From Nonomuraea zeae (lineage in GTDB: Bacteria > Actinomycetota > Actinomycetes > Streptosporangiales > Streptosporangiaceae), in NCBI RefSeq assembly GCF_005889725.1, contig NZ_VCKX01000007.1:47586-111585 (forward strand): DNA of 64,000 bases, written 5' to 3'. The notes under the pieces were generated by a model. That model was not told where the DNA came from and did not search any database. It saw only the letters and a list, made by a program, of their open reading frames with translations. A program made the position numbers and the translations under genes. How positions within the stretch are numbered: position 1 is the stretch's first letter; every line of letters begins with the position of its first letter. Below are positions 1 to 64,000 of the stretch, piece by piece.

Positions 1-681
1 CTCGACCTGCCCGTCGTGTTCGACCTGGGGCGCGGCGGCATGCCGTACGACTGGGAGGACGGCTACGGCGCGCGGATCGGCGTGACGCCCAGGGCCGGCG
101 GGCGGACCCGGTGGTTCGACATCGACCCCTGCTACGTCTTCCACGTCGGGAACGCCTGGGAGGACGCTCACGGGCGCATCGTACTCAACGCGGCCCGGTA
201 TACCCCCGGGGCCTTCACCTCGCTCTGGGGCCGGATCAGCGGCTCCCCGGACCCCGCCAGGCAGGCGGCCGCCGCCGGTGAGGCGGTGCTGCACCGGTGG
301 ACGATCGACCCGGAGACCGGGGCCGTCAAGGAGGAGCCGCTGGACGACCGCGGCGTCGAGTTCCCCACGTTCAACGAGGACCTGCTGGGGCGCGAGAGCC
401 GCTACCTCTACACCGTGGGCCACGACGCGGTGGTCAAGTACGACCAGCGCGACGGAGCCGCGCGGACGAGGAGGACGGGAGGCGACACCGGGGAGGCGGT
501 CTTCGTGCCCGCGGAAGGGGGCACGGGCGAGGACGAGGGCTGGCTGCTGTCCGTCGTGACCTCGGGCGACTCGTCCGAGCTGCTCGTGCTCGACGCGCGC
601 GACCTGTCGGACGTGGCCTCCGTCCGGCTGCCCCGGCGCGTCCCCGCGGGCTTCCACGGATCGTGGCTCGCGGAGGAGTGA
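1..681 (+). CDS. Carotenoid oxygenase family protein (C-terminal part; 5' end outside window)
   Basis: The reading frame is open from base 1, so only the last 226 codons are present. Seen: a FHVGNAWED segment matching the family's FH-x-x-NA(Y/W)E block, which carries one iron-ligand His, and a GFHGSW segment ten residues before the stop, which matches the last His ligand. The family consists of cytoplasmic non-haem Fe(II) dioxygenases that cleave a double bond in carotenoids, apocarotenoids or stilbenes; the substrate cannot be told from this fragment. A GTG at 16 is internal and should not be taken as the start. The next gene, an aldehyde dehydrogenase, could oxidise an aldehyde product, but that is inference. 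Confidence 0.85.
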   Translation, partial: LDLPVVFDLGRGGMPYDWEDGYGARIGVTPRAGGRTRWFDIDPCYVFHVGNAWEDAHGRIVLNAARYTPGAFTSLWGRISGSPDPARQAAAAGEAVLHRWTIDPETGAVKEEPLDDRGVEFPTFNEDLLGRESRYLYTVGHDAVVKYDQRDGAARTRRTGGDTGEAVFVPAEGGTGEDEGWLLSVVTSGDSSELLVLDARDLSDVASVRLPRRVPAGFHGSWLAEE

Positions 682-712
682 GCGAGGGCCGCTTGAGGGG
701 GTCCTGACCCTA

Positions 713-728
713 GTAAGCGATGGCTTAC
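713..728. promoter_or_regulatory. Perfect inverted repeat, candidate TetR operator
   Basis: GTAAGC-GATG-GCTTAC is a perfect 6-4-6 inverted repeat ending 17 bases before the aldehyde dehydrogenase start. It lies just upstream of TTTATC (732-737), a possible -10 element, so a bound repressor would block RNA polymerase. The TetR gene immediately after the dehydrogenase is the natural candidate protein. The symmetry is seen; the function is inferred. Confidence 0.45.
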
Positions 729-745
729 CGGTTTATCGTGACGCC

Positions 746-2218
746 ATGACGACGCTGACGTTCGACTCACTCAACCCGGCTACCGGCGACGTCGTCGGCA
801 GTCACCCCAAGCACACACCGGACGCCGTCCACGAGGCCGTGGGCCGGGCCGAGCAGGGCGCCGCCTGGTGGGCCGCGCTCGCCCCCGCCGAGCGCAGGAC
901 GCGCCTGCTCGACTACAAGGCCGTACTGACCCAGCACCTCAGAGAGCTGGCCGGCCTGGTCCACGAGGAGACCGGCAAGCCCACCGGTGACGCCACGCTG
1001 GAGATCGTGCTGGCCATCAGCCACCTCGACTGGGCCGCGCGCAACGCGGCGAAGGTCCTCGGCCGCCGCCGCGTCTCCGGCGGCATGATCGGCCTCAACC
1101 TCGCCGCCACCCTCGAATACCTCCCGCTCGGCGTCGTCGGCGTCATCGGCCCGTGGAACTATCCGATCTTCACCCCCATGGGCTCCATCGCCTACGCGCT
1201 GGCCGCGGGCAACGCCGTCGTGTTCAAGCCGAGCGAGCTCACCCCTGGCGTCGGCGTGCGGCTGGCCGAGCTGTTCAAGGAGTCGGTGCCCGAGCACCCG
1301 GTGTTCCAGACCGTGACCGGGCTCGGCGAGACGGGCGCAGCGCTGGCGGCCGACCCGCGCGTGGGAAAGGTGGCGTTCACCGGCTCGACCGCCACTGCCA
1401 AGCGCGTCATGGCGGCCTGCGCCGAGAACCTCACCCCGATCGTGGCCGAGTGCGGCGGCAAGGACGCGTTCATCGTGGACGCCGACGCCGACCTGCGGGC
1501 CGCCGCCGACGCCTGCCTCTGGGGCGCGATGTCCAACGCCGGCCAGACGTGCGTGGGCGTCGAACGCGTCTACGTGGTCGACGCCGTCTATGAAACTTTC
1601 ATGCGCGAGCTGTCCGAGCGGGTGACGAAAGTGAAGGCGGGCGAGGACTACGGCCCGATCACGATGCCCGGCCAGGTGGACATCATCAAGCGGCACATCG
1701 ACGACGCCACCAAGTCGGGCCGGGCGGTGACCGGCGGGCCCGATTCCGTGCGGGGGTCGTACGTGGATCCGGTGATCGTCGAGGACGTGCCCGAGGACTC
1801 CCCCTCGGTGCGCGAGGAGACGTTCGGGCCGACCATCACCGTCCGGCGCACCCGCGACAGCCAGGAGGCACTGGACCTGGCCAACGCCTCCGCGTACGGG
1901 CTGGGCGGCACGATCTTCTCGCGCGACCGGCGCAAGGCCGTCGAGCTGGCCCGCAAGATGCGTACCGGGATGACCGCCATCAACTCGGTCATTTCCTTCG
2001 CCGGAGTTCCGGCTCTGCCGTTCGGCGGAGTGGGCGATTCGGGGTTCGGCCGCATTCACGGGGCCGACGGTCTGCGCGAGTTCGCCAGGCCCAAGGCCAT
2101 CTCGCGACAGCGCTTCGCGATGCCGGGGATGAACCTGACTTCGTTCACCCGGGGCCCCGGAGAGCTTGAGCGGCTGATCAGACTTGTCACGTTCTTGCAT
2201 GGGCGACGTAAGAGATAA
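746..2218 (+). CDS. NAD(P)-dependent aldehyde dehydrogenase (succinate-semialdehyde dehydrogenase-like)
   Basis: This 490-residue cytoplasmic enzyme oxidises an aldehyde to the acid with NAD(P)+. Seen: the GPWNYP segment, the FTGST cofactor loop, general base Glu235 in AECGGKD, nucleophile Cys269 in GQTCVG, and PFGGVGDSGFGR near the end. A Lys/Arg-rich tail of about 30 residues follows the normal ALDH fold, as in some membrane-associated members. The ATG at 746 has almost no Shine-Dalgarno sequence and the putative -10 lies 9 bases upstream, so a leaderless or very short leader mRNA is possible. Substrate is unknown; a product of the preceding carotenoid oxygenase or succinate semialdehyde would both fit. 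The TetR gene downstream is probably its regulator. Confidence 0.9.
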   Translation: MTTLTFDSLNPATGDVVGSHPKHTPDAVHEAVGRAEQGAAWWAALAPAERRTRLLDYKAVLTQHLRELAGLVHEETGKPTGDATLEIVLAISHLDWAARNAAKVLGRRRVSGGMIGLNLAATLEYLPLGVVGVIGPWNYPIFTPMGSIAYALAAGNAVVFKPSELTPGVGVRLAELFKESVPEHPVFQTVTGLGETGAALAADPRVGKVAFTGSTATAKRVMAACAENLTPIVAECGGKDAFIVDADADLRAAADACLWGAMSNAGQTCVGVERVYVVDAVYETFMRELSERVTKVKAGEDYGPITMPGQVDIIKRHIDDATKSGRAVTGGPDSVRGSYVDPVIVEDVPEDSPSVREETFGPTITVRRTRDSQEALDLANASAYGLGGTIFSRDRRKAVELARKMRTGMTAINSVISFAGVPALPFGGVGDSGFGRIHGADGLREFARPKAISRQRFAMPGMNLTSFTRGPGELERLIRLVTFLHGRRKR

Positions 2219-2281
2219 TCTTCGCGCCCTTTCCCAAAACCGATCATCCGTCCATAATTGTGTGCTCTGGGGGCCACGATC

Positions 2282-2905
2282 ATGTTGGACGGGTGGAATG
2301 TGAACCGGTCTTACCGGGGAATGTCGGCTGAGCAAAGGCTGGCAGACAGACGCGAGCGGCTGATGACAGCCGCGTACACGCTATACGCGAAGCCGGGTTT
2401 CACGGCGACGACCATCGAAAGGCTGTGCTCGGAGGCCAGGATCTCCAACCGCGCCTTCTACGAATGTTTCGGCGGCCGCGAGGAGCTCCTTCAGGCGCTG
2501 CACGAGCGCTGTGTGGAGGAAAGCCTCGCGGTCGTGGCCAAAGCGTTACAGGAGGCGCCGAACTCGCTCGACGGCAGGGTCAAGGCGGGGATTCGCGCCT
2601 ATATCGAGTTCACCACGGCGGACTGGCGCCGGGCACGCATCATGCACGTGGAGGTCCGCAGATCGGGCGACGTACTCACGCTGTCCCGCCAGCGGGCGGT
2701 GGACGCGTTCGCCCGGCTCGTCGAGGACGCGTCGGCGGATTTCCCGCAGGCCGCCCGGTTGAATCGGCGGCTGGTAGCACTCGGTGTAATTGGTGCGCTA
2801 CAAGAACTGCTCATCGAATGGCTCCTCTCCGACGATCAGCCGGAGATCGACCAACTCGTGGACGTCGCCGTGCACATCTTCATCAGGAGCCTCGGCACGA
2901 CCTGA
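2282..2905 (+). CDS. TetR/AcrR-family transcriptional regulator
   Basis: 207 residues. The N-terminal helix-turn-helix spans roughly residues 25-70 (MTAAYTLYAKPGFTATTI, then ISNRAFYECFGGREELL), followed by a helical ligand-binding region of the usual length. I chose ATG 2282 because a GGGGG Shine-Dalgarno block (2269-2273) sits 8 bases upstream; GTG 2258 is in frame but has no good ribosome site, and ATG 2321 is a shorter alternative. The gene follows the aldehyde dehydrogenase on the same strand with a 63-base gap, suggesting co-transcription and control through the palindrome at 713-728. The ligand is unknown. Confidence 0.85.
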   Translation: MLDGWNVNRSYRGMSAEQRLADRRERLMTAAYTLYAKPGFTATTIERLCSEARISNRAFYECFGGREELLQALHERCVEESLAVVAKALQEAPNSLDGRVKAGIRAYIEFTTADWRRARIMHVEVRRSGDVLTLSRQRAVDAFARLVEDASADFPQAARLNRRLVALGVIGALQELLIEWLLSDDQPEIDQLVDVAVHIFIRSLGTT

Positions 2906-3029
2906 GCACCGGATAATCACCGCCATTCGCCGACAGTTTTCCCTACTCCACGGGACAACCGAAATCTACATTTTGTCTAAGTCGGGAAAGAGCGGGCTAC
3001 GGCTGATCGTCGCCCGCTCCGATATGTCA

Positions 3030-3347
3030 TCAGGCCACCGCGGCTGCCGGCGCCTCTACGTGCAGGACCCGATTCAGCCGGGTCACCGCGAGAATCCGCA
3101 TGATCCGTGGTGGCACCCCCCGAAGAACGAGGCGGCGTTGCTCGCTGATCGCGCGCCGATGCGAGCCCACGAGCACCCCGAGACCGGTGGCGTCGATCAT
3201 CTCCAGCTTGGAGAGATCCAGGATCAGGTCGCCTTCGCCTGAGTCGAGAGCCTTGTGCAGCCGCTCACGCACTCCGGCGGAGGTCCCGGCGTCCAGCCGG
3301 GCACCTATCCGCACCACCTGGGCTCTCGGATTGCCCCGGACGCGCAT
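3030..3347 (-). CDS. STAS-domain anti-sigma factor antagonist
   Basis: A 105-residue single-domain protein of the SpoIIAA/RsbV class. In this family the unphosphorylated form binds an anti-sigma kinase and frees a sigma factor. Seen: the DLSKLEMIDATGLGVLVG core, in which Thr54 occupies the phospho-acceptor position that is usually Ser (DSSGLG); phosphorylation by an RsbW-type kinase is inferred. An AGGAGG ribosome site lies just before the ATG. No sigma factor or anti-sigma kinase gene is adjacent, so the partner is elsewhere. It lies 82 bases downstream of the histidine kinase on the same strand, and read-through transcription is possible. Confidence 0.85.
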   Translation of the reverse strand: MRVRGNPRAQVVRIGARLDAGTSAGVRERLHKALDSGEGDLILDLSKLEMIDATGLGVLVGSHRRAISEQRRLVLRGVPPRIMRILAVTRLNRVLHVEAPAAAVA

Positions 3348-3429
3348 GCCACCTCCTCAGTTACGCACACAGCGTAGTCAAACCCCTGCGCAAAGCGCTG
3401 ACCGCGGGTAAACCCCCGGCATGACTCCC

Positions 3430-4596
3430 CTACCCACCAATCGGGAGTGACACGACTGCGCTGAGCACGAACTGCCCGTCCGCTGTCGGACGGGCCTCCA
3501 CCTCGCCTCCTACGGCGGCCAGCCGCTCTCGCATGCCGGCCAGGCCGGTGCCGAGATCGGCGGCCTGCCGCCGGGCCGCGCCGTCGTTGACGACGCGCAG
3601 CTCCGCCTGCCGGTCGGTGAAACGGAGCGTGATGTCGCAGAACGTCGCTTCGCTGTGCTTGAGCACGTTGGTGACCGCCTCGCGCACCGCGTAGGCGAAC
3701 ACCGGCGCGGCCTCCCCGGGCAGGTCGCGATAGGGCAGATGCACCGCGCAACGGACGCCGGCCGCTTCGAGCACTCCCTTTACGCTATTCAGCTCGGCCG
3801 TCAAGTCAAGCTCGCGGTAGCCGCGCACGGCCTGCCGCAGCTCGCGCAGGGCCTTCCTGGTGAGGGCGTTGACCTCGGACATCTCCGACTTGGCCGCCTT
3901 CGCGTCCACGTCCGACATCCGTACCGCCAGCTCGGTCTTGACGGCGATGGCGGAGAGCTGGTGTCCCACGAGGTCGTGCAGGTCCCTGGCGAACCTCAGC
4001 CGCTCCTCGGCCACCGCCAGCCGGGTGTGCGCCTCACGTCCCTCATGAGCCTGTACGGCCAGCACCCACATCCAGGCCCACAGCCGGTTGGTCAGCGGGA
4101 GCGTCACGCAGAAGATCCCGTACACCACGGCCTGCGCCAGCAGCGACAGACTGAAGATCAGACCCATCTCGCTGAATACGGCGCCTCCCGCGGCCAGCCC
4201 CAGCGCGCCCAGCCCGACGCAGCCGGCGAACGCCGCGACCGACAGCAGCACGGCGGTGCGCCGCGTGGTGCCGACCACCGCGATGGACAGCCAGGTCACA
4301 GGCACGAGGCCCCAGCCGATGGGATCGCCCCCGCCCGCGGCCGCCGAGAGGAAGGCCAGAGCGCCGGCCCACACCATCTCCCTGGTGGGGTACCGGCGCT
4401 CGATCACGGCGTTCACGATGCGCACGTAGAGCCAGGTGAAGCAGACGGCCGCGATCAGGGCCAGCGAGGTGAGCCAGTACGCCGCCCCCTCACCGGCCGA
4501 GACCGCGAGCCTGGTGGCCACCAGGGACCACATCACCACCAGCGCCAGGTTCAGCAGCGCACGGGTGAGGAGCCGAGCCCGCTTGACCGGGTCCAT
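3430..4596 (-). CDS. Sensor histidine kinase (HisKA_3 type) without an adjacent response regulator
   Basis: 388 residues. The N-terminal ~170 residues form about six hydrophobic membrane segments with no large extracytoplasmic domain. The dimerisation block FARDLHDLVGHQLSA carries phospho-acceptor His207. The ATPase domain follows, with an N-box (REAVTNVLKHS) and a G-box (GTGLAGMRERL). This is the DesK/NarX-like class whose partners are LuxR/NarL-type regulators. It directly abuts the ABC permease (no intergenic bases), so it is co-transcribed with the exporter and probably senses membrane state or the exported compound. No response regulator follows it, which is unusual for this class. Confidence 0.88.
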   Translation of the reverse strand: MDPVKRARLLTRALLNLALVVMWSLVATRLAVSAGEGAAYWLTSLALIAAVCFTWLYVRIVNAVIERRYPTREMVWAGALAFLSAAAGGGDPIGWGLVPVTWLSIAVVGTTRRTAVLLSVAAFAGCVGLGALGLAAGGAVFSEMGLIFSLSLLAQAVVYGIFCVTLPLTNRLWAWMWVLAVQAHEGREAHTRLAVAEERLRFARDLHDLVGHQLSAIAVKTELAVRMSDVDAKAAKSEMSEVNALTRKALRELRQAVRGYRELDLTAELNSVKGVLEAAGVRCAVHLPYRDLPGEAAPVFAYAVREAVTNVLKHSEATFCDITLRFTDRQAELRVVNDGAARRQAADLGTGLAGMRERLAAVGGEVEARPTADGQFVLSAVVSLPIGG

Positions 4597-5706
4597 CTAC
4601 TTCGAACGGAGCACGTCGCCGAGCTTGAGCCGGGCGCCCGTCCGCAGCACGGCCCGCTCGTAGACCTTGGAGCCGAACGCCAGCACCACGAGCACGGCGA
4701 CGACCATCGCCGCCATCGACACGCCGACCTGCCACATCGGCACCTCGGTCGCCGCCATCCTGACCGGCATGACCATCGAGGAGAACGGCGGGATGTAGGA
4801 CATGATCGTGGCCAGCGTGCCCGTGGCGTCGTTGGTGGCGTAGAAGGCCACGAAGTAGGTGATCATGATGAGCATGGTCAGCGGCGTCATCACGCTGCCG
4901 ACCTCCTCCTGGCGCGAGACCAGCGAGCCGAAGGCCGCCGACAGCGCGGCGAAGAAGGCGTACCCGAGCACGAACCACACCAGCACCGCCGCCACCAGCC
5001 CGGGGATGCCGGGAGGGAAGTCGGCGGCGACCCCCGAGGCCGTGGCCGAGAACAGGCCGACCACCAGGATCGTGACCAGGTTGATCAGGCCGAGCGCGCC
5101 CAGCCCGAGGATCTTGCCGCCCAGGAGCTGCCACGGCCGCAGCGTCGAGAGCAGGATCTCCACGATCCGGCTGCCCTTCTCCTCGACCACGCCCATGGCG
5201 ACCATCATGACCTGGCCCATGAGCAGCATGAAGAGCACGAGGACGAGCACCACGGCGATCCCGGTGCGCGCCGCCTCGTAACGCGTGTCCGCGCCGACGG
5301 ACTCCATCTGCAGCGGCGGGATCGTCACGCCGGCGGCGCCCAGCTTCGCCTCCCGGTTGACGCTCTGCAGCAGGACGCCGAGCTGGCCGTCGATCTCCCC
5401 GTCCGTGAGCACCTTGGCGCCGTTGACCAGCACCGCGTCCACGTCCCCCGCCAGCACCGCCTTCTTGGCGGCGGCCTCGTCGGGGAAGCTGCGCCACTCG
5501 AACTCGGCCTCCGGCGCCGCCGCCTGCAGCGGCAGCTGCTGGGAGTTGACGGTGCCCATCGTGTACGAGTCCGGCCCCGCCATGAGCCGGGCCGCGAAGG
5601 GCACCACCGCCACCAGCACGGCCGTGATGGCGAGACCGATCAGGAACGCCTTCGTCCGCACCTGCGTCGCGACCTCGCGCCGGGCGACCAGCATCAGTCC
5701 GTTCAC
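4597..5706 (-). CDS. ABC-2 type exporter permease (NatB-like)
   Basis: 369 residues. One transmembrane helix near residues 20-45, then an extracytoplasmic domain of about 110 residues, then five or six helices, with the EEKGSRIVEILLST cytoplasmic motif typical of NatB/ABC-2 permeases. The start is a GTG at 5706 overlapping the ATPase stop as GTGA, which indicates translational coupling; a longer frame running upstream into the ATPase gene is a shadow. It works with the adjacent ATPase as an efflux complex. NatAB relatives export Na+ or antibiotics, but the substrate here is not known. Confidence 0.88.
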   Translation of the reverse strand: MNGLMLVARREVATQVRTKAFLIGLAITAVLVAVVPFAARLMAGPDSYTMGTVNSQQLPLQAAAPEAEFEWRSFPDEAAAKKAVLAGDVDAVLVNGAKVLTDGEIDGQLGVLLQSVNREAKLGAAGVTIPPLQMESVGADTRYEAARTGIAVVLVLVLFMLLMGQVMMVAMGVVEEKGSRIVEILLSTLRPWQLLGGKILGLGALGLINLVTILVVGLFSATASGVAADFPPGIPGLVAAVLVWFVLGYAFFAALSAAFGSLVSRQEEVGSVMTPLTMLIMITYFVAFYATNDATGTLATIMSYIPPFSSMVMPVRMAATEVPMWQVGVSMAAMVVAVLVVLAFGSKVYERAVLRTGARLKLGDVLRSK

Positions 5707-6599
5707 GCCACGGCCTCCTTGAAGATCTCGGTGAGGGTCGGCTGCTCGACCCCGAAGTGCTCGACGCGCCCCGCCTTCACGGCGCGGCGCAGGATCTCCT
5801 GGTCGTCGCCGTCGGTGCTGCGCAGGACATGCCGGTCGCCGGAGACGGTGACCGTGCCGGGCAGGCCGTCGGCCCAGCCGGGAGCCGGGTCGCGTACCAC
5901 CACCCGCAGCGTGTTGCCCTCGGCCGCCCGCAGGTCGGCCACCGTGCCGGTGGCGACCATCCGCCCGGCCGAGACGATGCCGACCGAGTCGCACAGCCGC
6001 TCGACCAGCTCCAGCTGGTGACTGGAGAAGATGACCGGCACGCCGCCCCTGCACCGCTCCTCCAGCGCCGCGGCCAGCGCGTCCACCGCGATCGGGTCGA
6101 GCCCGGAGAACGGCTCGTCCAGGACCAGCACCTCGGGATCGTGCACCAGCGCCACGGCCAGCTGCACGCGCTGCTGGTTGCCCAGCGACAGCGCCTGCAC
6201 CGCGTCACCCCTGCGCTCGGTCAGCCCGAGCCGCTGCAGCAGGTCGTCCGTGGCCTTCTTCGCCGCCGGCGCGCTCAGCCCGTGCAGGCGCCCGAAATAC
6301 TCGATCTGCTCGGCGACCCGCATCTTCTGGTACAGCCCGCGCTCCTCCGGCATGTAGCCGAACCGCCGCCGGTCCTCGAAGCCGAGCGGCCGGTCCTGCC
6401 AGGTCACCGAGCCCGAGTCGGCCTGGAGCACGCCCATGACGATGCGCATCGTGGTCGTCTTCCCCGCGCCGTTCGCGCCGACGAACCCGAACATCTCGCC
6501 AGGACGCACGGCGAAGCTGACCCCGTCCAGTGCGACCTTTCCGGCCGGGGCGTCGGGGCCGCCCGCGAAGCGCTTGCGCAGCTCGCTGATCTCGAGCAT
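5703..6599 (-). CDS. ABC transporter ATP-binding protein (NatA-like)
   Basis: 298-residue cytoplasmic ATPase. Walker A is GANGAGKTT (about residues 41-49), the signature is LSLGNQQ, Walker B is VLVLDEP, and an H-loop (SSHQLE) follows. A C-terminal extension of about 70 residues resembles the DUF4162 region of exporter ATPases. AAGGAGAGG lies upstream of the ATG at a good distance. First gene of the exporter operon (ATPase, permease, histidine kinase), divergent from the cobalamin adenosyltransferase gene; the shared 141-base spacer contains a perfect palindrome. Confidence 0.92.
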   Translation of the reverse strand: MLEISELRKRFAGGPDAPAGKVALDGVSFAVRPGEMFGFVGANGAGKTTTMRIVMGVLQADSGSVTWQDRPLGFEDRRRFGYMPEERGLYQKMRVAEQIEYFGRLHGLSAPAAKKATDDLLQRLGLTERRGDAVQALSLGNQQRVQLAVALVHDPEVLVLDEPFSGLDPIAVDALAAALEERCRGGVPVIFSSHQLELVERLCDSVGIVSAGRMVATGTVADLRAAEGNTLRVVVRDPAPGWADGLPGTVTVSGDRHVLRSTDGDDQEILRRAVKAGRVEHFGVEQPTLTEIFKEAVA

Positions 6600-6701
6600 C
6601 AGGTCCTCTCCTTCATCATGAGGTCAATAGTGTCGTTTGCCGCGTTCGTCCAGCCAGTCGCCGAAATCATGGGCCGCATATGGATCCCGCGTCCGATCCA
6701 G

Positions 6702-6715
6702 ATGACATTTGTCAT
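6702..6715. promoter_or_regulatory. Perfect palindrome ATGACA-TT-TGTCAT in a divergent promoter region
   Basis: A 6-2-6 inverted repeat in the 141-base spacer between the exporter operon and the cobalamin adenosyltransferase gene. Short AT-rich palindromes of this form are typical targets of NarL/LuxR-family response regulators. Because the exporter operon carries a histidine kinase of the matching class, I infer an operator for its missing partner. The TTGTCA inside it could also serve as a -35 element. The symmetry is observed; the role is inferred. Confidence 0.4.
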
Positions 6716-6740
6716 TACGCTCCGGCATTACCCTGATTTC

Positions 6741-7331
6741 ATGACGCGCGCCGACAAGGACAAGCCGGTCGTCCTCTCCCGCATCTACACCCGCACGGGC
6801 GACGACGGCACCACAGCGCTGAGCGACATGAGCCGCGCCTCGAAGACCGATCCCCGGCTGGCGGCCTACGCCGACGTGGAGGAGGCCAACGCCCACCTGG
6901 GCGTCGCGCTCTCCCACGGGACTCTGTCCGCCGACCTCGTGGCGGTCCTCGTACGCGTCCAGAACGAGCTCTTCGACCTCGGGGCCGACCTGGCCACCCC
7001 TGTGGTGGCGGAGCCGGAGTTCCCGCCGCTGCGCGTCGAGCAGTCCTACATCGACTGGCTCGAAGAGCAGTGCGACCTGTTCAACGCCGAGCTCAAGCCC
7101 CTGCGCAGCTTCATCCTGCCCGGCGGCGACCCCGCCACGGCGGCGCTCCACGTCGCCCGGGTCGTGGTCCGGCGCGCCGAGCGGACGACCTGGTCGGCCC
7201 TGCACGCCCACGACGACATGAACGATCTGACGGCGAAATATCTCAACCGCCTGTCGGACCTGCTCTTCATCCTCTGCCGGGTCGCCCACGCCGGCCAGGA
7301 GATCCTCTGGAAGCCCGGCGGCACCCGCTAG
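6741..7331 (+). CDS. pduO: Cob(I)yrinic acid a,c-diamide / cob(I)alamin adenosyltransferase, PduO type
   Basis: 196 residues. Transfers the adenosyl group of ATP to cob(I)alamin to make coenzyme B12 (corrinoid adenosylation and salvage). Seen: the N-terminal ATP-binding stretch RIYTRTGDDGTTAL, the VEEANAHLG helix, and the C-terminal VVRRAERTTW and YLNRLSDLLF motifs of PduO-type enzymes. ATG 6741 is chosen because homology begins directly after it; no strong Shine-Dalgarno sequence is visible. No other cobalamin gene is nearby, and I see no B12 riboswitch in the short upstream spacer. Confidence 0.93.
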   Translation: MTRADKDKPVVLSRIYTRTGDDGTTALSDMSRASKTDPRLAAYADVEEANAHLGVALSHGTLSADLVAVLVRVQNELFDLGADLATPVVAEPEFPPLRVEQSYIDWLEEQCDLFNAELKPLRSFILPGGDPATAALHVARVVVRRAERTTWSALHAHDDMNDLTAKYLNRLSDLLFILCRVAHAGQEILWKPGGTR

Positions 7332-7339
7332 CCCAGCGG

Positions 7340-7373
7340 GCCTGAGCGGTGGTCGCCCGCCGCCCGCTCAGGC
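7340..7373. terminator. Hairpin between convergent pduO and DUF2550 genes
   Basis: GCCTGAGCGG (7340-7349) pairs perfectly with CCGCTCAGGC (7364-7373) around a 14-base loop. The hairpin lies 8 bases after the pduO stop and overlaps the DUF2550 stop codon, so it could terminate both convergent transcripts. There is no U-tract, as is common in actinomycetes. Confidence 0.5.
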
Positions 7374-7748
7374 GACGTCCAGGTAGGCGCTGGGCGGCGC
7401 CGACTCCAGCCAGGCCAGGAAGCCCGTGAGCGCGTCGGCGCTCATGGCGAGCGACAGCCCGCGCGTCGTGCCGCCGCAGTCCACCGCGTAGAGCCCGCCG
7501 TCGATCTCGCGACGGGCGGAAACGACGAGGCCGCGCCTCGCGATCGCGTGGCGCGGCCTCAGTCGGACGCCCAGGAGCGGAATCCAGTGGAGCTCCCCGT
7601 CGGCATAGCGGGCTACCCCGCTCTGCCAGCCGCGCTCCCCCACCCGCAACCGGCATGGCACGCTCCCCCGCGAGCGAGCCAGTGTGACGCCGCGCAAGAC
7701 TATGAGGGCGGCAAGTAGCAATATGAGAACCACAATCGTCGCCACCAT
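7368..7748 (-). CDS. DUF2550 family membrane-anchored protein
   Basis: 126 residues: one N-terminal transmembrane helix (about residues 3-20) followed by a basic, beta-rich cytoplasmic-type domain. It matches the DUF2550 proteins found downstream of atpC in many actinobacteria, including mycobacteria. It lies 29 bases after atpC and is probably the last gene of the ATP synthase transcript. Function is unknown; a role in ATP synthase assembly or anchoring is only suggested by the conserved position. Confidence 0.85.
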   Translation of the reverse strand: MVATIVVLILLLAALIVLRGVTLARSRGSVPCRLRVGERGWQSGVARYADGELHWIPLLGVRLRPRHAIARRGLVVSARREIDGGLYAVDCGGTTRGLSLAMSADALTGFLAWLESAPPSAYLDVA

Positions 7749-7777
7749 GCCGCCCCCCAGAGCCTGTATGTACTTTA

Positions 7778-8179
7778 TTAAACCTCTTCGCCTGCCGCGC
7801 GCAGCCGAGCCCTGGCACGTTTGGCCTCGATTGCCGCGTCAGAGTCCTCCTGATTGGCCTCGATCGAGGCCTGGGCCCGGTCGAGAGCGTCACGGGCAGC
7901 CGCCACATCGACCTCGGAACCGAGCTCGGCGACCTCGGCGAGCACGGACACCTCATCATCGGCCACGGAGATGAACCCTCCGTGAACGGCCGCGACGAGC
8001 TCGGGCTCCCCGTCCCGCTTCACGCGCAGCACGCCGCCCTCGACGAGCACGCCGAGCACAGGTGCGTGTTGCGGCATAATACCGATCTCGCCGTCCACGG
8101 TCTTGGCAATCACCATGTCGGCCTCGCCCGACCAGATCTCACGCTCGGGTGAGACAACCCCTACGCGTAGCTTGGCCAC
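7778..8179 (-). CDS. atpC: ATP synthase F1 subunit epsilon
   Basis: 133 residues. Central-stalk subunit that couples gamma rotation to proton flow and restrains ATP hydrolysis. Seen: N-terminal beta-barrel (VVSPEREIWSGEADMV, GEIGIMPQHAPVLGVL) and a C-terminal helical pair rich in Ala, Arg and Glu. I take GTG 8179 as the start because an AAGGAA ribosome site precedes it by 9 bases; an upstream TTG at 8203 would include that ribosome site in the protein. It lies 98 bases after atpD. Confidence 0.93.
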   Translation of the reverse strand: MAKLRVGVVSPEREIWSGEADMVIAKTVDGEIGIMPQHAPVLGVLVEGGVLRVKRDGEPELVAAVHGGFISVADDEVSVLAEVAELGSEVDVAAARDALDRAQASIEANQEDSDAAIEAKRARARLRAAGEEV

Positions 8180-8277
8180 TTGTGTAGGTTCCTTTCCGAT
8201 CAAGTGGTGGTACGACCGTGAAGCCGTACCACCACCATAGGTCCGGGCTCGCAGAGCTCGCCCATTGGGCTGGCGAC

Positions 8278-10630
<2,353 letters not shown>

Positions 10631-10633
10631 CGG

Positions 10634-12283
<1,650 letters not shown>

Positions 12284-12306
12284 CTCTACTCTGTCTCCCT
12301 ATTCGC

Positions 12307-13116
12307 CTAGCCGGCCAACCGGCGGCGGACTTCTTCGATTCGTCCCACAATGGTGGTGTCGATGATCTCGTCGCCGATGCGGACCGAGAACCCACCGAGC
12401 ACTCGCTTGTCCACCTCGACGTTCAGGTGCACGTCACGGCCGTAGGAGGAGCGCAGCCACGCCGTCAGGCGCTGCCGCTGCGCTTCGGTCAGCTCGACCG
12501 CACTGCGCACCACCGCCACGAGGCGCTGGCGCTGCTGGGCCACGAGCTGGCCGACCTCTTCCAGGCCCTTCTCCAGGCTACGCCCGCGCGGGTGAACCAC
12601 CAGCTGCGTGATCAGGCGCAGGCTCGTCGGAGCCACCTTGCCGCCGAGCAGGTCGCTCAGCAGCTGCCGCTTACCCGCCTCGGGAGCGCCCGGGTCGACC
12701 AGGGCGCGACGCAGCTCGGCGTTGCCGGCCACGATGCGGCCGAAGCGGAAGAGCTCGTCCTCCACCTCGTCGAGCCTGGACTGGCTCTCCGCCTCCGCGG
12801 AAGCGGAGACGACGCCGAGCCGTTCGAGCACGTCGGCCAGGTCACCGGCGCGCGACCACTTGGCCGCCACCGCTGCCTCGGAGGTGGCGATCGCCGCCTC
12901 GCTGACCTTGCCGTCGAGCAGGGAGCGCGCGGTGCGCGCCTTCTGCTCACCGGACCTGGCCGGGTCGGACAGGGCACGGCGCAGGCCGTGCTCGCGGTCG
13001 AGCAGATCCGCGACCGCGAACAACTCGTCGGAGAGCGTGCCGAGGTCGGCAGTGGCGGCGACCGCGTTGAACCGCTCTTCGACCCCGGCCAGCGACGTCC
13101 TGCTCAGACCGCGCAT
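12307..13116 (-). CDS. atpH: ATP synthase F1 subunit delta
   Basis: 269 residues, the connector between the F1 head and the peripheral stalk (OSCP homologue). Seen: the C-terminal VRSAVELTEAQRQRL and VNVEVDKRVLGGFSVRIGDEIIDTTI-type block that defines the family (here LNVEVDKRVLGG...IDTTIVGRI). The length is about 90 residues more than the E. coli delta, which is normal in actinomycetes. Its ATG overlaps the atpF stop by one base (TGATG). Confidence 0.95.
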   Translation of the reverse strand: MRGLSRTSLAGVEERFNAVAATADLGTLSDELFAVADLLDREHGLRRALSDPARSGEQKARTARSLLDGKVSEAAIATSEAAVAAKWSRAGDLADVLERLGVVSASAEAESQSRLDEVEDELFRFGRIVAGNAELRRALVDPGAPEAGKRQLLSDLLGGKVAPTSLRLITQLVVHPRGRSLEKGLEEVGQLVAQQRQRLVAVVRSAVELTEAQRQRLTAWLRSSYGRDVHLNVEVDKRVLGGFSVRIGDEIIDTTIVGRIEEVRRRLAG

Positions 13117-13667
13117 CAGCGCACCGCCTGCGCGTTCGAGCCCTCAAGCTCGTCGAGGAAGCGGTCCACGATGCGGCTCTGCCTGGCCTCGTCCTCAAGG
13201 GACTCGCCGACGATGCGGCCGGCCAGGTCGGTCGACAGGCGACCGATCTCCGTGCGGAGCTGGGCGAAGGCCGCCTGGCGGTCGGCCTCGATCTGGGCGT
13301 GCGCCGCCTCGACGAGACGGCGGGCCTCGGCCTGCGCCTCCTCGCGGAGCTCGGCCTTGATCTGCGCGGCCTGCTCGCGAGCCTCCTCGCGCAGCCTGGC
13401 GGCGTCGCGACGGGCCTCTTCGAGCTGCTCGGAGTAGCGCCGCTGCAGAGCCTGCGCCTCGGCCTGGGCCTCCTCGGCCCTCTTGATGCCGCCTTCGATC
13501 GCGTCGGTCCGCTCAGCCAGAGTCTTCTGGATGCGCGGTACGAGAATCCTGCCGACGACGACGAGGACGACGAGGAACGAGAAGATACCGACGACGAGCT
13601 CGAAAGTGTGCGGAAGGAGCGGGTTCGCACCCTCCTCCGCCGCGAGGAGCGTAGCTGCCTTGATCAT
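13116..13667 (-). CDS. atpF: ATP synthase Fo subunit b
   Basis: 183 residues. One transmembrane helix (about residues 22-42) anchors a long Ala/Glu/Arg-rich coiled coil (residues 60-175) that forms the peripheral stalk with delta. The RILVPRIQKTLAERTDAIEGG hinge follows the membrane segment. It is a single copy with no b' gene, as expected. It starts 34 bases after atpE. Confidence 0.95.
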   Translation of the reverse strand: MIKAATLLAAEEGANPLLPHTFELVVGIFSFLVVLVVVGRILVPRIQKTLAERTDAIEGGIKRAEEAQAEAQALQRRYSEQLEEARRDAARLREEAREQAAQIKAELREEAQAEARRLVEAAHAQIEADRQAAFAQLRTEIGRLSTDLAGRIVGESLEDEARQSRIVDRFLDELEGSNAQAVR

Positions 13668-13701
13668 GGTTGCAGCCTTTCGTCAGGGAAGTCTTCTGGT
13701 C

Positions 13702-13944
<243 letters not shown>

Positions 13945-14003
13945 TTACTGGACGGCCGGTGAAGCGGAGTCTCACCGGTCATGGATATTCCGGTATGTGG
14001 TTC

Positions 14004-14801
14004 TCAGTGTTCTGCGTGCAGGGCACCGTCGATGTACATCGCCGCCAGCATGGCGAAGAGGAAGGCCTGCAAGAACTGGATGAACATCTCAAAGGCGGTG
14101 AAGATGATCGTCATCACCACGCCGATGACGCCTACGCCCGCGCCGAGCGGCGTCAGCTTCTCGAACAGGAACCAGAAGCCGACCATGCTGAAGAAGGCGA
14201 GCAGCATGTGGCCCGCGAACATGTTGGCGAACAGTCGCACCGCGTGCGTGAACGGCGCGATGATCAGGTTCGAGAGGAACTCGATCGGCGACAGCAGCAG
14301 GTAGATCGGCTTGGGCAGCCCGGGCGGGAACATCATGTTCTTGAAGTAGCCCACGGGGCCCTGGTGCTTGATGCCCAGGTAGACCTTCAGCACGTAGATC
14401 GAGCCGGCCAGCACGATGGGGAAGGCGATGTGCGAGGCGACCGGGAACTGCAGCACCGGGATGACGCCCATGAGGTTCCAGACCAGGACCAGGAAGAACA
14501 GCGTCAGCAGCAGGCCCATCCACCGGTCGGCGTCCTTGCCCAGGAAGGGCCGGGCGACCTGGTCGCGGACGAACATGTAGCCGTACTCGACGACGTTCTG
14601 CACTCCCCTGGGGACGATCTTCGGGTTGGCGAAGGCCGCCCAGCAGACACCGATCACCAGGACCGCGCTGAGGAGGGCGAGGAGAACCGGCTTGGTGAAC
14701 CAGTCGACCCCGGGAATGATCGGGGTAAAGGAGTTGAACAGCTCGTCAGGCGATGGGGCCCGGAACTGGTCTTCAGGAGCGAGGACCGTCAGCGCAGTCA
14801 C
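14004..14801 (-). CDS. atpB: ATP synthase Fo subunit a
   Basis: 265 residues, five to six transmembrane helices providing the proton half-channels. The essential stator arginine is Arg189 in THAVRLFANMFAGH, and a C-terminal helix follows (FTAFEMFIQFLQAFLFAML). The length is usual for actinobacteria. The spacer to the upstream atpI-like gene is 69 bases. Confidence 0.96.
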   Translation of the reverse strand: MTALTVLAPEDQFRAPSPDELFNSFTPIIPGVDWFTKPVLLALLSAVLVIGVCWAAFANPKIVPRGVQNVVEYGYMFVRDQVARPFLGKDADRWMGLLLTLFFLVLVWNLMGVIPVLQFPVASHIAFPIVLAGSIYVLKVYLGIKHQGPVGYFKNMMFPPGLPKPIYLLLSPIEFLSNLIIAPFTHAVRLFANMFAGHMLLAFFSMVGFWFLFEKLTPLGAGVGVIGVVMTIIFTAFEMFIQFLQAFLFAMLAAMYIDGALHAEH

Positions 14802-14870
14802 GCGGCGTTCCCTTCAACGTCGTAGTGTGGATCACAAGGGTTTCCTCGGCGGAGTGTTCGCCGCGTAGGG

Positions 14871-15086
14871 CTAGCGGCCGTACTTCCGGTAGGCCAGATA
14901 GCCGGCGAGCACCAGCCCCAGGACGATGCCTATGGGGAAGAACGCGGACATGTCCAGCCACCGGTCCAGCAACCACCCGAGTCCGCCATAGAAGGCCATC
15001 CCGGCGAGCAAGTAGCTGGGGACGGACCACATGGCATCGGCGAAGTCGCGACCGTCTTCTTCCGGTCGGCGTTCCTGTGCGCTCAT
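14871..15086 (-). CDS. AtpZ/AtpI-family small membrane protein
   Basis: 71 residues with two transmembrane helices (about residues 22-40 and 46-64) and a charged N-terminus. The GGLGWLLDRWLDM-type sequence after helix 1 resembles AtpZ, which forms a Mg2+/Ca2+ transport or c-ring assembly complex with AtpI in Bacillus. Its position just upstream of atpB agrees. Function in actinobacteria is not established. Confidence 0.8.
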   Translation of the reverse strand: MSAQERRPEEDGRDFADAMWSVPSYLLAGMAFYGGLGWLLDRWLDMSAFFPIGIVLGLVLAGYLAYRKYGR

Positions 15087-15151
15087 CGCGGCCCTGACGA
15101 TAGCAGGCGAGTGGAGGACTAGTCATATCGGGCCCCGCCCGGAAACCGGCT

Positions 15152-15574
15152 TCATGAGTCGCCTCTACCGGGAACCTTGGCGTCGGGGTCGACGTAAAGC
15201 ATCTTGGTCTTGATGAAGGCGCGCACCTCGAAGCCGGTCCAGACCAGCGTGCAGACCACGACGGCCCAGGCGAACGCCTGGGTGTTCCAGGCCGTGGTGT
15301 CTCGGAACGAGGCCAGCACCAACATGATGACAATGACCTTGACGAGGTAGCTGCCCATCGCCGCGATCGCCATCATCTGAGGGGATACCCGTGCGGCATA
15401 GGAGACCGCTACCACGCTGATGCTGAAGAAAACCCCTACGAGCAAAGTGCCGAGAGCCGCGCCCAGCGCGCCCTTGCCACCTGCCAGCAGCAGCGCCACG
15501 ACAACGGCGACCACCCCAACCGCGAAGGTCGGAATCGCTGCGCTCTTGAGTACGCGCACGTCGTTGGCCTGCAT
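15152..15574 (-). CDS. atpI: AtpI-like ATP synthase-associated membrane protein
   Basis: 140 residues with four hydrophobic helices (about 12-30, 35-55, 68-88, 99-120), the classic size and topology of ATP synthase protein I. AtpI proteins help c-ring assembly. The C-terminal tail is hydrophilic. A GGAG ribosome site precedes ATG 15574. First gene of the atp cluster proper; the 130-base spacer to the wecA-like gene may contain the operon promoter. Family assignment rests on position and topology more than on motifs. Confidence 0.75.
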   Translation of the reverse strand: MQANDVRVLKSAAIPTFAVGVVAVVVALLLAGGKGALGAALGTLLVGVFFSISVVAVSYAARVSPQMMAIAAMGSYLVKVIVIMLVLASFRDTTAWNTQAFAWAVVVCTLVWTGFEVRAFIKTKMLYVDPDAKVPGRGDS

Positions 15575-15704
15575 CGGTGCTCCATCAGCGTGTTATCAAG
15601 CGAGCGTTTGCTACCTCCAGAAGCTGTGCATCTGGAGTCCCTGCTCGTGAAAGATATCACAAGCTCATGGAAGGCCGCTTTTACCTGCCGTTTCTAGTTC
15701 GCGA

Positions 15705-16991
15705 TCAAGAACTGCGCGGAAAGACCGGAATGACCGGATTTCCCTCGGCCGTCGCGCGGCCTTGGGCAGGACCGTCCGCCGGCGGCATCCGCCGCCTGAC
15801 CTCGGTCTCCGGCAGGATCGGCGGCATCGGCCCCGTGGGCGGCCCGTCGTCATCGGGCTCCTTGCCGCGCGACGCCGCGTGCGCCCCGCCCCTGCCCCGC
15901 CAGCGCGGCAGGGCCATCAGCACGAGAACGGCCAGCGCGAGCACGATGACCACGGGGAACAGCAGGACCGGCACGCCGATCGTGGACATCCCCACGAGGC
16001 CGAAGGCGAACAGGAACGCCCACGCGTACATGATCAGCACGGACCTGCGGTGCGAGTGGCCGATGTCCATCAGCCGGTGGTGCAGGTGGCCGCGGTCGGG
16101 GGCGAACGGCGACAGGCCCTGCGAGGTGCGCCGCACCACGGCGGTGATCAGGTCGACCAGCGGCAGCACCAGCACCGCGGCGGGCAGGAGCAGCGGCAGC
16201 AGCACCGGCACCTTGTTCATGCCCTCGATGATCGCCGGGTCGAGCGGCGTCACGGTGACGATGGAGGAGGCCAGCACGAGCCCGATCAGCATCGCGCCGG
16301 TGTCGCCCATGAAGATCTTCGCCGGGTGGAAGTTGTGCGGCAGGAAGCCCAGGCAGGTGCCGATGAGGATGGCGGCGATGGCGGCCGTGGTGGTGATGCG
16401 CCCGCCGCTGATGTTGTCGGCCAGGAAGATCGAGTAGGCCCAGGTGGCCATGCCCGCGATGCAGACGATCCCGGCCGCGAGCCCGTCGAGCCCGTCGACG
16501 AAGTTGACCGCGTTGATGGTCACGACCACGACGAGGATGGTGATGACCGTGCTGAGGGTGTAGTCGAGGCTGGTGGACCCGCCCCAGTCCTGGGGCAGCG
16601 GGATGTAGAGCAGCCGCAGATCGAAGAAGACCAGCACCCCCGCCGCCGCGATCTGGCCGCCCAGCTTGATGAAGGCGTCCATGCCCCACCAGTCGTCCAG
16701 GAACCCGGTCAGCGTGATGAGCCCGCCGGCGACGATCAGCGCCGTCACCGCGTTGCCCTCTGACTCGGCCAGCGCCGCGCCCGTGTGCGTGAGCTGGCTG
16801 GCGACCAGCAGCCCGACGACCAGCCCGCCGTACATCGCCAGGCCGCCCAGTCTGGGCGTCGGCGTGGTGTGCACGTCTCTCTCGCGGACCTCGGGCATGG
16901 CGCCGATGCGGATGGCGAAGCGCCGCACCAGCGGAACCAGCAGATACGTCACCGCTGCCGAGATGAGCGCCATGAAGAGGTATTCGCGCAC
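15705..16991 (-). CDS. WecA/TagO-like undecaprenyl-phosphate N-acetylglucosaminyl 1-phosphate transferase
   Basis: 428-residue polytopic membrane enzyme (about 11 helices) of the MraY/WecA family, which links a sugar-1-phosphate to undecaprenyl phosphate and so starts cell-wall glycopolymer synthesis. Seen: GFLDDWWGMD, the NFVDGLDGLAAG catalytic block, FMGDTGAML, and the DRGHLHHRLMD motif typical of WecA rather than MraY. The ~60-residue C-terminal tail is Pro/Arg-rich. The start is a GTG with a weak AGG upstream. Position between glyA and the atp genes is conserved in actinobacteria. It could feed the glycosyltransferases elsewhere in this window, but that is inference. Confidence 0.9.
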   Translation of the reverse strand: MREYLFMALISAAVTYLLVPLVRRFAIRIGAMPEVRERDVHTTPTPRLGGLAMYGGLVVGLLVASQLTHTGAALAESEGNAVTALIVAGGLITLTGFLDDWWGMDAFIKLGGQIAAAGVLVFFDLRLLYIPLPQDWGGSTSLDYTLSTVITILVVVVTINAVNFVDGLDGLAAGIVCIAGMATWAYSIFLADNISGGRITTTAAIAAILIGTCLGFLPHNFHPAKIFMGDTGAMLIGLVLASSIVTVTPLDPAIIEGMNKVPVLLPLLLPAAVLVLPLVDLITAVVRRTSQGLSPFAPDRGHLHHRLMDIGHSHRRSVLIMYAWAFLFAFGLVGMSTIGVPVLLFPVVIVLALAVLVLMALPRWRGRGGAHAASRGKEPDDDGPPTGPMPPILPETEVRRRMPPADGPAQGRATAEGNPVIPVFPRSS

Positions 16992-17048
16992 GAACCTAGT
17001 TTCCCGGATGCTCCGGCCACCTGTGACCGGAAAACGACTCAGACCAGC

Positions 17049-18314
17049 TTAATATTCGCTGAGATATGGGCGATGGATGGCAAGAAGCGCCGAAACTCTT
17101 TCCCGAACCTCCGCCGCGCTGCCCGGATGCCGCACCGCCAGCGTCAGCAGGGTCCCCACCTCCTTCAGCTCCTGAGGCCCCATTCCCTGGGTGGTGACGC
17201 ACGGCGTCCCGACCCGGATCCCCGAGGTCACGGCCGCCGGCTCGGGGTCGTACGGGATCACGTTGCGGTTGAGCGTGATGCCCGCCTCCGCGCACCGGCG
17301 CTCCGCCTCGGCCCCGGACACTCCCACGTCGCGCAGGTCGATCAGCGCCAGATGGGTGTCCGTGCCGCCGGAGACGGGCCGCATCCCCTCGGCGGCCAGC
17401 GCGTCGGTCAGGGTCTGCGCGTTCGCGACGACCCGCCTGGTGTAGCCGGCGAACTCCGGCCGCAGCGCCTCCGCGAACGCCACCGCCTTGGCCGCCACCA
17501 CGTGCATCAGCGGCCCGCCCTGGATGAACGGGAACACCGCCCGGTCGATCTTCCTGGCCAGCTCCCCCGTGCACAGGATCGCCCCGCCGCGCGGCCCACG
17601 CAGCGCCTTGTGGGTGGTGAAGGTCACGACGTCCGCGTACGGCACCGCCGACGGGATCGCGCCGCCCGCCATCAGCCCGATCGGGTGCGCCACGTCGGCC
17701 AGCAGCCACGCCCCCACCTCGTCCGCGATGCCACGGAACGCGCCGTAGTCGATCAGCCTCGGGTACGCCGTCGCGCCGCACACGATGAGCTTCGGCTGGT
17801 GCCGCAGCGCGAGATCCCTGACCTCGTCGTAGTCGATGAGCTCGCTGTCGCGCCGCACTCCGTACGAGACGACGTCGAACCATCTTCCCGAGAAGTTCAC
17901 CTTGGAGCCATGGGTGAGGTGGCCGCCGTGCGGCAGCGCCATGGCCAGCATGGTGTCGCCCGGCTGGAGCAGCGCGGCGTAGGCGGCCAAATTCGCGGTG
18001 GCGCCCGAGTGGGGCTGGACGTTGGCGTGCTCGGCGCCGAACAGCCGCCGGGCCCGCTCGATCGCCAGCTGCTCGGCCCGGTCCACGACCTCGCAGCCGC
18101 CGTAGTAGCGCCGGCCGGGGTAGCCCTCGGCGTACTTGTTGGTGAGGGTCGAACCCAGCGCGGCGAGTACGGCGGGCGAGGTGAAGTTCTCGCTCGCGAT
18201 CAGCTGGAGCCCGTCCCGCTCCCGGTCCAGCTCGTCGAGCAGGACCTGTGCGATCTCGGGATCCTGGCTCTGCAGCAGGCCGAAATCCGGACCGTAGTAG
18301 GGTTGCGCACCCAT
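17049..18314 (-). CDS. glyA: Serine hydroxymethyltransferase
   Basis: 421 residues, PLP enzyme that interconverts serine and glycine with tetrahydrofolate, supplying one-carbon units. Seen: N-terminal [11 protein letters not shown] and [13 protein letters not shown], the PLP-facing ADVAHPIGL, and the PLP lysine Lys236 in [14 protein letters not shown]. The family consensus reads THKTLRGPR; here Ala follows the lysine. ATG start. The 57-base spacer to the wecA-like gene suggests co-transcription. Confidence 0.95.
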
Positions 18315-18367
18315 TTCCCCACTGTACGGCCTAGTGTCCGTTTCTCCCAGATGCGGGGCCGGCCGGA

Positions 18368-18509
18368 GATCGGACGCGGCGACCGGCGGGGACTTGGACG
18401 CGGCGACGGCCGGCGATCGGACGCCGTGATTGCCGGGGACTCGGACGCCGTGATTGCCGGGGACCTGGACGCGGCGACGGCCGGGGACCTGGACGCGGTG
18501 ACGGCCGGA
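18368..18509. repeat. 24-bp minisatellite, six tandem units
   Basis: Six head-to-tail copies of a unit like GACCTGGACGCGGCGACGGC (24 bases, two units of 23) start at 18368, 18391, 18415, 18438, 18462 and 18486. They fill the gap between the glyA start and the stop of the small hypothetical gene at 18526. In one frame they would encode an 8-residue repeat, but no start or ribosome site supports translation. The copies differ at a few positions. Confidence 0.85.
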
Positions 18510-18525
18510 GATCGCCCTTCGCCGC

Positions 18526-18897
18526 TCAGAACGCGTGCGGCACCCCGGCCGTCGTCTTCACCCAGCGCGGCGTGTCGGCGGCCTCGTCGCTGATGGCGGT
18601 CAGCACGGAGTGGCGGTAGACGCCGAGCCTGGTCCGCCATTCGCGCAGGTCCTTGACGTACCGCTCGCCGACGGCCGCGTCCCACGTCTGGGGGCTCCTG
18701 GCCAGGCTGTCGGCCTTGTCGAGGGCCGTTCTGAGCGTCTCCAGCTGCGGCATGACCGTCTGCCATGCGACGACGAGGCGTTCGTAGTCCTCGTTGAACA
18801 CCCACTCCGTCGGCGGGGTCCCCAGCGCGTCCGTGGCGCTGATCGGCGGGGTCTCGCCCTTCACGAAGGGTTTGGGGGCCGGGGGGTCTGTGATCAT
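18526..18897 (-). CDS. Small helical hypothetical protein, partner of the 739-residue protein
   Basis: 123 residues with no family I recognise. A Pro-rich N-terminus (first ~30 residues) precedes a mostly helical body with several Trp residues and no signal peptide or membrane helix. ATG 18897 shares one base with the stop of the upstream gene (TGATG), so the two are translationally coupled and probably act together. GTG 18900 is an alternative start. The size and helical character recall partners in type VII secretion pairs, but no WXG motif is present. The 24-bp repeat array begins 16 bases after its stop. Confidence 0.65.
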
Positions 18898-21116
18898 CAC
18901 GCGCTCCTTTCCGGCGAACCCGGATCTATCGCCCCTGCAGGGCCGTCCGGGCGGATGTCGCGCTCGGCCCACTCACCCTTGCCGTACTCGCCGGGCGGCA
19001 CCTCGACGGAGGGCATGTCCAACGGCTGGATCTCCCGGTGGTCGGTTATGACGGTTTTGAGGGCGTCGAGGGTGGGCGGGGTGACGTCCACTGACACGAC
19101 GTCACTGCCGTCACTCGCCCACGCCCCGACCCCCGAGCCCGCTGTCGTCGCCGTCGTCGCCGTGCTCGACTCCCTCGCCTCGTAACCGGGATCCGGCTCC
19201 GACCTGTAGTCGATCTGCGTCACTGGCGTCGGCTCCGGCCCGTAGGCGATCTGCACCTCCAGCGTGGGCTTCGTGCCATACCGGCCGTCCGCCTCCGGGG
19301 TGTCGCCCGCGCCTTGCGTGTTGCCTGTGTCTTTCGCCCCGTCTGCCCCATACGCACCGTCGGCACCTTGCGCGCCGCCCGTGTCGGACACCTCCGTGGC
19401 GGGGTTGGTCGGTGGGATCGTGACCGGCTTGCCCTGCTCTCCCGCCCCTCGGTCGCCGGTGCTCTGGTCACCGGTTCCCCGGCTGCTGTCGTCCGTGCCC
19501 TGGTCCGGGCGTTCTCCTGTTGACCCGTCCGGTGTGGCGTCCTTGCCGTCCGGCGTCGGGTAGGTGTCGCCCGGCGTCGGATCCTTGATATCGGGTGTCT
19601 GGTCCTTGGCGCCGGGCGTCGTGTCCGTGTCACCGGTGCCTGGCTTGGGGTCTTTGCCGTCCGGGGTCCGGTCCGAGTCGGAGGGGCAGGCGTCGTCGGT
19701 GTTCGTGGTCGAGGAGCCGTCGTCGACGGGGGTGGCGCTGGTCGTGGTGTCGGACACGTCCGTCGTGTTCGCCGGGGTGGTGGTGCCGTCCGTAGTGGTG
19801 GGACCGCCGTAGGTGGTGGTGCCGTCCGTAGTCGTGGAGCCGCCGTAGGTGGCAGTGGCGGCGTCCGTCGTGGTGGGGCCGCCGTATGAGGTGGTGGCGG
19901 TGCCGTCCGAAGGGTTGGTGGGGGCGTCGCCGCTGCCGGTGCCGGGCGTGCCGGGGTCGATCGAGCCTTGGGGGCCGTCCGGGCGGATGTCACGCTCGGC
20001 CCACTCCCCCTTGCCGTACTCGCCCGCCGGGACCTCGACGGAGGGCATGTCGAGCGGCTGGATGTCCCGGTGGTCCTCCACCACGGTCTTCAGCGCGTCG
20101 AGGCTCGGTGGGGTCGTGTCTGCGGAGACCACGTCGCTGCCGTCGTTGGCCCAGGCGTTGACGTTCGCGGCGGCGGTGGGGTCGGCGGACAGCTTCGGCA
20201 TCTCCGCCGGTTGGACGCTGGCGGTGTCCTTCAGCAGGGCTTCCAGTTGCTCGGCCGTCGGCGGGTCGATGGGCACCTGCAGGACCTTGACGCCATCGAC
20301 CTCCACGACTTTCGGCTTGGTCGCGTCGGTCGCGGCCGGCTGGTCTTCCGCCGGGGTGCCGGTTCCGCCCGCGTCCACCTCGGCGCCGCGATCGCGCCTG
20401 CTGTCCAGGTCGCCGTCCTTGGGATCGTCGACAGGCTGACCATCGGTCGACCCGTCCGCCCCGGTGTCGGTCCCCGTGTCGGTGTCCTTACCGGTGCCGG
20501 TGTCCTTACCGGTGTCGGTCCCTGTGTCGGTCCCTGTGTCCTTGCCGGTCCCGGTGTCCTTGGCGTCGTCGCACTTCTGGTCGTCGGAGCCCGTAGCGGC
20601 CTCGTCGCCGGTCTTCGCGCCGTCGCCGGTCTTCCCGCCGTCGTCCGTCTTCGCGCCGTCACCCGTCTTCGCGCCATCCCCGGTCTTGGCGTCGTCACCG
20701 GTCTTGGCGCCGTCGCCCGTCTTGGCGTCCTCGCCGGTCTTGGGTGTCTCAGCGGCCCCGGCGTCGTCGTCCTTCGGGAGGTACGGCTGGGCTTCGTCAT
20801 CGAGGCGCGGATTGTCGTACCTGTCCTGATCCCCGCGTACCCCCCGGAAATCGGGACCGCCCGTCGCCCCCGCATCGGCCCGCGGCTGGTCGACGCGCTT
20901 CTCCAGCACCCCGAGCCGGACGTCGACGTCCTTGACCATCGCGTCGGCCGCCTCCGCCACCTGGACGGGACGGTGGGTGGTCTGGGTCGCCAGCCCCGCC
21001 CGGCCCATGGCAAGCCTGACCCGAACCTCGACCGCCCGCATCTGCCCTGCCGCGTTCTTCACCTCGGCCAGCAGGTCTCGGACCAGCTTCGGATCCATGC
21101 CGTCGAACTTGCCCAT
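18897..21116 (-). CDS. Low-complexity 739-residue protein with a duplicated ~68-residue module
   Basis: The N-terminal ~90 residues are predicted helical (VRDLLAEVKNAAGQMRAVEV, later MVKDVDVRLGVLEKRVD), like an ESX/PPE-type helical hairpin but without WXG. Then come degenerate repeats of KTGD(G/D)A, KDTGTGTD and YGGPTTTDG, all Asp/Thr/Gly/Pro-rich and probably disordered. A ~68-residue module (start W(A)xDGSDVVS, middle IQPLDMPSVEVP, end GEWAERDIRPDGP) occurs twice, at about residues 320-387 and 664-730, with very high identity. There is no signal peptide or transmembrane helix. It is translated together with the gene at 18526. Function unknown; a type VII-secreted or surface protein is a guess. 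Confidence 0.7.
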   Translation of the reverse strand: MGKFDGMDPKLVRDLLAEVKNAAGQMRAVEVRVRLAMGRAGLATQTTHRPVQVAEAADAMVKDVDVRLGVLEKRVDQPRADAGATGGPDFRGVRGDQDRYDNPRLDDEAQPYLPKDDDAGAAETPKTGEDAKTGDGAKTGDDAKTGDGAKTGDGAKTDDGGKTGDGAKTGDEAATGSDDQKCDDAKDTGTGKDTGTDTGTDTGKDTGTGKDTDTGTDTGADGSTDGQPVDDPKDGDLDSRRDRGAEVDAGGTGTPAEDQPAATDATKPKVVEVDGVKVLQVPIDPPTAEQLEALLKDTASVQPAEMPKLSADPTAAANVNAWANDGSDVVSADTTPPSLDALKTVVEDHRDIQPLDMPSVEVPAGEYGKGEWAERDIRPDGPQGSIDPGTPGTGSGDAPTNPSDGTATTSYGGPTTTDAATATYGGSTTTDGTTTYGGPTTTDGTTTPANTTDVSDTTTSATPVDDGSSTTNTDDACPSDSDRTPDGKDPKPGTGDTDTTPGAKDQTPDIKDPTPGDTYPTPDGKDATPDGSTGERPDQGTDDSSRGTGDQSTGDRGAGEQGKPVTIPPTNPATEVSDTGGAQGADGAYGADGAKDTGNTQGAGDTPEADGRYGTKPTLEVQIAYGPEPTPVTQIDYRSEPDPGYEARESSTATTATTAGSGVGAWASDGSDVVSVDVTPPTLDALKTVITDHREIQPLDMPSVEVPPGEYGKGEWAERDIRPDGPAGAIDPGSPERSA

Positions 21117-21204
21117 CGGCCACTCCCGGACGTATCTCCGCTCCGGGCCTCACCGTAATCACGGCCGCAGCGCGCCCGCAGCCGGAATAAGCAGCCGGTA
21201 TACG

Positions 21205-21852
21205 TCAGTCCTCGGTGGCGACGTAGCCGATGATCCCGCGCAGCTTCTCCACCGGGATCGCCCCGCGCCGCAGCAGCCGGGGCACGGCCGTGGTGATGTC
21301 GAGGATGGTGGAGGGCGTGTTGTCGGTGGTCCTGCCGCCGTCGAGATAGACCGCGATCGACTCGCCGAGCTGCTCCTCCGCCTCCGCGGCCGTGGTGGCC
21401 GCCGGGGCGCCCGAGCGGTTGGCGCTGGAGACGGCCATGGGCCCGGTCTCCTTGAGTAGGTCGAGCGCCACCGGGTGGAGCGGCATGCGCACGGCCACCG
21501 TCCCCTTGGTGTCCCCCAGGTCCCAGGAAAGGGCCCTGTTGGCCTTGCAGACGAGCGTGAGCGGCCCGGGCCAGAAGGCGTCAATCAAGTCCTGCCCGTA
21601 CGGCCCCATGTCGTCTACGAGCGCTGTGGCGGCTCTGACGGTGCCCACGAGCACGGGCGGCGGCATCTCGCGCCCGCGCCCCTTGGCGTCGAGCAGCGCG
21701 GTGACCGCCGCCGGCGTGAAGGCGTCGGCGCCGATGCCGTAGACGGTGTCGGTCGGCAGCACCACGAGCTCGCCGCGGCGTACGGCGGCGGCGGCCTCGG
21801 TCAGTCCCTCGGTCCGCTGCTCGAGGTCGGAGCAGTCAAAGCGCTTTCCCAC
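21205..21852 (-). CDS. tsaC: L-threonylcarbamoyladenylate synthase (YrdC/Sua5 domain)
   Basis: 215 residues. Makes threonylcarbamoyl-AMP from threonine, bicarbonate and ATP for the t6A37 modification of ANN-decoding tRNAs. Seen: LPTDTVYGIGADA near residue 33, the PGPLTL segment and SSANRSGAPA. Only the YrdC domain is present, so this is the short TsaC-like form and lacks the C-terminal Sua5 domain. GTG start. The position between prmC and glyA is the usual actinobacterial one. Confidence 0.93.
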   Translation of the reverse strand: MGKRFDCSDLEQRTEGLTEAAAAVRRGELVVLPTDTVYGIGADAFTPAAVTALLDAKGRGREMPPPVLVGTVRAATALVDDMGPYGQDLIDAFWPGPLTLVCKANRALSWDLGDTKGTVAVRMPLHPVALDLLKETGPMAVSSANRSGAPAATTAAEAEEQLGESIAVYLDGGRTTDNTPSTILDITTAVPRLLRRGAIPVEKLRGIIGYVATED

Positions 21853-21973
21853 GGTCGTGTCGCCTCGCTCCCGCTCGACGGCGAGCGGCGCTCTCGAGGC
21901 CTCCTCCGTTCTCCTCGTTCGGTGGCTTCGCGGCCCGTCTCGTCAGGAGAAGGCCGCGCCGCCCGCGTGCATC

Positions 21974-22828
21974 CTAGTCCTGGCCCAGCCTGGCGGTGAC
22001 GAAGCGGTCTCTTCTGGTGAGGTCCTGGCGAAGGCGTACGTCCCGCCAGCCGTTGTCCTCGGGGAAGGTCAGGTAGACCGCCCTGCCCTGCTCGTCGGCG
22101 TGCTCGACGGCGACCCAGCCGCCGGGGCGCAGCAGCCGCCTGGCCGTGCGCTCGACCGCGCGCACCTCGCCGAGCCCGTCGCCGCCCGAGCCGTAGAGAG
22201 CCCTGGAGGGGTCGTAGTCGCGCACCTCCGGGTCGCGCGGGATCGCGCCGGGCGGGATGTAGGGCGGGTTGGAGATGACGAGGTCCACCTTGCCGTTGAG
22301 CTCGGGCAGCGCCTCGGCGAGGTCCTCGGGATGCAGGTGGGTGCGGCCCTGGCCGTGCTCGGAGATGTTGCGCTTGGCCCAGGTGTACGCCGCGGGATCG
22401 ACCTCGACGGCGTGCACCTCGGCCAGCGCCACCTCCTGGGCGATCGACAGCGCGATCGCGCCGGAGCCGGTGCCGAGATCGACCACGAGCGGGGCGTTCA
22501 CGTCCATCTCGCGCAGCGTCTCGATGGCCCATCCGGCCATCACCTCGGTCTCCGGCCTGGGCACGAACACGCCGGGCCCGACCACGAGCTCCAGATAGCG
22601 GAAGTAGGCGTGGCCGGTGATGTGCTGCAGGGGCTCACGGGCCTCACGCCTGGCGATGCCCTCCCAGAACAGCGCGTCGAAGTCGGCGTCCTTGACCGTG
22701 TGGAGCTCGCTTCTGCGCACGCCGTGGACGAACGCCGCGATCTCCTCCGCGTCCGTGCGCGGCGAGGGCACACCTGCCTCGGCCAGCCGAGCGGTGGCGA
22801 GGGCGATCTCGTCCAGCAGAAATGTCAT
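21974..22828 (-). CDS. prmC: Release factor glutamine methyltransferase
   Basis: 284 residues. Methylates the Gln of the GGQ motif in release factors using S-adenosylmethionine. Seen: an N-terminal helical release-factor-binding domain (residues 1-80), [11 protein letters not shown]-binding [13 protein letters not shown], and the catalytic NPPY in [11 protein letters not shown]. The ATG overlaps the prfA stop (ATGA), so it is coupled to its own substrate's gene. Confidence 0.96.
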
Positions 22829-23877
22829 GAGTGTTGTGCGAGCTTCTCCGCCATTTCGGCGTCGATGAGGGCCTGGGTGACGGCGTTGAGCTCACCGTCG
22901 AGAACCTGGTCGAGGTTATACGCCTTGAACCCGACGCGGTGGTCGGAGATCCGGTTTTCCGGGAAGTTGTAGGTGCGGATGCGCTCGGAGCGGTCGACCG
23001 TACGCACCTGCGACTTGCGCTCGGCCTGCGCGGCGGCGTCGGCCTGTTCCTGCGCCACGGCCAGCAGCCGGGCGCGCAGGATGCGCATGGCCGACTCCTT
23101 GTTCTGGAGCTGGCTCTTCTCGTTCTGGCACGAGACCACGACGCCGGTGGGCAGGTGGGTGATGCGGACCGCGGAGTCGGTGGTGTTGACGCTCTGCCCG
23201 CCGGGGCCGCTGGAGCGGTAGACGTCGATGCGCAGGTCGTTGGCGTCGATCTGGACGTCGACCTCCTCCGCCTCCGGGTAGATGAGCACGCCGGCGGCGC
23301 TGGTGTGGATGCGGCCCTGCGACTCGGTGACGGGCACCCGCTGCACGCGGTGCACCCCGCCCTCGAACTTGAGCCTGGACCACACGCCCTCGTCGCCCTT
23401 GGCCCGGATGCCGACCGTGACGTCTTTGTAGCCGCCCAGGTCGGAGGGCTGGCTGTCGATGACCTCGGTCTTCCAGCCGAGCCGCTCGGCGTATCTCAGA
23501 TACATCCGCAGCAGGTCGCCCGCGAACAGCGCGGACTCCTCGCCGCCCTCGCCCGCCTTGATCTCCATGATGATGTCCTTGTCATCGTTGGGATCGCGCG
23601 GGATGAGCAGATGTCTGAGCTTCTCCTCCAGCTGCGGGATGCGCTCCTCGATCTCGACGGCCTCGGCAGCGAACGCCTCGTCCTCGCCGGCCAGCTCCTT
23701 CGCGGCGGTCAGGTCTTCCCTGGCCGACTCGAGCTCGCGGTAGGTGCCGACGACGGGGGTGAGCTGCCGGTAGCGCTTGCCGAGCGTGCGGGCCTTGTTC
23801 TGGTCTGCGTGCACGGCGGGATCTGCGAGCTGCAGCTCCAGCTCGGAATACTCCTTGAGCAACTCGTCGAGATTCAC
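22825..23877 (-). CDS. prfA: Peptide chain release factor 1
   Basis: 350 residues. Recognises UAA/UAG stop codons and triggers peptide release. Seen: GGQ at residues 226-228 within [17 protein letters not shown], the [11 protein letters not shown] segment of domain 1, and the C-terminal [17 protein letters not shown] block. I chose GTG 23877 because an AAGGAA ribosome site sits 8 bases before it and homology (NLDELLKEY) begins there. A strong hairpin separates it from rpmE upstream. Confidence 0.97.
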
Positions 23878-23917
23878 CGTGCGTTCCTTCGTTTGGGTGT
23901 GGCCGTTCCACCAACAA

Positions 23918-23953
23918 CGCCGACCCGGCGCACGAGGTGCGTCCGGGTCGGCG
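23918..23953 (-). terminator. Strong hairpin between rpmE and prfA
   Basis: CGCCGACCCGG (23918-23928) pairs perfectly with CCGGGTCGGCG (23943-23953), and inside it CGCAC pairs with GTGCG around a GAG loop. It lies just after the rpmE stop on the minus strand and is followed by TTGTTGG. Probably an rpmE terminator or attenuator with partial read-through into prfA. Confidence 0.7.
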
Positions 23954-23962
23954 TCGGTGAAG

Positions 23963-24181
23963 CTACTTGCCCGTGGCCTTCTTGCCGAAGCGCTTCTCGA
24001 AGCGAGCAACCCGGCCGCCCGTGTCGAGGATCTTCTGCTTGCCCGTGTAGAACGGGTGGCAGGCGGAGCACACGTCGGCGTGGATCACGCCGTTCTTCGC
24101 GGTGCTACGGGTGGTGAACGTGTTACCGCAGGAGCAGGACACCTGCGTCACGTGGTAATCGGGGTGGATGTCGCGCTTCAT
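23963..24181 (-). CDS. rpmE: 50S ribosomal protein L31 (zinc-binding form)
   Basis: 72 residues. Four cysteines (16, 18, 38 and 41) in a CxC...CxxC arrangement form the zinc ribbon of the C+ type L31, which many bacteria replace with a Cys-less paralogue under zinc starvation. Start [10 protein letters not shown] is the family's usual N-terminus, with AAAGGA 5-6 bases upstream of the ATG; an upstream ATG at 24244 is not used. Confidence 0.97.
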
Positions 24182-24310
24182 CGCTGTCCTTTCGGGCTGC
24201 GGCCGCCGGGTCGCCGTCATTCGTGGCGTGAACCGGAACCGCAAAATGGTCAGCTACCAGTGTGCCAGATCGTGCAACCATCCCAGGCCATCGGGCATTC
24301 CCCCGATCTT

Positions 24311-24341
24311 TATGACGCGGTCACTGACGTCACACTAGGCT
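24311..24341 (+). promoter_or_regulatory. Candidate promoter of the secreted-protein gene
   Basis: TAGGCT (24336-24341) is a good actinobacterial -10 element, and TATGAC (24311-24316) lies about 19 bases before it as a weak -35. A transcript would start near 24348, leaving a leader of about 38 bases with the AAAGGA ribosome site. Based on sequence pattern only. Confidence 0.35.
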
Positions 24342-24385
24342 CCCATCGCACAAACCGTACATTTCGCCCCAGTCAAAGGAACGCG

Positions 24386-25432
24386 ATGAAGAGAAAGGTG
24401 CGGTTGCTCTTGGCGACCGCCACGGGGGCCGCCGTTCTCCTCGGAGGCACGGGCCTCTCCGCCACCAGCGCGTACGCCGCACAGCACGCGTCGGCCCTGG
24501 CGGACGACTTCACCGGAGACGCCTCGGCCAGCGCCTCCATCCCCGTCGGGAACGACGTCAGCGGGACCGTGACGCTCAAGCTCAAGGACCCGTCGAACGT
24601 GACCGGCATCACCGGCAGCATCGAACCGCCCGGCCAGGCGGCGAAGACCGTGACGTTCGACTTCAAGACCGGCAGCACGGCCGCCGAGGAGACCGTCACC
24701 GGCTCCTGGCCGATCACCAAGGACGACCCGGCCGGCAACTGGAAGCTGAGCGTCGTCGTGACCCGCGACACCGGCACGAACACCACCCCGTTCGTGGTCC
24801 AGGTCTCCGGCAAGCAGGGCATCGGCGCCGCGAGCGTCAAGCCCGACCCCGTGCAGCTCGTCAAGGGCAAGGACGTCAAGGTCACGGTCGAGACGTCGGT
24901 GAAGGACGCGACCACCGTGTCGGCCAAGCTCGTCAGCGACACGACCAGCGAGTACTACGACCTCGGCGACCTGGCCAAGGAGTCGGACGGCTACTACCGC
25001 GGCGTCACCTACTTCAGCGACGACACCGGCGCGGGCGCCTGGACCCTGGAGGTCTACGCGCACAAGGGCGGCCAGACGCTCAAGGGCGAGGCGGCGTTCT
25101 CGGTCGTGGCGGCCTCGGGGGGCGCCTCCAAGAAGGTCAAGTCCAGGATCACGATCGCCGCGCCGAACAAGGTGCGCAAGGGCAAGTCGTTCAAGGTGTA
25201 CGGCAAGGTGTACCGGGGCTCCAAGGCGTACAAGGGCAAGACCATCGAGGTGTACTTCAAGGCGAAGGGCACCAAGACCTACAAGCTCCTCGGTTTCGCC
25301 AAGTCCACCTCCACCGGCAAGTACACCAAGACGTACAAGGCCAAGAGGGACGGCTACTTCCAGATCAAGGTGCCGGGCACGAGCAAGACGCGCAGCTCGC
25401 TGTCGCCGCAGGAGTTCGTGGACGTCAGGTGA
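24386..25432 (+). CDS. Secreted protein with Lys/Tyr-rich C-terminal repeats
   Basis: 348 residues. A Sec signal peptide is clear (MKRKVR, hydrophobic core, AYA cleavage near residue 31). The mature part looks like two beta-sandwich regions (about residues 40-145 and 150-250). A strongly basic C-terminal domain of about 90 residues follows, with short Y-K-G-K / K-Y-T-K motifs (for example SKAYKGKTIEVYFKAKGTKT). I do not recognise a named family; the basic C-terminus suggests binding to anionic cell-wall polymers. AAAGGA lies 5 bases before the ATG. The gene sits between rho and rpmE, which are normally adjacent. Confidence 0.75.
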   Translation: MKRKVRLLLATATGAAVLLGGTGLSATSAYAAQHASALADDFTGDASASASIPVGNDVSGTVTLKLKDPSNVTGITGSIEPPGQAAKTVTFDFKTGSTAAEETVTGSWPITKDDPAGNWKLSVVVTRDTGTNTTPFVVQVSGKQGIGAASVKPDPVQLVKGKDVKVTVETSVKDATTVSAKLVSDTTSEYYDLGDLAKESDGYYRGVTYFSDDTGAGAWTLEVYAHKGGQTLKGEAAFSVVAASGGASKKVKSRITIAAPNKVRKGKSFKVYGKVYRGSKAYKGKTIEVYFKAKGTKTYKLLGFAKSTSTGKYTKTYKAKRDGYFQIKVPGTSKTRSSLSPQEFVDVR

Positions 25433-25478
25433 CGTCAGCGGCCGAAAACGTCAGCGGCCCGAGAACTGTCAGCGGCCC
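25433..25478. repeat. Short tandem repeat spanning a stop codon
   Basis: GTCAGCGGCC occurs three times in 40 bases (near 25436, 25449 and 25467). The last copy contains the stop codon and final codons of the response regulator gene on the minus strand. It looks like duplication of the gene's 3' end. Confidence 0.6.
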
Positions 25479-26104
25479 AGATAAGTGAGCACGGCGAGCA
25501 CCCGCCGATGGTCCTCGGGCGCCGGCCCGAGGGCCAGCTTGGCGAAGATGCTGGAGATGTGCTTCTCCACCGCGCCCTCCGAGACCACCAGCCTGGAGGC
25601 GATCGCGGTGTTGGAGCGGCCCTCGGCCATCAGGGCCAGGACCTCGCGCTCCCGGGGGGAGAGCGAGTCGAGCGGGGCGCCGCGGCGCTGGCGGCTGAGC
25701 AGCTGCACGACGACCTCGGGGTCGATGACCGTGCCGCCGGCCGCCACCTGCCGCACCGTCTCCAGGAACTCGGCCACGTCGGCCACCCGCTCCTTCAGCA
25801 GGTAGCCGACGGCCTTGCCGATGAGGTCGCCCGCGTAGCGCTCCTCCACGTATTGGGACAGCACCAGGATCGGGAAGTCGGGCCTGGCCGCGCGCACCCG
25901 CAGCGCCGCCCGCACGCCCTCGTCCGTGTGGCTCGGCGGCATCCGCACGTCGACGATCGCCAGGTCGGGATCGTGCTCCAGCACCGCCTCGACCAGCGCG
26001 GGCCCGTCGGAGACGGCGGCCACGGTGACGATGCCCCCGTCGGCCAGGAGTCGCGCCAGCCCTTCGCGCAGCAGTACGGAATCCTCTGCGATGACCACGC
26101 GCAT
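25469..26104 (-). CDS. NarL/LuxR-family response regulator
   Basis: 211 residues. Receiver domain with phospho-acceptor Asp52 in LAIVDVRMPP, acidic pair EDS at residues 7-9 and the Lys in LLKERV. The LuxR-type helix-turn-helix spans about residues 145-205 (LSPREREVLALMAEGRSNTAIA). Start ATG 26104 opens directly on MRVVIAEDS; an upstream ATG adds an unrelated extension. It follows the cognate kinase by 10 bases. Target genes unknown, possibly the adjacent convergent secreted protein. Confidence 0.93.
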   Translation of the reverse strand: MRVVIAEDSVLLREGLARLLADGGIVTVAAVSDGPALVEAVLEHDPDLAIVDVRMPPSHTDEGVRAALRVRAARPDFPILVLSQYVEERYAGDLIGKAVGYLLKERVADVAEFLETVRQVAAGGTVIDPEVVVQLLSRQRRGAPLDSLSPREREVLALMAEGRSNTAIASRLVVSEGAVEKHISSIFAKLALGPAPEDHRRVLAVLTYLGR

Positions 26105-26114
26105 GTGCACATGA

Positions 26115-27380
26115 CTACCACTCGCAGGGCAGCTCCGCACGCACAAGTGTGGGGCCGCCGAGGGGGCTGTGCAGGACCAGCACGCCGTCGATGGTGGCCG
26201 CCCGGTCCGCCAGGCCCGACAGGCCCCCGCCCGGGCTGACCAGCGCGCCGCCGATCCCGTTGTCCCACACGTCCACGACCACGCCGCGGTGGTCCCTGAC
26301 GACCGTGACGGCCGCCTCGGTCGCCGCCGAGTGCTTGGCCATGTTGGTCAGCGTCTCGGCCACGATGAAGTACGCGATGCTCTCGACCGCCGCGGGCGGG
26401 CGTTCGATCAGGTCCACGGAGACGTCCACCCGGATGGGCGCCCGCGCGGCCAGCCCCGACAGCGCGGCGTCGAGCCCGCGGTCGCTCAGGATGGCCGGGT
26501 GGATGCCCCTGGCCAGGTTGCGCAGCTCGGCGATGGCCGACTTCGTGCCCGCGTGCGCCTGCGCGATGAGCATCCTGGCCTCCTCGGGCTCGTTGTCGAA
26601 CTTGGCCTGCGCCCGCCCCAGATCCACCGCGACCGACAGCAGCCGCTGCTGCGCGCCGTCGTGCAGATCGCGCTCGATCCGGCGCCGCTCCGCCTCCGCG
26701 GCGTCGATCCCCCTGGCCCTGCTGGCCCGCAGCCGCTCCTCCTCGCTGCCGCCCAGCAGCACCACGGCGAGCGTCCCGTGCAGCCAGGCCATCCCCCGCA
26801 CCAGGTACGCGGTCAGCACGAGCGCCCCCGCGCCGAAGACCGAGGCGACGCACGCGCCCAGCACGTCGTCGATGACGATGTCGCTCTGCATCCCGCCCCA
26901 TTCGTGCAGCGCGAGCCACACGGGCGCGAACAGCAGCACCGTCGTCACCCCCCACATGAAGAGCGAAACCGCGGCCTCGACCAGCCCGAGCGGGACGAGC
27001 ATCAGCAGATAGCCCAGGTCCTTCCAGGTGGCGGGATCCGACAGCAGCCATCGGATGTGCGCGCCCAGCCCGCGCTCGGGACGGCCGCGGTACGGGTCGG
27101 CGATCGTGATCCCGAACGCCACCCGCTGCAGCCGCCGCTCCAGCATCGCGCCGCCGCGCCACACGAGCACGGTCGCCATCGCCAGCGGCACGCCCACCCA
27201 GATGACCGACAGCGCCAGCGAGGTCGGCACCGCGAAGGACAGCACCAGGAACCAGCCGAACCCGAACGCCACGCTGACCAGCAAGTACGGCGCCGCCCGC
27301 CAGGTCAGCGGATCGGCCAGAACCCCCAGAGGGCCGTTGGGCCCTAACGGCACGCGCTCTTTCAACGGCACTGATCGCAT
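26115..27380 (-). CDS. Sensor histidine kinase (membrane sensor domain, HisKA_3)
   Basis: 421 residues. The N-terminal ~195 residues form a putative sensor domain with two pairs of transmembrane helices. Then comes the dimerisation block ERRRIERDLHDGAQQRLL with phospho-acceptor His240, and an ATPase domain (ETLTNMAKHS N-box; GGGLSGLADR G-box). ATG 27380 (MRSVPLKERVPL) is chosen; the longer frame upstream covers the rho terminator. Paired with the response regulator that follows. Confidence 0.92.
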   Translation of the reverse strand: MRSVPLKERVPLGPNGPLGVLADPLTWRAAPYLLVSVAFGFGWFLVLSFAVPTSLALSVIWVGVPLAMATVLVWRGGAMLERRLQRVAFGITIADPYRGRPERGLGAHIRWLLSDPATWKDLGYLLMLVPLGLVEAAVSLFMWGVTTVLLFAPVWLALHEWGGMQSDIVIDDVLGACVASVFGAGALVLTAYLVRGMAWLHGTLAVVLLGGSEEERLRASRARGIDAAEAERRRIERDLHDGAQQRLLSVAVDLGRAQAKFDNEPEEARMLIAQAHAGTKSAIAELRNLARGIHPAILSDRGLDAALSGLAARAPIRVDVSVDLIERPPAAVESIAYFIVAETLTNMAKHSAATEAAVTVVRDHRGVVVDVWDNGIGGALVSPGGGLSGLADRAATIDGVLVLHSPLGGPTLVRAELPCEW

Positions 27381-27510
27381 GCACCAAGCGTGCCCGGCGG
27401 GCGCGCGGGAGTGAATCCGGCAGCCTTCCGTCGTAAGGGTGGGGCTAGCCCCACCCCCGGCGAGCCACCGCGGAGAACCGGCGAACTGCCGCGGAGAAGA
27501 GACATGCGAA

Positions 27511-27540
27511 AGGGGCGGCGGGGAACACCCCACCGCCCCT
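27511..27540 (-). terminator. rho transcript terminator hairpin
   Basis: AGGGGCGG...CCGCCCCT flanking CGGGG/CCCC gives a stem of 12 pairs with a single unpaired base and an AACA loop, starting 13 bases after the rho stop on the minus strand and followed by TTTCG. It separates rho from the downstream two-component genes. Confidence 0.7.
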
Positions 27541-27552
27541 CAGGCGAAGCCG

Positions 27553-29664
27553 CTAGTCGCGGTCGTTGCTCACCGTGGTCTTCTGGACCTGCAGGAGGAA
27601 CTCCGCGTTCGACTTGGTCTCCTTCATCTTCTCAAGGAGCAGCTCGAGCGCCTGCTGCATGTCCAGCGCGTGGAGCACGCGGCGCAGCTTCCAGACGATC
27701 TGGAGCTCGTCCTTGGCCATGAGGATCTCTTCCTTACGCGTGCCGGACGCGTCCACGTCCACCGCGGGGAAGATCCGCTTGTCGGCCAGGGAGCGGTTGA
27801 GCTTGAGCTCCATGTTGCCGGTGCCCTTGAACTCCTCGAAGATGACCTCGTCCATCTTGGACCCGGTCTCGACCAGGGCCGTGGCGAGGATCGTCAGCGA
27901 GCCGCCGTTCTCGATGTTGCGGGCGGCGCCGAAGAAGCGCTTGGGCGGGTAGAGCGCCGTGGAGTCGACACCACCCGACAGGATGCGACCGGATGCCGGG
28001 GCCGCCAGGTTGTAGGCGCGGCCGAGGCGGGTGATCGAGTCGAGCAGGACGACCACGTCGTGGCCCAGCTCCACCAGGCGCTTGGCCCGCTCGATGGCGA
28101 GCTCGGCGACCGTGGTGTGGTCTTCGGCGGGACGGTCGAAGGTCGAGTGGATGACCTCGCCCTTGACCGACCGCTGCATGTCGGTGACCTCTTCAGGCCG
28201 CTCGTCCACGAGCACGACCATCAGGTGGCACTCGGGGTTGTTGTGGGTGATCGCGTTCGCGATCGCCTGCAGCACCATCGTCTTACCGGCCTTGGGCGGC
28301 GAGACGATGAGACCGCGCTGGCCCTTGCCGATCGGCGACACGAGGTCGATGATCCGCGTGGTCAGGATGTTGTGCTCGGTCTCGAGGCGCAGGCGCTCCT
28401 GCGGGTAGAGCGGCGTCAGCTTGTTGAAGTCGGGCCTGTTGCGGGCCTGCTCCGGGTCCATGCCGTTGACGGTGTCGAGGCGGACCAGGGCGTTGAACTT
28501 CTCGCGCCGCTCGCCGTCACGCGGCTGCCTGACGGCACCGGTGATGACGTCGCCCTTGCGCAGGCCGTTGCGGCGGATCTGGGCCAGCGAGACGTAGACG
28601 TCGTTGCTGCCCGGCAGGTAGCCGCTGGTCCTGACGAACGCGTAGTTGTCGAGGATGTCGAGGATGCCGGCGATCGGGATGAGCACGTCGTCGTCGCCGA
28701 TGACCGGCTCGCTGCTGTCGAAGCGGTCACGGCCACGGCCGCGGTTGCGCTCCCTGAAGCGGCCCCTGCGGCCACGGCCGCTGCGGTCGTCGTCCTCGCC
28801 ACCACGCGGGTCGTTGCGCGGGTCGTTGCGCTGGTCACCGCGCTGGTCTCCACGCTGGTCACTGCGGCCGGAGTCGGCGGCGCGCTCACGCGTGTCGCCT
28901 CGGCCACCGTCCCGGCTGTCACGGCCGTCCCGGCCGTCACGCCCGTCGCGGCCGCCGTCGCGACCGCCCTCACCGCGGTCGCTTCCGCCCCTGTCACTGA
29001 CCCTGTCACGGTCGCTGACCCGGTCGCGGTCGCCCGCACGGTCACTGCGGTCACTGCGGTCACTGCTGCGGTCACTGCTGGTGCGGTCGCCGCGCTCGCG
29101 ACGCTCGCCACGGCTGCGGCGCTCGCGACGGCTCTCGCCGCGCTCGGCGCGCACGTCGCCCTGCCCGTTGTCCACGGGCTGGGCGGCCACGGCGGGCTGC
29201 TCGGCGATCGGCTCGGGAGCCGGCGCGGCAACAGGGGCGGGCGCGGGGGCCGACGCGGCAACGGGCTCAGGCGCCGCGGCCACGGGCTCGGCGGCCTGCG
29301 CGGCCGGCTCTTCAACGGTCTTGGTGCGGGAACGTTCCCTGCGCGTCCGCGTGGGCCGCTCAGCCGCGGGTGCCGCCTCGGTCGTCGCAGGCGCCTCCGC
29401 CGCGGGTGCGGCTACGGGTGCGCCTTCTCCGGAACCGCCACCCTGCTTCTCCTGGATGGCCGCGATGAGCTGGCTCTTCCGCATGCGCCCGGTCCCGCTG
29501 ATGCCCAGCTCCGCTGCCATCTTCTGCAGCTCGGGCAGCACCTTGGCGGACAGGCCGGTGCCGGAGCGACGCGCACGCGGCTTGGCCGGGGCGCGGGTGG
29601 GGGTGTCGCCGGACGCCGGCTCAGCGCCTGATGCGTCGGAGAGGAGTTCGGTGGTGTCGCTCAA
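27553..29664 (-). CDS. rho: Transcription termination factor Rho with large disordered insertion
   Basis: 703 residues, an ATP-driven hexameric RNA helicase that ends transcription. The Rho_N domain covers about residues 35-70 ([18 protein letters not shown]). A low-complexity stretch rich in Arg, Asp, Gly and Ser runs from about 75 to 305, with [13 protein letters not shown] and [15 protein letters not shown] repeats. The RNA-binding CSD and ATPase core follow, including P-loop PPKAGKT (about 454-460). The E. coli protein has 419 residues; high-GC actinomycetes commonly carry such an insertion. The start is a TTG at 29664, supported by GGGAAGGA eight bases upstream. Confidence 0.96.
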
Positions 29665-30121
29665 CTAAAAGGTCCTTCCCAGGGGTCGGGCGCCGGTTTT
29701 GTTCTGCCGGGCGTCCCGGAGGTGCTTGCGATCCGGCGGGACAGACCGGGTCGGGGTGCACTTTGCGATCTTCGGCTGTCGCTGGAGACGGCCGCCACTC
29801 TTGGGGAGGGGCTCGTCCAAGCCGCCACAGGACCGTGGCGCGTGGCTGACACCCCCCAGATTGCTGTCGCCAACCAGATGTCGAGATGCTTCGAACGCGC
29901 AGGTCCCCGTCGTCGCCGCCTCACGTTGAGCCAACCGGGTGTGGGCCAACCGGAGGCAACGGATTCCGGGGAGACAGCCGCGCTGCTCACGCCTCGCGAC
30001 GTGAAGCATGATGCAGCGATGTATGGCTGACAAGCACGCACCCACCAAGGGGGCATCTGGTGCGGCTATCAGCCTAACATCACCAGCGCACACGGCTATT
30101 CCCTGAAGGTCTAAAGAGGCA
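29665..30121 (-). other. Long rho leader region, no gene
   Basis: A 457-base spacer between thrB and rho, both minus-strand. I see no convincing coding frame. A TAGGCT -10-like element on the minus strand (positions 30071-30076) would give a rho transcript with a leader of about 400 bases, consistent with the long rho 5' UTRs involved in autoregulation in other bacteria. No U-tracted terminator is visible. Confidence 0.4.
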
Positions 30122-31027
30122 TCAGCGTGTCTCGGGGAACTGAACGTTCGCACCAACCGGGTCGACGTCCATTTGCTGGATGTGCCAGTCATTACCCACT
30201 TCTGGCGCGATCAAATCCTGCGTATCCGAGGTCGAAAACGCAAGAACCGTGGGACCCGCTCCCGAAACGACCGCGGGCACGCCCACTGCACGGAGACGTT
30301 CTACCAGATTCGCGCTCTCCCGCATCGCAGGCGCGCGGTAGTGCTGGTGGAGTCGGTCTTCGGTGGCGGCGAGCAGCAGCTCTCGCTCCGGCCGCTGGGT
30401 CAGCGCGGCTATCAGCAACGCGGCCCTGCCGGCGTTGAAGGAGGCGTCCTTGTGGGGCACGTCCTTCGGCAGCAGCCCCCGTGCGGTCTCCGTGGCCAGT
30501 CGCGTCGAAGGGATGACGACGACCGGGCGGATGCGCACGTCGGGAGCCAGTTTCACCATATGGGGTGACCCAGCGTGGTCGGACCAGGCCACGGTCAGCC
30601 CGCCGGCCAGGCAGGGCGCCACGTTGTCCGGATGGCCCTCCATCTCGGTGGCCAGCGCGAGCACCTCGTCGTCCGAGATTTCGCCATCGGCCAAAGCGCG
30701 GGCCGCGAGAATGCCCGCGCAGACCGCCGCCGAGGACGATCCGAGACCCCGGGCGTGCGGGATGCTGTTGCGGCAGTGCAGGCGGATCCCCGCCGGCTGC
30801 GGCACCCCCATGCGGGCGAACGTCTGGCGCATCGCCCTGACGACCAGGTGCCCCTCGCCGGTGTCGACCTCGCCCGCGCCCTCGCCCTCCACGGTGACGC
30901 GCACCCCGCGCCCGTCGGTGAGCTCGGCCTCGACCTCGTCGTGCAGGCTCAGGGCCAGGCCCAGCGCGTCGAACCCCGGTCCGAGATTCGCCGACGTGGC
31001 AGGCACCCGGATTTGGACGGTTGTCAT
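30122..31027 (-). CDS. thrB: Homoserine kinase
   Basis: 301 residues, GHMP-family enzyme that phosphorylates homoserine with ATP, the penultimate step of threonine synthesis. Seen: N-terminal VPATSANLGPGFDALGLAL, the ATP loop PHARGLGSSSAA (about residues 91-102), and C-terminal VVSGAGPTVLAF. It follows thrC by 79 bases in the expected thrC-thrB order. Confidence 0.96.
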   Translation of the reverse strand: MTTVQIRVPATSANLGPGFDALGLALSLHDEVEAELTDGRGVRVTVEGEGAGEVDTGEGHLVVRAMRQTFARMGVPQPAGIRLHCRNSIPHARGLGSSSAAVCAGILAARALADGEISDDEVLALATEMEGHPDNVAPCLAGGLTVAWSDHAGSPHMVKLAPDVRIRPVVVIPSTRLATETARGLLPKDVPHKDASFNAGRAALLIAALTQRPERELLLAATEDRLHQHYRAPAMRESANLVERLRAVGVPAVVSGAGPTVLAFSTSDTQDLIAPEVGNDWHIQQMDVDPVGANVQFPETR

Positions 31028-31106
31028 ACGCTCACGTTTCTCTCACTACTTCTCACTCCCCGTGCACGTGCTCCCGCCCGCGCCCGCCCGTGCGCGCGTA
31101 CGCGCG

Positions 31107-32165
31107 TCAGGCGAGGTTGAGCGCCGCCGCGGCGGCGTGGACGTCGATGGGGATGACGACCGGCGCCGGCGCGCCCGAGATGGCCCAGTCGGGGTCCTTC
31201 AGGCCGTTGCCGGTGACCGTGCAGACGATGCGCTGCCCCGGCTCGACCAGACCCTGCGCGTGGGCCTGCAGCAGGCCCGCGACGCTGGCCGCCGAGGCGA
31301 GCTCCACGAACACGCCCTCTTCCTGCGCCAGCAGTTTGTACGCGGCCGCGATCTGCCTGTCGGTCACCGCCTGGATGGTCCCGCCCGACTCGTCGCGAGC
31401 CGCGGTGGCCAGCTCCCACGACGCCGGGTTGCCGATGCGGATGGCGGTGGCGATCGTGTGCGGATGGACGACGGGCGCCCCCTCCACGATGGGCGCCGAG
31501 CCGCTGGCCTGGAAGCCGAACATGCGCGGCCGCTTCGACGACACGCCGTCGGCCGCGTATTCCTGGTAGCCCATCCAGTAGGCCGAGATGTTGCCCGCGT
31601 TGCCGACCGGGATGCAGTGGATGTCCGGCGCGTCGCCGAGCGTGTCGACGATCTCGAACGCGGCCGTCTTCTGTCCCTGCAGCCGGAACGGGTTGACCGA
31701 GTTGACCAGCGCGATCGGGTAGCTGGACGACAGCTTGCGGGTCATCTCCAGGCAGTCGTCGAACGACCCCTCGACCTGCAGCAGCGTGGCCCCGTGAACG
31801 AGCGCCTGGGCCAGCTTGCCCATGGCGATCTTCCCCTTGGGCACCAGCACGGCGCAGGTCAGCCCCGCGCGGACGGCGTAGGCCGCGGCCGAGGCGGAGG
31901 TGTTGCCGGTGGAGGCGCAGATGACCGCCTTGGCGCCCTCTTCGACCGCCTTGCTGATGGCCATCGTCATGCCGCGGTCCTTGAAGCTCCCCGTCGGGTT
32001 TGCCCCCTCGACCTTCAGGTAGACGTCGCACCCCGTGAGGGCCGAGACGCGGTACGCGGGCACCAGCGGCGTGCCGCCCTCGAGCAGCGTGATGACAGGC
32101 GTCTTCTCGGTCACAGGAAGACGTTCGCGGTATTCCTCGATGAGGCCACGCCACGACCTGCTCAT
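31107..32165 (-). CDS. thrC: Threonine synthase
   Basis: 352 residues, PLP enzyme converting O-phosphohomoserine to threonine. The PLP lysine lies in [16 protein letters not shown], and the phosphate-binding loop is [16 protein letters not shown]. This is the short class of ThrC usual in Gram-positive bacteria. In related genomes hom lies directly upstream; here it is 10.6 kb away behind the glycosyltransferase island. Confidence 0.96.
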
Positions 32166-32343
32166 GATGACTCCCTACCTGCGGTGTTGGGCACAGAGTG
32201 TACGGGGTGCGGGCGACCGTCGCGGAGCCGCGTCCACAGGTCGGACGCGCGGTCCCCCATCGACGGGACGGGTCATTGGACAGGGCCACTATTCAGGAAA
32301 TTCTCAGCATCTCCCGATAAGGTCTCGGCAGGGGGTCACCACG

Positions 32344-33816
32344 ATGAACGCGCGTCCTGCTTTGAGGCAGAACGACTATTCACCAATCGCGCCACCGCAG
32401 CTCGGCGCCTGGTCACCCGCCCTTTCCGTGAGCGTGGTGATACCCGCTCACGGCGGGCAGGACAAGCTCGGCCTGACGCTGGCGGCGCTGGCCGCGCAGA
32501 CCTACCCGGACCACCTCATGGAGGTCCTGGTCGTGGACGACGGCAGCGAGCCGCCGCTGCGGCTGCCCGAGATCCGGCCGGTCAACACCCGCGTCGTACG
32601 GGTGCGCGAGGGCTGGGGCATCTCCAACGCCGTCAACACCGGCGCCAAGGCGGCCGACGGCGAGATCATCCAGCGGCTCGACTCCGACATGGTGGCCTGC
32701 CGCGAGCACATCGAGGCGCTCGCGCGCTGGCACCACGTCACCGACTTCCTGGTCACGATCGGGATGAAGAAGTTCGTGGACGCGCCGCCCGTGAGCCCGC
32801 GGCAGGTGTTCCAGGCCGGGTCCCTGGGCGAGGTATTCGACCTGGCCGAGGCCGTGTCGAGCTCGACCGAGGCGACGATCGCCAAGACCGACGGGCTGCG
32901 CAAGAGCCGCAATCCGTACCACGTGTGCACCGGGCCCACCTTCGCGCTGCCCAGGGAGATCTTCCACGCCGTGGGCGGGCTCGACCCGACCGTGGCCAGA
33001 GGCGAGGACACCGAGTTCTCCTACCGGCTGGCCATGCACGGCGTGGTGTTCGTGCCCGACATGGACGCGCAGGCCGTGCACCTGGGGCTGCCCGCGCAGC
33101 ATCGTGACAGGGAGCGGGCCGTGCGCGCGGTCGAGCCGTACCTGGCGCATCGGATCCCGCTGCGCAGGGACCTGCGCAAGGAGCGGGGGCGGCGGTGGCT
33201 GGTGCCGTACGTGGAGATCGTCCTCGACGTCACGGACACCTCCGAGTCAGTGGTGCGGCAGGCGGTGTCGGCGGCGCTGGACGGCAAGTTGCAGGACGTC
33301 GTGGTGACGCTGGTCGGGCCGTGGTCGCGGCTGGACGACTCGCGGCGTTTCGCCCTGTCCGACCCGTGCTTCGAGCTGCGGCTGCTGCGTGACCTGTTCG
33401 CGCACGACGAACGCGTCCGCCTGATCGACGAGGCCGCGCCGACGCCCGCGCCCGTCCCCTTCCGCTACCGGGGGCCGGTGGACGTGCCGCTGCACCGGGC
33501 GACGCTGGAGCGCATGATCGAGTCGGTGCAGAAGGACCTGGCGGGGGTGCTGGTCGTGGACCTGCCCGACGGGCGCACGGCGCGCCTGGAGCGCACCTCG
33601 GCGCTCGGCCGCGCCGTCCTGCTCGCCGACGCCGGCGCGGACCTGGACGACCTCATCGACACCACCCACGGCGTACGCCACGAGCCGCCGGACCGGTTCT
33701 GGCCCGCGCCCGCGCAGCCCGAGCCGGTCACCATCCCCGCGCCGGTGCAGGTGGCCGTCGAATCGCCCGAGAAGACGCTGCTCAGACGCCTGAAGTCCGC
33801 CCTGCGCCCGAACTGA
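32344..33816 (+). CDS. GT2 glycosyltransferase A of the island (two-domain type)
   Basis: 490 residues. The N-terminal GT-A fold domain has the nucleotide-binding VVDDGS (about 62-67), the metal-binding RLDSDM (about 112-117) in place of DxD, and the acceptor motif GEDTEFSYRLA (about 220-230), followed by VHLG. From about residue 283 (WLVPYVEIVLD) a second domain shared with the GT2 genes at 33934, 37346 and 40887 runs to about 450. There is no signal peptide or membrane helix, so it acts in the cytoplasm or at the inner membrane face. AGGGGG precedes ATG 32344. Divergent from thrC. Sugar donor and acceptor are unknown. Confidence 0.85.
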   Translation: MNARPALRQNDYSPIAPPQLGAWSPALSVSVVIPAHGGQDKLGLTLAALAAQTYPDHLMEVLVVDDGSEPPLRLPEIRPVNTRVVRVREGWGISNAVNTGAKAADGEIIQRLDSDMVACREHIEALARWHHVTDFLVTIGMKKFVDAPPVSPRQVFQAGSLGEVFDLAEAVSSSTEATIAKTDGLRKSRNPYHVCTGPTFALPREIFHAVGGLDPTVARGEDTEFSYRLAMHGVVFVPDMDAQAVHLGLPAQHRDRERAVRAVEPYLAHRIPLRRDLRKERGRRWLVPYVEIVLDVTDTSESVVRQAVSAALDGKLQDVVVTLVGPWSRLDDSRRFALSDPCFELRLLRDLFAHDERVRLIDEAAPTPAPVPFRYRGPVDVPLHRATLERMIESVQKDLAGVLVVDLPDGRTARLERTSALGRAVLLADAGADLDDLIDTTHGVRHEPPDRFWPAPAQPEPVTIPAPVQVAVESPEKTLLRRLKSALRPN

Positions 33817-33849
33817 CCCACCGCCCGGGGCGCTCCGGGGCCCGGCCGG

Positions 33850-33954
33850 CCGCGCGGGCGTTCCCTAGTCAGCCGCGGGGGCGTCCCCGTTCGACCGCGC
33901 GGGCGTTCCCGACAGCCGCGCGGACGTTCTCGGTCAGCCGCGCAGGCGTTTGCG
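33850..33954. repeat. ~22-bp tandem repeat overlapping the 3' end of GT2 gene B
   Basis: About five imperfect units of 21-23 bases (minus-strand core AACGCCCGCGCGGC). The first unit contains the last codons and stop of the gene at 33934; the rest extend into the intergenic space toward the convergent GT2 gene A. Confidence 0.7.
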
Positions 33955-35598
33955 CAGGGCGCGTTTCATCGTGGAGGACACCAGGGCGCGCAGGCTCTGC
34001 TGGGCGCGGTTGGCGGCGGCGAGCTGGCGGCGCAGTGCGCCCACCTCGCGGCGCAGCTCCACGGCCGTCTTGCGCCAGCGCCCCGCCTCCTCCTTCCACT
34101 TGGCCACCTGGGCGCGCAGCCGCTCGGCCTCCTTGGCCTGCCTGGCCGCCTCGGCCTGCGCCTCCACGCGGGCCCGGTACGCCCCCCGGCGGCCGAGCGG
34201 AGGCGCGGGGTCGGTGGTGAACCCGTACGTTTCGGCCTCGACCCAGGAGACGCCCGACACCGCGTCGACCGCGTCGTCCAGGTCCTCGCCGTCGTCGGCC
34301 ACGATCCGGGCCCTGGCCAGCGCGGACGCCCGCTCCAGCCGGGCCGCGACCACGCCCTGTGACGACTCCTGGAGCAGCACGTTCACCAGCCCGAGTCCCT
34401 CGTCGCGAGCCAGGTCCAGCAGCCGGGCGAGGCTGTCCTCGCCCGGGATCCAGCCGGCCGGCAGGCGCAGCACGAACGGCACGGCCGGGTCGATGTCCTC
34501 GGCGGCGGCCAGCCGTACCCTGCCCTCGTGCCGGTAGTGGCCCTGGACCAGCACCAGGTCGAGATCGGGGTCCTGCAGCGGCGCGCGGCGCTCGCGCCCG
34601 ACGGTGTCCCACGGGCCGAGCAGGAGCACGGAGATGTCCGGCACGGTGCCGGCCAGCAGGCCGTCCACCGTGGCCCGCACGCTGTCGTAGCCGGCCGTGC
34701 CGTCCACCACGACGGTGACGTACGGGACCTTCCACTGCCGCCCCGGATGCCCGCGGAGCCAGCGGTAGGCCGGGATGCGGTCGGCCACGAAGGCGTGGCT
34801 CACCCGGTCGATGGGCTGCTTGTCGCGCATCCGCATGGTGGGGCCGAGGTGGTACGCGCAGGCCGCCGGCTCGGGCACGAAGACCGCGCCCGCCTGGCTC
34901 AGCCGGTAGCCCATCTCGGTGTCCTGGCCGAGTATCAGCTCGTCGTCCATCGGCCCGGCCGCCTCGATCAGCCGGGCGTTGACCGAGGTCGCGCCCCCGA
35001 CGTGCAGGCTGAACGGGCGCTGGGGATTGTCGGTGAGGCCGTCGGTGCGCTCGACGAGGTCCACGATCCAGGCGTGCGGCTCGGCCGGCTCGAAGTGCCG
35101 CTCCAGGTCGTCGGGCAGCTCGGCGGGCACCTCGGCGGCGGTGAACCTGATGTAGCCGGTCACGACCAGGTAGGGCGCGGCGTGGTGCCAGCGCATGTGG
35201 GCCTCGATCGCGCCCGGGGTGAGCACCACGTCGGAGTCGAGCCAGTGGATCACGTCGCCGGTGGCCGCGGCCAGGCCGGCGTTGCGGGCGTTGGCCCGGC
35301 CCGGCGTCGGGCACTCGATCAGGCGCGTCCCGGGCGGGCGCGTGGCAGGCAGGCGCAGCGGGGGCGTGCTGCCGTTGTCGACCACGATGACCTCGGTCAG
35401 CCCGGCCGGGTAGGTCTGCCTGGCCAGGCCCGCCAGCACCAGGTCCAGCTTGTCCTGGCCGCCGTAGGCCGGGATGACGACGCTGACCGTCAGCTCGGGG
35501 GTGAACCGCGCGGCCGGCCGCAGCACGCGATAGTCGTTGCCGCGCACCCTCGAAGCGCTCGCCGAGCCGTTCGCGACAGGTCCGTCACTCACCCTCAT
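33934..35598 (-). CDS. GT2 glycosyltransferase B of the island (two-domain type with C-terminal coiled coil)
   Basis: 554 residues. GT-A domain motifs: VVDNGS (about 71-76), HWLDSDV (about 116-121), GQDTEMGYRLS (about 224) and AYHLGP. The shared second domain runs from about residue 285 (WKVPYVTVVVDG) to 460, and a charged coiled coil from about 480 to 545 (Glu/Arg/Ala heptads) ends in a basic tail. ATG 35598 overlaps the stop of the upstream gene (ATGA), so the two are translationally coupled. A longer frame upstream is rejected. Confidence 0.85.
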   Translation of the reverse strand: MRVSDGPVANGSASASRVRGNDYRVLRPAARFTPELTVSVVIPAYGGQDKLDLVLAGLARQTYPAGLTEVIVVDNGSTPPLRLPATRPPGTRLIECPTPGRANARNAGLAAATGDVIHWLDSDVVLTPGAIEAHMRWHHAAPYLVVTGYIRFTAAEVPAELPDDLERHFEPAEPHAWIVDLVERTDGLTDNPQRPFSLHVGGATSVNARLIEAAGPMDDELILGQDTEMGYRLSQAGAVFVPEPAACAYHLGPTMRMRDKQPIDRVSHAFVADRIPAYRWLRGHPGRQWKVPYVTVVVDGTAGYDSVRATVDGLLAGTVPDISVLLLGPWDTVGRERRAPLQDPDLDLVLVQGHYRHEGRVRLAAAEDIDPAVPFVLRLPAGWIPGEDSLARLLDLARDEGLGLVNVLLQESSQGVVAARLERASALARARIVADDGEDLDDAVDAVSGVSWVEAETYGFTTDPAPPLGRRGAYRARVEAQAEAARQAKEAERLRAQVAKWKEEAGRWRKTAVELRREVGALRRQLAAANRAQQSLRALVSSTMKRALRKRLRG

Positions 35599-36668
35599 GC
35601 CGCTTCCATCAGCAGGCTCGGGCGGAAGCCGCGCCACTGGTTCGCCGCCACCTTGACGAAGTGGGCCAGCGGCAGCTGCCACGTGTGCTCGTCGCCGAGC
35701 CCTCTGCGCAGGACGTAGCCCAGCCCGTGGGTGCGGTAGACGCGGGCGCCGGCCTGCTGCGCCGCTTTCAGGAATTCAAGATCTACCGCCCGCGGCAACC
35801 CGGGAAATCCGCCTATTTCATGGAATTTCGCGCGAGGAAGCAAGATCGTGCCGCCTGCAACGTGATCGGCCCACACCTCGCTCGGATAACTCGCCCCGCT
35901 CGCGAACGTCGTGCGCCTGATCGTCGCCTTCAACGGCTCCAGGTAGAAGAACTCGGCCGTCGTGCCCACCACGTCGGCCTCCGCGTACGACAGGGCCATG
36001 AACAGGTCGGCCAGGTGGCGCGGGCCGTACCAGTCGTCGTCGTCCCACTTCGCCACGTAGTCGCCGCTCGCCAGGCCGGCGACCCGGTTGAGCACCTCGC
36101 CGAACGGCACGGACGCCTCCGCCTCGATCCACCGGACCGGCAGCGGGCAGGACTCCGCCGCCTCGCGCACCTGCTCGTACGCCACGCCGTGCAGCCCGAG
36201 CAGCACCTCGACCTCCACGTCGCGCTGGCGGCACATCTGGGCCAGCGCCGCGCCGGCCAGCCCTGGCCGCTTGGTCGACATGACGATGCTGATCTTCGGC
36301 TTGGGCGGGCGGTGGGCCAGGCGGCGCAGTCGTATGCTGTGCTCCTCGCGCCGCAGGTCGGCCAGGCAGCGCGCGGTGCCGTCGGCGGTGTGGCCGAGCC
36401 AGGCGTGGTCGGTGAGCAGCGCGGCGAGGTCGCCGGGCACCCAGGGCGCGGCCCGTTCCGCGGTCAGCGGAATTCCGGCGGCGGCCAGGCTCAGCAGGCC
36501 GTCCAGCGGCACCTCGGCCGCAGGCCACTCGATCTCCAGGCCACGCAGCGGGCGCAGCGCCGCGGCGTCGGGCGGCTCGCCGTCGACCGCCCAGCCGGTC
36601 TCGGCCCAGTGCAGACGGGCCAGCCCCTTCTCCGGCGTACGCGCGAAGCCGCAAGGGGTGACGGACAT
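35595..36668 (-). CDS. Glycosyltransferase with DDDDWYG motif
   Basis: 357 residues. A ~120-residue N-terminal domain is followed by a GT2-like catalytic region: STKRPGLAGAALAQ, then metal-binding WDDDDWYGP (about residues 206-213), then GGTILLPRAKFHEIGGF. The whole protein aligns with the C-terminal ~385 residues of the fusion protein at 38860 (shared LRREEHSIRLRR, RTHGLGY(V/I)LRRG and QWRGFRP motifs). First gene of a two-gene minus-strand operon with GT2 gene B. Donor and acceptor are unknown. Confidence 0.82.
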   Translation of the reverse strand: MSVTPCGFARTPEKGLARLHWAETGWAVDGEPPDAAALRPLRGLEIEWPAAEVPLDGLLSLAAAGIPLTAERAAPWVPGDLAALLTDHAWLGHTADGTARCLADLRREEHSIRLRRLAHRPPKPKISIVMSTKRPGLAGAALAQMCRQRDVEVEVLLGLHGVAYEQVREAAESCPLPVRWIEAEASVPFGEVLNRVAGLASGDYVAKWDDDDWYGPRHLADLFMALSYAEADVVGTTAEFFYLEPLKATIRRTTFASGASYPSEVWADHVAGGTILLPRAKFHEIGGFPGLPRAVDLEFLKAAQQAGARVYRTHGLGYVLRRGLGDEHTWQLPLAHFVKVAANQWRGFRPSLLMEAA

Positions 36669-36911
36669 GGGTGGGCGCTCCTCGACCGCTTGAGACTCAG
36701 TCGGCGCCTACCTTACGCCCCATTTACTAGCCGGTAGACGTGATGGTCACTTTCAGCAGGGAGCACCCGGGGATTCCCAGTTTTCCTCCAGGAACTTATG
36801 TCACGGTGGGGGCCGGAGTTTACTAGGGTGTCAATAATCCCTTGATGTCCGTGACGCCTGCGATGTCCGACAAGGTGCTGGCAAGGCGTGATCTACGAAA
36901 GGTATGCGCGG
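36669..36911. promoter_or_regulatory. Divergent promoter region of the two glycosyltransferase operons
   Basis: This 243-base, comparatively AT-rich spacer separates the divergent operons. The octamer TTTACTAG occurs twice (near 36723 and 36818). The second runs into TAGGGT, a plausible plus-strand -10, and the minus strand reads TTGACA just beyond it. A shared control region is inferred. Confidence 0.35.
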
Positions 36912-37349
36912 ATGCTATCGCCCCGCCGACTGGCAGCGACCGCCGCACTCCTCGCCGTCCTGGTCGCATGCGTGCTGGTGCTTCTCGTACTCGCAGATCT
37001 GATCACGTTCGGCGCCGCGGCGGCCGCGGCGGCGTTCCTGGTCTGCCTGGCCGCCCTGGCGTTCCTGCTGCTGTCCGTACGCCGTCTGGACGGCAAGGCG
37101 CAGCGGATCGACCTGCGGGTCAAGAAGCACGAGAGCGAGCTGGCCAGGACCACCACGGCGCTCAAGCGCATCGAGACCCGGCTGGACCTGCTCGTGCAGG
37201 CCGTCGAGGACTCCGCGGCGCGACGGGCCGACGACCTCGGCGCGATCCTGGCCTCGCTCGGGGAGGACCGGGTGAACGCCATGGCACGGGCGCGAGAGGT
37301 GGAGGAACTGCGCGCAGAGGTGCGCGCGCTGGCCAAGGACGCGGTGTGA
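36912..37349 (+). CDS. Small membrane protein with cytoplasmic coiled coil
   Basis: 145 residues. Two adjacent transmembrane helices (about residues 8-30 and 33-54) are followed by a ~90-residue Glu/Arg/Leu-rich coiled coil. ATG 36912 has GAAAGG 9 bases upstream; GTG 36888 would add eight residues. Its stop overlaps the start of the next glycosyltransferase (GTGTGA), so it is part of that operon. Not a named family; it could dock the soluble glycosyltransferases, which also have coiled-coil tails, to the membrane. That role is inference. Confidence 0.7.
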   Translation: MLSPRRLAATAALLAVLVACVLVLLVLADLITFGAAAAAAAFLVCLAALAFLLLSVRRLDGKAQRIDLRVKKHESELARTTTALKRIETRLDLLVQAVEDSAARRADDLGAILASLGEDRVNAMARAREVEELRAEVRALAKDAV

Positions 37350-38863
37350 CGCCCGCCCATGGCGGGCCGCGGGTCCGGCACAACGACTACGGGACGCTGC
37401 GCCCGCCCGCGATCGGGTCCTGGGAGCCGTCGCTGCGGGTGTCCGTGGTCATCCCGGCCTACGACTGCGCGGACGCGCTGGAGCGCACGATCCCGGCGCT
37501 CGCGCGGCAGACGTACCCCTCCGAGCTGGTCGAGATCGTGGTCGCGGACGACGGCAGCCGGCCGCCCATCGAGGTGCCGGGCGCCCGGGTCGTACGGGTG
37601 GCCGACGGGTGGGGGCGCGGCGCGGCCAGGCAGACGGGGCAGCTCGCGGCCACCGGCGACGTGATCCACTGGCTCGACTCCGACATGCTGCTGGCCGAGG
37701 ACCACCTTGAGGCGCACATGCGCTGGCACCACCTGATCGACCACGCGGTGGTGATCGGCGACACCCTGTTCGTGGACGAGCCGGGCGAGGAGGGGGTCCA
37801 GTCCGAGTACACGAGGAAGACCCTCGAGTCGACCAGGCGGCTCAAGGACGCGGGGGCGAGCGCGTACCTGTCGCACACGGGCGCGTCCACCTCCGTACGC
37901 GCCGAGCTGCTGCGCGCGGCGGGCGGCGTGGACACCGGGCTGAACATGGCCGAGGACACCGAGCTCGGCTACCGGCTGGCGCAGACGGGCGCGGTGTTCA
38001 TCTCCGACGCCGCGGCCAGGGCATGGCACGTCGGGCCCTCCACCGTGATGCTGCGGGAGAAGGAGGTGCACCGGCACAACTGGTCCTACCTGGGCGACCT
38101 CATCCCCGACCTGCGCTGGTTGCGCAACCATCCGCGGCGCAACTGGCTGGTGCCGTACGTGCGGGTCGAGGTGGCCGCGACGACGTACGAGCAGACGCGG
38201 GCGAGCGTGGACTCGGCGCTCGCGGGCACCCTCACCGACGCCGCCGTCACGCTCGTCGGCCCGTGGGGCAAGCTGACCGGCGAACGCCGGTCCAACCTCG
38301 ACGACCCGCTGCTCGACCTGCGGCTGCTGCACCATCTCTACGCTCATGAGCCCCGGGTCGTGTTCGCGGAGAGCGTACCCGCCACCGCCGCCCCCGCGCC
38401 CTTCCGACTCAGCCTGCCCACCGGGTGGGTGCTCGGCGCCGACACGCTCGCCAAGCTGGTCCGGCACGCCGACCGGGACCTGCTCGGGCTGGTCTGCGCG
38501 GCGCTGGCGGAGGACGCCGGCGGAGTCGTGACCGCCCGCCTGGAGCGCACGGCCGCCTTCGCCCGCGCCGCCCGGTTCGACGGGGCCGCCGACGACCTGG
38601 TCGACGAGATGTTCGGGGTCGAGTGGGTCAGCGGGGGCGAGTACGGCTTCGCCACGGCGGAGGAGGCCGAGCCGCTGGCCGGGGACCCCGCCAAGTGGCG
38701 TGCGCTGGCGGCGCAGCGGCTGGAGGAGGTCAAGGAGCTGCGCGCGGAGGTCGCCCGGCTCGCGGCCGAGGTCGAACGGCTCTCCGCCGAACCGCCCGCG
38801 GATACGGACGTGCCGCCCGGGCCGATCAAGTCGCTCATCAGGCACCTGCGGAGCGCCGGATGA
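37346..38863 (+). CDS. GT2 glycosyltransferase C of the island (two-domain type)
   Basis: 505 residues. GT-A motifs: VADDGS (about 66-71), HWLDSDM (about 108-114), AEDTELGYRLA (about 201-211) and AWHVGP. The shared second domain starts near residue 264 (WLVPYVRVEVA) and includes VGPWGKL, DPLLDLRL, PFRLSLPTGW and ARLERTAAFARA. A short coiled coil lies near 450-485. The GTG start at 37346 overlaps the previous stop, and its own stop overlaps the next ATG, so translation is chained through the operon. Confidence 0.85.
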   Translation: MTPAHGGPRVRHNDYGTLRPPAIGSWEPSLRVSVVIPAYDCADALERTIPALARQTYPSELVEIVVADDGSRPPIEVPGARVVRVADGWGRGAARQTGQLAATGDVIHWLDSDMLLAEDHLEAHMRWHHLIDHAVVIGDTLFVDEPGEEGVQSEYTRKTLESTRRLKDAGASAYLSHTGASTSVRAELLRAAGGVDTGLNMAEDTELGYRLAQTGAVFISDAAARAWHVGPSTVMLREKEVHRHNWSYLGDLIPDLRWLRNHPRRNWLVPYVRVEVAATTYEQTRASVDSALAGTLTDAAVTLVGPWGKLTGERRSNLDDPLLDLRLLHHLYAHEPRVVFAESVPATAAPAPFRLSLPTGWVLGADTLAKLVRHADRDLLGLVCAALAEDAGGVVTARLERTAAFARAARFDGAADDLVDEMFGVEWVSGGEYGFATAEEAEPLAGDPAKWRALAAQRLEEVKELRAEVARLAAEVERLSAEPPADTDVPPGPIKSLIRHLRSAG

Positions 38864-40890
38864 TCCGCCAGTTGCTGGCGGAGCTGCGCGGCGCCCCGGT
38901 GTTCCTCGCCGGGATCGACGACGTCGAGCCCGTCTACGCCGATGCCGCCGGCCAGGACGGGCCGGCGCGTGTCGTCGACCTCGACCGGGACCTGCTGGAG
39001 GCGCCCGCCACGGTCGGCCGGGCACGTGAGGTGCTCGTGCTCGCCAGGACGCCCGCCGACCTGCGCAGGATCGCGACGCTGCACAAGCTGCTGCCGGAGG
39101 CCGAGCGGGTGGTGGTCGCGGTGCTCGACACGCCCGCCTCCCATCCCGCACCCGTGCCCACGCCGACGCCCGCCCACCGGTGGCGGTCGCTGACGGATCT
39201 GCGGGTCTACCAGCCCAAGAGCCGCGTGTGGGTGGTGGACGCCCGCTTCTCCGGGCCCACGCCCGCCGGGCGTACGGTCACGGCCACGGCACGGGCCTTC
39301 GCCGGGCACCGCCTGGACGTGATCGCGGCCCCCGCGGCGGCGATCGCGGGCGTCGGTGCCGCGAACTGGCGTCCAGGGGACCCCAACGCGACGCCCGCCG
39401 AAGTGACCGGGCCGGTGCCGGACCGCGTGGGGGCGCCGGGCAGCGACATGGTCCTGCGTACGACGCTCGGCCACGCCCCCTCCGACGACGCCGCCGGCAC
39501 CGGGGTTCCCGAGCCCGGCGCCGTACAGAACGCCCCCGAGACCGCCACCGCCGAGGGGAACGGGACGCTCGCCTGGGACGGGGAGGCGGCCGAGTGGGCC
39601 GGTGACCAGACGCCCATCGAGCGGCCCGCCCTCGCCGCGGCGAGCTGGGAGCGGCTCGGCCGTCCCGGCATGGCGGACTCGCCGCTGGCCGACCCCGACG
39701 TGCTGGGCGAGCCGTCGATGGTGCCGCCCGTGGACGAGCGGCTGGTCAACCCCCAGGGCTTCGTCACCACCCCGTCACGCGGCATGGCGTCCCTGGCCGA
39801 GCGCGACGGTCGCTGGTCGGTGCTGCTGGACGGCAAGGTCGTGACGTCGTTCGCGGAGTCCGGCGGGGTCACCGACGCGGACGTGTCCAGGCTGCGGCAG
39901 ATCCGCGGCGTCGAGGTGGACTGGCGGCACGCCCACAGCGGCCCGCTGGCCGCGGTCCGGGTGCTGGCGGGACTGGCCGCCGCCGGAGTCCCGCTGGTGG
40001 CGGACGCGGTGCCGCGATGGGCCGGAGCACTGGGTGACGACATCGTCGAGCTCATCGAGCGCTGCCCGGACCTTTCCGACGAGCTGCGGCGGGAGGAGCA
40101 CAGCATCCGGCTGCGCCGCGCCGCCCTGCGCACCCATGGCGTGGCCGCCCGGTGGGAGCAGCTCGGCGCCCCCGCTCCCGCGCCGCCGCTCACCTCGGTC
40201 CTGCTCGCCACGCGCCGCACCGACATGGTGGCCTTCGCGCTCGACCAGATCGCCCGCCAGCGCGAGGTCCAGCTCGAAGTGATCCTCGCCCTGCACGGCG
40301 TCCCGCAGGGACATCCGGACGTGGCGGCCGCGATCGCCGGGTTCGAGGGGCCGCTGACCGTGTTCGAGGCCGACCACCAGGCCGTCTTCGGCGAGGTGCT
40401 GAACGAGGCCGCCGCCAGGGCCTCCGGCTCGTTCCTGCTGAAGATGGACGACGACGACTGGTACGGGCCCGACTTCCTGGCCGATCTGCTGCTCGCGCAC
40501 TCGTACTCAGGGGCCCAGGTGGTCGGCACCGTGCCGGAGTTCGTCTACCTGTCCTCGATCGACGTCACCGTGCACCGCAGGCAGGTCACCGAGCAGATCA
40601 CCAGCTTCGTGGCGGGTGGGACGATCCTGGTGGAGCGGTCGGCGTTCCAGGCGGTGGGCGGGTTCAGGCCGCTGCGGCGCTCGGTGGACACCCAGTTCCA
40701 GGAGGCGCTGCAGGCGGCGGGCGGGCAGATCTACCGTACGCACGGGCTCGGCTACATCCTGCGCAGAGGCCCGGCGGCCAACCACACGTGGCAGGAGCCG
40801 ATCGGCACGTTCCTGCAGCGCAACAGGCAGCAGTGGCGCGGCTTCCGCCCGAACGCCCTGATGGCCATGGACGGACACCTGCACCCATGA
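38860..40890 (+). CDS. Fusion glycosyltransferase: novel N-terminal domain plus DDDDWYG-type transferase
   Basis: 676 residues. Residues 1-~185 look like an alpha/beta (Rossmann-like) domain that I do not recognise. Residues ~185-290 are a Pro/Ala/Gly-rich linker. From ~290 the protein is a paralogue of the gene at 35595 (NPQGF start, LRREEHSIRLRR, then MDDDDWYGP at about 528-536, and RTHGLGYILRRG). ATG 38860 overlaps the previous stop and its stop overlaps the next ATG (ATGA both times). A two-step or regulated transferase is possible; the function is unknown. Confidence 0.8.
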   Translation: MIRQLLAELRGAPVFLAGIDDVEPVYADAAGQDGPARVVDLDRDLLEAPATVGRAREVLVLARTPADLRRIATLHKLLPEAERVVVAVLDTPASHPAPVPTPTPAHRWRSLTDLRVYQPKSRVWVVDARFSGPTPAGRTVTATARAFAGHRLDVIAAPAAAIAGVGAANWRPGDPNATPAEVTGPVPDRVGAPGSDMVLRTTLGHAPSDDAAGTGVPEPGAVQNAPETATAEGNGTLAWDGEAAEWAGDQTPIERPALAAASWERLGRPGMADSPLADPDVLGEPSMVPPVDERLVNPQGFVTTPSRGMASLAERDGRWSVLLDGKVVTSFAESGGVTDADVSRLRQIRGVEVDWRHAHSGPLAAVRVLAGLAAAGVPLVADAVPRWAGALGDDIVELIERCPDLSDELRREEHSIRLRRAALRTHGVAARWEQLGAPAPAPPLTSVLLATRRTDMVAFALDQIARQREVQLEVILALHGVPQGHPDVAAAIAGFEGPLTVFEADHQAVFGEVLNEAAARASGSFLLKMDDDDWYGPDFLADLLLAHSYSGAQVVGTVPEFVYLSSIDVTVHRRQVTEQITSFVAGGTILVERSAFQAVGGFRPLRRSVDTQFQEALQAAGGQIYRTHGLGYILRRGPAANHTWQEPIGTFLQRNRQQWRGFRPNALMAMDGHLHP

Positions 40891-42590
40891 CCGGCATCCC
40901 CAGCATTCCCAGCATCCCCCGCATCCGCCGCAACGACTTCGGCGTGCTCACCCCGCCCGCCCTCGGCGAATGGGAGCCCTCGCTCGCCGTCACCGTCGTC
41001 ATCCCGGCCCACGACCGCCAGGAGACGCTGGACCTGACGCTCGCGGCCCTGTCCGCGCAGAGCTACCCCGAGCACCTGCTCGACGTCGTGGTCGTGGACG
41101 ACGGCAGCAGCACGCCGCTGCAGCTGCCCGAGCTCGTCCCGGCCAGGACCAAGCTGATCTCCAGCCCGCCGGGCGGCTGGGGCCGGGCCTGGGCCGTGCA
41201 GGCGGGGCTGGACACGGCGACGGGCGACGTCCTGTTCGTCCTGGACGCCGACATGGTCCCGCACCGGCACCACGTGGAGGCCCAGCTCCGCTGGCACCAC
41301 CTGGCCCCGTACGTGGTGGCGCTGGGCTGGATCGACTTCACCGCGGCCGTCGAGCTGCCGGGGCAGGAGGAGGTCCGGCACGCGCTGGAGACGGGCGCGG
41401 AGGAGGCGCTCTTCCCCCTGTCGCCGCAGCGCCACGACTGGGCCGAGCAGATCATCGAGGACCACGACGGCCTCCGCACGGCTCCCAGCTCCCTGGCCAC
41501 CCGCATCCACGTGGGCGCCACGGCGTCGTACCCGGTGCGGCTGCTGCGCTCGATCGGCGGCCTGGACACGTCGCTGGTGCTGGCCGAGGACACGGAGCTG
41601 GGCTACCGCCTGACCCAGGCGGGCGTGGTCTTCGTCCCCGACCCGCAGTCCAGGGCCTGGCACGTCGGCCTGCCCACGGCGATGCGCGACTTCCAGGCGC
41701 TGAAGCGCTACAACGACCCCTACGTGGCCGATCGGGTCCCCTACCGCCGGTATCTGCGTACCGAGGCGGGCCGCCAGTGGCTGGTGCCGTACGTGGACGC
41801 GGTATTGCCCGCGGGCGGGTACGAGGACGTACGGGCCACGGTGGACGCCCTCCTGGCCGGCTCGCTCCCGGACGTCCGGGTCACCGTCACCGGCGAGTGG
41901 GACTCCCTGACCGCCGATCGCCGCTCCCCTCTCGCCGACCCGCACCTCGACCTGCGCCTCACCCACGCCTGCTTCCACCACGACCCCCGCGTCAACCTGG
42001 CCGCCGCCCAGGCCGCCCCGCCGCCGGGGACGCCCCCGTTCCGCCTGTCCCTCCCGCCGGGCTGGACCCTCGCGAAGGACACGCTGGAACGGCTCGTGGC
42101 CCACATGGAGGAGCACGACCTCGGAGCCCTGTGCGTGGCGCTGGAGGAGACCGAGCGGGGCGTGACGGTGGCCCGCCTGGAGCGGACGGCGGCGCTGTCC
42201 AGAGCCGCGCTGGTGGCCGCGCCCGGCGACCGGCCGGACGACCTGATCGACGCCTTGTTCGGCCTGGAGTGGGTGGACGGGGAGACGTACGGCTTCAAGC
42301 GCCGCCCGGCCGTCTACCCGCCGCGCAGGAAGCCCGTCCCGGAGATCGACCGGCTCGCCGCCGAGCATGACAAGGAGATCGCCCTCTACCGCAAGCGCAC
42401 GGCGGCGCTGCGGGCGGAGATCTCGCAGCTGCGCAGGGAGGCGGGCAAGAACGGCAGGGACGCGGCACGCTGGCGGGAGAAGGCGGAAGCCTGGCGCAAG
42501 GAGGCGGTCAGGCTCGCCCGCGCCCAGAACCGAACGGTGCTCAAGCGCGCCGTCCGCCGGGTCCGCGGCCTGGCCTTCCCCGACGACTGA
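40887..42590 (+). CDS. GT2 glycosyltransferase D of the island (two-domain type with coiled coil)
   Basis: 567 residues. The N-terminus carries an IPSIPSIPRI stretch from a 9-base repeat. GT-A motifs: VVDDGS (about 69-74), VLDADM (about 117-122), AEDTELGYRLT (about 233) and AWHVGLP. The shared second domain runs from about 295 (WLVPYVDAVLP) to 470, followed by a coiled coil (about 490-545) and a basic C-terminus. Last gene of the operon (membrane protein, GT2 C, fusion, GT2 D), all with overlapping stops and starts. It converges on hom. Confidence 0.85.
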   Translation: MTGIPSIPSIPRIRRNDFGVLTPPALGEWEPSLAVTVVIPAHDRQETLDLTLAALSAQSYPEHLLDVVVVDDGSSTPLQLPELVPARTKLISSPPGGWGRAWAVQAGLDTATGDVLFVLDADMVPHRHHVEAQLRWHHLAPYVVALGWIDFTAAVELPGQEEVRHALETGAEEALFPLSPQRHDWAEQIIEDHDGLRTAPSSLATRIHVGATASYPVRLLRSIGGLDTSLVLAEDTELGYRLTQAGVVFVPDPQSRAWHVGLPTAMRDFQALKRYNDPYVADRVPYRRYLRTEAGRQWLVPYVDAVLPAGGYEDVRATVDALLAGSLPDVRVTVTGEWDSLTADRRSPLADPHLDLRLTHACFHHDPRVNLAAAQAAPPPGTPPFRLSLPPGWTLAKDTLERLVAHMEEHDLGALCVALEETERGVTVARLERTAALSRAALVAAPGDRPDDLIDALFGLEWVDGETYGFKRRPAVYPPRRKPVPEIDRLAAEHDKEIALYRKRTAALRAEISQLRREAGKNGRDAARWREKAEAWRKEAVRLARAQNRTVLKRAVRRVRGLAFPDD

Positions 42591-42742
42591 CGCCGTGGCT
42601 CCTAGGCGTCAGTGTCCTTGGGGTGCCGGGTGGATGCCTGAACGAGGTGGACGGTCCGCCGTTCGGCGTCGACGAGATGGCGCACCCGCCCTCCGGCGGT
42701 GACCTCGCACCGTGGCCTCATCCGGCAGGGGGAACAGCCGGC

Positions 42743-44032
42743 TCAGTCGTCGCCCTCCACGCGCATCACGCTCGCCACCGCGCGCACGATGTCGAGGTCC
42801 CGGAGCTCCTCCATGGTCGCCGACAGCGCGGCGTCCGTGGCCCGGTGGGTGACGATGACGAGCTGGGCGTCGTCCCCCCGCCCTTCCTGGCGTACGGTCT
42901 GGATCGACACGTCGTGCTTGGCGAACAGGTCCGCGACCCGCGCCAGCACGCCCGGCTTGTCGGCCACGTCCAGCGCCACGTGGCAGCGGGTCACGGTCTC
43001 GCCCATCGGGTGCGCCACGAGATCGGCGTACGTGGACTCCTCCGACCCGCGCGTGCCCGCCAGGCGGTTGCGGGCGACGGCCACCAGGTCCCCCAGCACG
43101 GCCGAGGCCGTGGGGGCGCCGCCGGCGCCCTTGCCGTAGAACATGAGCTGCCCCGCCGACTCCGCCTCGACGAAGACCGCGTTGTACGCCTCCCGCACCC
43201 CCGCCAGCGGGTGCGAGCGCGGGATCATCGCCGGGTGCACCCGCACCCCGAAGGAGCGGCCGTCCTCCGAGCGGGCGCAGATGGCCAGCAGCTTGATGAC
43301 GTAGCCCATCGCCTTGGCCGAGGCCACATCGGTGGCGGTGATCTCGGTGATGCCCTCGCGGTGCACCTCGGCGGCCGTGACGCGGCTGTGGAAGGCGAGC
43401 CCGGCGAGGATGGCCGCCTTGGCGGCGGCGTCGAAGCCCTCGACGTCGGCCGTCGGGTCGGCCTCCGCGTAGCCGAGCGTCTGGGCCTCCTCCAGGGCGT
43501 CGGTGAAGGACGCGCCCGTGGAGTCCATCTTGTCGAGGATGTAGTTGGTGGTGCCGTTGACGATGCCGAGCACCCGCTTGACGTGGTCGCCGGCCAGCGA
43601 CTCGCGCAGGGGACGCAGCAGCGGGATGGCCCCGGCCACGCTCGCCTCGAAGTAGAGGTCGCCGTTGCCGGTCCGCGCGGCCTCGTGCAGGGTGGCGCCG
43701 TCCTCGGCCAGCAGCGCCTTGTTGGCGGTGACCACCGACTTGCCCTTGGACAGGGCGGCCACGATCAGCGAGCGAGCGGGCTCGATGCCGCCGATGACCT
43801 CGATCACGATGTCCACGTCGTCGCGGGTGACCAGGGCCTCCGCGTCGGTGGTGAGCAGCGCGGGGTCCACGTCGATGTCACGTTTGCGGCCCAGCCGCCG
43901 CACCGCGACCCCGGCCAGCTCCAAGGGCGCGCCGATGCGGGCGGCCAGATCGGCGGCCTGCTCGTGCATGAGCCTGATGACCTGCGAGCCGACGACGCCG
44001 CAGCCCAGAAGAGCCACTTTCAGCGGTTTCAC
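42743..44032 (-). CDS. hom: Homoserine dehydrogenase
   Basis: 429 residues, reduces aspartate semialdehyde to homoserine. Seen: N-terminal NAD(P) loop [10 protein letters not shown], the active-site region [29 protein letters not shown], and a C-terminal ACT domain (about residues 345-429) that usually mediates threonine feedback. The start is a GTG overlapping the lysA stop (GTGA). Normally followed by thrC; here it is followed by the glycosyltransferase island. Confidence 0.96.
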
Positions 44033-45411
44033 AGCTGCCCCCTCAAGAGATCGTCCTCGGTCTCACCCTGCACGATCACCCGGGCGACGCCGCCCGAGAC
44101 GGCCACCACGGCGGGCCTGGGCAGGTAGTTGTAGTTGCTGGCCAGCGAGCGGCAGTAGGCGCCGGTCGAGGCCACGGCGATCAGGTCGCCCGGGGCGAGG
44201 TCGGCGGGCAGGTGGAAGTCGCGCACGATGATGTCGCCGCTCTCGCAGTGCTTGCCGACCAGGCGGCTGAGCATGGGCTCGGCCTGGCTCTCGCGGCTGG
44301 CCAGCACGGCGGTGTATTCGGCGCCGTAGAGCGCCGTGCGCACGTTGTCGCTCATGCCGCCGTCGATGCTCACGTAGGTGCGCAGCCCCTCGACGTCCTT
44401 GACCGTGCCGACCTGGTAGAGGGTGATCCCGCCCGGGCCGACGATGGTGCGGCCGGGCTCCACGGTCAGCCGGGGCACGGGCAGCCCCGCGTCCACGCAC
44501 ACCTTGGTGACGATCTCGCGCAGGCCGTCGGCCAGCTCCTTGATGTCGGGCGCCTCTTCGCCTTCGACGTAGGCGATGCCGTAGCCGCCGCCCAGGTCCA
44601 GCTCGGGCAGCACCACGCCGTGCTCGTCCTTGATCTGCACGAGCAGCGTGGCCAGCCGCCGCGCCGCGACCTCGAACCCGGCCGTGTCCACGATCTGCGA
44701 GCCGATGTGCGAGTGCAGCCCGACCAGCTCCAGCTGCGGGAGGGCGAGAATCCTGCGTACGGCCTCGGCCGCCGCCCCGGTGTTGAGCGACAGCCCGAAC
44801 TTCTGGTCGTCGTGCGCCGTCGCGATGAACTCGTGCGTGTGCGCCTCGACCCCGGTGGTGACCCTGATCATCACCTTGGGCCGGAGACCGCGCTGCTCGG
44901 CGAGGTAGCCGAGCCGGGTGATCTCCTCGTAGGAGTCGACCACGATGTGCCCGACCCCGGCCTCCAGGGCCCTGGTGAGCTCGGCGACGGACTTGTTGTT
45001 GCCGTGCATCGTGATGCGCTCGGGCGGGAACCCGACGCTGAGGGCGACCGCCAGCTCCCCGCCGCTGGCCACGTCGAGCCCGAGGCCCTCGTCCTGGAGC
45101 CAGCGGACGATCTCCTTGCACAGGAACGCCTTGCCGGCGTAGTGGACGTCGGAGTCGGCGAACGCCGTCGCGTAGTCGCGCATGCGCGAGCGCACGTCGT
45201 CCTCGTCGAGGACGTAGAGGGGCGTGCCGTGGTCACGGGCCAGGTCACGCACGTCCACTCCGCCGACCGTGAGCGTGCCGTCGGTCCGGGCCGACGTTCG
45301 GGGCCAGATCGCGGGATTGATCCGGTTGAGGTCGGCGGGCGCCAGCGGCGGGCGCTCGTGGGGCAGCATCTCGGCGTGCCGGTCCCCGGCGGGATGGGCG
45401 AATCGACTCAC
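44029..45411 (-). CDS. lysA: Diaminopimelate decarboxylase
   Basis: 460 residues, PLP enzyme making lysine from meso-diaminopimelate. Seen: PLP lysine Lys94 in [16 protein letters not shown], the HIGSQI segment, VEPGRTIVG and catalytic Cys in CESGDII. GTG 45411 is my choice; ATG 45369 is a possible shorter start, and neither has a strong ribosome site. Upstream lies a DALR-domain protein instead of the usual argS. Confidence 0.95.
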
Positions 45412-45535
45412 CCGATCGAGGCTATCGGAACAGCCACTCTGCCATGACCCGGTGCCCACGTATCGAGACGCGATCAAGCCTCAGGAGGGATATTTTTACG
45501 ATTTTTCGCCGTTTAGCCGGATATTTTGCAATTCA

Positions 45536-46159
45536 TCACAGCCGGTCCGGGCCCATCAGCACTCCGCGCACGGCCCGCGCGAGCCGCACCCGCGCCGTGT
45601 GCACCGCCCCCGGCGGCTCGTCCCCGACCGGCACGGCGGGCGCGTGCTCGTGCGCGTCGTGGTAGGCCAGCGCCAGCCGCACCAGGTACGTCTCCCACCC
45701 CGGCTCCCGGCTGACCAGCCGCCCGGGCAGCTCGGCCAGCACCCGCAGCACCCCGCGGTCGTACGGATCCGACAGCAGCCCCGGGCTGAACCCCTCCTCC
45801 GGCACCCCCAGCTCGCCGGCCCACCGCAGCACGGCGCAGGCCCGCGCGTGCCCGTAACGAACCACGAACCCGGGGTTCTCCCAGGTGCGCGGAAAGTCCG
45901 GCCAGCCGGGCTCCGGGATCGCGACCGGCTCGAAGGACTCCAGCAGCTCCCCCGGCACGCTCACCACGATCCGCAGGAAGCCCCGCTCGCCGACCTCCAC
46001 CCCGGCGACGCCGGCCAGCGCCCGCACCCGGTCGGCCAGCGGCTCGGCCGGGATGCGCCGCCGCAGGGCCGCCGCGGAGACGTACACGGCCTCCCGCTCC
46101 CACGTGCCCTCGGGCGCGGGCGGCTCCCCCAGGATCTCGGCCAGCTCGCCAGGCGTCAT
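45536..46159 (-). CDS. Stand-alone DALR anticodon-binding-domain protein (ArgS C-terminus-like)
   Basis: 207 residues. The C-terminal half resembles the anticodon-binding domain of arginyl-tRNA synthetase (VVRYGHARACAVLRWA corresponds to the Y-A-HAR-x-C/S-x-L-R motif, and the end VRGVLMGPDRL to the ArgS terminus). The N-terminal part resembles an additional-domain-1 fold. The catalytic HIGH and KMSKS motifs are absent, so it cannot be a synthetase. In related actinobacteria argS or such a paralogue precedes lysA. A tRNA-binding or regulatory role in Arg/Lys metabolism is possible. Confidence 0.7.
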   Translation of the reverse strand: MTPGELAEILGEPPAPEGTWEREAVYVSAAALRRRIPAEPLADRVRALAGVAGVEVGERGFLRIVVSVPGELLESFEPVAIPEPGWPDFPRTWENPGFVVRYGHARACAVLRWAGELGVPEEGFSPGLLSDPYDRGVLRVLAELPGRLVSREPGWETYLVRLALAYHDAHEHAPAVPVGDEPPGAVHTARVRLARAVRGVLMGPDRL

Positions 46160-46184
46160 GGCGACGACCCTACGACGGGGCCCG

Positions 46185-48029
46185 TCAGATGAACGCGTGC
46201 GGCTCGGCGGAGCCGTACTCGACCAGCTGGGCGGCGCCCAGCAGCCAGCGGTCCTCGTCGCGTACCCGCACGTATCCGAACCGGTCCGCCGAGAACACCT
46301 TGATCCCGTCCGTGCGGCACTGCCGCATGAGCACCTCGTCCCAGCCCTCGGTGAGGTCGGCGAAGCCCAGCTCGCGCAGCGCGTTCCTGCGGGCGATGAG
46401 GGTGGCCCCGTTGATCTCCGGGAGGTAGGCGTACTCGGCGTCGGGCTGCTTGAGCAGCGTGGCCTGGGGCTTGCGCAGGTGGGCGTAGAAGGCGGCCTTG
46501 CCGACGATGTCGGCGGTGCTGAACAGGAAGGCCCGCCGCAGGTCGGACAGGTAGTGCGAGCCGTAGACGTCGCGCGGGTCCATGACCGCGACCAGGTCGG
46601 CCTCGCACAGGTCGATGCCGGCGTTGAGCATGGCGCCCTCGGTCATCGCCGGGTGCGGGCGGCGGTAGACGACGTCGACGTCCGGCAGCACGTCGCGGGC
46701 CCGCAGCTCGGCCTCGGGCGGCCCGATGACGATGAGCTGGTCCACGCCCGACTGCTTGGCGACCTGGGCGAGCCCGTGCTCCATCAGGAACGGGTCGAGG
46801 ATCGGCAGCATGACGGAGGTGTTGAGGGTGGCGCGGGCGCTGGGCAGGCCGATCGCCTCCAGCAGCTCGTCCACGCGCTCGGTCATCGTGCCCATCCCGT
46901 ACGCCCTGCGCAGCGCCACGTGCGCCCGCCGGGTGTCGGCCTCGGTGCCGATGGGCGTGCCGCAGGCGGCGATCTCGGCCAGCCGCCACTGCGGCGTGCC
47001 GGGCGGGCAGTCGGCCGCGGCCGGCCAGCGGTAGGAGGTCAGCACGTCGGGGTAGCGCAGGTGGCCGGGCAGGAGCTGGTCGAGCGTGAGCACCCGGTCG
47101 ATGCGCCCGCCGGCCAGCGGCAGCGGGTTGTGCACTCGGGGCTGGACCCCGAACTGCAGGCGCGGCCAGGACACCGTCAGATCGGTGGTGAAGCGGTGCT
47201 CGAACAGCTCGGCCGCCGCCGCGTAGGCCGCGACGTCGCCCTGGGTGTGCCAGAAGACCGTGCGGATGCCGCGCTCGGCGCACCACGCCAGCAGCGCCTT
47301 GAGCCCCTCGCCCGGCTCGCCGGTGATCTCCTGCACCCACGGGCCCTCGGTGACGGACTCGACCACGAGCAGGTGGGGCACCTCCAGCGGGAGCACCCTG
47401 GCGAAGTCACGCGGCGTGAAGCCGGTCGTCTGCCGCCACTCGTAGCGCAGCAGCGCCTCGGCGTGCGGGTCGGCGATCACCGCGGCGGTCAGGTGGGGCC
47501 GGGTGTTGGGGCCGGTCGGCACCCGGAAGGGCCTGAGCTTGAACGAGGCGCCCCCGAGCGTCCTGGTGGTACTGGTGGCCTGGTACGCCGCTCCCGGGCG
47601 CTCATCCTTGGCCTTGTCCGCGGCCACGGGCCTGCGCTTGGGCGCGGTGGGCCGCTTGACCGGCTTGGCCGCGCCCCTGAGGCCCTTGGCCAGGCGCATC
47701 GGGTTGTTCTTGCCGCTCTTGATGGCGTCGCCGAGCCGGTTCCAGCGGGCGACCTTGATCGAGGACAGCTTCCAGTTGGCGACCTCGGCCTGGAAGCGCT
47801 GCTCGGCCAGCTCCTTGCGGAGCTTGTCGGCGGCGGCCTGCTCGGCCGCGAGCCGTTCCTCGGCCTCGCCGAGCTGCTCGGCCAGCGCTTTGACCTCCTC
47901 GGCGCTCTGCTCGGCCGCGGCCAGCTTGGCCTGGGCGGCGTCCAGCAGCCTGGCCAGCTCCGCTGCGCGCTCAGCCTGCGCGACGGCATCCCGCAACGCC
48001 CGGCGTGTGCTCTCAAGCTCGATAGACAA
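46185..48029 (-). CDS. CgeB-like / GT2-like bifunctional glycosyltransferase with N-terminal coiled coil
   Basis: 614 residues. Residues 1-~95 form an Ala/Glu coiled coil; 100-150 is a basic linker. Residues ~200-390 resemble CgeB-type glycosyltransferases (HLLVVES, then GIRTVFWHTQGDV, then FTTDLTV). Residues ~400-614 are related to the DDDDWYG transferases of the island, but the motif reads MDPRDVYG (about 481-488), so metal binding may be altered. The start is a TTG at 48029 with a GGAGG ribosome site 6 bases upstream; the frame is open far beyond, but that part is antisense to the AsnB-like gene. Confidence 0.75.
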   Translation of the reverse strand: MSIELESTRRALRDAVAQAERAAELARLLDAAQAKLAAAEQSAEEVKALAEQLGEAEERLAAEQAAADKLRKELAEQRFQAEVANWKLSSIKVARWNRLGDAIKSGKNNPMRLAKGLRGAAKPVKRPTAPKRRPVAADKAKDERPGAAYQATSTTRTLGGASFKLRPFRVPTGPNTRPHLTAAVIADPHAEALLRYEWRQTTGFTPRDFARVLPLEVPHLLVVESVTEGPWVQEITGEPGEGLKALLAWCAERGIRTVFWHTQGDVAAYAAAAELFEHRFTTDLTVSWPRLQFGVQPRVHNPLPLAGGRIDRVLTLDQLLPGHLRYPDVLTSYRWPAAADCPPGTPQWRLAEIAACGTPIGTEADTRRAHVALRRAYGMGTMTERVDELLEAIGLPSARATLNTSVMLPILDPFLMEHGLAQVAKQSGVDQLIVIGPPEAELRARDVLPDVDVVYRRPHPAMTEGAMLNAGIDLCEADLVAVMDPRDVYGSHYLSDLRRAFLFSTADIVGKAAFYAHLRKPQATLLKQPDAEYAYLPEINGATLIARRNALRELGFADLTEGWDEVLMRQCRTDGIKVFSADRFGYVRVRDEDRWLLGAAQLVEYGSAEPHAFI

Positions 48030-48101
48030 ACTGGACCTCCGCTTCCTCAGCCCGGCAAAGGATACTCTTTTGCGGGAAGCGTCTCGAAGGGATGAGATCC
48101 G

Positions 48102-49736
48102 GTGCAGTTCAACGTAAGGCCCTACGTCTGTGGCGCTCTCGGCCGGATCGACACTGCCATACTCGGCAAACTGACCGCGGCGGGCCCACGGGTCCGGCCC
48201 GCGCTGCAGCAGGCCGACGCGGCGTTGTTCAGCTCCACGCCGCTGCCGCCCTACCACCGCGCCCAGGGCGCGTTCGCGTTCTCCTGGGGCGAGCGCAGAC
48301 CAGCCGGGCCGGATGAGTGGATCTCGGTCGCGGAGACGTACGAGACGCCCGGCCTGATCGGCGACGGCGCGCGTGTCACGCTCCACGCGGGCGCGCTGGG
48401 GCTGGTGGACGTCTACTACGTGCGCCAGGGCGACGCGGTCTACTTCTCGTCCCTGATCCAGCCGCTGCTCAGCCTGGTGCCGGTCGCGATCGACTGGTCG
48501 GCCTGGGCATCGATCATCCAGGTCACGTTCCCGCTGGGCGAGGCGACCCCGTACAGCGAGATCAAGCGGCTGCCCGGGTCGAGCGCGCTGGTGTTCCAGC
48601 ACGACCGGCTGTCCACGGAGCGGCGGCTGCCGCGCTGGCTGCGCACCGAGCCGTACGAGTCGTGGATCAGCCCGGACGAGATCGTCGAGCTGCTGCACGA
48701 GGTCTACCGGGACTACGACGGGCGCAAGCTGCTCGTCCCGGTGAGCGGCGGCTACGACTCGCGCCTGCTGGCGAGCGTGGCCAAGGCCCGCGGGATGGAC
48801 GTCGAGTCCTGGACCACCAGCCCCGACGACGGCACCGACACCGACATCGCGTTCGCCAGGTCGATCACCAGGGAGCTGGGCATCCCGCACCGGGTGATCA
48901 CCCAGGACGCCGCCGACTACCCGGACGACGCCGTCGAGGTGGCCCGCAGGCTCGAATACCTCACGCCGCACCACGCCTGGTACGCCCCCTTTGCCAAGGA
49001 GGTGCACGGCGCGGGCCGGATCCTGATCGACGGGCTGGCCGGCGGGCCGCTGCTGAAGAACTTCATGGTCAGCGGGGCCGCGCTGGAGGCCACCACGCAG
49101 GCCGAGCGCTCGGCCGCGCTGCTGAGCTCGATGTCGCTCGGCGCGCCCACGCAGCCGTTCCTGTCCAAGGCCGCGGCGCAGTGGGTGGACGAGACCGTGC
49201 GCGAGCAGTTCGGCACCGCCACCTCCATGCTCCACGGACACCGGGCCGAGCTGCCGCTGTCGGTCCTGCACACCAGGACCGTGCGGGGCATCGCGCGCTC
49301 GGCGGTCAACCTGGTGGGCCCGGAGTCGTCGTTCGCCGCGCCGTTCATCCATCCCGGCTTCTTCGACGCCGCGCTGTCGGTCGGCGTGGCCCGCAAGGCC
49401 AAGGGGCGCTTCTACCGCGAGGTGCTGCACGCGGCCAACCCGCGGGTCGCCGCCCTGCCCTCCACCAACGTGATCAAGCAGCCGCTCCAGCGGATCCCGC
49501 TGCGCTCCACGGCGGCCCCTGCCCGAAATTATTCGCACCGCATGCTGGAGACCGTGGTGAGCCGCGTTCCCGGGCTCCTGTCGGACGAACTGCACGAGGT
49601 GGTCGCCGGCGGGCCTGACGCGCTGACCCGCTTCAACGGCTGGAACGACCGATTCTGGGTAAGGGGTCTGGTGTTGTTCGGACTGTGGCTGAACGACCAC
49701 GAGAGCGACCTCCGGGACGTCGCGCCACCTTTTTAG
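48102..49736 (+). CDS. Asparagine synthase-like amidotransferase/ligase lacking the glutaminase cysteine
   Basis: 544 residues. The synthetase domain has the ATP-pyrophosphatase loop PVSGGYDSRLL (about 212-222). The N-terminal region resembles the Ntn domain of AsnB, but the sequence starts MQFNVRP, so the catalytic Cys2 of glutaminase is missing, as in beta-lactam synthetase and many glycan-cluster homologues. It probably activates a carboxylate as an acyl-adenylate and joins it to an amine or ammonia. GTG 48102 follows a GAAGG ribosome site. Divergent from the CgeB-like gene with a 72-base spacer, so probably the same surface-polymer pathway. Confidence 0.8.
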   Translation: MQFNVRPYVCGALGRIDTAILGKLTAAGPRVRPALQQADAALFSSTPLPPYHRAQGAFAFSWGERRPAGPDEWISVAETYETPGLIGDGARVTLHAGALGLVDVYYVRQGDAVYFSSLIQPLLSLVPVAIDWSAWASIIQVTFPLGEATPYSEIKRLPGSSALVFQHDRLSTERRLPRWLRTEPYESWISPDEIVELLHEVYRDYDGRKLLVPVSGGYDSRLLASVAKARGMDVESWTTSPDDGTDTDIAFARSITRELGIPHRVITQDAADYPDDAVEVARRLEYLTPHHAWYAPFAKEVHGAGRILIDGLAGGPLLKNFMVSGAALEATTQAERSAALLSSMSLGAPTQPFLSKAAAQWVDETVREQFGTATSMLHGHRAELPLSVLHTRTVRGIARSAVNLVGPESSFAAPFIHPGFFDAALSVGVARKAKGRFYREVLHAANPRVAALPSTNVIKQPLQRIPLRSTAAPARNYSHRMLETVVSRVPGLLSDELHEVVAGGPDALTRFNGWNDRFWVRGLVLFGLWLNDHESDLRDVAPPF

Positions 49737-49827
49737 TGAACTCTCGGTAACAGGACGATTACATACCGATCTCACGGGTATTAACCGTCGCACAGCAGAA
49801 GCGGGTTCCGGAAAGCCAACGGGCTGG

Positions 49828-49833
49828 TAGTGT
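49828..49833 (+). promoter_or_regulatory. Candidate -10 element of the treS promoter
   Basis: TAGTGT fits the TANNNT pattern of actinobacterial -10 elements. Transcription would start near 49840, just before the structured segment at 49845-49927, giving a leader of about 160 bases. No good -35 is visible. Confidence 0.3.
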
Positions 49834-49844
49834 TCGGCCCGTAA

Positions 49845-49927
49845 GCGCCGCACAAACGGGCACCGGATCACAAATCCGGTCTTGTTCAGGGCATGGGGTT
49901 CGCAGGGATGACGACTCCACGCGGCGC
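49845..49927 (+). ncRNA. Candidate structured leader RNA (three-way junction) upstream of treS
   Basis: GCGCCGC (49845-49851) pairs perfectly with GCGGCGC (49921-49927). Within it, ACCGGAT (49862-49868) pairs with ATCCGGT (49874-49880), extended by ACAA (49852-49855) with TTGT (49882-49885). TGGGGT (49894-49899) pairs with ACTCCA (49914-49919) with one G-U. This makes a closed three-way junction. A further pair GTCACC/GGTGAC (49929-49934, 49959-49964) follows, near the treS start. I do not recognise a known riboswitch class; folding and function are inferred from complementarity. Confidence 0.4.
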
Positions 49928-49999
49928 GGTCACCAGATAACAACGCCGGGGTATAACCGGTGACTTCGTCCTGCCCACATCTCTTCCTGTGAGCGACAT

Positions 50000-51734
<1,735 letters not shown>

Positions 51735-51748
<14 letters not shown>

Positions 51749-53998
51749 CGGGCACCTGGGCACGGGCCGCGCGGCGGGCGGGAATGAGCGCCACCGCGAG
51801 GGCCGTGCCCACGGCGATCACCATCGCCAGGGTCAGCGTCAGGGCCGACGGCGCGCGGCCGATGCCCGCGCCCACGCCGCTCGTGTGACCCTGCAGGTCG
51901 ATCAGCCACGTGACGACGGAGGCGCCCGCGGCGGCGCCGACGCCGACCCCGAGCACCACCAGGAGCCCCGTTCCCGTGACGAGCGTGGCCATGACCTGGC
52001 GCGGCGTGAGGCCCATGGCCTTCAGCACCGCCAGGTCAAAGGCATGATCACGCAGGCCGAGCGCGCTGGCGGTGAGCAGGTTGGCCAGCCCGATCAGGGC
52101 CAGCACTCCGATCATCGCCACGATCACCACTCTGATGATCGACAACCGGTCGGCCGGGTTGACCGCGGCCTGGATGTCCAGGCCCTCGGACGACTCGGCC
52201 AGCAGCCTGCCGCGCACTTCCGCGGGGTCGCTGCCCTGCTTGAGCGCGAGTGCGTAGAACTCCGGCGGCACCGAGTCCTTGGCCGCCAGGCTGTCCAGGC
52301 CCACCGAGAGCACCTCGCCGTCCGCGTCGGGCTCGACGGTCCTGCCGACGATCCTGACGATCAGCGGCGTGCCGCCCACGGTCAGCCGCACCCGGTCGCC
52401 GATCTTGAGCCCGAGCAGGTCGAGCAGGCCCTGTCCGGCGACAGCCTCACCCTGCCTGGCGTACATGCGGCCCTCGACCACGGGGAACGGGTAGGGGTCC
52501 GCCGACCCGCCGATGGCCCGCACCCTGACCGAGCGCGCCTCGCCGGGGGCCAGGGCGTTCACGTCGGTGCCCGGATAGACCGTGGCGACGTCCCTGTCCT
52601 GCTCGGCGAGCAGCTTGGCGGCGGCCGGGTCCAGCTTGCCCTGCCTGACGTACAGGCTGGCGTGCTGGCCCACCTGCTCGGGATGGCTGAGGAAGTTGTC
52701 CAGCGTGGCCCACACGCCGAGCCCGACCGTGATCATCATCATCGGCACGGCCAGCCCGAACGCCGTCAGGAACGCCGGCACCCGCCTGGTGAAGGCGTCC
52801 CTGGTGCCGAGGACGAGGGCGGGCGGGAGGCGTACGAGGAGGGCGAGCCTGGCCAGCCTGGACAGGTGCCCGCGCGGCGGCGCGGCGGGCACGTCCGGGA
52901 TCGGCGGGGTGCGGCCGCCGCGCCACGCGGGCACGCCGACCGCCGCCAGCACCAGCAGGGCCGTGCCCGCGACGATGGTCAGCACGGGGATCGGGGCCAC
53001 GGAGGTGGCGCCGAGCATCGCGGCCATCACGCCCCAGCCCGCGAGCGCGCCGAGCGCGACGCCGAGCAGGCCCAGCGCACCGTGCTCGACCAGCAGCAGC
53101 AGCGATAACTGGCTCCTGGTGAAGCCCAGCGACTTGAGCGTGGCCAGGTCGCGGAGCTGGCCGAGCACCCGGCCGCCGGCGGCGTTGGCCAGGGCGAGCG
53201 CGGCGGCCACGATCCCTACCACGCCGAACAGCGCCAGCAGCGTGCCGAGCAGCCGGTTGTCCAGCTCCATGGCGGCCCTGACCTCGCGCCAGTTGTAGAC
53301 CCGCTGGAGCTGGTCCTCCAGCATGACGACCACGCGCTGCGAGACGACCTGCGTGGCGTCCGGGTCGGCCAGGCGCAGCCCGGTCACCCACTCGCTGCGG
53401 CCGAGCATGGGCTCGATCCGGTCCAGCATGGCCGGCAGCACGTAGGCCAGGCCGGGCGTCCACTCCGGATAGAAGCCCTGCTCGGCGGAGTCGGCGATGC
53501 CGCGTACGTAGAGGGTGTGGCGCTTGCCGTCGAGCGCGATGATCGTGAAGGGCGCCCCGATCCTGAGCCGCAGCGAGGTCGCGAAGGAGCGCTCGACCAC
53601 CACGCCGTCGGGCTGCGCGGCGTCCAGCCACCGGCCCTCCACCACCACGGGGTGCGCCACCTGCGGCGGCACCTCCGGCATCGCGCGCAGCGCGGCCGGC
53701 TCCTTCTTGCCGTCCTGCGCCACGGTCACCGGCGCCGACCGGTACGGGCCCGCGGTCTGCGTCACGCCGTCGATGTCCCCCAGGGCCACCTGGGGGCTGT
53801 CGTCGGTGTAGAGCCAGACGTGGGCCCCGTCGGTCTGGGCGAACAGGCTCCGCCACGGGTTGGTGCTGTCCTCCAGCAGGGTCGCCGCGGTGATCAGCGC
53901 GGCCACGATGCCCGCCACGGCGAGCACCGTGAGCACCGCCTGACCGGCCCTGGCCCGCAGGTCCGCCTGGATCCACCGGCTTCCCGCCAGGGCTGCGC

Positions 53999-54002
<4 letters not shown>
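51735..54002 (-). CDS. MacB/FtsX-type ABC transporter permease
   Basis: 755 residues. An N-terminal helix and a large extracytoplasmic domain are followed by three transmembrane helices (about residues 250-360), a cytoplasmic linker, and a second half with one helix, another extracytoplasmic domain and three C-terminal helices. This is two FtsX repeats in one chain. Such permeases usually work with a LolD-like ATPase on hydrophobic or cell-envelope substrates. Its 3' end overlaps that of treS by 14 bases (convergent). Its start overlaps the ATPase stop (ATGA). Confidence 0.9.
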
Positions 54003-54723
<721 letters not shown>

Positions 54724-54727
<4 letters not shown>

Positions 54728-55230
54728 GCCAGATCTTCCTGGCATCGCTCCAACCAGTCAAGGTCAGCCTGGAGGTGCAGCATGGCACCCTCGATGAGCA
54801 ACAGCGCCACCCGGTCCGCCGCCGGCGTGCGGGAGAGCAGGTCGTTGAGATCGCTCATGAGCGACAGGTAGTGGCGCCGCTGCCTGCTGATGAGAGCCAT
54901 CCGGTCCGCGATGCCGGTGAGCGGCGCGAGCACGAGCTTCATGAAGAACTCGTCGCGCACCCTGGGGCCCTCGGTAGGCTCGTCCACCCAGGTGGTGAGC
55001 AGGTCTCGACCCTTGGCGGTCAGGTAGTAGACCTTCTTGTTCGGCCGGTTGGACTGCTCGACGTCCACCGCCCTGACCAAGCCGTCCTTCTCCAGGCGGC
55101 CGAGCGTGACGTATATCTGGCCGATGTTCGGGGAGGGGTAGGCGCTGCCGAACGTCTGCTCCAGGGCCTGTTTGAGCTCGTAGCCGTGCGCGGGTTCTTT
55201 GGCCAGGAGCGCCAGCAGGTGAAGCCGCAC
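54724..55230 (-). CDS. PadR-family transcriptional regulator
   Basis: 168 residues. Winged helix in the first ~85 residues (HLLALLAKEPAHGYELKQAL, IGQIYVTLGRLEKDGLV, then the wing VYYLTAKGRDLL), followed by the Vir-C-like helical dimerisation domain. GTG 55230 has GGAGG 7 bases upstream; the ATG 5 bases earlier is out of frame. Likely represses its own operon and perhaps the divergent sugar operon, since ATGT-N7-ACAT (55293-55307), close to the PadR-type ATGT...ACAT pattern, overlaps that operon's -10. Confidence 0.92.
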
Positions 55231-55249
55231 CGCATCACCTCCCGCTCAT

Positions 55250-55265
55250 GTTACGTATGCGTTAC
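55250..55265. promoter_or_regulatory. GTTAC-N6-GTTAC element, left copy
   Basis: GTTACGTATGCGTTAC. Together with the element at 55320-55335 (inverted orientation, 12 of 16 positions equal) it brackets the divergent padR / sugar-uptake promoter region symmetrically. Candidate operator for a shared regulator. Confidence 0.4.
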
Positions 55266-55276
55266 GGGGCTATCCG

Positions 55277-55305
55277 TTGACCTACAGATTACATGTGTGC
55301 ATAAC
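55277..55305 (+). promoter_or_regulatory. Promoter of the sugar-uptake operon
   Basis: TTGACC (55277-55282) and CATAAC (55300-55305) are separated by exactly 17 bases, close to the sigma-70-type consensus. The start site would be near 55312, about 48 bases before the GTG of the first binding protein. An ATGT-N7-ACAT repeat overlaps the -10. Confidence 0.6.
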
Positions 55306-55319
55306 ATGAATGCATCTAC

Positions 55320-55335
55320 CTAACACGTATGTAAC
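55320..55335. promoter_or_regulatory. GTTAC-N6-GTTA element, right copy (inverted)
   Basis: CTAACACGTATGTAAC, the reverse complement of GTTACATACGTGTTAG. It lies just downstream of the predicted start site of the sugar operon, a position suited to repression. Confidence 0.4.
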
Positions 55336-55359
55336 CCCTCTGAACACGGAGGAAACAGA

Positions 55360-56610
55360 GTGCTTCGCTCGCTTCCGCTCGTACTGGTCGCGCTCCTGGC
55401 AGCGGCCGGATGTGCGGCGACGAGCAATGAGGGCGGCGGCGAGACCGGGACGGGCGGCACAGGGCCCATCACGTTCGCCACCGGCCGCGACACCACGGCG
55501 TACCTGCAACCCCTGCTGGATCGCTGGAACCAGGCCCACCCGGCCGAGAAGGTGACGCTGCTGGAGCTGCCCGAGGCCGCCGACGAGCAACGCGCTCAGA
55601 TAGCGGCCAACCTTCAGGCCCAGAGCAGCCGCTACGACGTGCTGGGGCTCGACGTGGTGTGGACTGCCGAGTTCGCGGAGAACGGCTGGATCATCCCCCT
55701 GGAGCGCGGGTTGTTCCCGCTCGACAGGTTCCTGCCGCCGGTCGTGGAGACGGCTGTCTACAAGAACAAGCTCTGGGCCGTCCCCTACACCAGCAATGCC
55801 GGGCTGCTCTACTACCGGACCGACCTGGTCGCGAAGCCGCCGCGTACGTGGGCCGAGCTGCGCAACCAGTCACAAGAAATCAGGAAAAAGCACGATATTG
55901 GAGGGTATGCCGGGCAGTTTCTGGCGTACGAAGGGCTCACCGTCAACTTCTCCGAGGCCGTGCAGTCGGCCGGCGGGCAGATTCTCAGCCGCGACGGCAC
56001 GGAGGTGACCTTCGACCCGGCCAAGGGCGAGGTCGCACTCGACTTCCTGCTCCAAGGACTGCGCGAGGGCTGGATCCCGAAGGAGTCGCTGAGCTTCAAG
56101 GAGGAGGAGACGCGTCTGGCCTTCCAGGAGGGCCGGCTGGCGTTCGCCCGCAACTGGCCGCACGGCTACGGTCCCGCCAGGGCCGAGCTGGGCGCCAAGT
56201 TCGGGGTGACCAGGCTGCCGGGCCTGAACGGTCCCGGGTCCAGCACGCTCGGCGGGATCAACCTCGCCATCAGCGCCTACTCCAAGCACCAGCGCACCGC
56301 CCAGGAGTTCATCCGCTACTTCACGAGCCTGGAGAACGAGCGACGAGTGCTCACCGAGGGCTCCTTCCCACCCGTGTGGACCGAGCTGTACGACGATCCC
56401 GCTCTGATCAAGCGCTTCCCGTACCTGCCCGCACTCAAGGAGAGCATCCTCGCCGCCAAGCCACGGCCGGTCAGCGCGAACTACAACCAGCTGAGCCTGG
56501 TGATCGCCAGTTCGGTCGCCAAGGCCCTCGGCAGCCCCTCCACCGAGTCCGCCGACGACGTCGCGGCCTCCATCAAGTCCGAACTCGAAGAAATCATCAG
56601 AACCCAGTGA
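55360..56610 (+). CDS. Sugar ABC transporter substrate-binding lipoprotein 1 (trehalose/LpqY-ThuE-like)
   Basis: 416 residues. A signal peptide ends in the lipobox-like AAAGC (Cys about residue 20), so it is anchored to the outer face of the membrane. The family-1 extracellular binding fold follows (DVLGLDVVWTAEFAENGWI, VPYTSNAGLLYYRTDL, GGINLAISAYSKHQRTAQEFI, and the NYNQLSLVIASSV tail seen in trehalose binders). GTG start with GGAGG 7 bases upstream. First gene of the uptake operon; the substrate is inferred from general resemblance and from nearby treS. Confidence 0.85.
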   Translation: MLRSLPLVLVALLAAAGCAATSNEGGGETGTGGTGPITFATGRDTTAYLQPLLDRWNQAHPAEKVTLLELPEAADEQRAQIAANLQAQSSRYDVLGLDVVWTAEFAENGWIIPLERGLFPLDRFLPPVVETAVYKNKLWAVPYTSNAGLLYYRTDLVAKPPRTWAELRNQSQEIRKKHDIGGYAGQFLAYEGLTVNFSEAVQSAGGQILSRDGTEVTFDPAKGEVALDFLLQGLREGWIPKESLSFKEEETRLAFQEGRLAFARNWPHGYGPARAELGAKFGVTRLPGLNGPGSSTLGGINLAISAYSKHQRTAQEFIRYFTSLENERRVLTEGSFPPVWTELYDDPALIKRFPYLPALKESILAAKPRPVSANYNQLSLVIASSVAKALGSPSTESADDVAASIKSELEEIIRTQ

Positions 56611-56617
56611 GGCAGCC

Positions 56618-57943
56618 ATGCGAAAAGCCAGTGCAGCAGCGATTCTGGCCGGGCTCGCGGTAGCCGTCGCCGCCTGCGGCAACGCGCCGACGACGACACA
56701 GCCCACCGCTTCGGACTCGGCGTCGGCCCCCGCCGCCGGCGCCAAGACGCTCGAAGGCGTGAAGCTCGAAGTAGCCGCCAAGTGGACCGGCGCCGAGCAG
56801 AAGAACTTCGAGCAGGTGCTCAAGGCTTTCTCCGACAAGACCGGTGCCGTGGTCACCTACGCCTCCACCGGCGAGGACACCGGCGCCTACCTCGGCCCGC
56901 GCATCCAGGGCAAGAACCCGCCGGACGTGGCGATCCTGCCGCAGCCGGGCCTGGTCAAGCAGTACGTCGAGCAGGACGCGCTCAAGCCGCTGACCGACCC
57001 TGTGACCCAGGAGGTCGACACCAACTACACCCCGTACTGGAAGGAGCTCGGCTCCGTCGACGGCAAGGTGTACGGCGTGCTGATCAAGGCGGCGCACAAG
57101 TCGCTGATCTGGTACCGCGGGCAGGCGTTCGACGACGCCGGCGTGCAGCCGCCGACGAACTGGGACGAGCTGGTCAAGGCCGCTCAGACCATCGCCGACT
57201 CCGGCACGCCGCCGTTCTCCCTGTGCGGCGCCTCCGGCTGGACGCTGACGGACCTCTTCGAGAACGTCTACCTGTCCAGCGCGGGCCCGGAGAACTACGA
57301 CAAGCTCTCCAAGCACGAGATCCCGTGGACCGACCCCTCCGTGGCCACGGCTCTGGAGAAGATCGCGCAGATCGCGGGCAAGAAGGAGTTCCTGGTCGAC
57401 GGGACCTCCGGCACCATGCAGACCGACTTCCCCACGTGCGTGAGCAAGGTCTACGGCACGAAGAAGGCGGCCATGATCATCGAGGCCGACTTCGTGGCGG
57501 TCGAGGCCGACCAGTCGGGCGCCAAGGTGGGCGAGGAGGCCAAGTACTTCCCGTTCCCCAAGGCCGGTGACACCGCTCCGGTCGTGCTCGGCGGCGACGT
57601 CGCCGTGGCGATGAAGGACTCCCCCGGCGCCATGGAGCTGGTGAAGTTCCTGGCCTCCAAGGAGGGCGGCGAGATCTGGGCCAAGCTCCCCGGCTACCTG
57701 TCGCCCAACAAGAACGTCTCCCCTGACAACTACCCTGACGAGCTGACCAAGCAGCTCGGCCAGACGATCGTCTCGGCCGGCGACGCCGTCCGCTACGACA
57801 TGTCCGACCTGGCCCCGAGCGCGTTCGGCGGCACGGACGGCAAGGGCGAGTGGAAGGTGCTGCAGGACTTCCTGCGGAACCCGAGCGACATCAAGGGCGC
57901 CCAGACCAAGCTCGAAGACGAGGCCAAGAAGGCCTGGAAGTAA
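56618..57943 (+). CDS. Sugar ABC transporter substrate-binding lipoprotein 2 (alpha-glucoside/AglE-like)
   Basis: 441 residues. Lipoprotein signal with VAACG (Cys about residue 20), then a Thr/Ser/Ala-rich spacer. Binding-protein motifs: PPDVAILPQPGLVKQY, IWYRGQAFDDAGV, PTNWDELVKAAQTIADSG, and the C-terminal GGDVAVAMKDSPGAMELVKFLAS. It is clearly not a close copy of the preceding binding protein. Only 7 bases separate the two genes, so both binding proteins are made with the same two permeases. Resemblance is to alpha-glucoside binders. Confidence 0.85.
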   Translation: MRKASAAAILAGLAVAVAACGNAPTTTQPTASDSASAPAAGAKTLEGVKLEVAAKWTGAEQKNFEQVLKAFSDKTGAVVTYASTGEDTGAYLGPRIQGKNPPDVAILPQPGLVKQYVEQDALKPLTDPVTQEVDTNYTPYWKELGSVDGKVYGVLIKAAHKSLIWYRGQAFDDAGVQPPTNWDELVKAAQTIADSGTPPFSLCGASGWTLTDLFENVYLSSAGPENYDKLSKHEIPWTDPSVATALEKIAQIAGKKEFLVDGTSGTMQTDFPTCVSKVYGTKKAAMIIEADFVAVEADQSGAKVGEEAKYFPFPKAGDTAPVVLGGDVAVAMKDSPGAMELVKFLASKEGGEIWAKLPGYLSPNKNVSPDNYPDELTKQLGQTIVSAGDAVRYDMSDLAPSAFGGTDGKGEWKVLQDFLRNPSDIKGAQTKLEDEAKKAWK

Positions 57944-57954
57944 GAGGTAAGGCC

Positions 57955-59331
57955 GTGACCGAACGGTTGAACGGCCCGCAGGACCCGCCCGCGGACACCG
58001 CGGGTGGGCCCTCCACCGGACCGGCTGAAACCCCCCGTAAGACACATCGCATCGGCCCATCGCCGGCGGTCGCCATCGCCTTCCTTCTCCCGGCGGCGCT
58101 GCTGCTGGGCATCTGGGTGGTCTATCCGATCGTCTACTCCATCTTCCGCAGCCTGTTCGACTCGGCGGGCACCGGATTCGTGGGGCTGGGCAACTACGCC
58201 ACGATCTTCACCGACTCGGGCATGCTGACCACGATCCGCAACAACCTCATCTGGGTGGTGGTGGCCCCGATCGTGGTCACCACCCTGGGGTTGATCTTCG
58301 CGGTGCTGACCGAGCGCATCAGATGGGCGACGGCGTTCAAGCTGATCGTGTTCATGCCCATGGCGGTCTCCCTGATGGCGGCCGGCGTGATCTTCCGCCT
58401 GGTTTACGAGGAGAACCCGGACAAGGGCCTGGCGAACGCGGTGCTCACCACCGTGCACGACACGTTCTCCTCCGCGCAGGGCTATCCCGAGGCGCGCCCC
58501 CGCGAAGGCGACCAGTCACCGGTCGCCGACCAGAACGGCGCGGTCGTCACCAAGCAGCCCGCCCAGGCGGGCCAGCCGGTGCTGATCCCGATCGTCGGCG
58601 TCAAGCCGGAGATCATGCCGGGCAACGCCGAGACCGCGAAGGCCCCGGCGGGCGGCGCGGGCCTGTCCGGGACCGTCTGGTTCGACTTCACCGCCGGCGG
58701 CGGCGGGAAGAACGGCGTCGTGGACGGCACGGAGAAGGGCCTGCCCGGCATGACCGTGGAGGCGGTGCAGAACGGCCAGGTCGCCGGGACCGCCACGACG
58801 GCCGCCGACGGCTCGTTCCGCTTCGACGGCCTGCCGGCCGGGTCCTACGTCGTACGGCTCCCGCAGTCGAACTTCGAGTCCTCGTACGGCGGCCTGAGCT
58901 GGCTCGGCCCCACGCTCATCACCCCCGCCATCATCGGCGCGTTCGTCTGGGTGTGGGCCGGGTTCGCCATGGTGCTGATCGCGGCGGGCCTGGCTGCCAT
59001 CCCGCGGGACGCGCTGGAGGCGGCCCGCATCGACGGCGCCTCGGAGTGGCAGGTGTTCCGCAAGATCACCGTGCCGCTGCTGTCGCCGGTGCTGCTCGTC
59101 GTCTTCGTGACGATGATCATCAATACGCTGAAGGTGTTCGACCTGGTCTTCATCATCGCGCCGGCCTCGGTACAGCCGCAGGCGAACGTGGTCGCGCTGG
59201 AGATGTGGCGCGTGTCGTTCGGCGGCGGGAACAACCAGGGGCTGGGCAGCGCGCTGGCCATCTTCCTGCTCATTCTGGTCCTCCCCTTCATGATCATGAA
59301 CATCCGCCGGTTCAGAAGGGAGAACGCATGA
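57955..59331 (+). CDS. Sugar ABC transporter permease (AglF/MalF-like) with inserted SdrD/Cna-B-like domain
   Basis: 458 residues, about 120 more than a plain family member. After three membrane helices there is an insertion of about 130 residues (about 165-300) predicted to lie outside the membrane, containing SGTVWFDF, GLPGMTVEAVQNG, TTAADGSFRFDGLPAGSYVV, the signature of SdrD-B/Cna-B beta domains. The C-terminal helices and EAA loop (EAARIDGASEWQVF) follow. It corresponds in position to the MalF P2 loop. GTG 57955 has AAGAGGTAAGG upstream. The stop overlaps the next gene's ATG. Confidence 0.88.
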   Translation: MTERLNGPQDPPADTAGGPSTGPAETPRKTHRIGPSPAVAIAFLLPAALLLGIWVVYPIVYSIFRSLFDSAGTGFVGLGNYATIFTDSGMLTTIRNNLIWVVVAPIVVTTLGLIFAVLTERIRWATAFKLIVFMPMAVSLMAAGVIFRLVYEENPDKGLANAVLTTVHDTFSSAQGYPEARPREGDQSPVADQNGAVVTKQPAQAGQPVLIPIVGVKPEIMPGNAETAKAPAGGAGLSGTVWFDFTAGGGGKNGVVDGTEKGLPGMTVEAVQNGQVAGTATTAADGSFRFDGLPAGSYVVRLPQSNFESSYGGLSWLGPTLITPAIIGAFVWVWAGFAMVLIAAGLAAIPRDALEAARIDGASEWQVFRKITVPLLSPVLLVVFVTMIINTLKVFDLVFIIAPASVQPQANVVALEMWRVSFGGGNNQGLGSALAIFLLILVLPFMIMNIRRFRRENA

Positions 59332-60227
59332 GCACCGCGACGGCCACGGCACCGGCCGGGCTGGAGTCGGGAGCGCCGCGCAGGGGCGTGGCGGGCCGGA
59401 TCGTCGATCGCCTCGGCGGCGGCACGGTCCAGGTGGTGATGGTGCTGCTGGGCCTGTTCTGGCTGGTGCCGACGCTGGGCCTGCTCGTCGTCTCGATGCG
59501 GACGACGAAGGTCAACAACGCCGAGGGCTGGTGGACGGTCTTCACCAAGCCGGCCGAGCTGACCATCCAGAACTACACGAACCTGCTGGCCAGCGGATTC
59601 ACCGCGTCCTTCTGGAACACCGTGGCGATCACGGTGCCGACCACGATCCTGGTGATCGGCATCGCGGCGATGGCGGCGTACGCGTTCGCGTGGATGGAGT
59701 TCCGCGGGCGGGACACCGGGTTCCTGGTCGTGGTCGGGCTGCTGATCGTGCCCATCCAGATCGCGCTGATCCCCGTCGCCTCGTTCTACGGCAGCGTCGG
59801 GATCTTCGGCTCGATCCCGGGCGTGGTGCTGTTCCACACGGCGTTCGGCCTGCCGTTCGCGATCTTCCTGCTGCGCAACTTCTTCGTCGGCATCCCGGCC
59901 TCGCTGCTGGAGGCGGCGCGGATGGACGGTGCCCCGGAGTGGAAGATCTTCGTGTCGGTGGTGTTCCCGCTGGGCAAGCCCGCCATCGCCTCGCTGGGCA
60001 TCTTCCAGTTCCTGTGGGTGTGGAACGACATGCTCATCGCGCTGGTCTTCGCCAACACCGAGAACCAGCCGATGACCAAGGCCCTGCAGTCGCAGATGCG
60101 GCAGTTCGGGTCGAACGTCGACATCCTCTCCTCCGGTGCATTCCTGTCGCTGATCATCCCGCTGGTGCTGTTCTTCGCCTTCCAGCGGTACTTCGTTCAG
60201 GGCATGATGGCCGGATCCGTCAAGTGA
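59328..60227 (+). CDS. Sugar ABC transporter permease (AglG/MalG-like)
   Basis: 299 residues, six membrane helices with the EAA motif EAARMDGAPEWKIF that contacts the ATPase, and a C-terminus QRYFVQGMMAGSVK typical of MalG-type proteins. ATG 59328 overlaps the previous stop (ATGA). Last gene of the operon; no ATPase gene is present, so a shared MsiK-type ATPase encoded elsewhere is likely, as in Streptomyces. Confidence 0.92.
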   Translation: MSTATATAPAGLESGAPRRGVAGRIVDRLGGGTVQVVMVLLGLFWLVPTLGLLVVSMRTTKVNNAEGWWTVFTKPAELTIQNYTNLLASGFTASFWNTVAITVPTTILVIGIAAMAAYAFAWMEFRGRDTGFLVVVGLLIVPIQIALIPVASFYGSVGIFGSIPGVVLFHTAFGLPFAIFLLRNFFVGIPASLLEAARMDGAPEWKIFVSVVFPLGKPAIASLGIFQFLWVWNDMLIALVFANTENQPMTKALQSQMRQFGSNVDILSSGAFLSLIIPLVLFFAFQRYFVQGMMAGSVK

Positions 60228-60232
60228 CGTGA

Positions 60233-60270
60233 CGGGCGCCCGCCTTCCCGAGGGGGAAGGCAGGCGCCCG
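60233..60270 (+). terminator. Terminator of the sugar-uptake operon
   Basis: CGGGCGCCCGCCTTCC (60233-60248) pairs with GGAAGGCAGGCGCCCG (60255-60270) with one mismatch, loop CGAGGG, starting 6 bases after the last stop. A very stable hairpin without a clear U-tract. Confidence 0.75.
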
Positions 60271-60323
60271 CCCTCTTGCGGGCGGCGGCGTAACGCCTGG
60301 TCACGTGGGCTCGATGAGTTTTC

Positions 60324-61697
<1,374 letters not shown>

Positions 61698-61766
61698 TCA
61701 TTCTGGTACGGCTGGAACCGGCGTTCAGGCCGCAAGCCGTACCAGACCTGGCTAAGCTCAACAGCC

Positions 61767-62444
61767 ATGGCAGGTCGTCCACTGAACGAAGTCGTCGAAG
61801 CCGGATGGGCCGACGCGCTTGAGCCCGTCGCAGAGCAGATCTCCCAGATGGGCGAGTTCCTGCGCAAGGAGATCGCCGAGGGGAGGCAATACCTGCCCGC
61901 GGGCACGAACGTGCTGCGTGCGTTCAGCCAGCCCTTTGACGACGTCAAGGTGCTGATCATGGGCCAGGACCCCTACCCCACGCCCGGCCACCCCGTCGGG
62001 CTGTCGTTCTCGGTGGCCCCCGACGTGCGGCCGCTGCCGGGCAGCCTGGTCAACATCTACAAGGAGATGGAGACCGACCTCGGCCTCCCCCGCCCCGCCA
62101 ACGGCGACCTGACGCCGTGGGCCGACCAGGGCGTGCTCCTGCTCAACAGGGTGCTCACCGTGATGCCCGGCAAGCCCGCCTCGCACCGGGGCAAGGGCTG
62201 GGAGCAGGTCACCGAGCAGGCCATCCGCGCCCTCGTGGCCCGCGGCAAGCCGATGGTCGCCATCCTGTGGGGCCGCGACGCGCGCAACCTGGCGCCGATG
62301 CTCGGCGACGTGCCGCGCGTCGAGTCCGCCCACCCGTCCCCGCTGTCGGCCCGCAGCGGCTTCTTCGGCTCGCGGCCGTTCAGCCGGGCCAATGAACTGC
62401 TGGCTCAGCAAGGCGCCGCGCCTGTCGAGTGGAAGCTGCCCTAG
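61767..62444 (+). CDS. ung: Uracil-DNA glycosylase
   Basis: 225 residues. Removes uracil from DNA (base excision repair). Seen: the catalytic water-activating motif [19 protein letters not shown] (Asp68), the LLLNRVLTV strand, and the His motif HPSPLSA (His189). Family 1 enzyme of normal length. ATG 61767. Confidence 0.96.
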
Positions 62445-62454
62445 CATCGTCGCC

Positions 62455-62778
62455 ATGAGTGATGAACCGAAGTTCCTGCGCCTCACGGTTGAGCTGACCG
62501 TGGAAGTGCTCGACGTGGACGCGCTGCAGGCTGCGGCGCTGGCTGAGATCAGGCACCCTGACGCCGACCTCACCGAAGAGGAGCGTACGGAGCAGGCCGA
62601 GCTGGTCGGCTCCGACGAGAGCGGCGCCTCGGCGCTGCAGTGGCTGATCGAGCCCGACCACGTGCTGCAGCTCGTCGAGCACATCACCGAGATCGAGCCG
62701 CGTGAGGCCGTGCTCGGGGTGGAGCCGTCCGACGGGCCGAGCGAGGAAGAGGACGAAGAGGAGCACGACCACGCGTGA
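62455..62778 (+). CDS. Small acidic hypothetical protein
   Basis: 107 residues, strongly acidic, especially at the C-terminus (SEEEDEEEHDHA). The N-terminal part (FLRLTVELTVEVLDVDALQ) could form a ferredoxin-like sheet. No recognised family. Ten bases after ung and ahead of a strong terminator, so probably co-transcribed with ung. Confidence 0.75.
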   Translation: MSDEPKFLRLTVELTVEVLDVDALQAAALAEIRHPDADLTEEERTEQAELVGSDESGASALQWLIEPDHVLQLVEHITEIEPREAVLGVEPSDGPSEEEDEEEHDHA

Positions 62779-62807
62779 CGCGGGGATGACCTGACGTACG
62801 GCGGGCG

Positions 62808-62836
62808 GCCACGACGCTCAGAGCGTCGTGGCTTTT
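62808..62836 (+). terminator. Intrinsic terminator after the ung transcription unit
   Basis: GCCACGACGCT (62808-62818) and AGCGTCGTGGC (62822-62832) form a perfect 11-bp stem with a 3-base loop, followed by TTTT. This is the most canonical intrinsic terminator in the window. Confidence 0.88.
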
Positions 62837-62888
62837 CGCATGGTCTCGCTAAGATCGATGTTCCTAGTGAGCCGCAAGGGGGCCCGCC

Positions 62889-63179
62889 GTGATCGTCGCA
62901 TTCTCCATCACCCCGCTGGGCGTCGGCGAGGGAGTCGCCGAGCCCGTCGCCCGCGCCGTGAAGGTGGTCCGCGACAGCGGCCTGCCCAACCGGACCGACG
63001 CCATGTTCACCACGATCGAGGGTGAGTGGGACGAGGTCATGGACGTCGTCAAGCGGGCGGTCGAGGCGGTGGCGGAGGTCGCGCCCCGGGTGAGCCTGGT
63101 GCTCAAGGCGGACGTTCGCGAGGGGGTCACGGACGGCATGACGAGCAAGGTGGAGTCCTTGGAGCGCCACCTTTCCTGA
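62889..63179 (+). CDS. MTH1187/YkoF-type thiamine-binding-like protein
   Basis: 96 residues. The sequence [31 protein letters not shown], ending in [10 protein letters not shown], fits the small ferredoxin-like MTH1187 family (DUF77), members of which bind thiamine-related or other small ligands. GTG 62889 follows AAGGGGG. Role unknown; often stand-alone. Confidence 0.85.
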
Positions 63180-63183
63180 CTTT

Positions 63184-63621
63184 TCACGACAAGCGGGTCT
63201 TGATGTAGCAAAGCGTGAGCGGCTCGTCCAGGTACTTGCCGTAGGGGGCGGTCCGTACGTACCCGGAGCTCTCGTAGAGGGCGATGGCCTCGGGCTGGCG
63301 GACGCCGGTCGCCAGGCGCAGCCGGTCGTAGCCCAGCTCCACGGCGCGTTCCTCCAGGGCCTTCAGCAGGGACCTGGCGATGCCGCGTCCCCGGTGCGCG
63401 GGGGCGACGTACATGCGCTTGAGCTCGCCCGTCGTCCCCTCCACCGGCTGCACCGCGCCGCACCCGACGGCGAGCCGGCCGTCCACGGCCACCAGGTACG
63501 TCGCGTCGGCGCGCACGGTCGAGCGGCCCTCGGAGCCGTATTTGGCGACCAGTTCGGCGAAGGCCGCGTCGAGCAGGGCGGCTAGGTCGGTGTCGGTGGG
63601 GTCGCGCTGCACAATCAGCAT
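63184..63621 (-). CDS. GNAT-family N-acetyltransferase
   Basis: 145 residues. Acetyl-CoA-binding motif A is RGRGIARSLLKALEERA (the R/Q-x-x-G-x-G/A loop, preceded by LKRMYVAPAH), and the C-terminal strand is ALYESSGYVRTAPYGKY. ATG 63621 starts MLIVQRDPTD; the frame extends 20 codons further upstream without a ribosome site. Substrate unknown. It converges on the thiamine-binding-like gene with a 4-base gap. Confidence 0.88.
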   Translation of the reverse strand: MLIVQRDPTDTDLAALLDAAFAELVAKYGSEGRSTVRADATYLVAVDGRLAVGCGAVQPVEGTTGELKRMYVAPAHRGRGIARSLLKALEERAVELGYDRLRLATGVRQPEAIALYESSGYVRTAPYGKYLDEPLTLCYIKTRLS

Positions 63622-64000
63622 GCGAGCCAGCCTAGGAAACCACCGCACCGCCGCGACCGGCTCCCCATCGGGAAGAGACATCCGCGCAGGTCCAGCTCAC
63701 GCATCCCCGCAGACCTCAGCTCACGCACCCCCACAGACCTCAGCTCACGGATCCTTGCCGTCCCCTCCCGCATCCCCACAGGCCCGGCTCTCATATCCCC
63801 ACGGGACCGGCTCGCGCCCTCAGCCTCCTGTGAGCTGCCGCCCGACCTTCGTGGGGGGGCGCGGGCGAGCATTCCCGAGCCCGCCAGCCGTTTCCACCAC
63901 CCCGGAAAGCGATCCACGGTCACCGAACCCGTCCGACCCGCCCCGAGCGAGCCGTGGACCACCACAGACCTGACCACCGGACACCCGGCCTGCCCCCTCG
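63622..64000. other. Non-coding tail with a 24-bp tandem repeat
   Basis: I see no convincing gene in these 379 bases. The core CAGCTCACG recurs at exactly 24-base spacing (63693, 63717, 63741), giving about three repeat units. A minus-strand frame through it would encode an 8-residue repeat, but it overlaps the acetyltransferase start and lacks a ribosome site. A gene beginning beyond the window cannot be excluded. Confidence 0.5.

Follow-up and report, generated by a model that had tools for sequence, protein, structure and literature searches.

The interval between hom and thrC in Nonomuraea zeae is filled by seven genes, g1, g2, g3, gcc, g4, g5 and g6, which occupy positions 32344-42590 of the window, i.e. 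of the whole 64,000-nucleotide stretch analysed, and are hereafter referred to as the island. The host operon is represented by the threonine synthase gene thrC (31107..32165, minus strand, PF00291) on the 3′ side of the insertion and the homoserine dehydrogenase gene hom (42743..44032, minus strand, PF00742) on its 5′ side. An earlier note on this DNA placed the end of hom at 42743, the start of thrC at 32165 and four GT2 paralogues, two DDDDWYG-type transferases and a membrane coiled-coil protein between them, and both the coordinates and the inventory hold. The GT2 genes are g1 (32344..33816, plus strand; PF00535, E 3e-18), coding for a protein with a first GT-A domain and a degenerate second one, g2 (33934..35598, minus strand; PF00535, E 2.5e-20), the product of which has a coiled-coil-like tail according to its composition, g4 (37346..38863, plus strand; PF00535, E 8.6e-20) and g6 (40887..42590, plus strand), coding for a protein in which two GT-A domains are followed by a coiled-coil tail (one helix at residues 486-563 in the predicted model). 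The DDDDWYG transferases, each with a GT-A core, are encoded by g3 (35595..36668, minus strand), which is joined to g2 through an ATGA overlap, and g5 (38860..40890, plus strand), the product of which, aligned with that of g3, extends by about 290 further residues at its N-terminus. PF00535 exceeded the cut-off in all of g1-g6, in g3 only barely (23.4 versus 23.3 bits). The products of g1, g2, g4 and g6 are mutually 40-44% identical, and those of g3 and g5 share 42% identity across 392 residues. The genome of N. zeae contains eight matches of g6, of which four lie in the island and the remaining four have E-values of 6e-10 or weaker, while g5 is the sole close relative of g3.

The best solved match of the GT2 proteins, both by profile and by fold (the latter for the predicted g6 model), is the Escherichia coli K4 chondroitin polymerase K4CP (PDB 2z86/2z87, 16-19% identity), the matched entries being complexes with UDP-GalNAc and UDP-GlcUA. 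K4CP is a single chain carrying two active GT-A domains. The predicted g6 model reproduces the overall K4CP-type fold with two GT-A domains, and it also matches solved polypeptide GalNAc-transferases. In the first domain of the island GT2s, both the DxD motif and the aspartate of the ED/QD/GD motif, the counterpart of the catalytic acid in K4CP-type polymerases, are present in 35/35 aligned rows, whereas the equivalents of DDGS and DxD in the second domain are absent in all 35, with motif placement based on the model and a MAFFT alignment. Compared with K4CP, the island GT2s lack the donor motifs of the second domain; a coiled-coil tail is a further difference.

In the DDDDWYG proteins, residues D209-D212, W213 and Y214 of g3 are invariant in 21/21 rows, and D530-D533, W534, Y535 and G536 of g5 in 26/26. 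The PDB relatives of the g3 core are AvpGT and, weakly, SpsA (E 0.013); the Bacillus SpsA and AvpGT-type GT-A transferases share the catalytic core with the DDDDWYG proteins, although the similarity is remote and, unlike them, g3 and g5 have about 120 and 415 residues, respectively, preceding that core. The g5 model is of low confidence (pLDDT 66) and matches only general GT-A folds, and the protein search with g5 gave at least 250 matches at E ≤ 1e-20, with the named ones among the 120 listed being either glycosyltransferases or hypothetical proteins. The remaining gene, gcc (36888..37349, plus strand), codes for a membrane coiled-coil protein, identified by hydropathy and composition and showing no Pfam match above the cut-off. 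It has an N-terminal hydrophobic segment (hydropathy peak of 3.17 at residues 21-39), present in all 64 gcc-like predicted proteins, and a tail devoid of proline and rich in E, K, R, A, L and Q.

The divergent intergenic region between thrC and g1 (32166..32343) was aligned for 20 loci, and a TAcACT-like element recurs in it about 30 nt ahead of the thrC ATG. This element is suggested as a candidate promoter of thrC's own, and only suggested, since the sigma-70 consensus scan of 32000-48200 gave 0 promoter-like sites (0.2 expected). Two terminator-like sites were found in the same range, with 2.0 expected. Nothing reached the gathering score in the Rfam search over 29500-50500. No transposase, integrase or scaffold-forming enzyme family was detected by Pfam among the seven island genes, no tRNA was found in the 64-kb window, and the repeats listed (17 direct families and 25 of 27 inverted pairs) include no pair bracketing the island, the long repeats of the region reflecting similarity between paralogues. 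The Pfam and repeat searches therefore agree with the earlier report of no transposase, integrase or flanking repeat.

To place the island within the order, thrC and hom were located in 121 genomes, including N. zeae, that had been sampled evenly from a larger group. A thrC match was obtained in 120 of them, and the hom-thrC gap was measured in 115, leaving five genomes with the two genes on different contigs and the one without a thrC match. The gap is bimodal: 44 genomes have a gap of 2847-23833 bp and 71 a gap of 31-404 bp, with no measured genome in between and with hom and thrC on the same strand in all of them. The long gap was observed in every measured genome of 13 genera (N. zeae and 43 others) and the short one in 71/71 measured genomes of the other genera of the order, so that each measured genus is wholly long-gap or wholly short-gap, and the expectation that hom and thrC are neighbours elsewhere and split here is borne out. 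Among 80 named loci, the best 80 of 178 retrieved with g3 as a query, all 58 holding both hom and thrC show a gap of 2.8-16.9 kb; being chosen by g3, they are not an unbiased sample, and the island-independent one is that of the 121 genomes. The long class among the named loci comprises Nonomuraea, Thermoactinospora, Streptosporangium, Planobispora, Planomonospora, Microbispora, Microtetraspora, Sphaerisporangium and their kin. We infer that it corresponds to Streptosporangiaceae in the strict sense, the family label used spanning long-gap and short-gap genera alike.

The 13 genera likely inherited the island from an ancestor common to them all. The idea that it is a recent mobile unit, put forward in the earlier note, could draw on the variable gene content among relatives, in which blocks are present or absent, but we consider it extremely unlikely and reject it: presence at the site is not patchy among close relatives but extends to all 44 measured genomes, mobility genes, tRNA and bracketing repeats were not found in the searches described above, and the paralogue groups run across genera. 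With the relatives all possessing the island, the outgroups lacking it and the transferases co-occurring elsewhere (see below), the set fails as mobile and survives as functional. It is also very unlikely that the genes are a cluster for glycosylation of a specialised metabolite that drifted into the operon. Members of Nonomuraea are rich producers, which favours such an origin, but no scaffold-forming enzyme was matched in the seven genes and retention across 13 genera is unlike such clusters.

The gene trees were built by a quick method, and the groupings given here are those seen among the rows listed; their labels are partly circular, as they were taken from the best BLAST match to the genes of the window. 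In the GT2 tree (88 rows), g1, g2 and g4 are each recovered as one group with support of 96, 100 and 100, and g6 forms one group except for a single row (L103_g6) lying outside, so that it needs 2 changes. In the DDDDWYG tree (51 rows), g3 is one group with a support of 100/100 and g5 needs 3 changes. The placement of one very long row, L133_sec8666, is uncertain. Since the paralogue groups span genera, the island paralogues appear to have split before the genera diverged. Recent tandem duplication of the GT2s was also considered, and the tree gives it no support.

The gene content of the island varies. Among the 44 measured island genomes, g1 is present in 43 (the exception being G059), g2 in 35, g3 in 34 and g4 in 20, while g5 and g6 are both present in the same 23 and both absent in 21. 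The gcc gene was counted in 18 of the 44, which is an undercount due to the 60-bit cut, the number rising to 23 if weaker gcc-like genes (G006, G014, G021, G032, G040) are included. In 33 of the 36 genomes having either g3 or g2, both are found together; the pairing is not obligatory, given that G033, G083 and G103 hold one without the other and that g1 is solitary. Among the named loci, 37 that hold hom and g3 but lack the full g4-g5-g6 set were searched for scraps between these two genes. Nonomuraea candida (L014) contains a 33-residue remnant of g6 (E 7e-12), and Nonomuraea pusilla (L019) a g6 tail (E 2e-4) and a gcc head (E 7e-5) in the expected order, for which reason at least two absences of the block look like losses. 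Two other loci (L045 and L059) possess full-length g5- and g6-like genes between hom and g3, and 33 of the 37 showed no block remnant at E ≤ 1e-3.

Adjacent genes of the same strand in the named loci often overlap by 1-10 nt, according to starts predicted by the gene caller: 58/74 for g3-g2, 33/44 for g5-g6, 36/40 for g4-g5 and 38/42 for gcc-g4. The prediction that the transferases co-occur elsewhere proved correct, with a DDDDWYG gene adjoining a GT2 gene in all 14 hand-picked second loci. A GT2-TagF gene (PF04464) follows the pair immediately in L132 and L143 and one gene further on in L133, so that PF04464 lies near the pair in 3 of the 14 second loci, part of which were scanned. L134 has a gene resembling the TagF genes in size and position. 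Genes for Methyltransf_24 and SGNH acyltransferase are present in L135, L136, L137 and L139, as judged by their falling into the same clusters as the L136 copies that were scanned. Relatives of g6 at E ≤ 1e-30 were found in 5 of 197 genomes of the phylum (N. zeae included), and three of the other four (all but G283) were inspected. In distant actinobacteria, an ABC-2 permease gene is present in two of three loci inspected: in L168 it adjoins the GT2 relative together with an ABC ATPase gene, and in L167 it lies, with a UDP-sugar dehydrogenase gene, about 7-8 kb from the GT2 relative, whose neighbour is weakly similar to the DDDDWYG proteins (65 residues, E 1e-5). L166 has three GT2 and three DDDDWYG genes and no permease among the genes examined.

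Related transferases are thus found near genes of the wall teichoic or teichuronic acid type in L132, L133, L143, L167 and L168, and the part of the earlier proposal that concerned a surface-glycan system is favoured by several of these neighbourhoods. Its other part, self-containment, finds no support in the island itself, where Pfam detected no TagF-type polymerase, exporter, sugar-nucleotide or uronic-sugar gene among the seven. The N. zeae genome contains three PF04464 genes, all on other contigs, and by Pfam the ABC/FtsX pair at 51735-54745 falls outside the ABC-2 type. As this genome was found to have no further close pair of the g3-g2 or g5-g6 kind, the link to a teichoic-type polymer rests on the relatives. 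The second loci also bear on the idea of a role in decorating spores or the sporangial sheath instead of the vegetative wall, which we regard as quite improbable. The named island loci belong to a family known for sporangia, and the DDDDWYG core matches SpsA, a spore coat polysaccharide enzyme of Bacillus, but this is a general GT-A match, and genera lacking the island also have related second loci.

Further genes lie beyond hom. They include lysA (44029..45477, minus strand, PF02784/PF00278), g7 (46185..48026, minus strand), which according to an alignment of 17 rows has a coiled-coil-like N-terminus and a transferase-like C-terminus, and, divergent from g7, a gene for an AsnB-like ATP-dependent ligase (48102..49736, plus strand; PF00733, E 6.6e-5). 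A gene for an NrtL-type ArgS-related anticodon-binding protein (45536..46159, minus strand; NF045898, E 6e-18, 65 bits, below the cut-off of 340) sits between g7 and lysA. Of the 47 genomes belonging to the island genera, 45 have g7 at E ≤ 1e-40, in every case on the same contig as hom and within about 19 kb of it; g7 is missing from both genomes of one genus (g21), and four other genomes have its C-terminal part only. This part is distantly related to g3 (27% over 225 residues) and carries DPRDVYG where DDDDWYG would be expected (alignment of 17 rows), and the 17-row profile gave only weak GT-A matches in PDB (best E 0.011). The label CgeB-like, previously given to g7, was not upheld, as PF13524 was absent at E ≤ 1 although this domain was recovered from other proteins with the same Pfam library. 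N. zeae has a g7 relative (29%) encoded beside a UDP-GlcNAc 2-epimerase gene and near a UDP-sugar dehydrogenase gene. In the AsnB-like protein, SGGYDS, the SGG-DS ATP pyrophosphatase loop, is present in 21/21 orthologues, while Cys2, the glutaminase nucleophile expected of a glutamine-dependent asparagine synthetase, is absent in 21/21, as judged on starts predicted by the gene caller. Cys10 is conserved in every one of 14 aligned rows, and the profile of these rows gave an NH3-dependent NAD synthetase as its sole match (E 0.032).

Taken together, we give an about even chance to the reading that the island goes back to an ancestor, has been passed on vertically and serves to assemble or decorate a glycopolymer of the cell wall. 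According to this reading, the two transferases of each neighbouring pair would act by turns on a lipid-linked chain at the cytoplasmic membrane face, each adding its own sugar. By analogy with K4CP, each DDDDWYG-GT2 pair would supply two alternating sugars: the first GT-A domain of the GT2 would transfer one of them, the second, its donor binding gone, would act as a scaffold or an acceptor clamp, and the partner DDDDWYG enzyme would provide the other sugar. The coiled-coil tails and gcc may keep the enzymes at the membrane, and precursors, polymer backbone and export would be supplied by loci elsewhere in the genome. The insertion of the glycosyltransferase cluster between hom and thrC would date to the ancestor that the 13 genera share, with thrC possibly acquiring its own promoter on that occasion, and lineages would since have altered the polymer through loss and gain of blocks in the hom-thrC slot.

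Other genes found in this slot, each family being judged from one scanned representative, include those of envelope-glycan types, namely polysaccharide deacetylase (55 of the 59 loci of this family lie between hom and thrC, named and other loci pooled), PMT_2, DUF2079 and AftA-like, as well as a phosphoesterase. The slot also holds genes for Vgb lyase, WxL, MFS and methyltransferases, which have no obvious glycan role and count against the wall-glycopolymer reading. The PMT_2 gene, similar to protein O-mannosyltransferases and present in the slot in Microbispora loci, speaks for another function, as do the polypeptide GalNAc-transferases among the structures matching the g6 model: the set would glycosylate secreted or surface proteins (or pili or an S-layer), the acceptors of the GT2s being polypeptides rather than a wall polymer. 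We regard this as improbable.

The wall-glycopolymer reading has a parallel in the utr locus of Streptomyces, which, as described in PMC13274773, directs a polymer that resembles teichuronic acid, sits on wall teichoic acid and serves as a receptor for umbrella toxins, and in which UtrG and UtrF are proposed to alternate, making a disaccharide repeat. Going by this description, utr and the island are alike in their fixed genomic site, variable transferase set and predicted alternating pair, but utr lies near the genes for ribosomal L21/L27 with TagF and TarIJ genes and has sugar-nucleotide genes of its own; UtrC is TarS-like and UtrF is TarM-like, the comparison with g1-g7 being one of descriptions. 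TagF-like capsule polymerases, as described in PMC5974469, possess a GT-A or a GT-B domain, the GT-A domain being modelled on K4CP and joined to TagF. The GT2-TagF genes near three of the related pairs resemble these GT-A-TagF enzymes, unlike the seven island genes, which contain no TagF domain. In the open-licence literature searched, no paper on a glycosyltransferase locus between hom and thrC was found, and the word "homoserine" does not occur in the excerpt of PMC8269224, on Planobispora rosea.

A more specific version, which is tentative and on the unlikely side, would regard the DDDDWYG-GT2 pair as a split chondroitin-polymerase-like machine, in which the second site of the GT2 is dead and its activity is given in trans by the adjacent DDDDWYG partner; one group would have fixed up to two such machines and a solo GT2 between hom and thrC, diversifying its surface polymer by loss and swapping of modules. 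If so, the pair would be a transferase module made of two proteins, one with a second domain predicted to be dead, and could help to relate a one-chain polymerase to a two-enzyme system. The group of thirteen genera is marked by a rearranged core operon, and, if the wall-glycopolymer reading is true, this group would have a fixed, genome-readable locus setting its surface polymer, with a logic comparable to that of utr in Streptomyces.

Next to g7, the island-associated gene beyond lysA, and divergently oriented from it, is a gene coding for an AsnB-like protein (48102-49736, plus strand), which keeps the SGGYDS loop and lacks Cys2. Both features are shared by all 21 AsnB-like orthologues examined, which are predicted proteins with starts taken from the gene caller, and judging by its sequence the protein is possibly a ligase using ammonia or an amine.

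Two further genes lie elsewhere in the window. The one at 57850-59331 (plus strand) codes in a single reading frame for an ABC sugar-permease domain preceded N-terminally by CarboxypepD_reg/SdrD_B-like domains, a fusion that would be unusual provided the start is right. The other (18897-21116, minus strand) codes for a 739-aa protein with long Thr/Gly/Asp-rich repeats, for which a Pfam scan gave no match at E ≤ 1e-4; a strong AT skew at 19-21 kb coincides with this gene.

The longest hom-thrC gap among the measured genomes, 23.8 kb, belongs to G118 of the same genus, where about 13 kb of extra genes separate g6, the GT2 island gene nearest hom, from hom (locus L091). The N. zeae genome also holds a second threonine synthase, 63% identical, at G000:C660:15235-16260, and three of the seven other sampled genomes of the genus likewise give a second match.

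Elsewhere in the N. zeae genome, a g7 paralogue with 29% identity (L158, contig C395) adjoins a UDP-GlcNAc 2-epimerase gene, with a UDP-sugar dehydrogenase gene nearby. On contig C752 (L157), a nonulosonic-acid-type set consisting of NeuB, Polysacc_synt_2 and cytidylyltransferase genes adjoins a gene for an 877-aa GT2-TagF fusion, and this adjacency suggests a wall polymer of an acidic kind.
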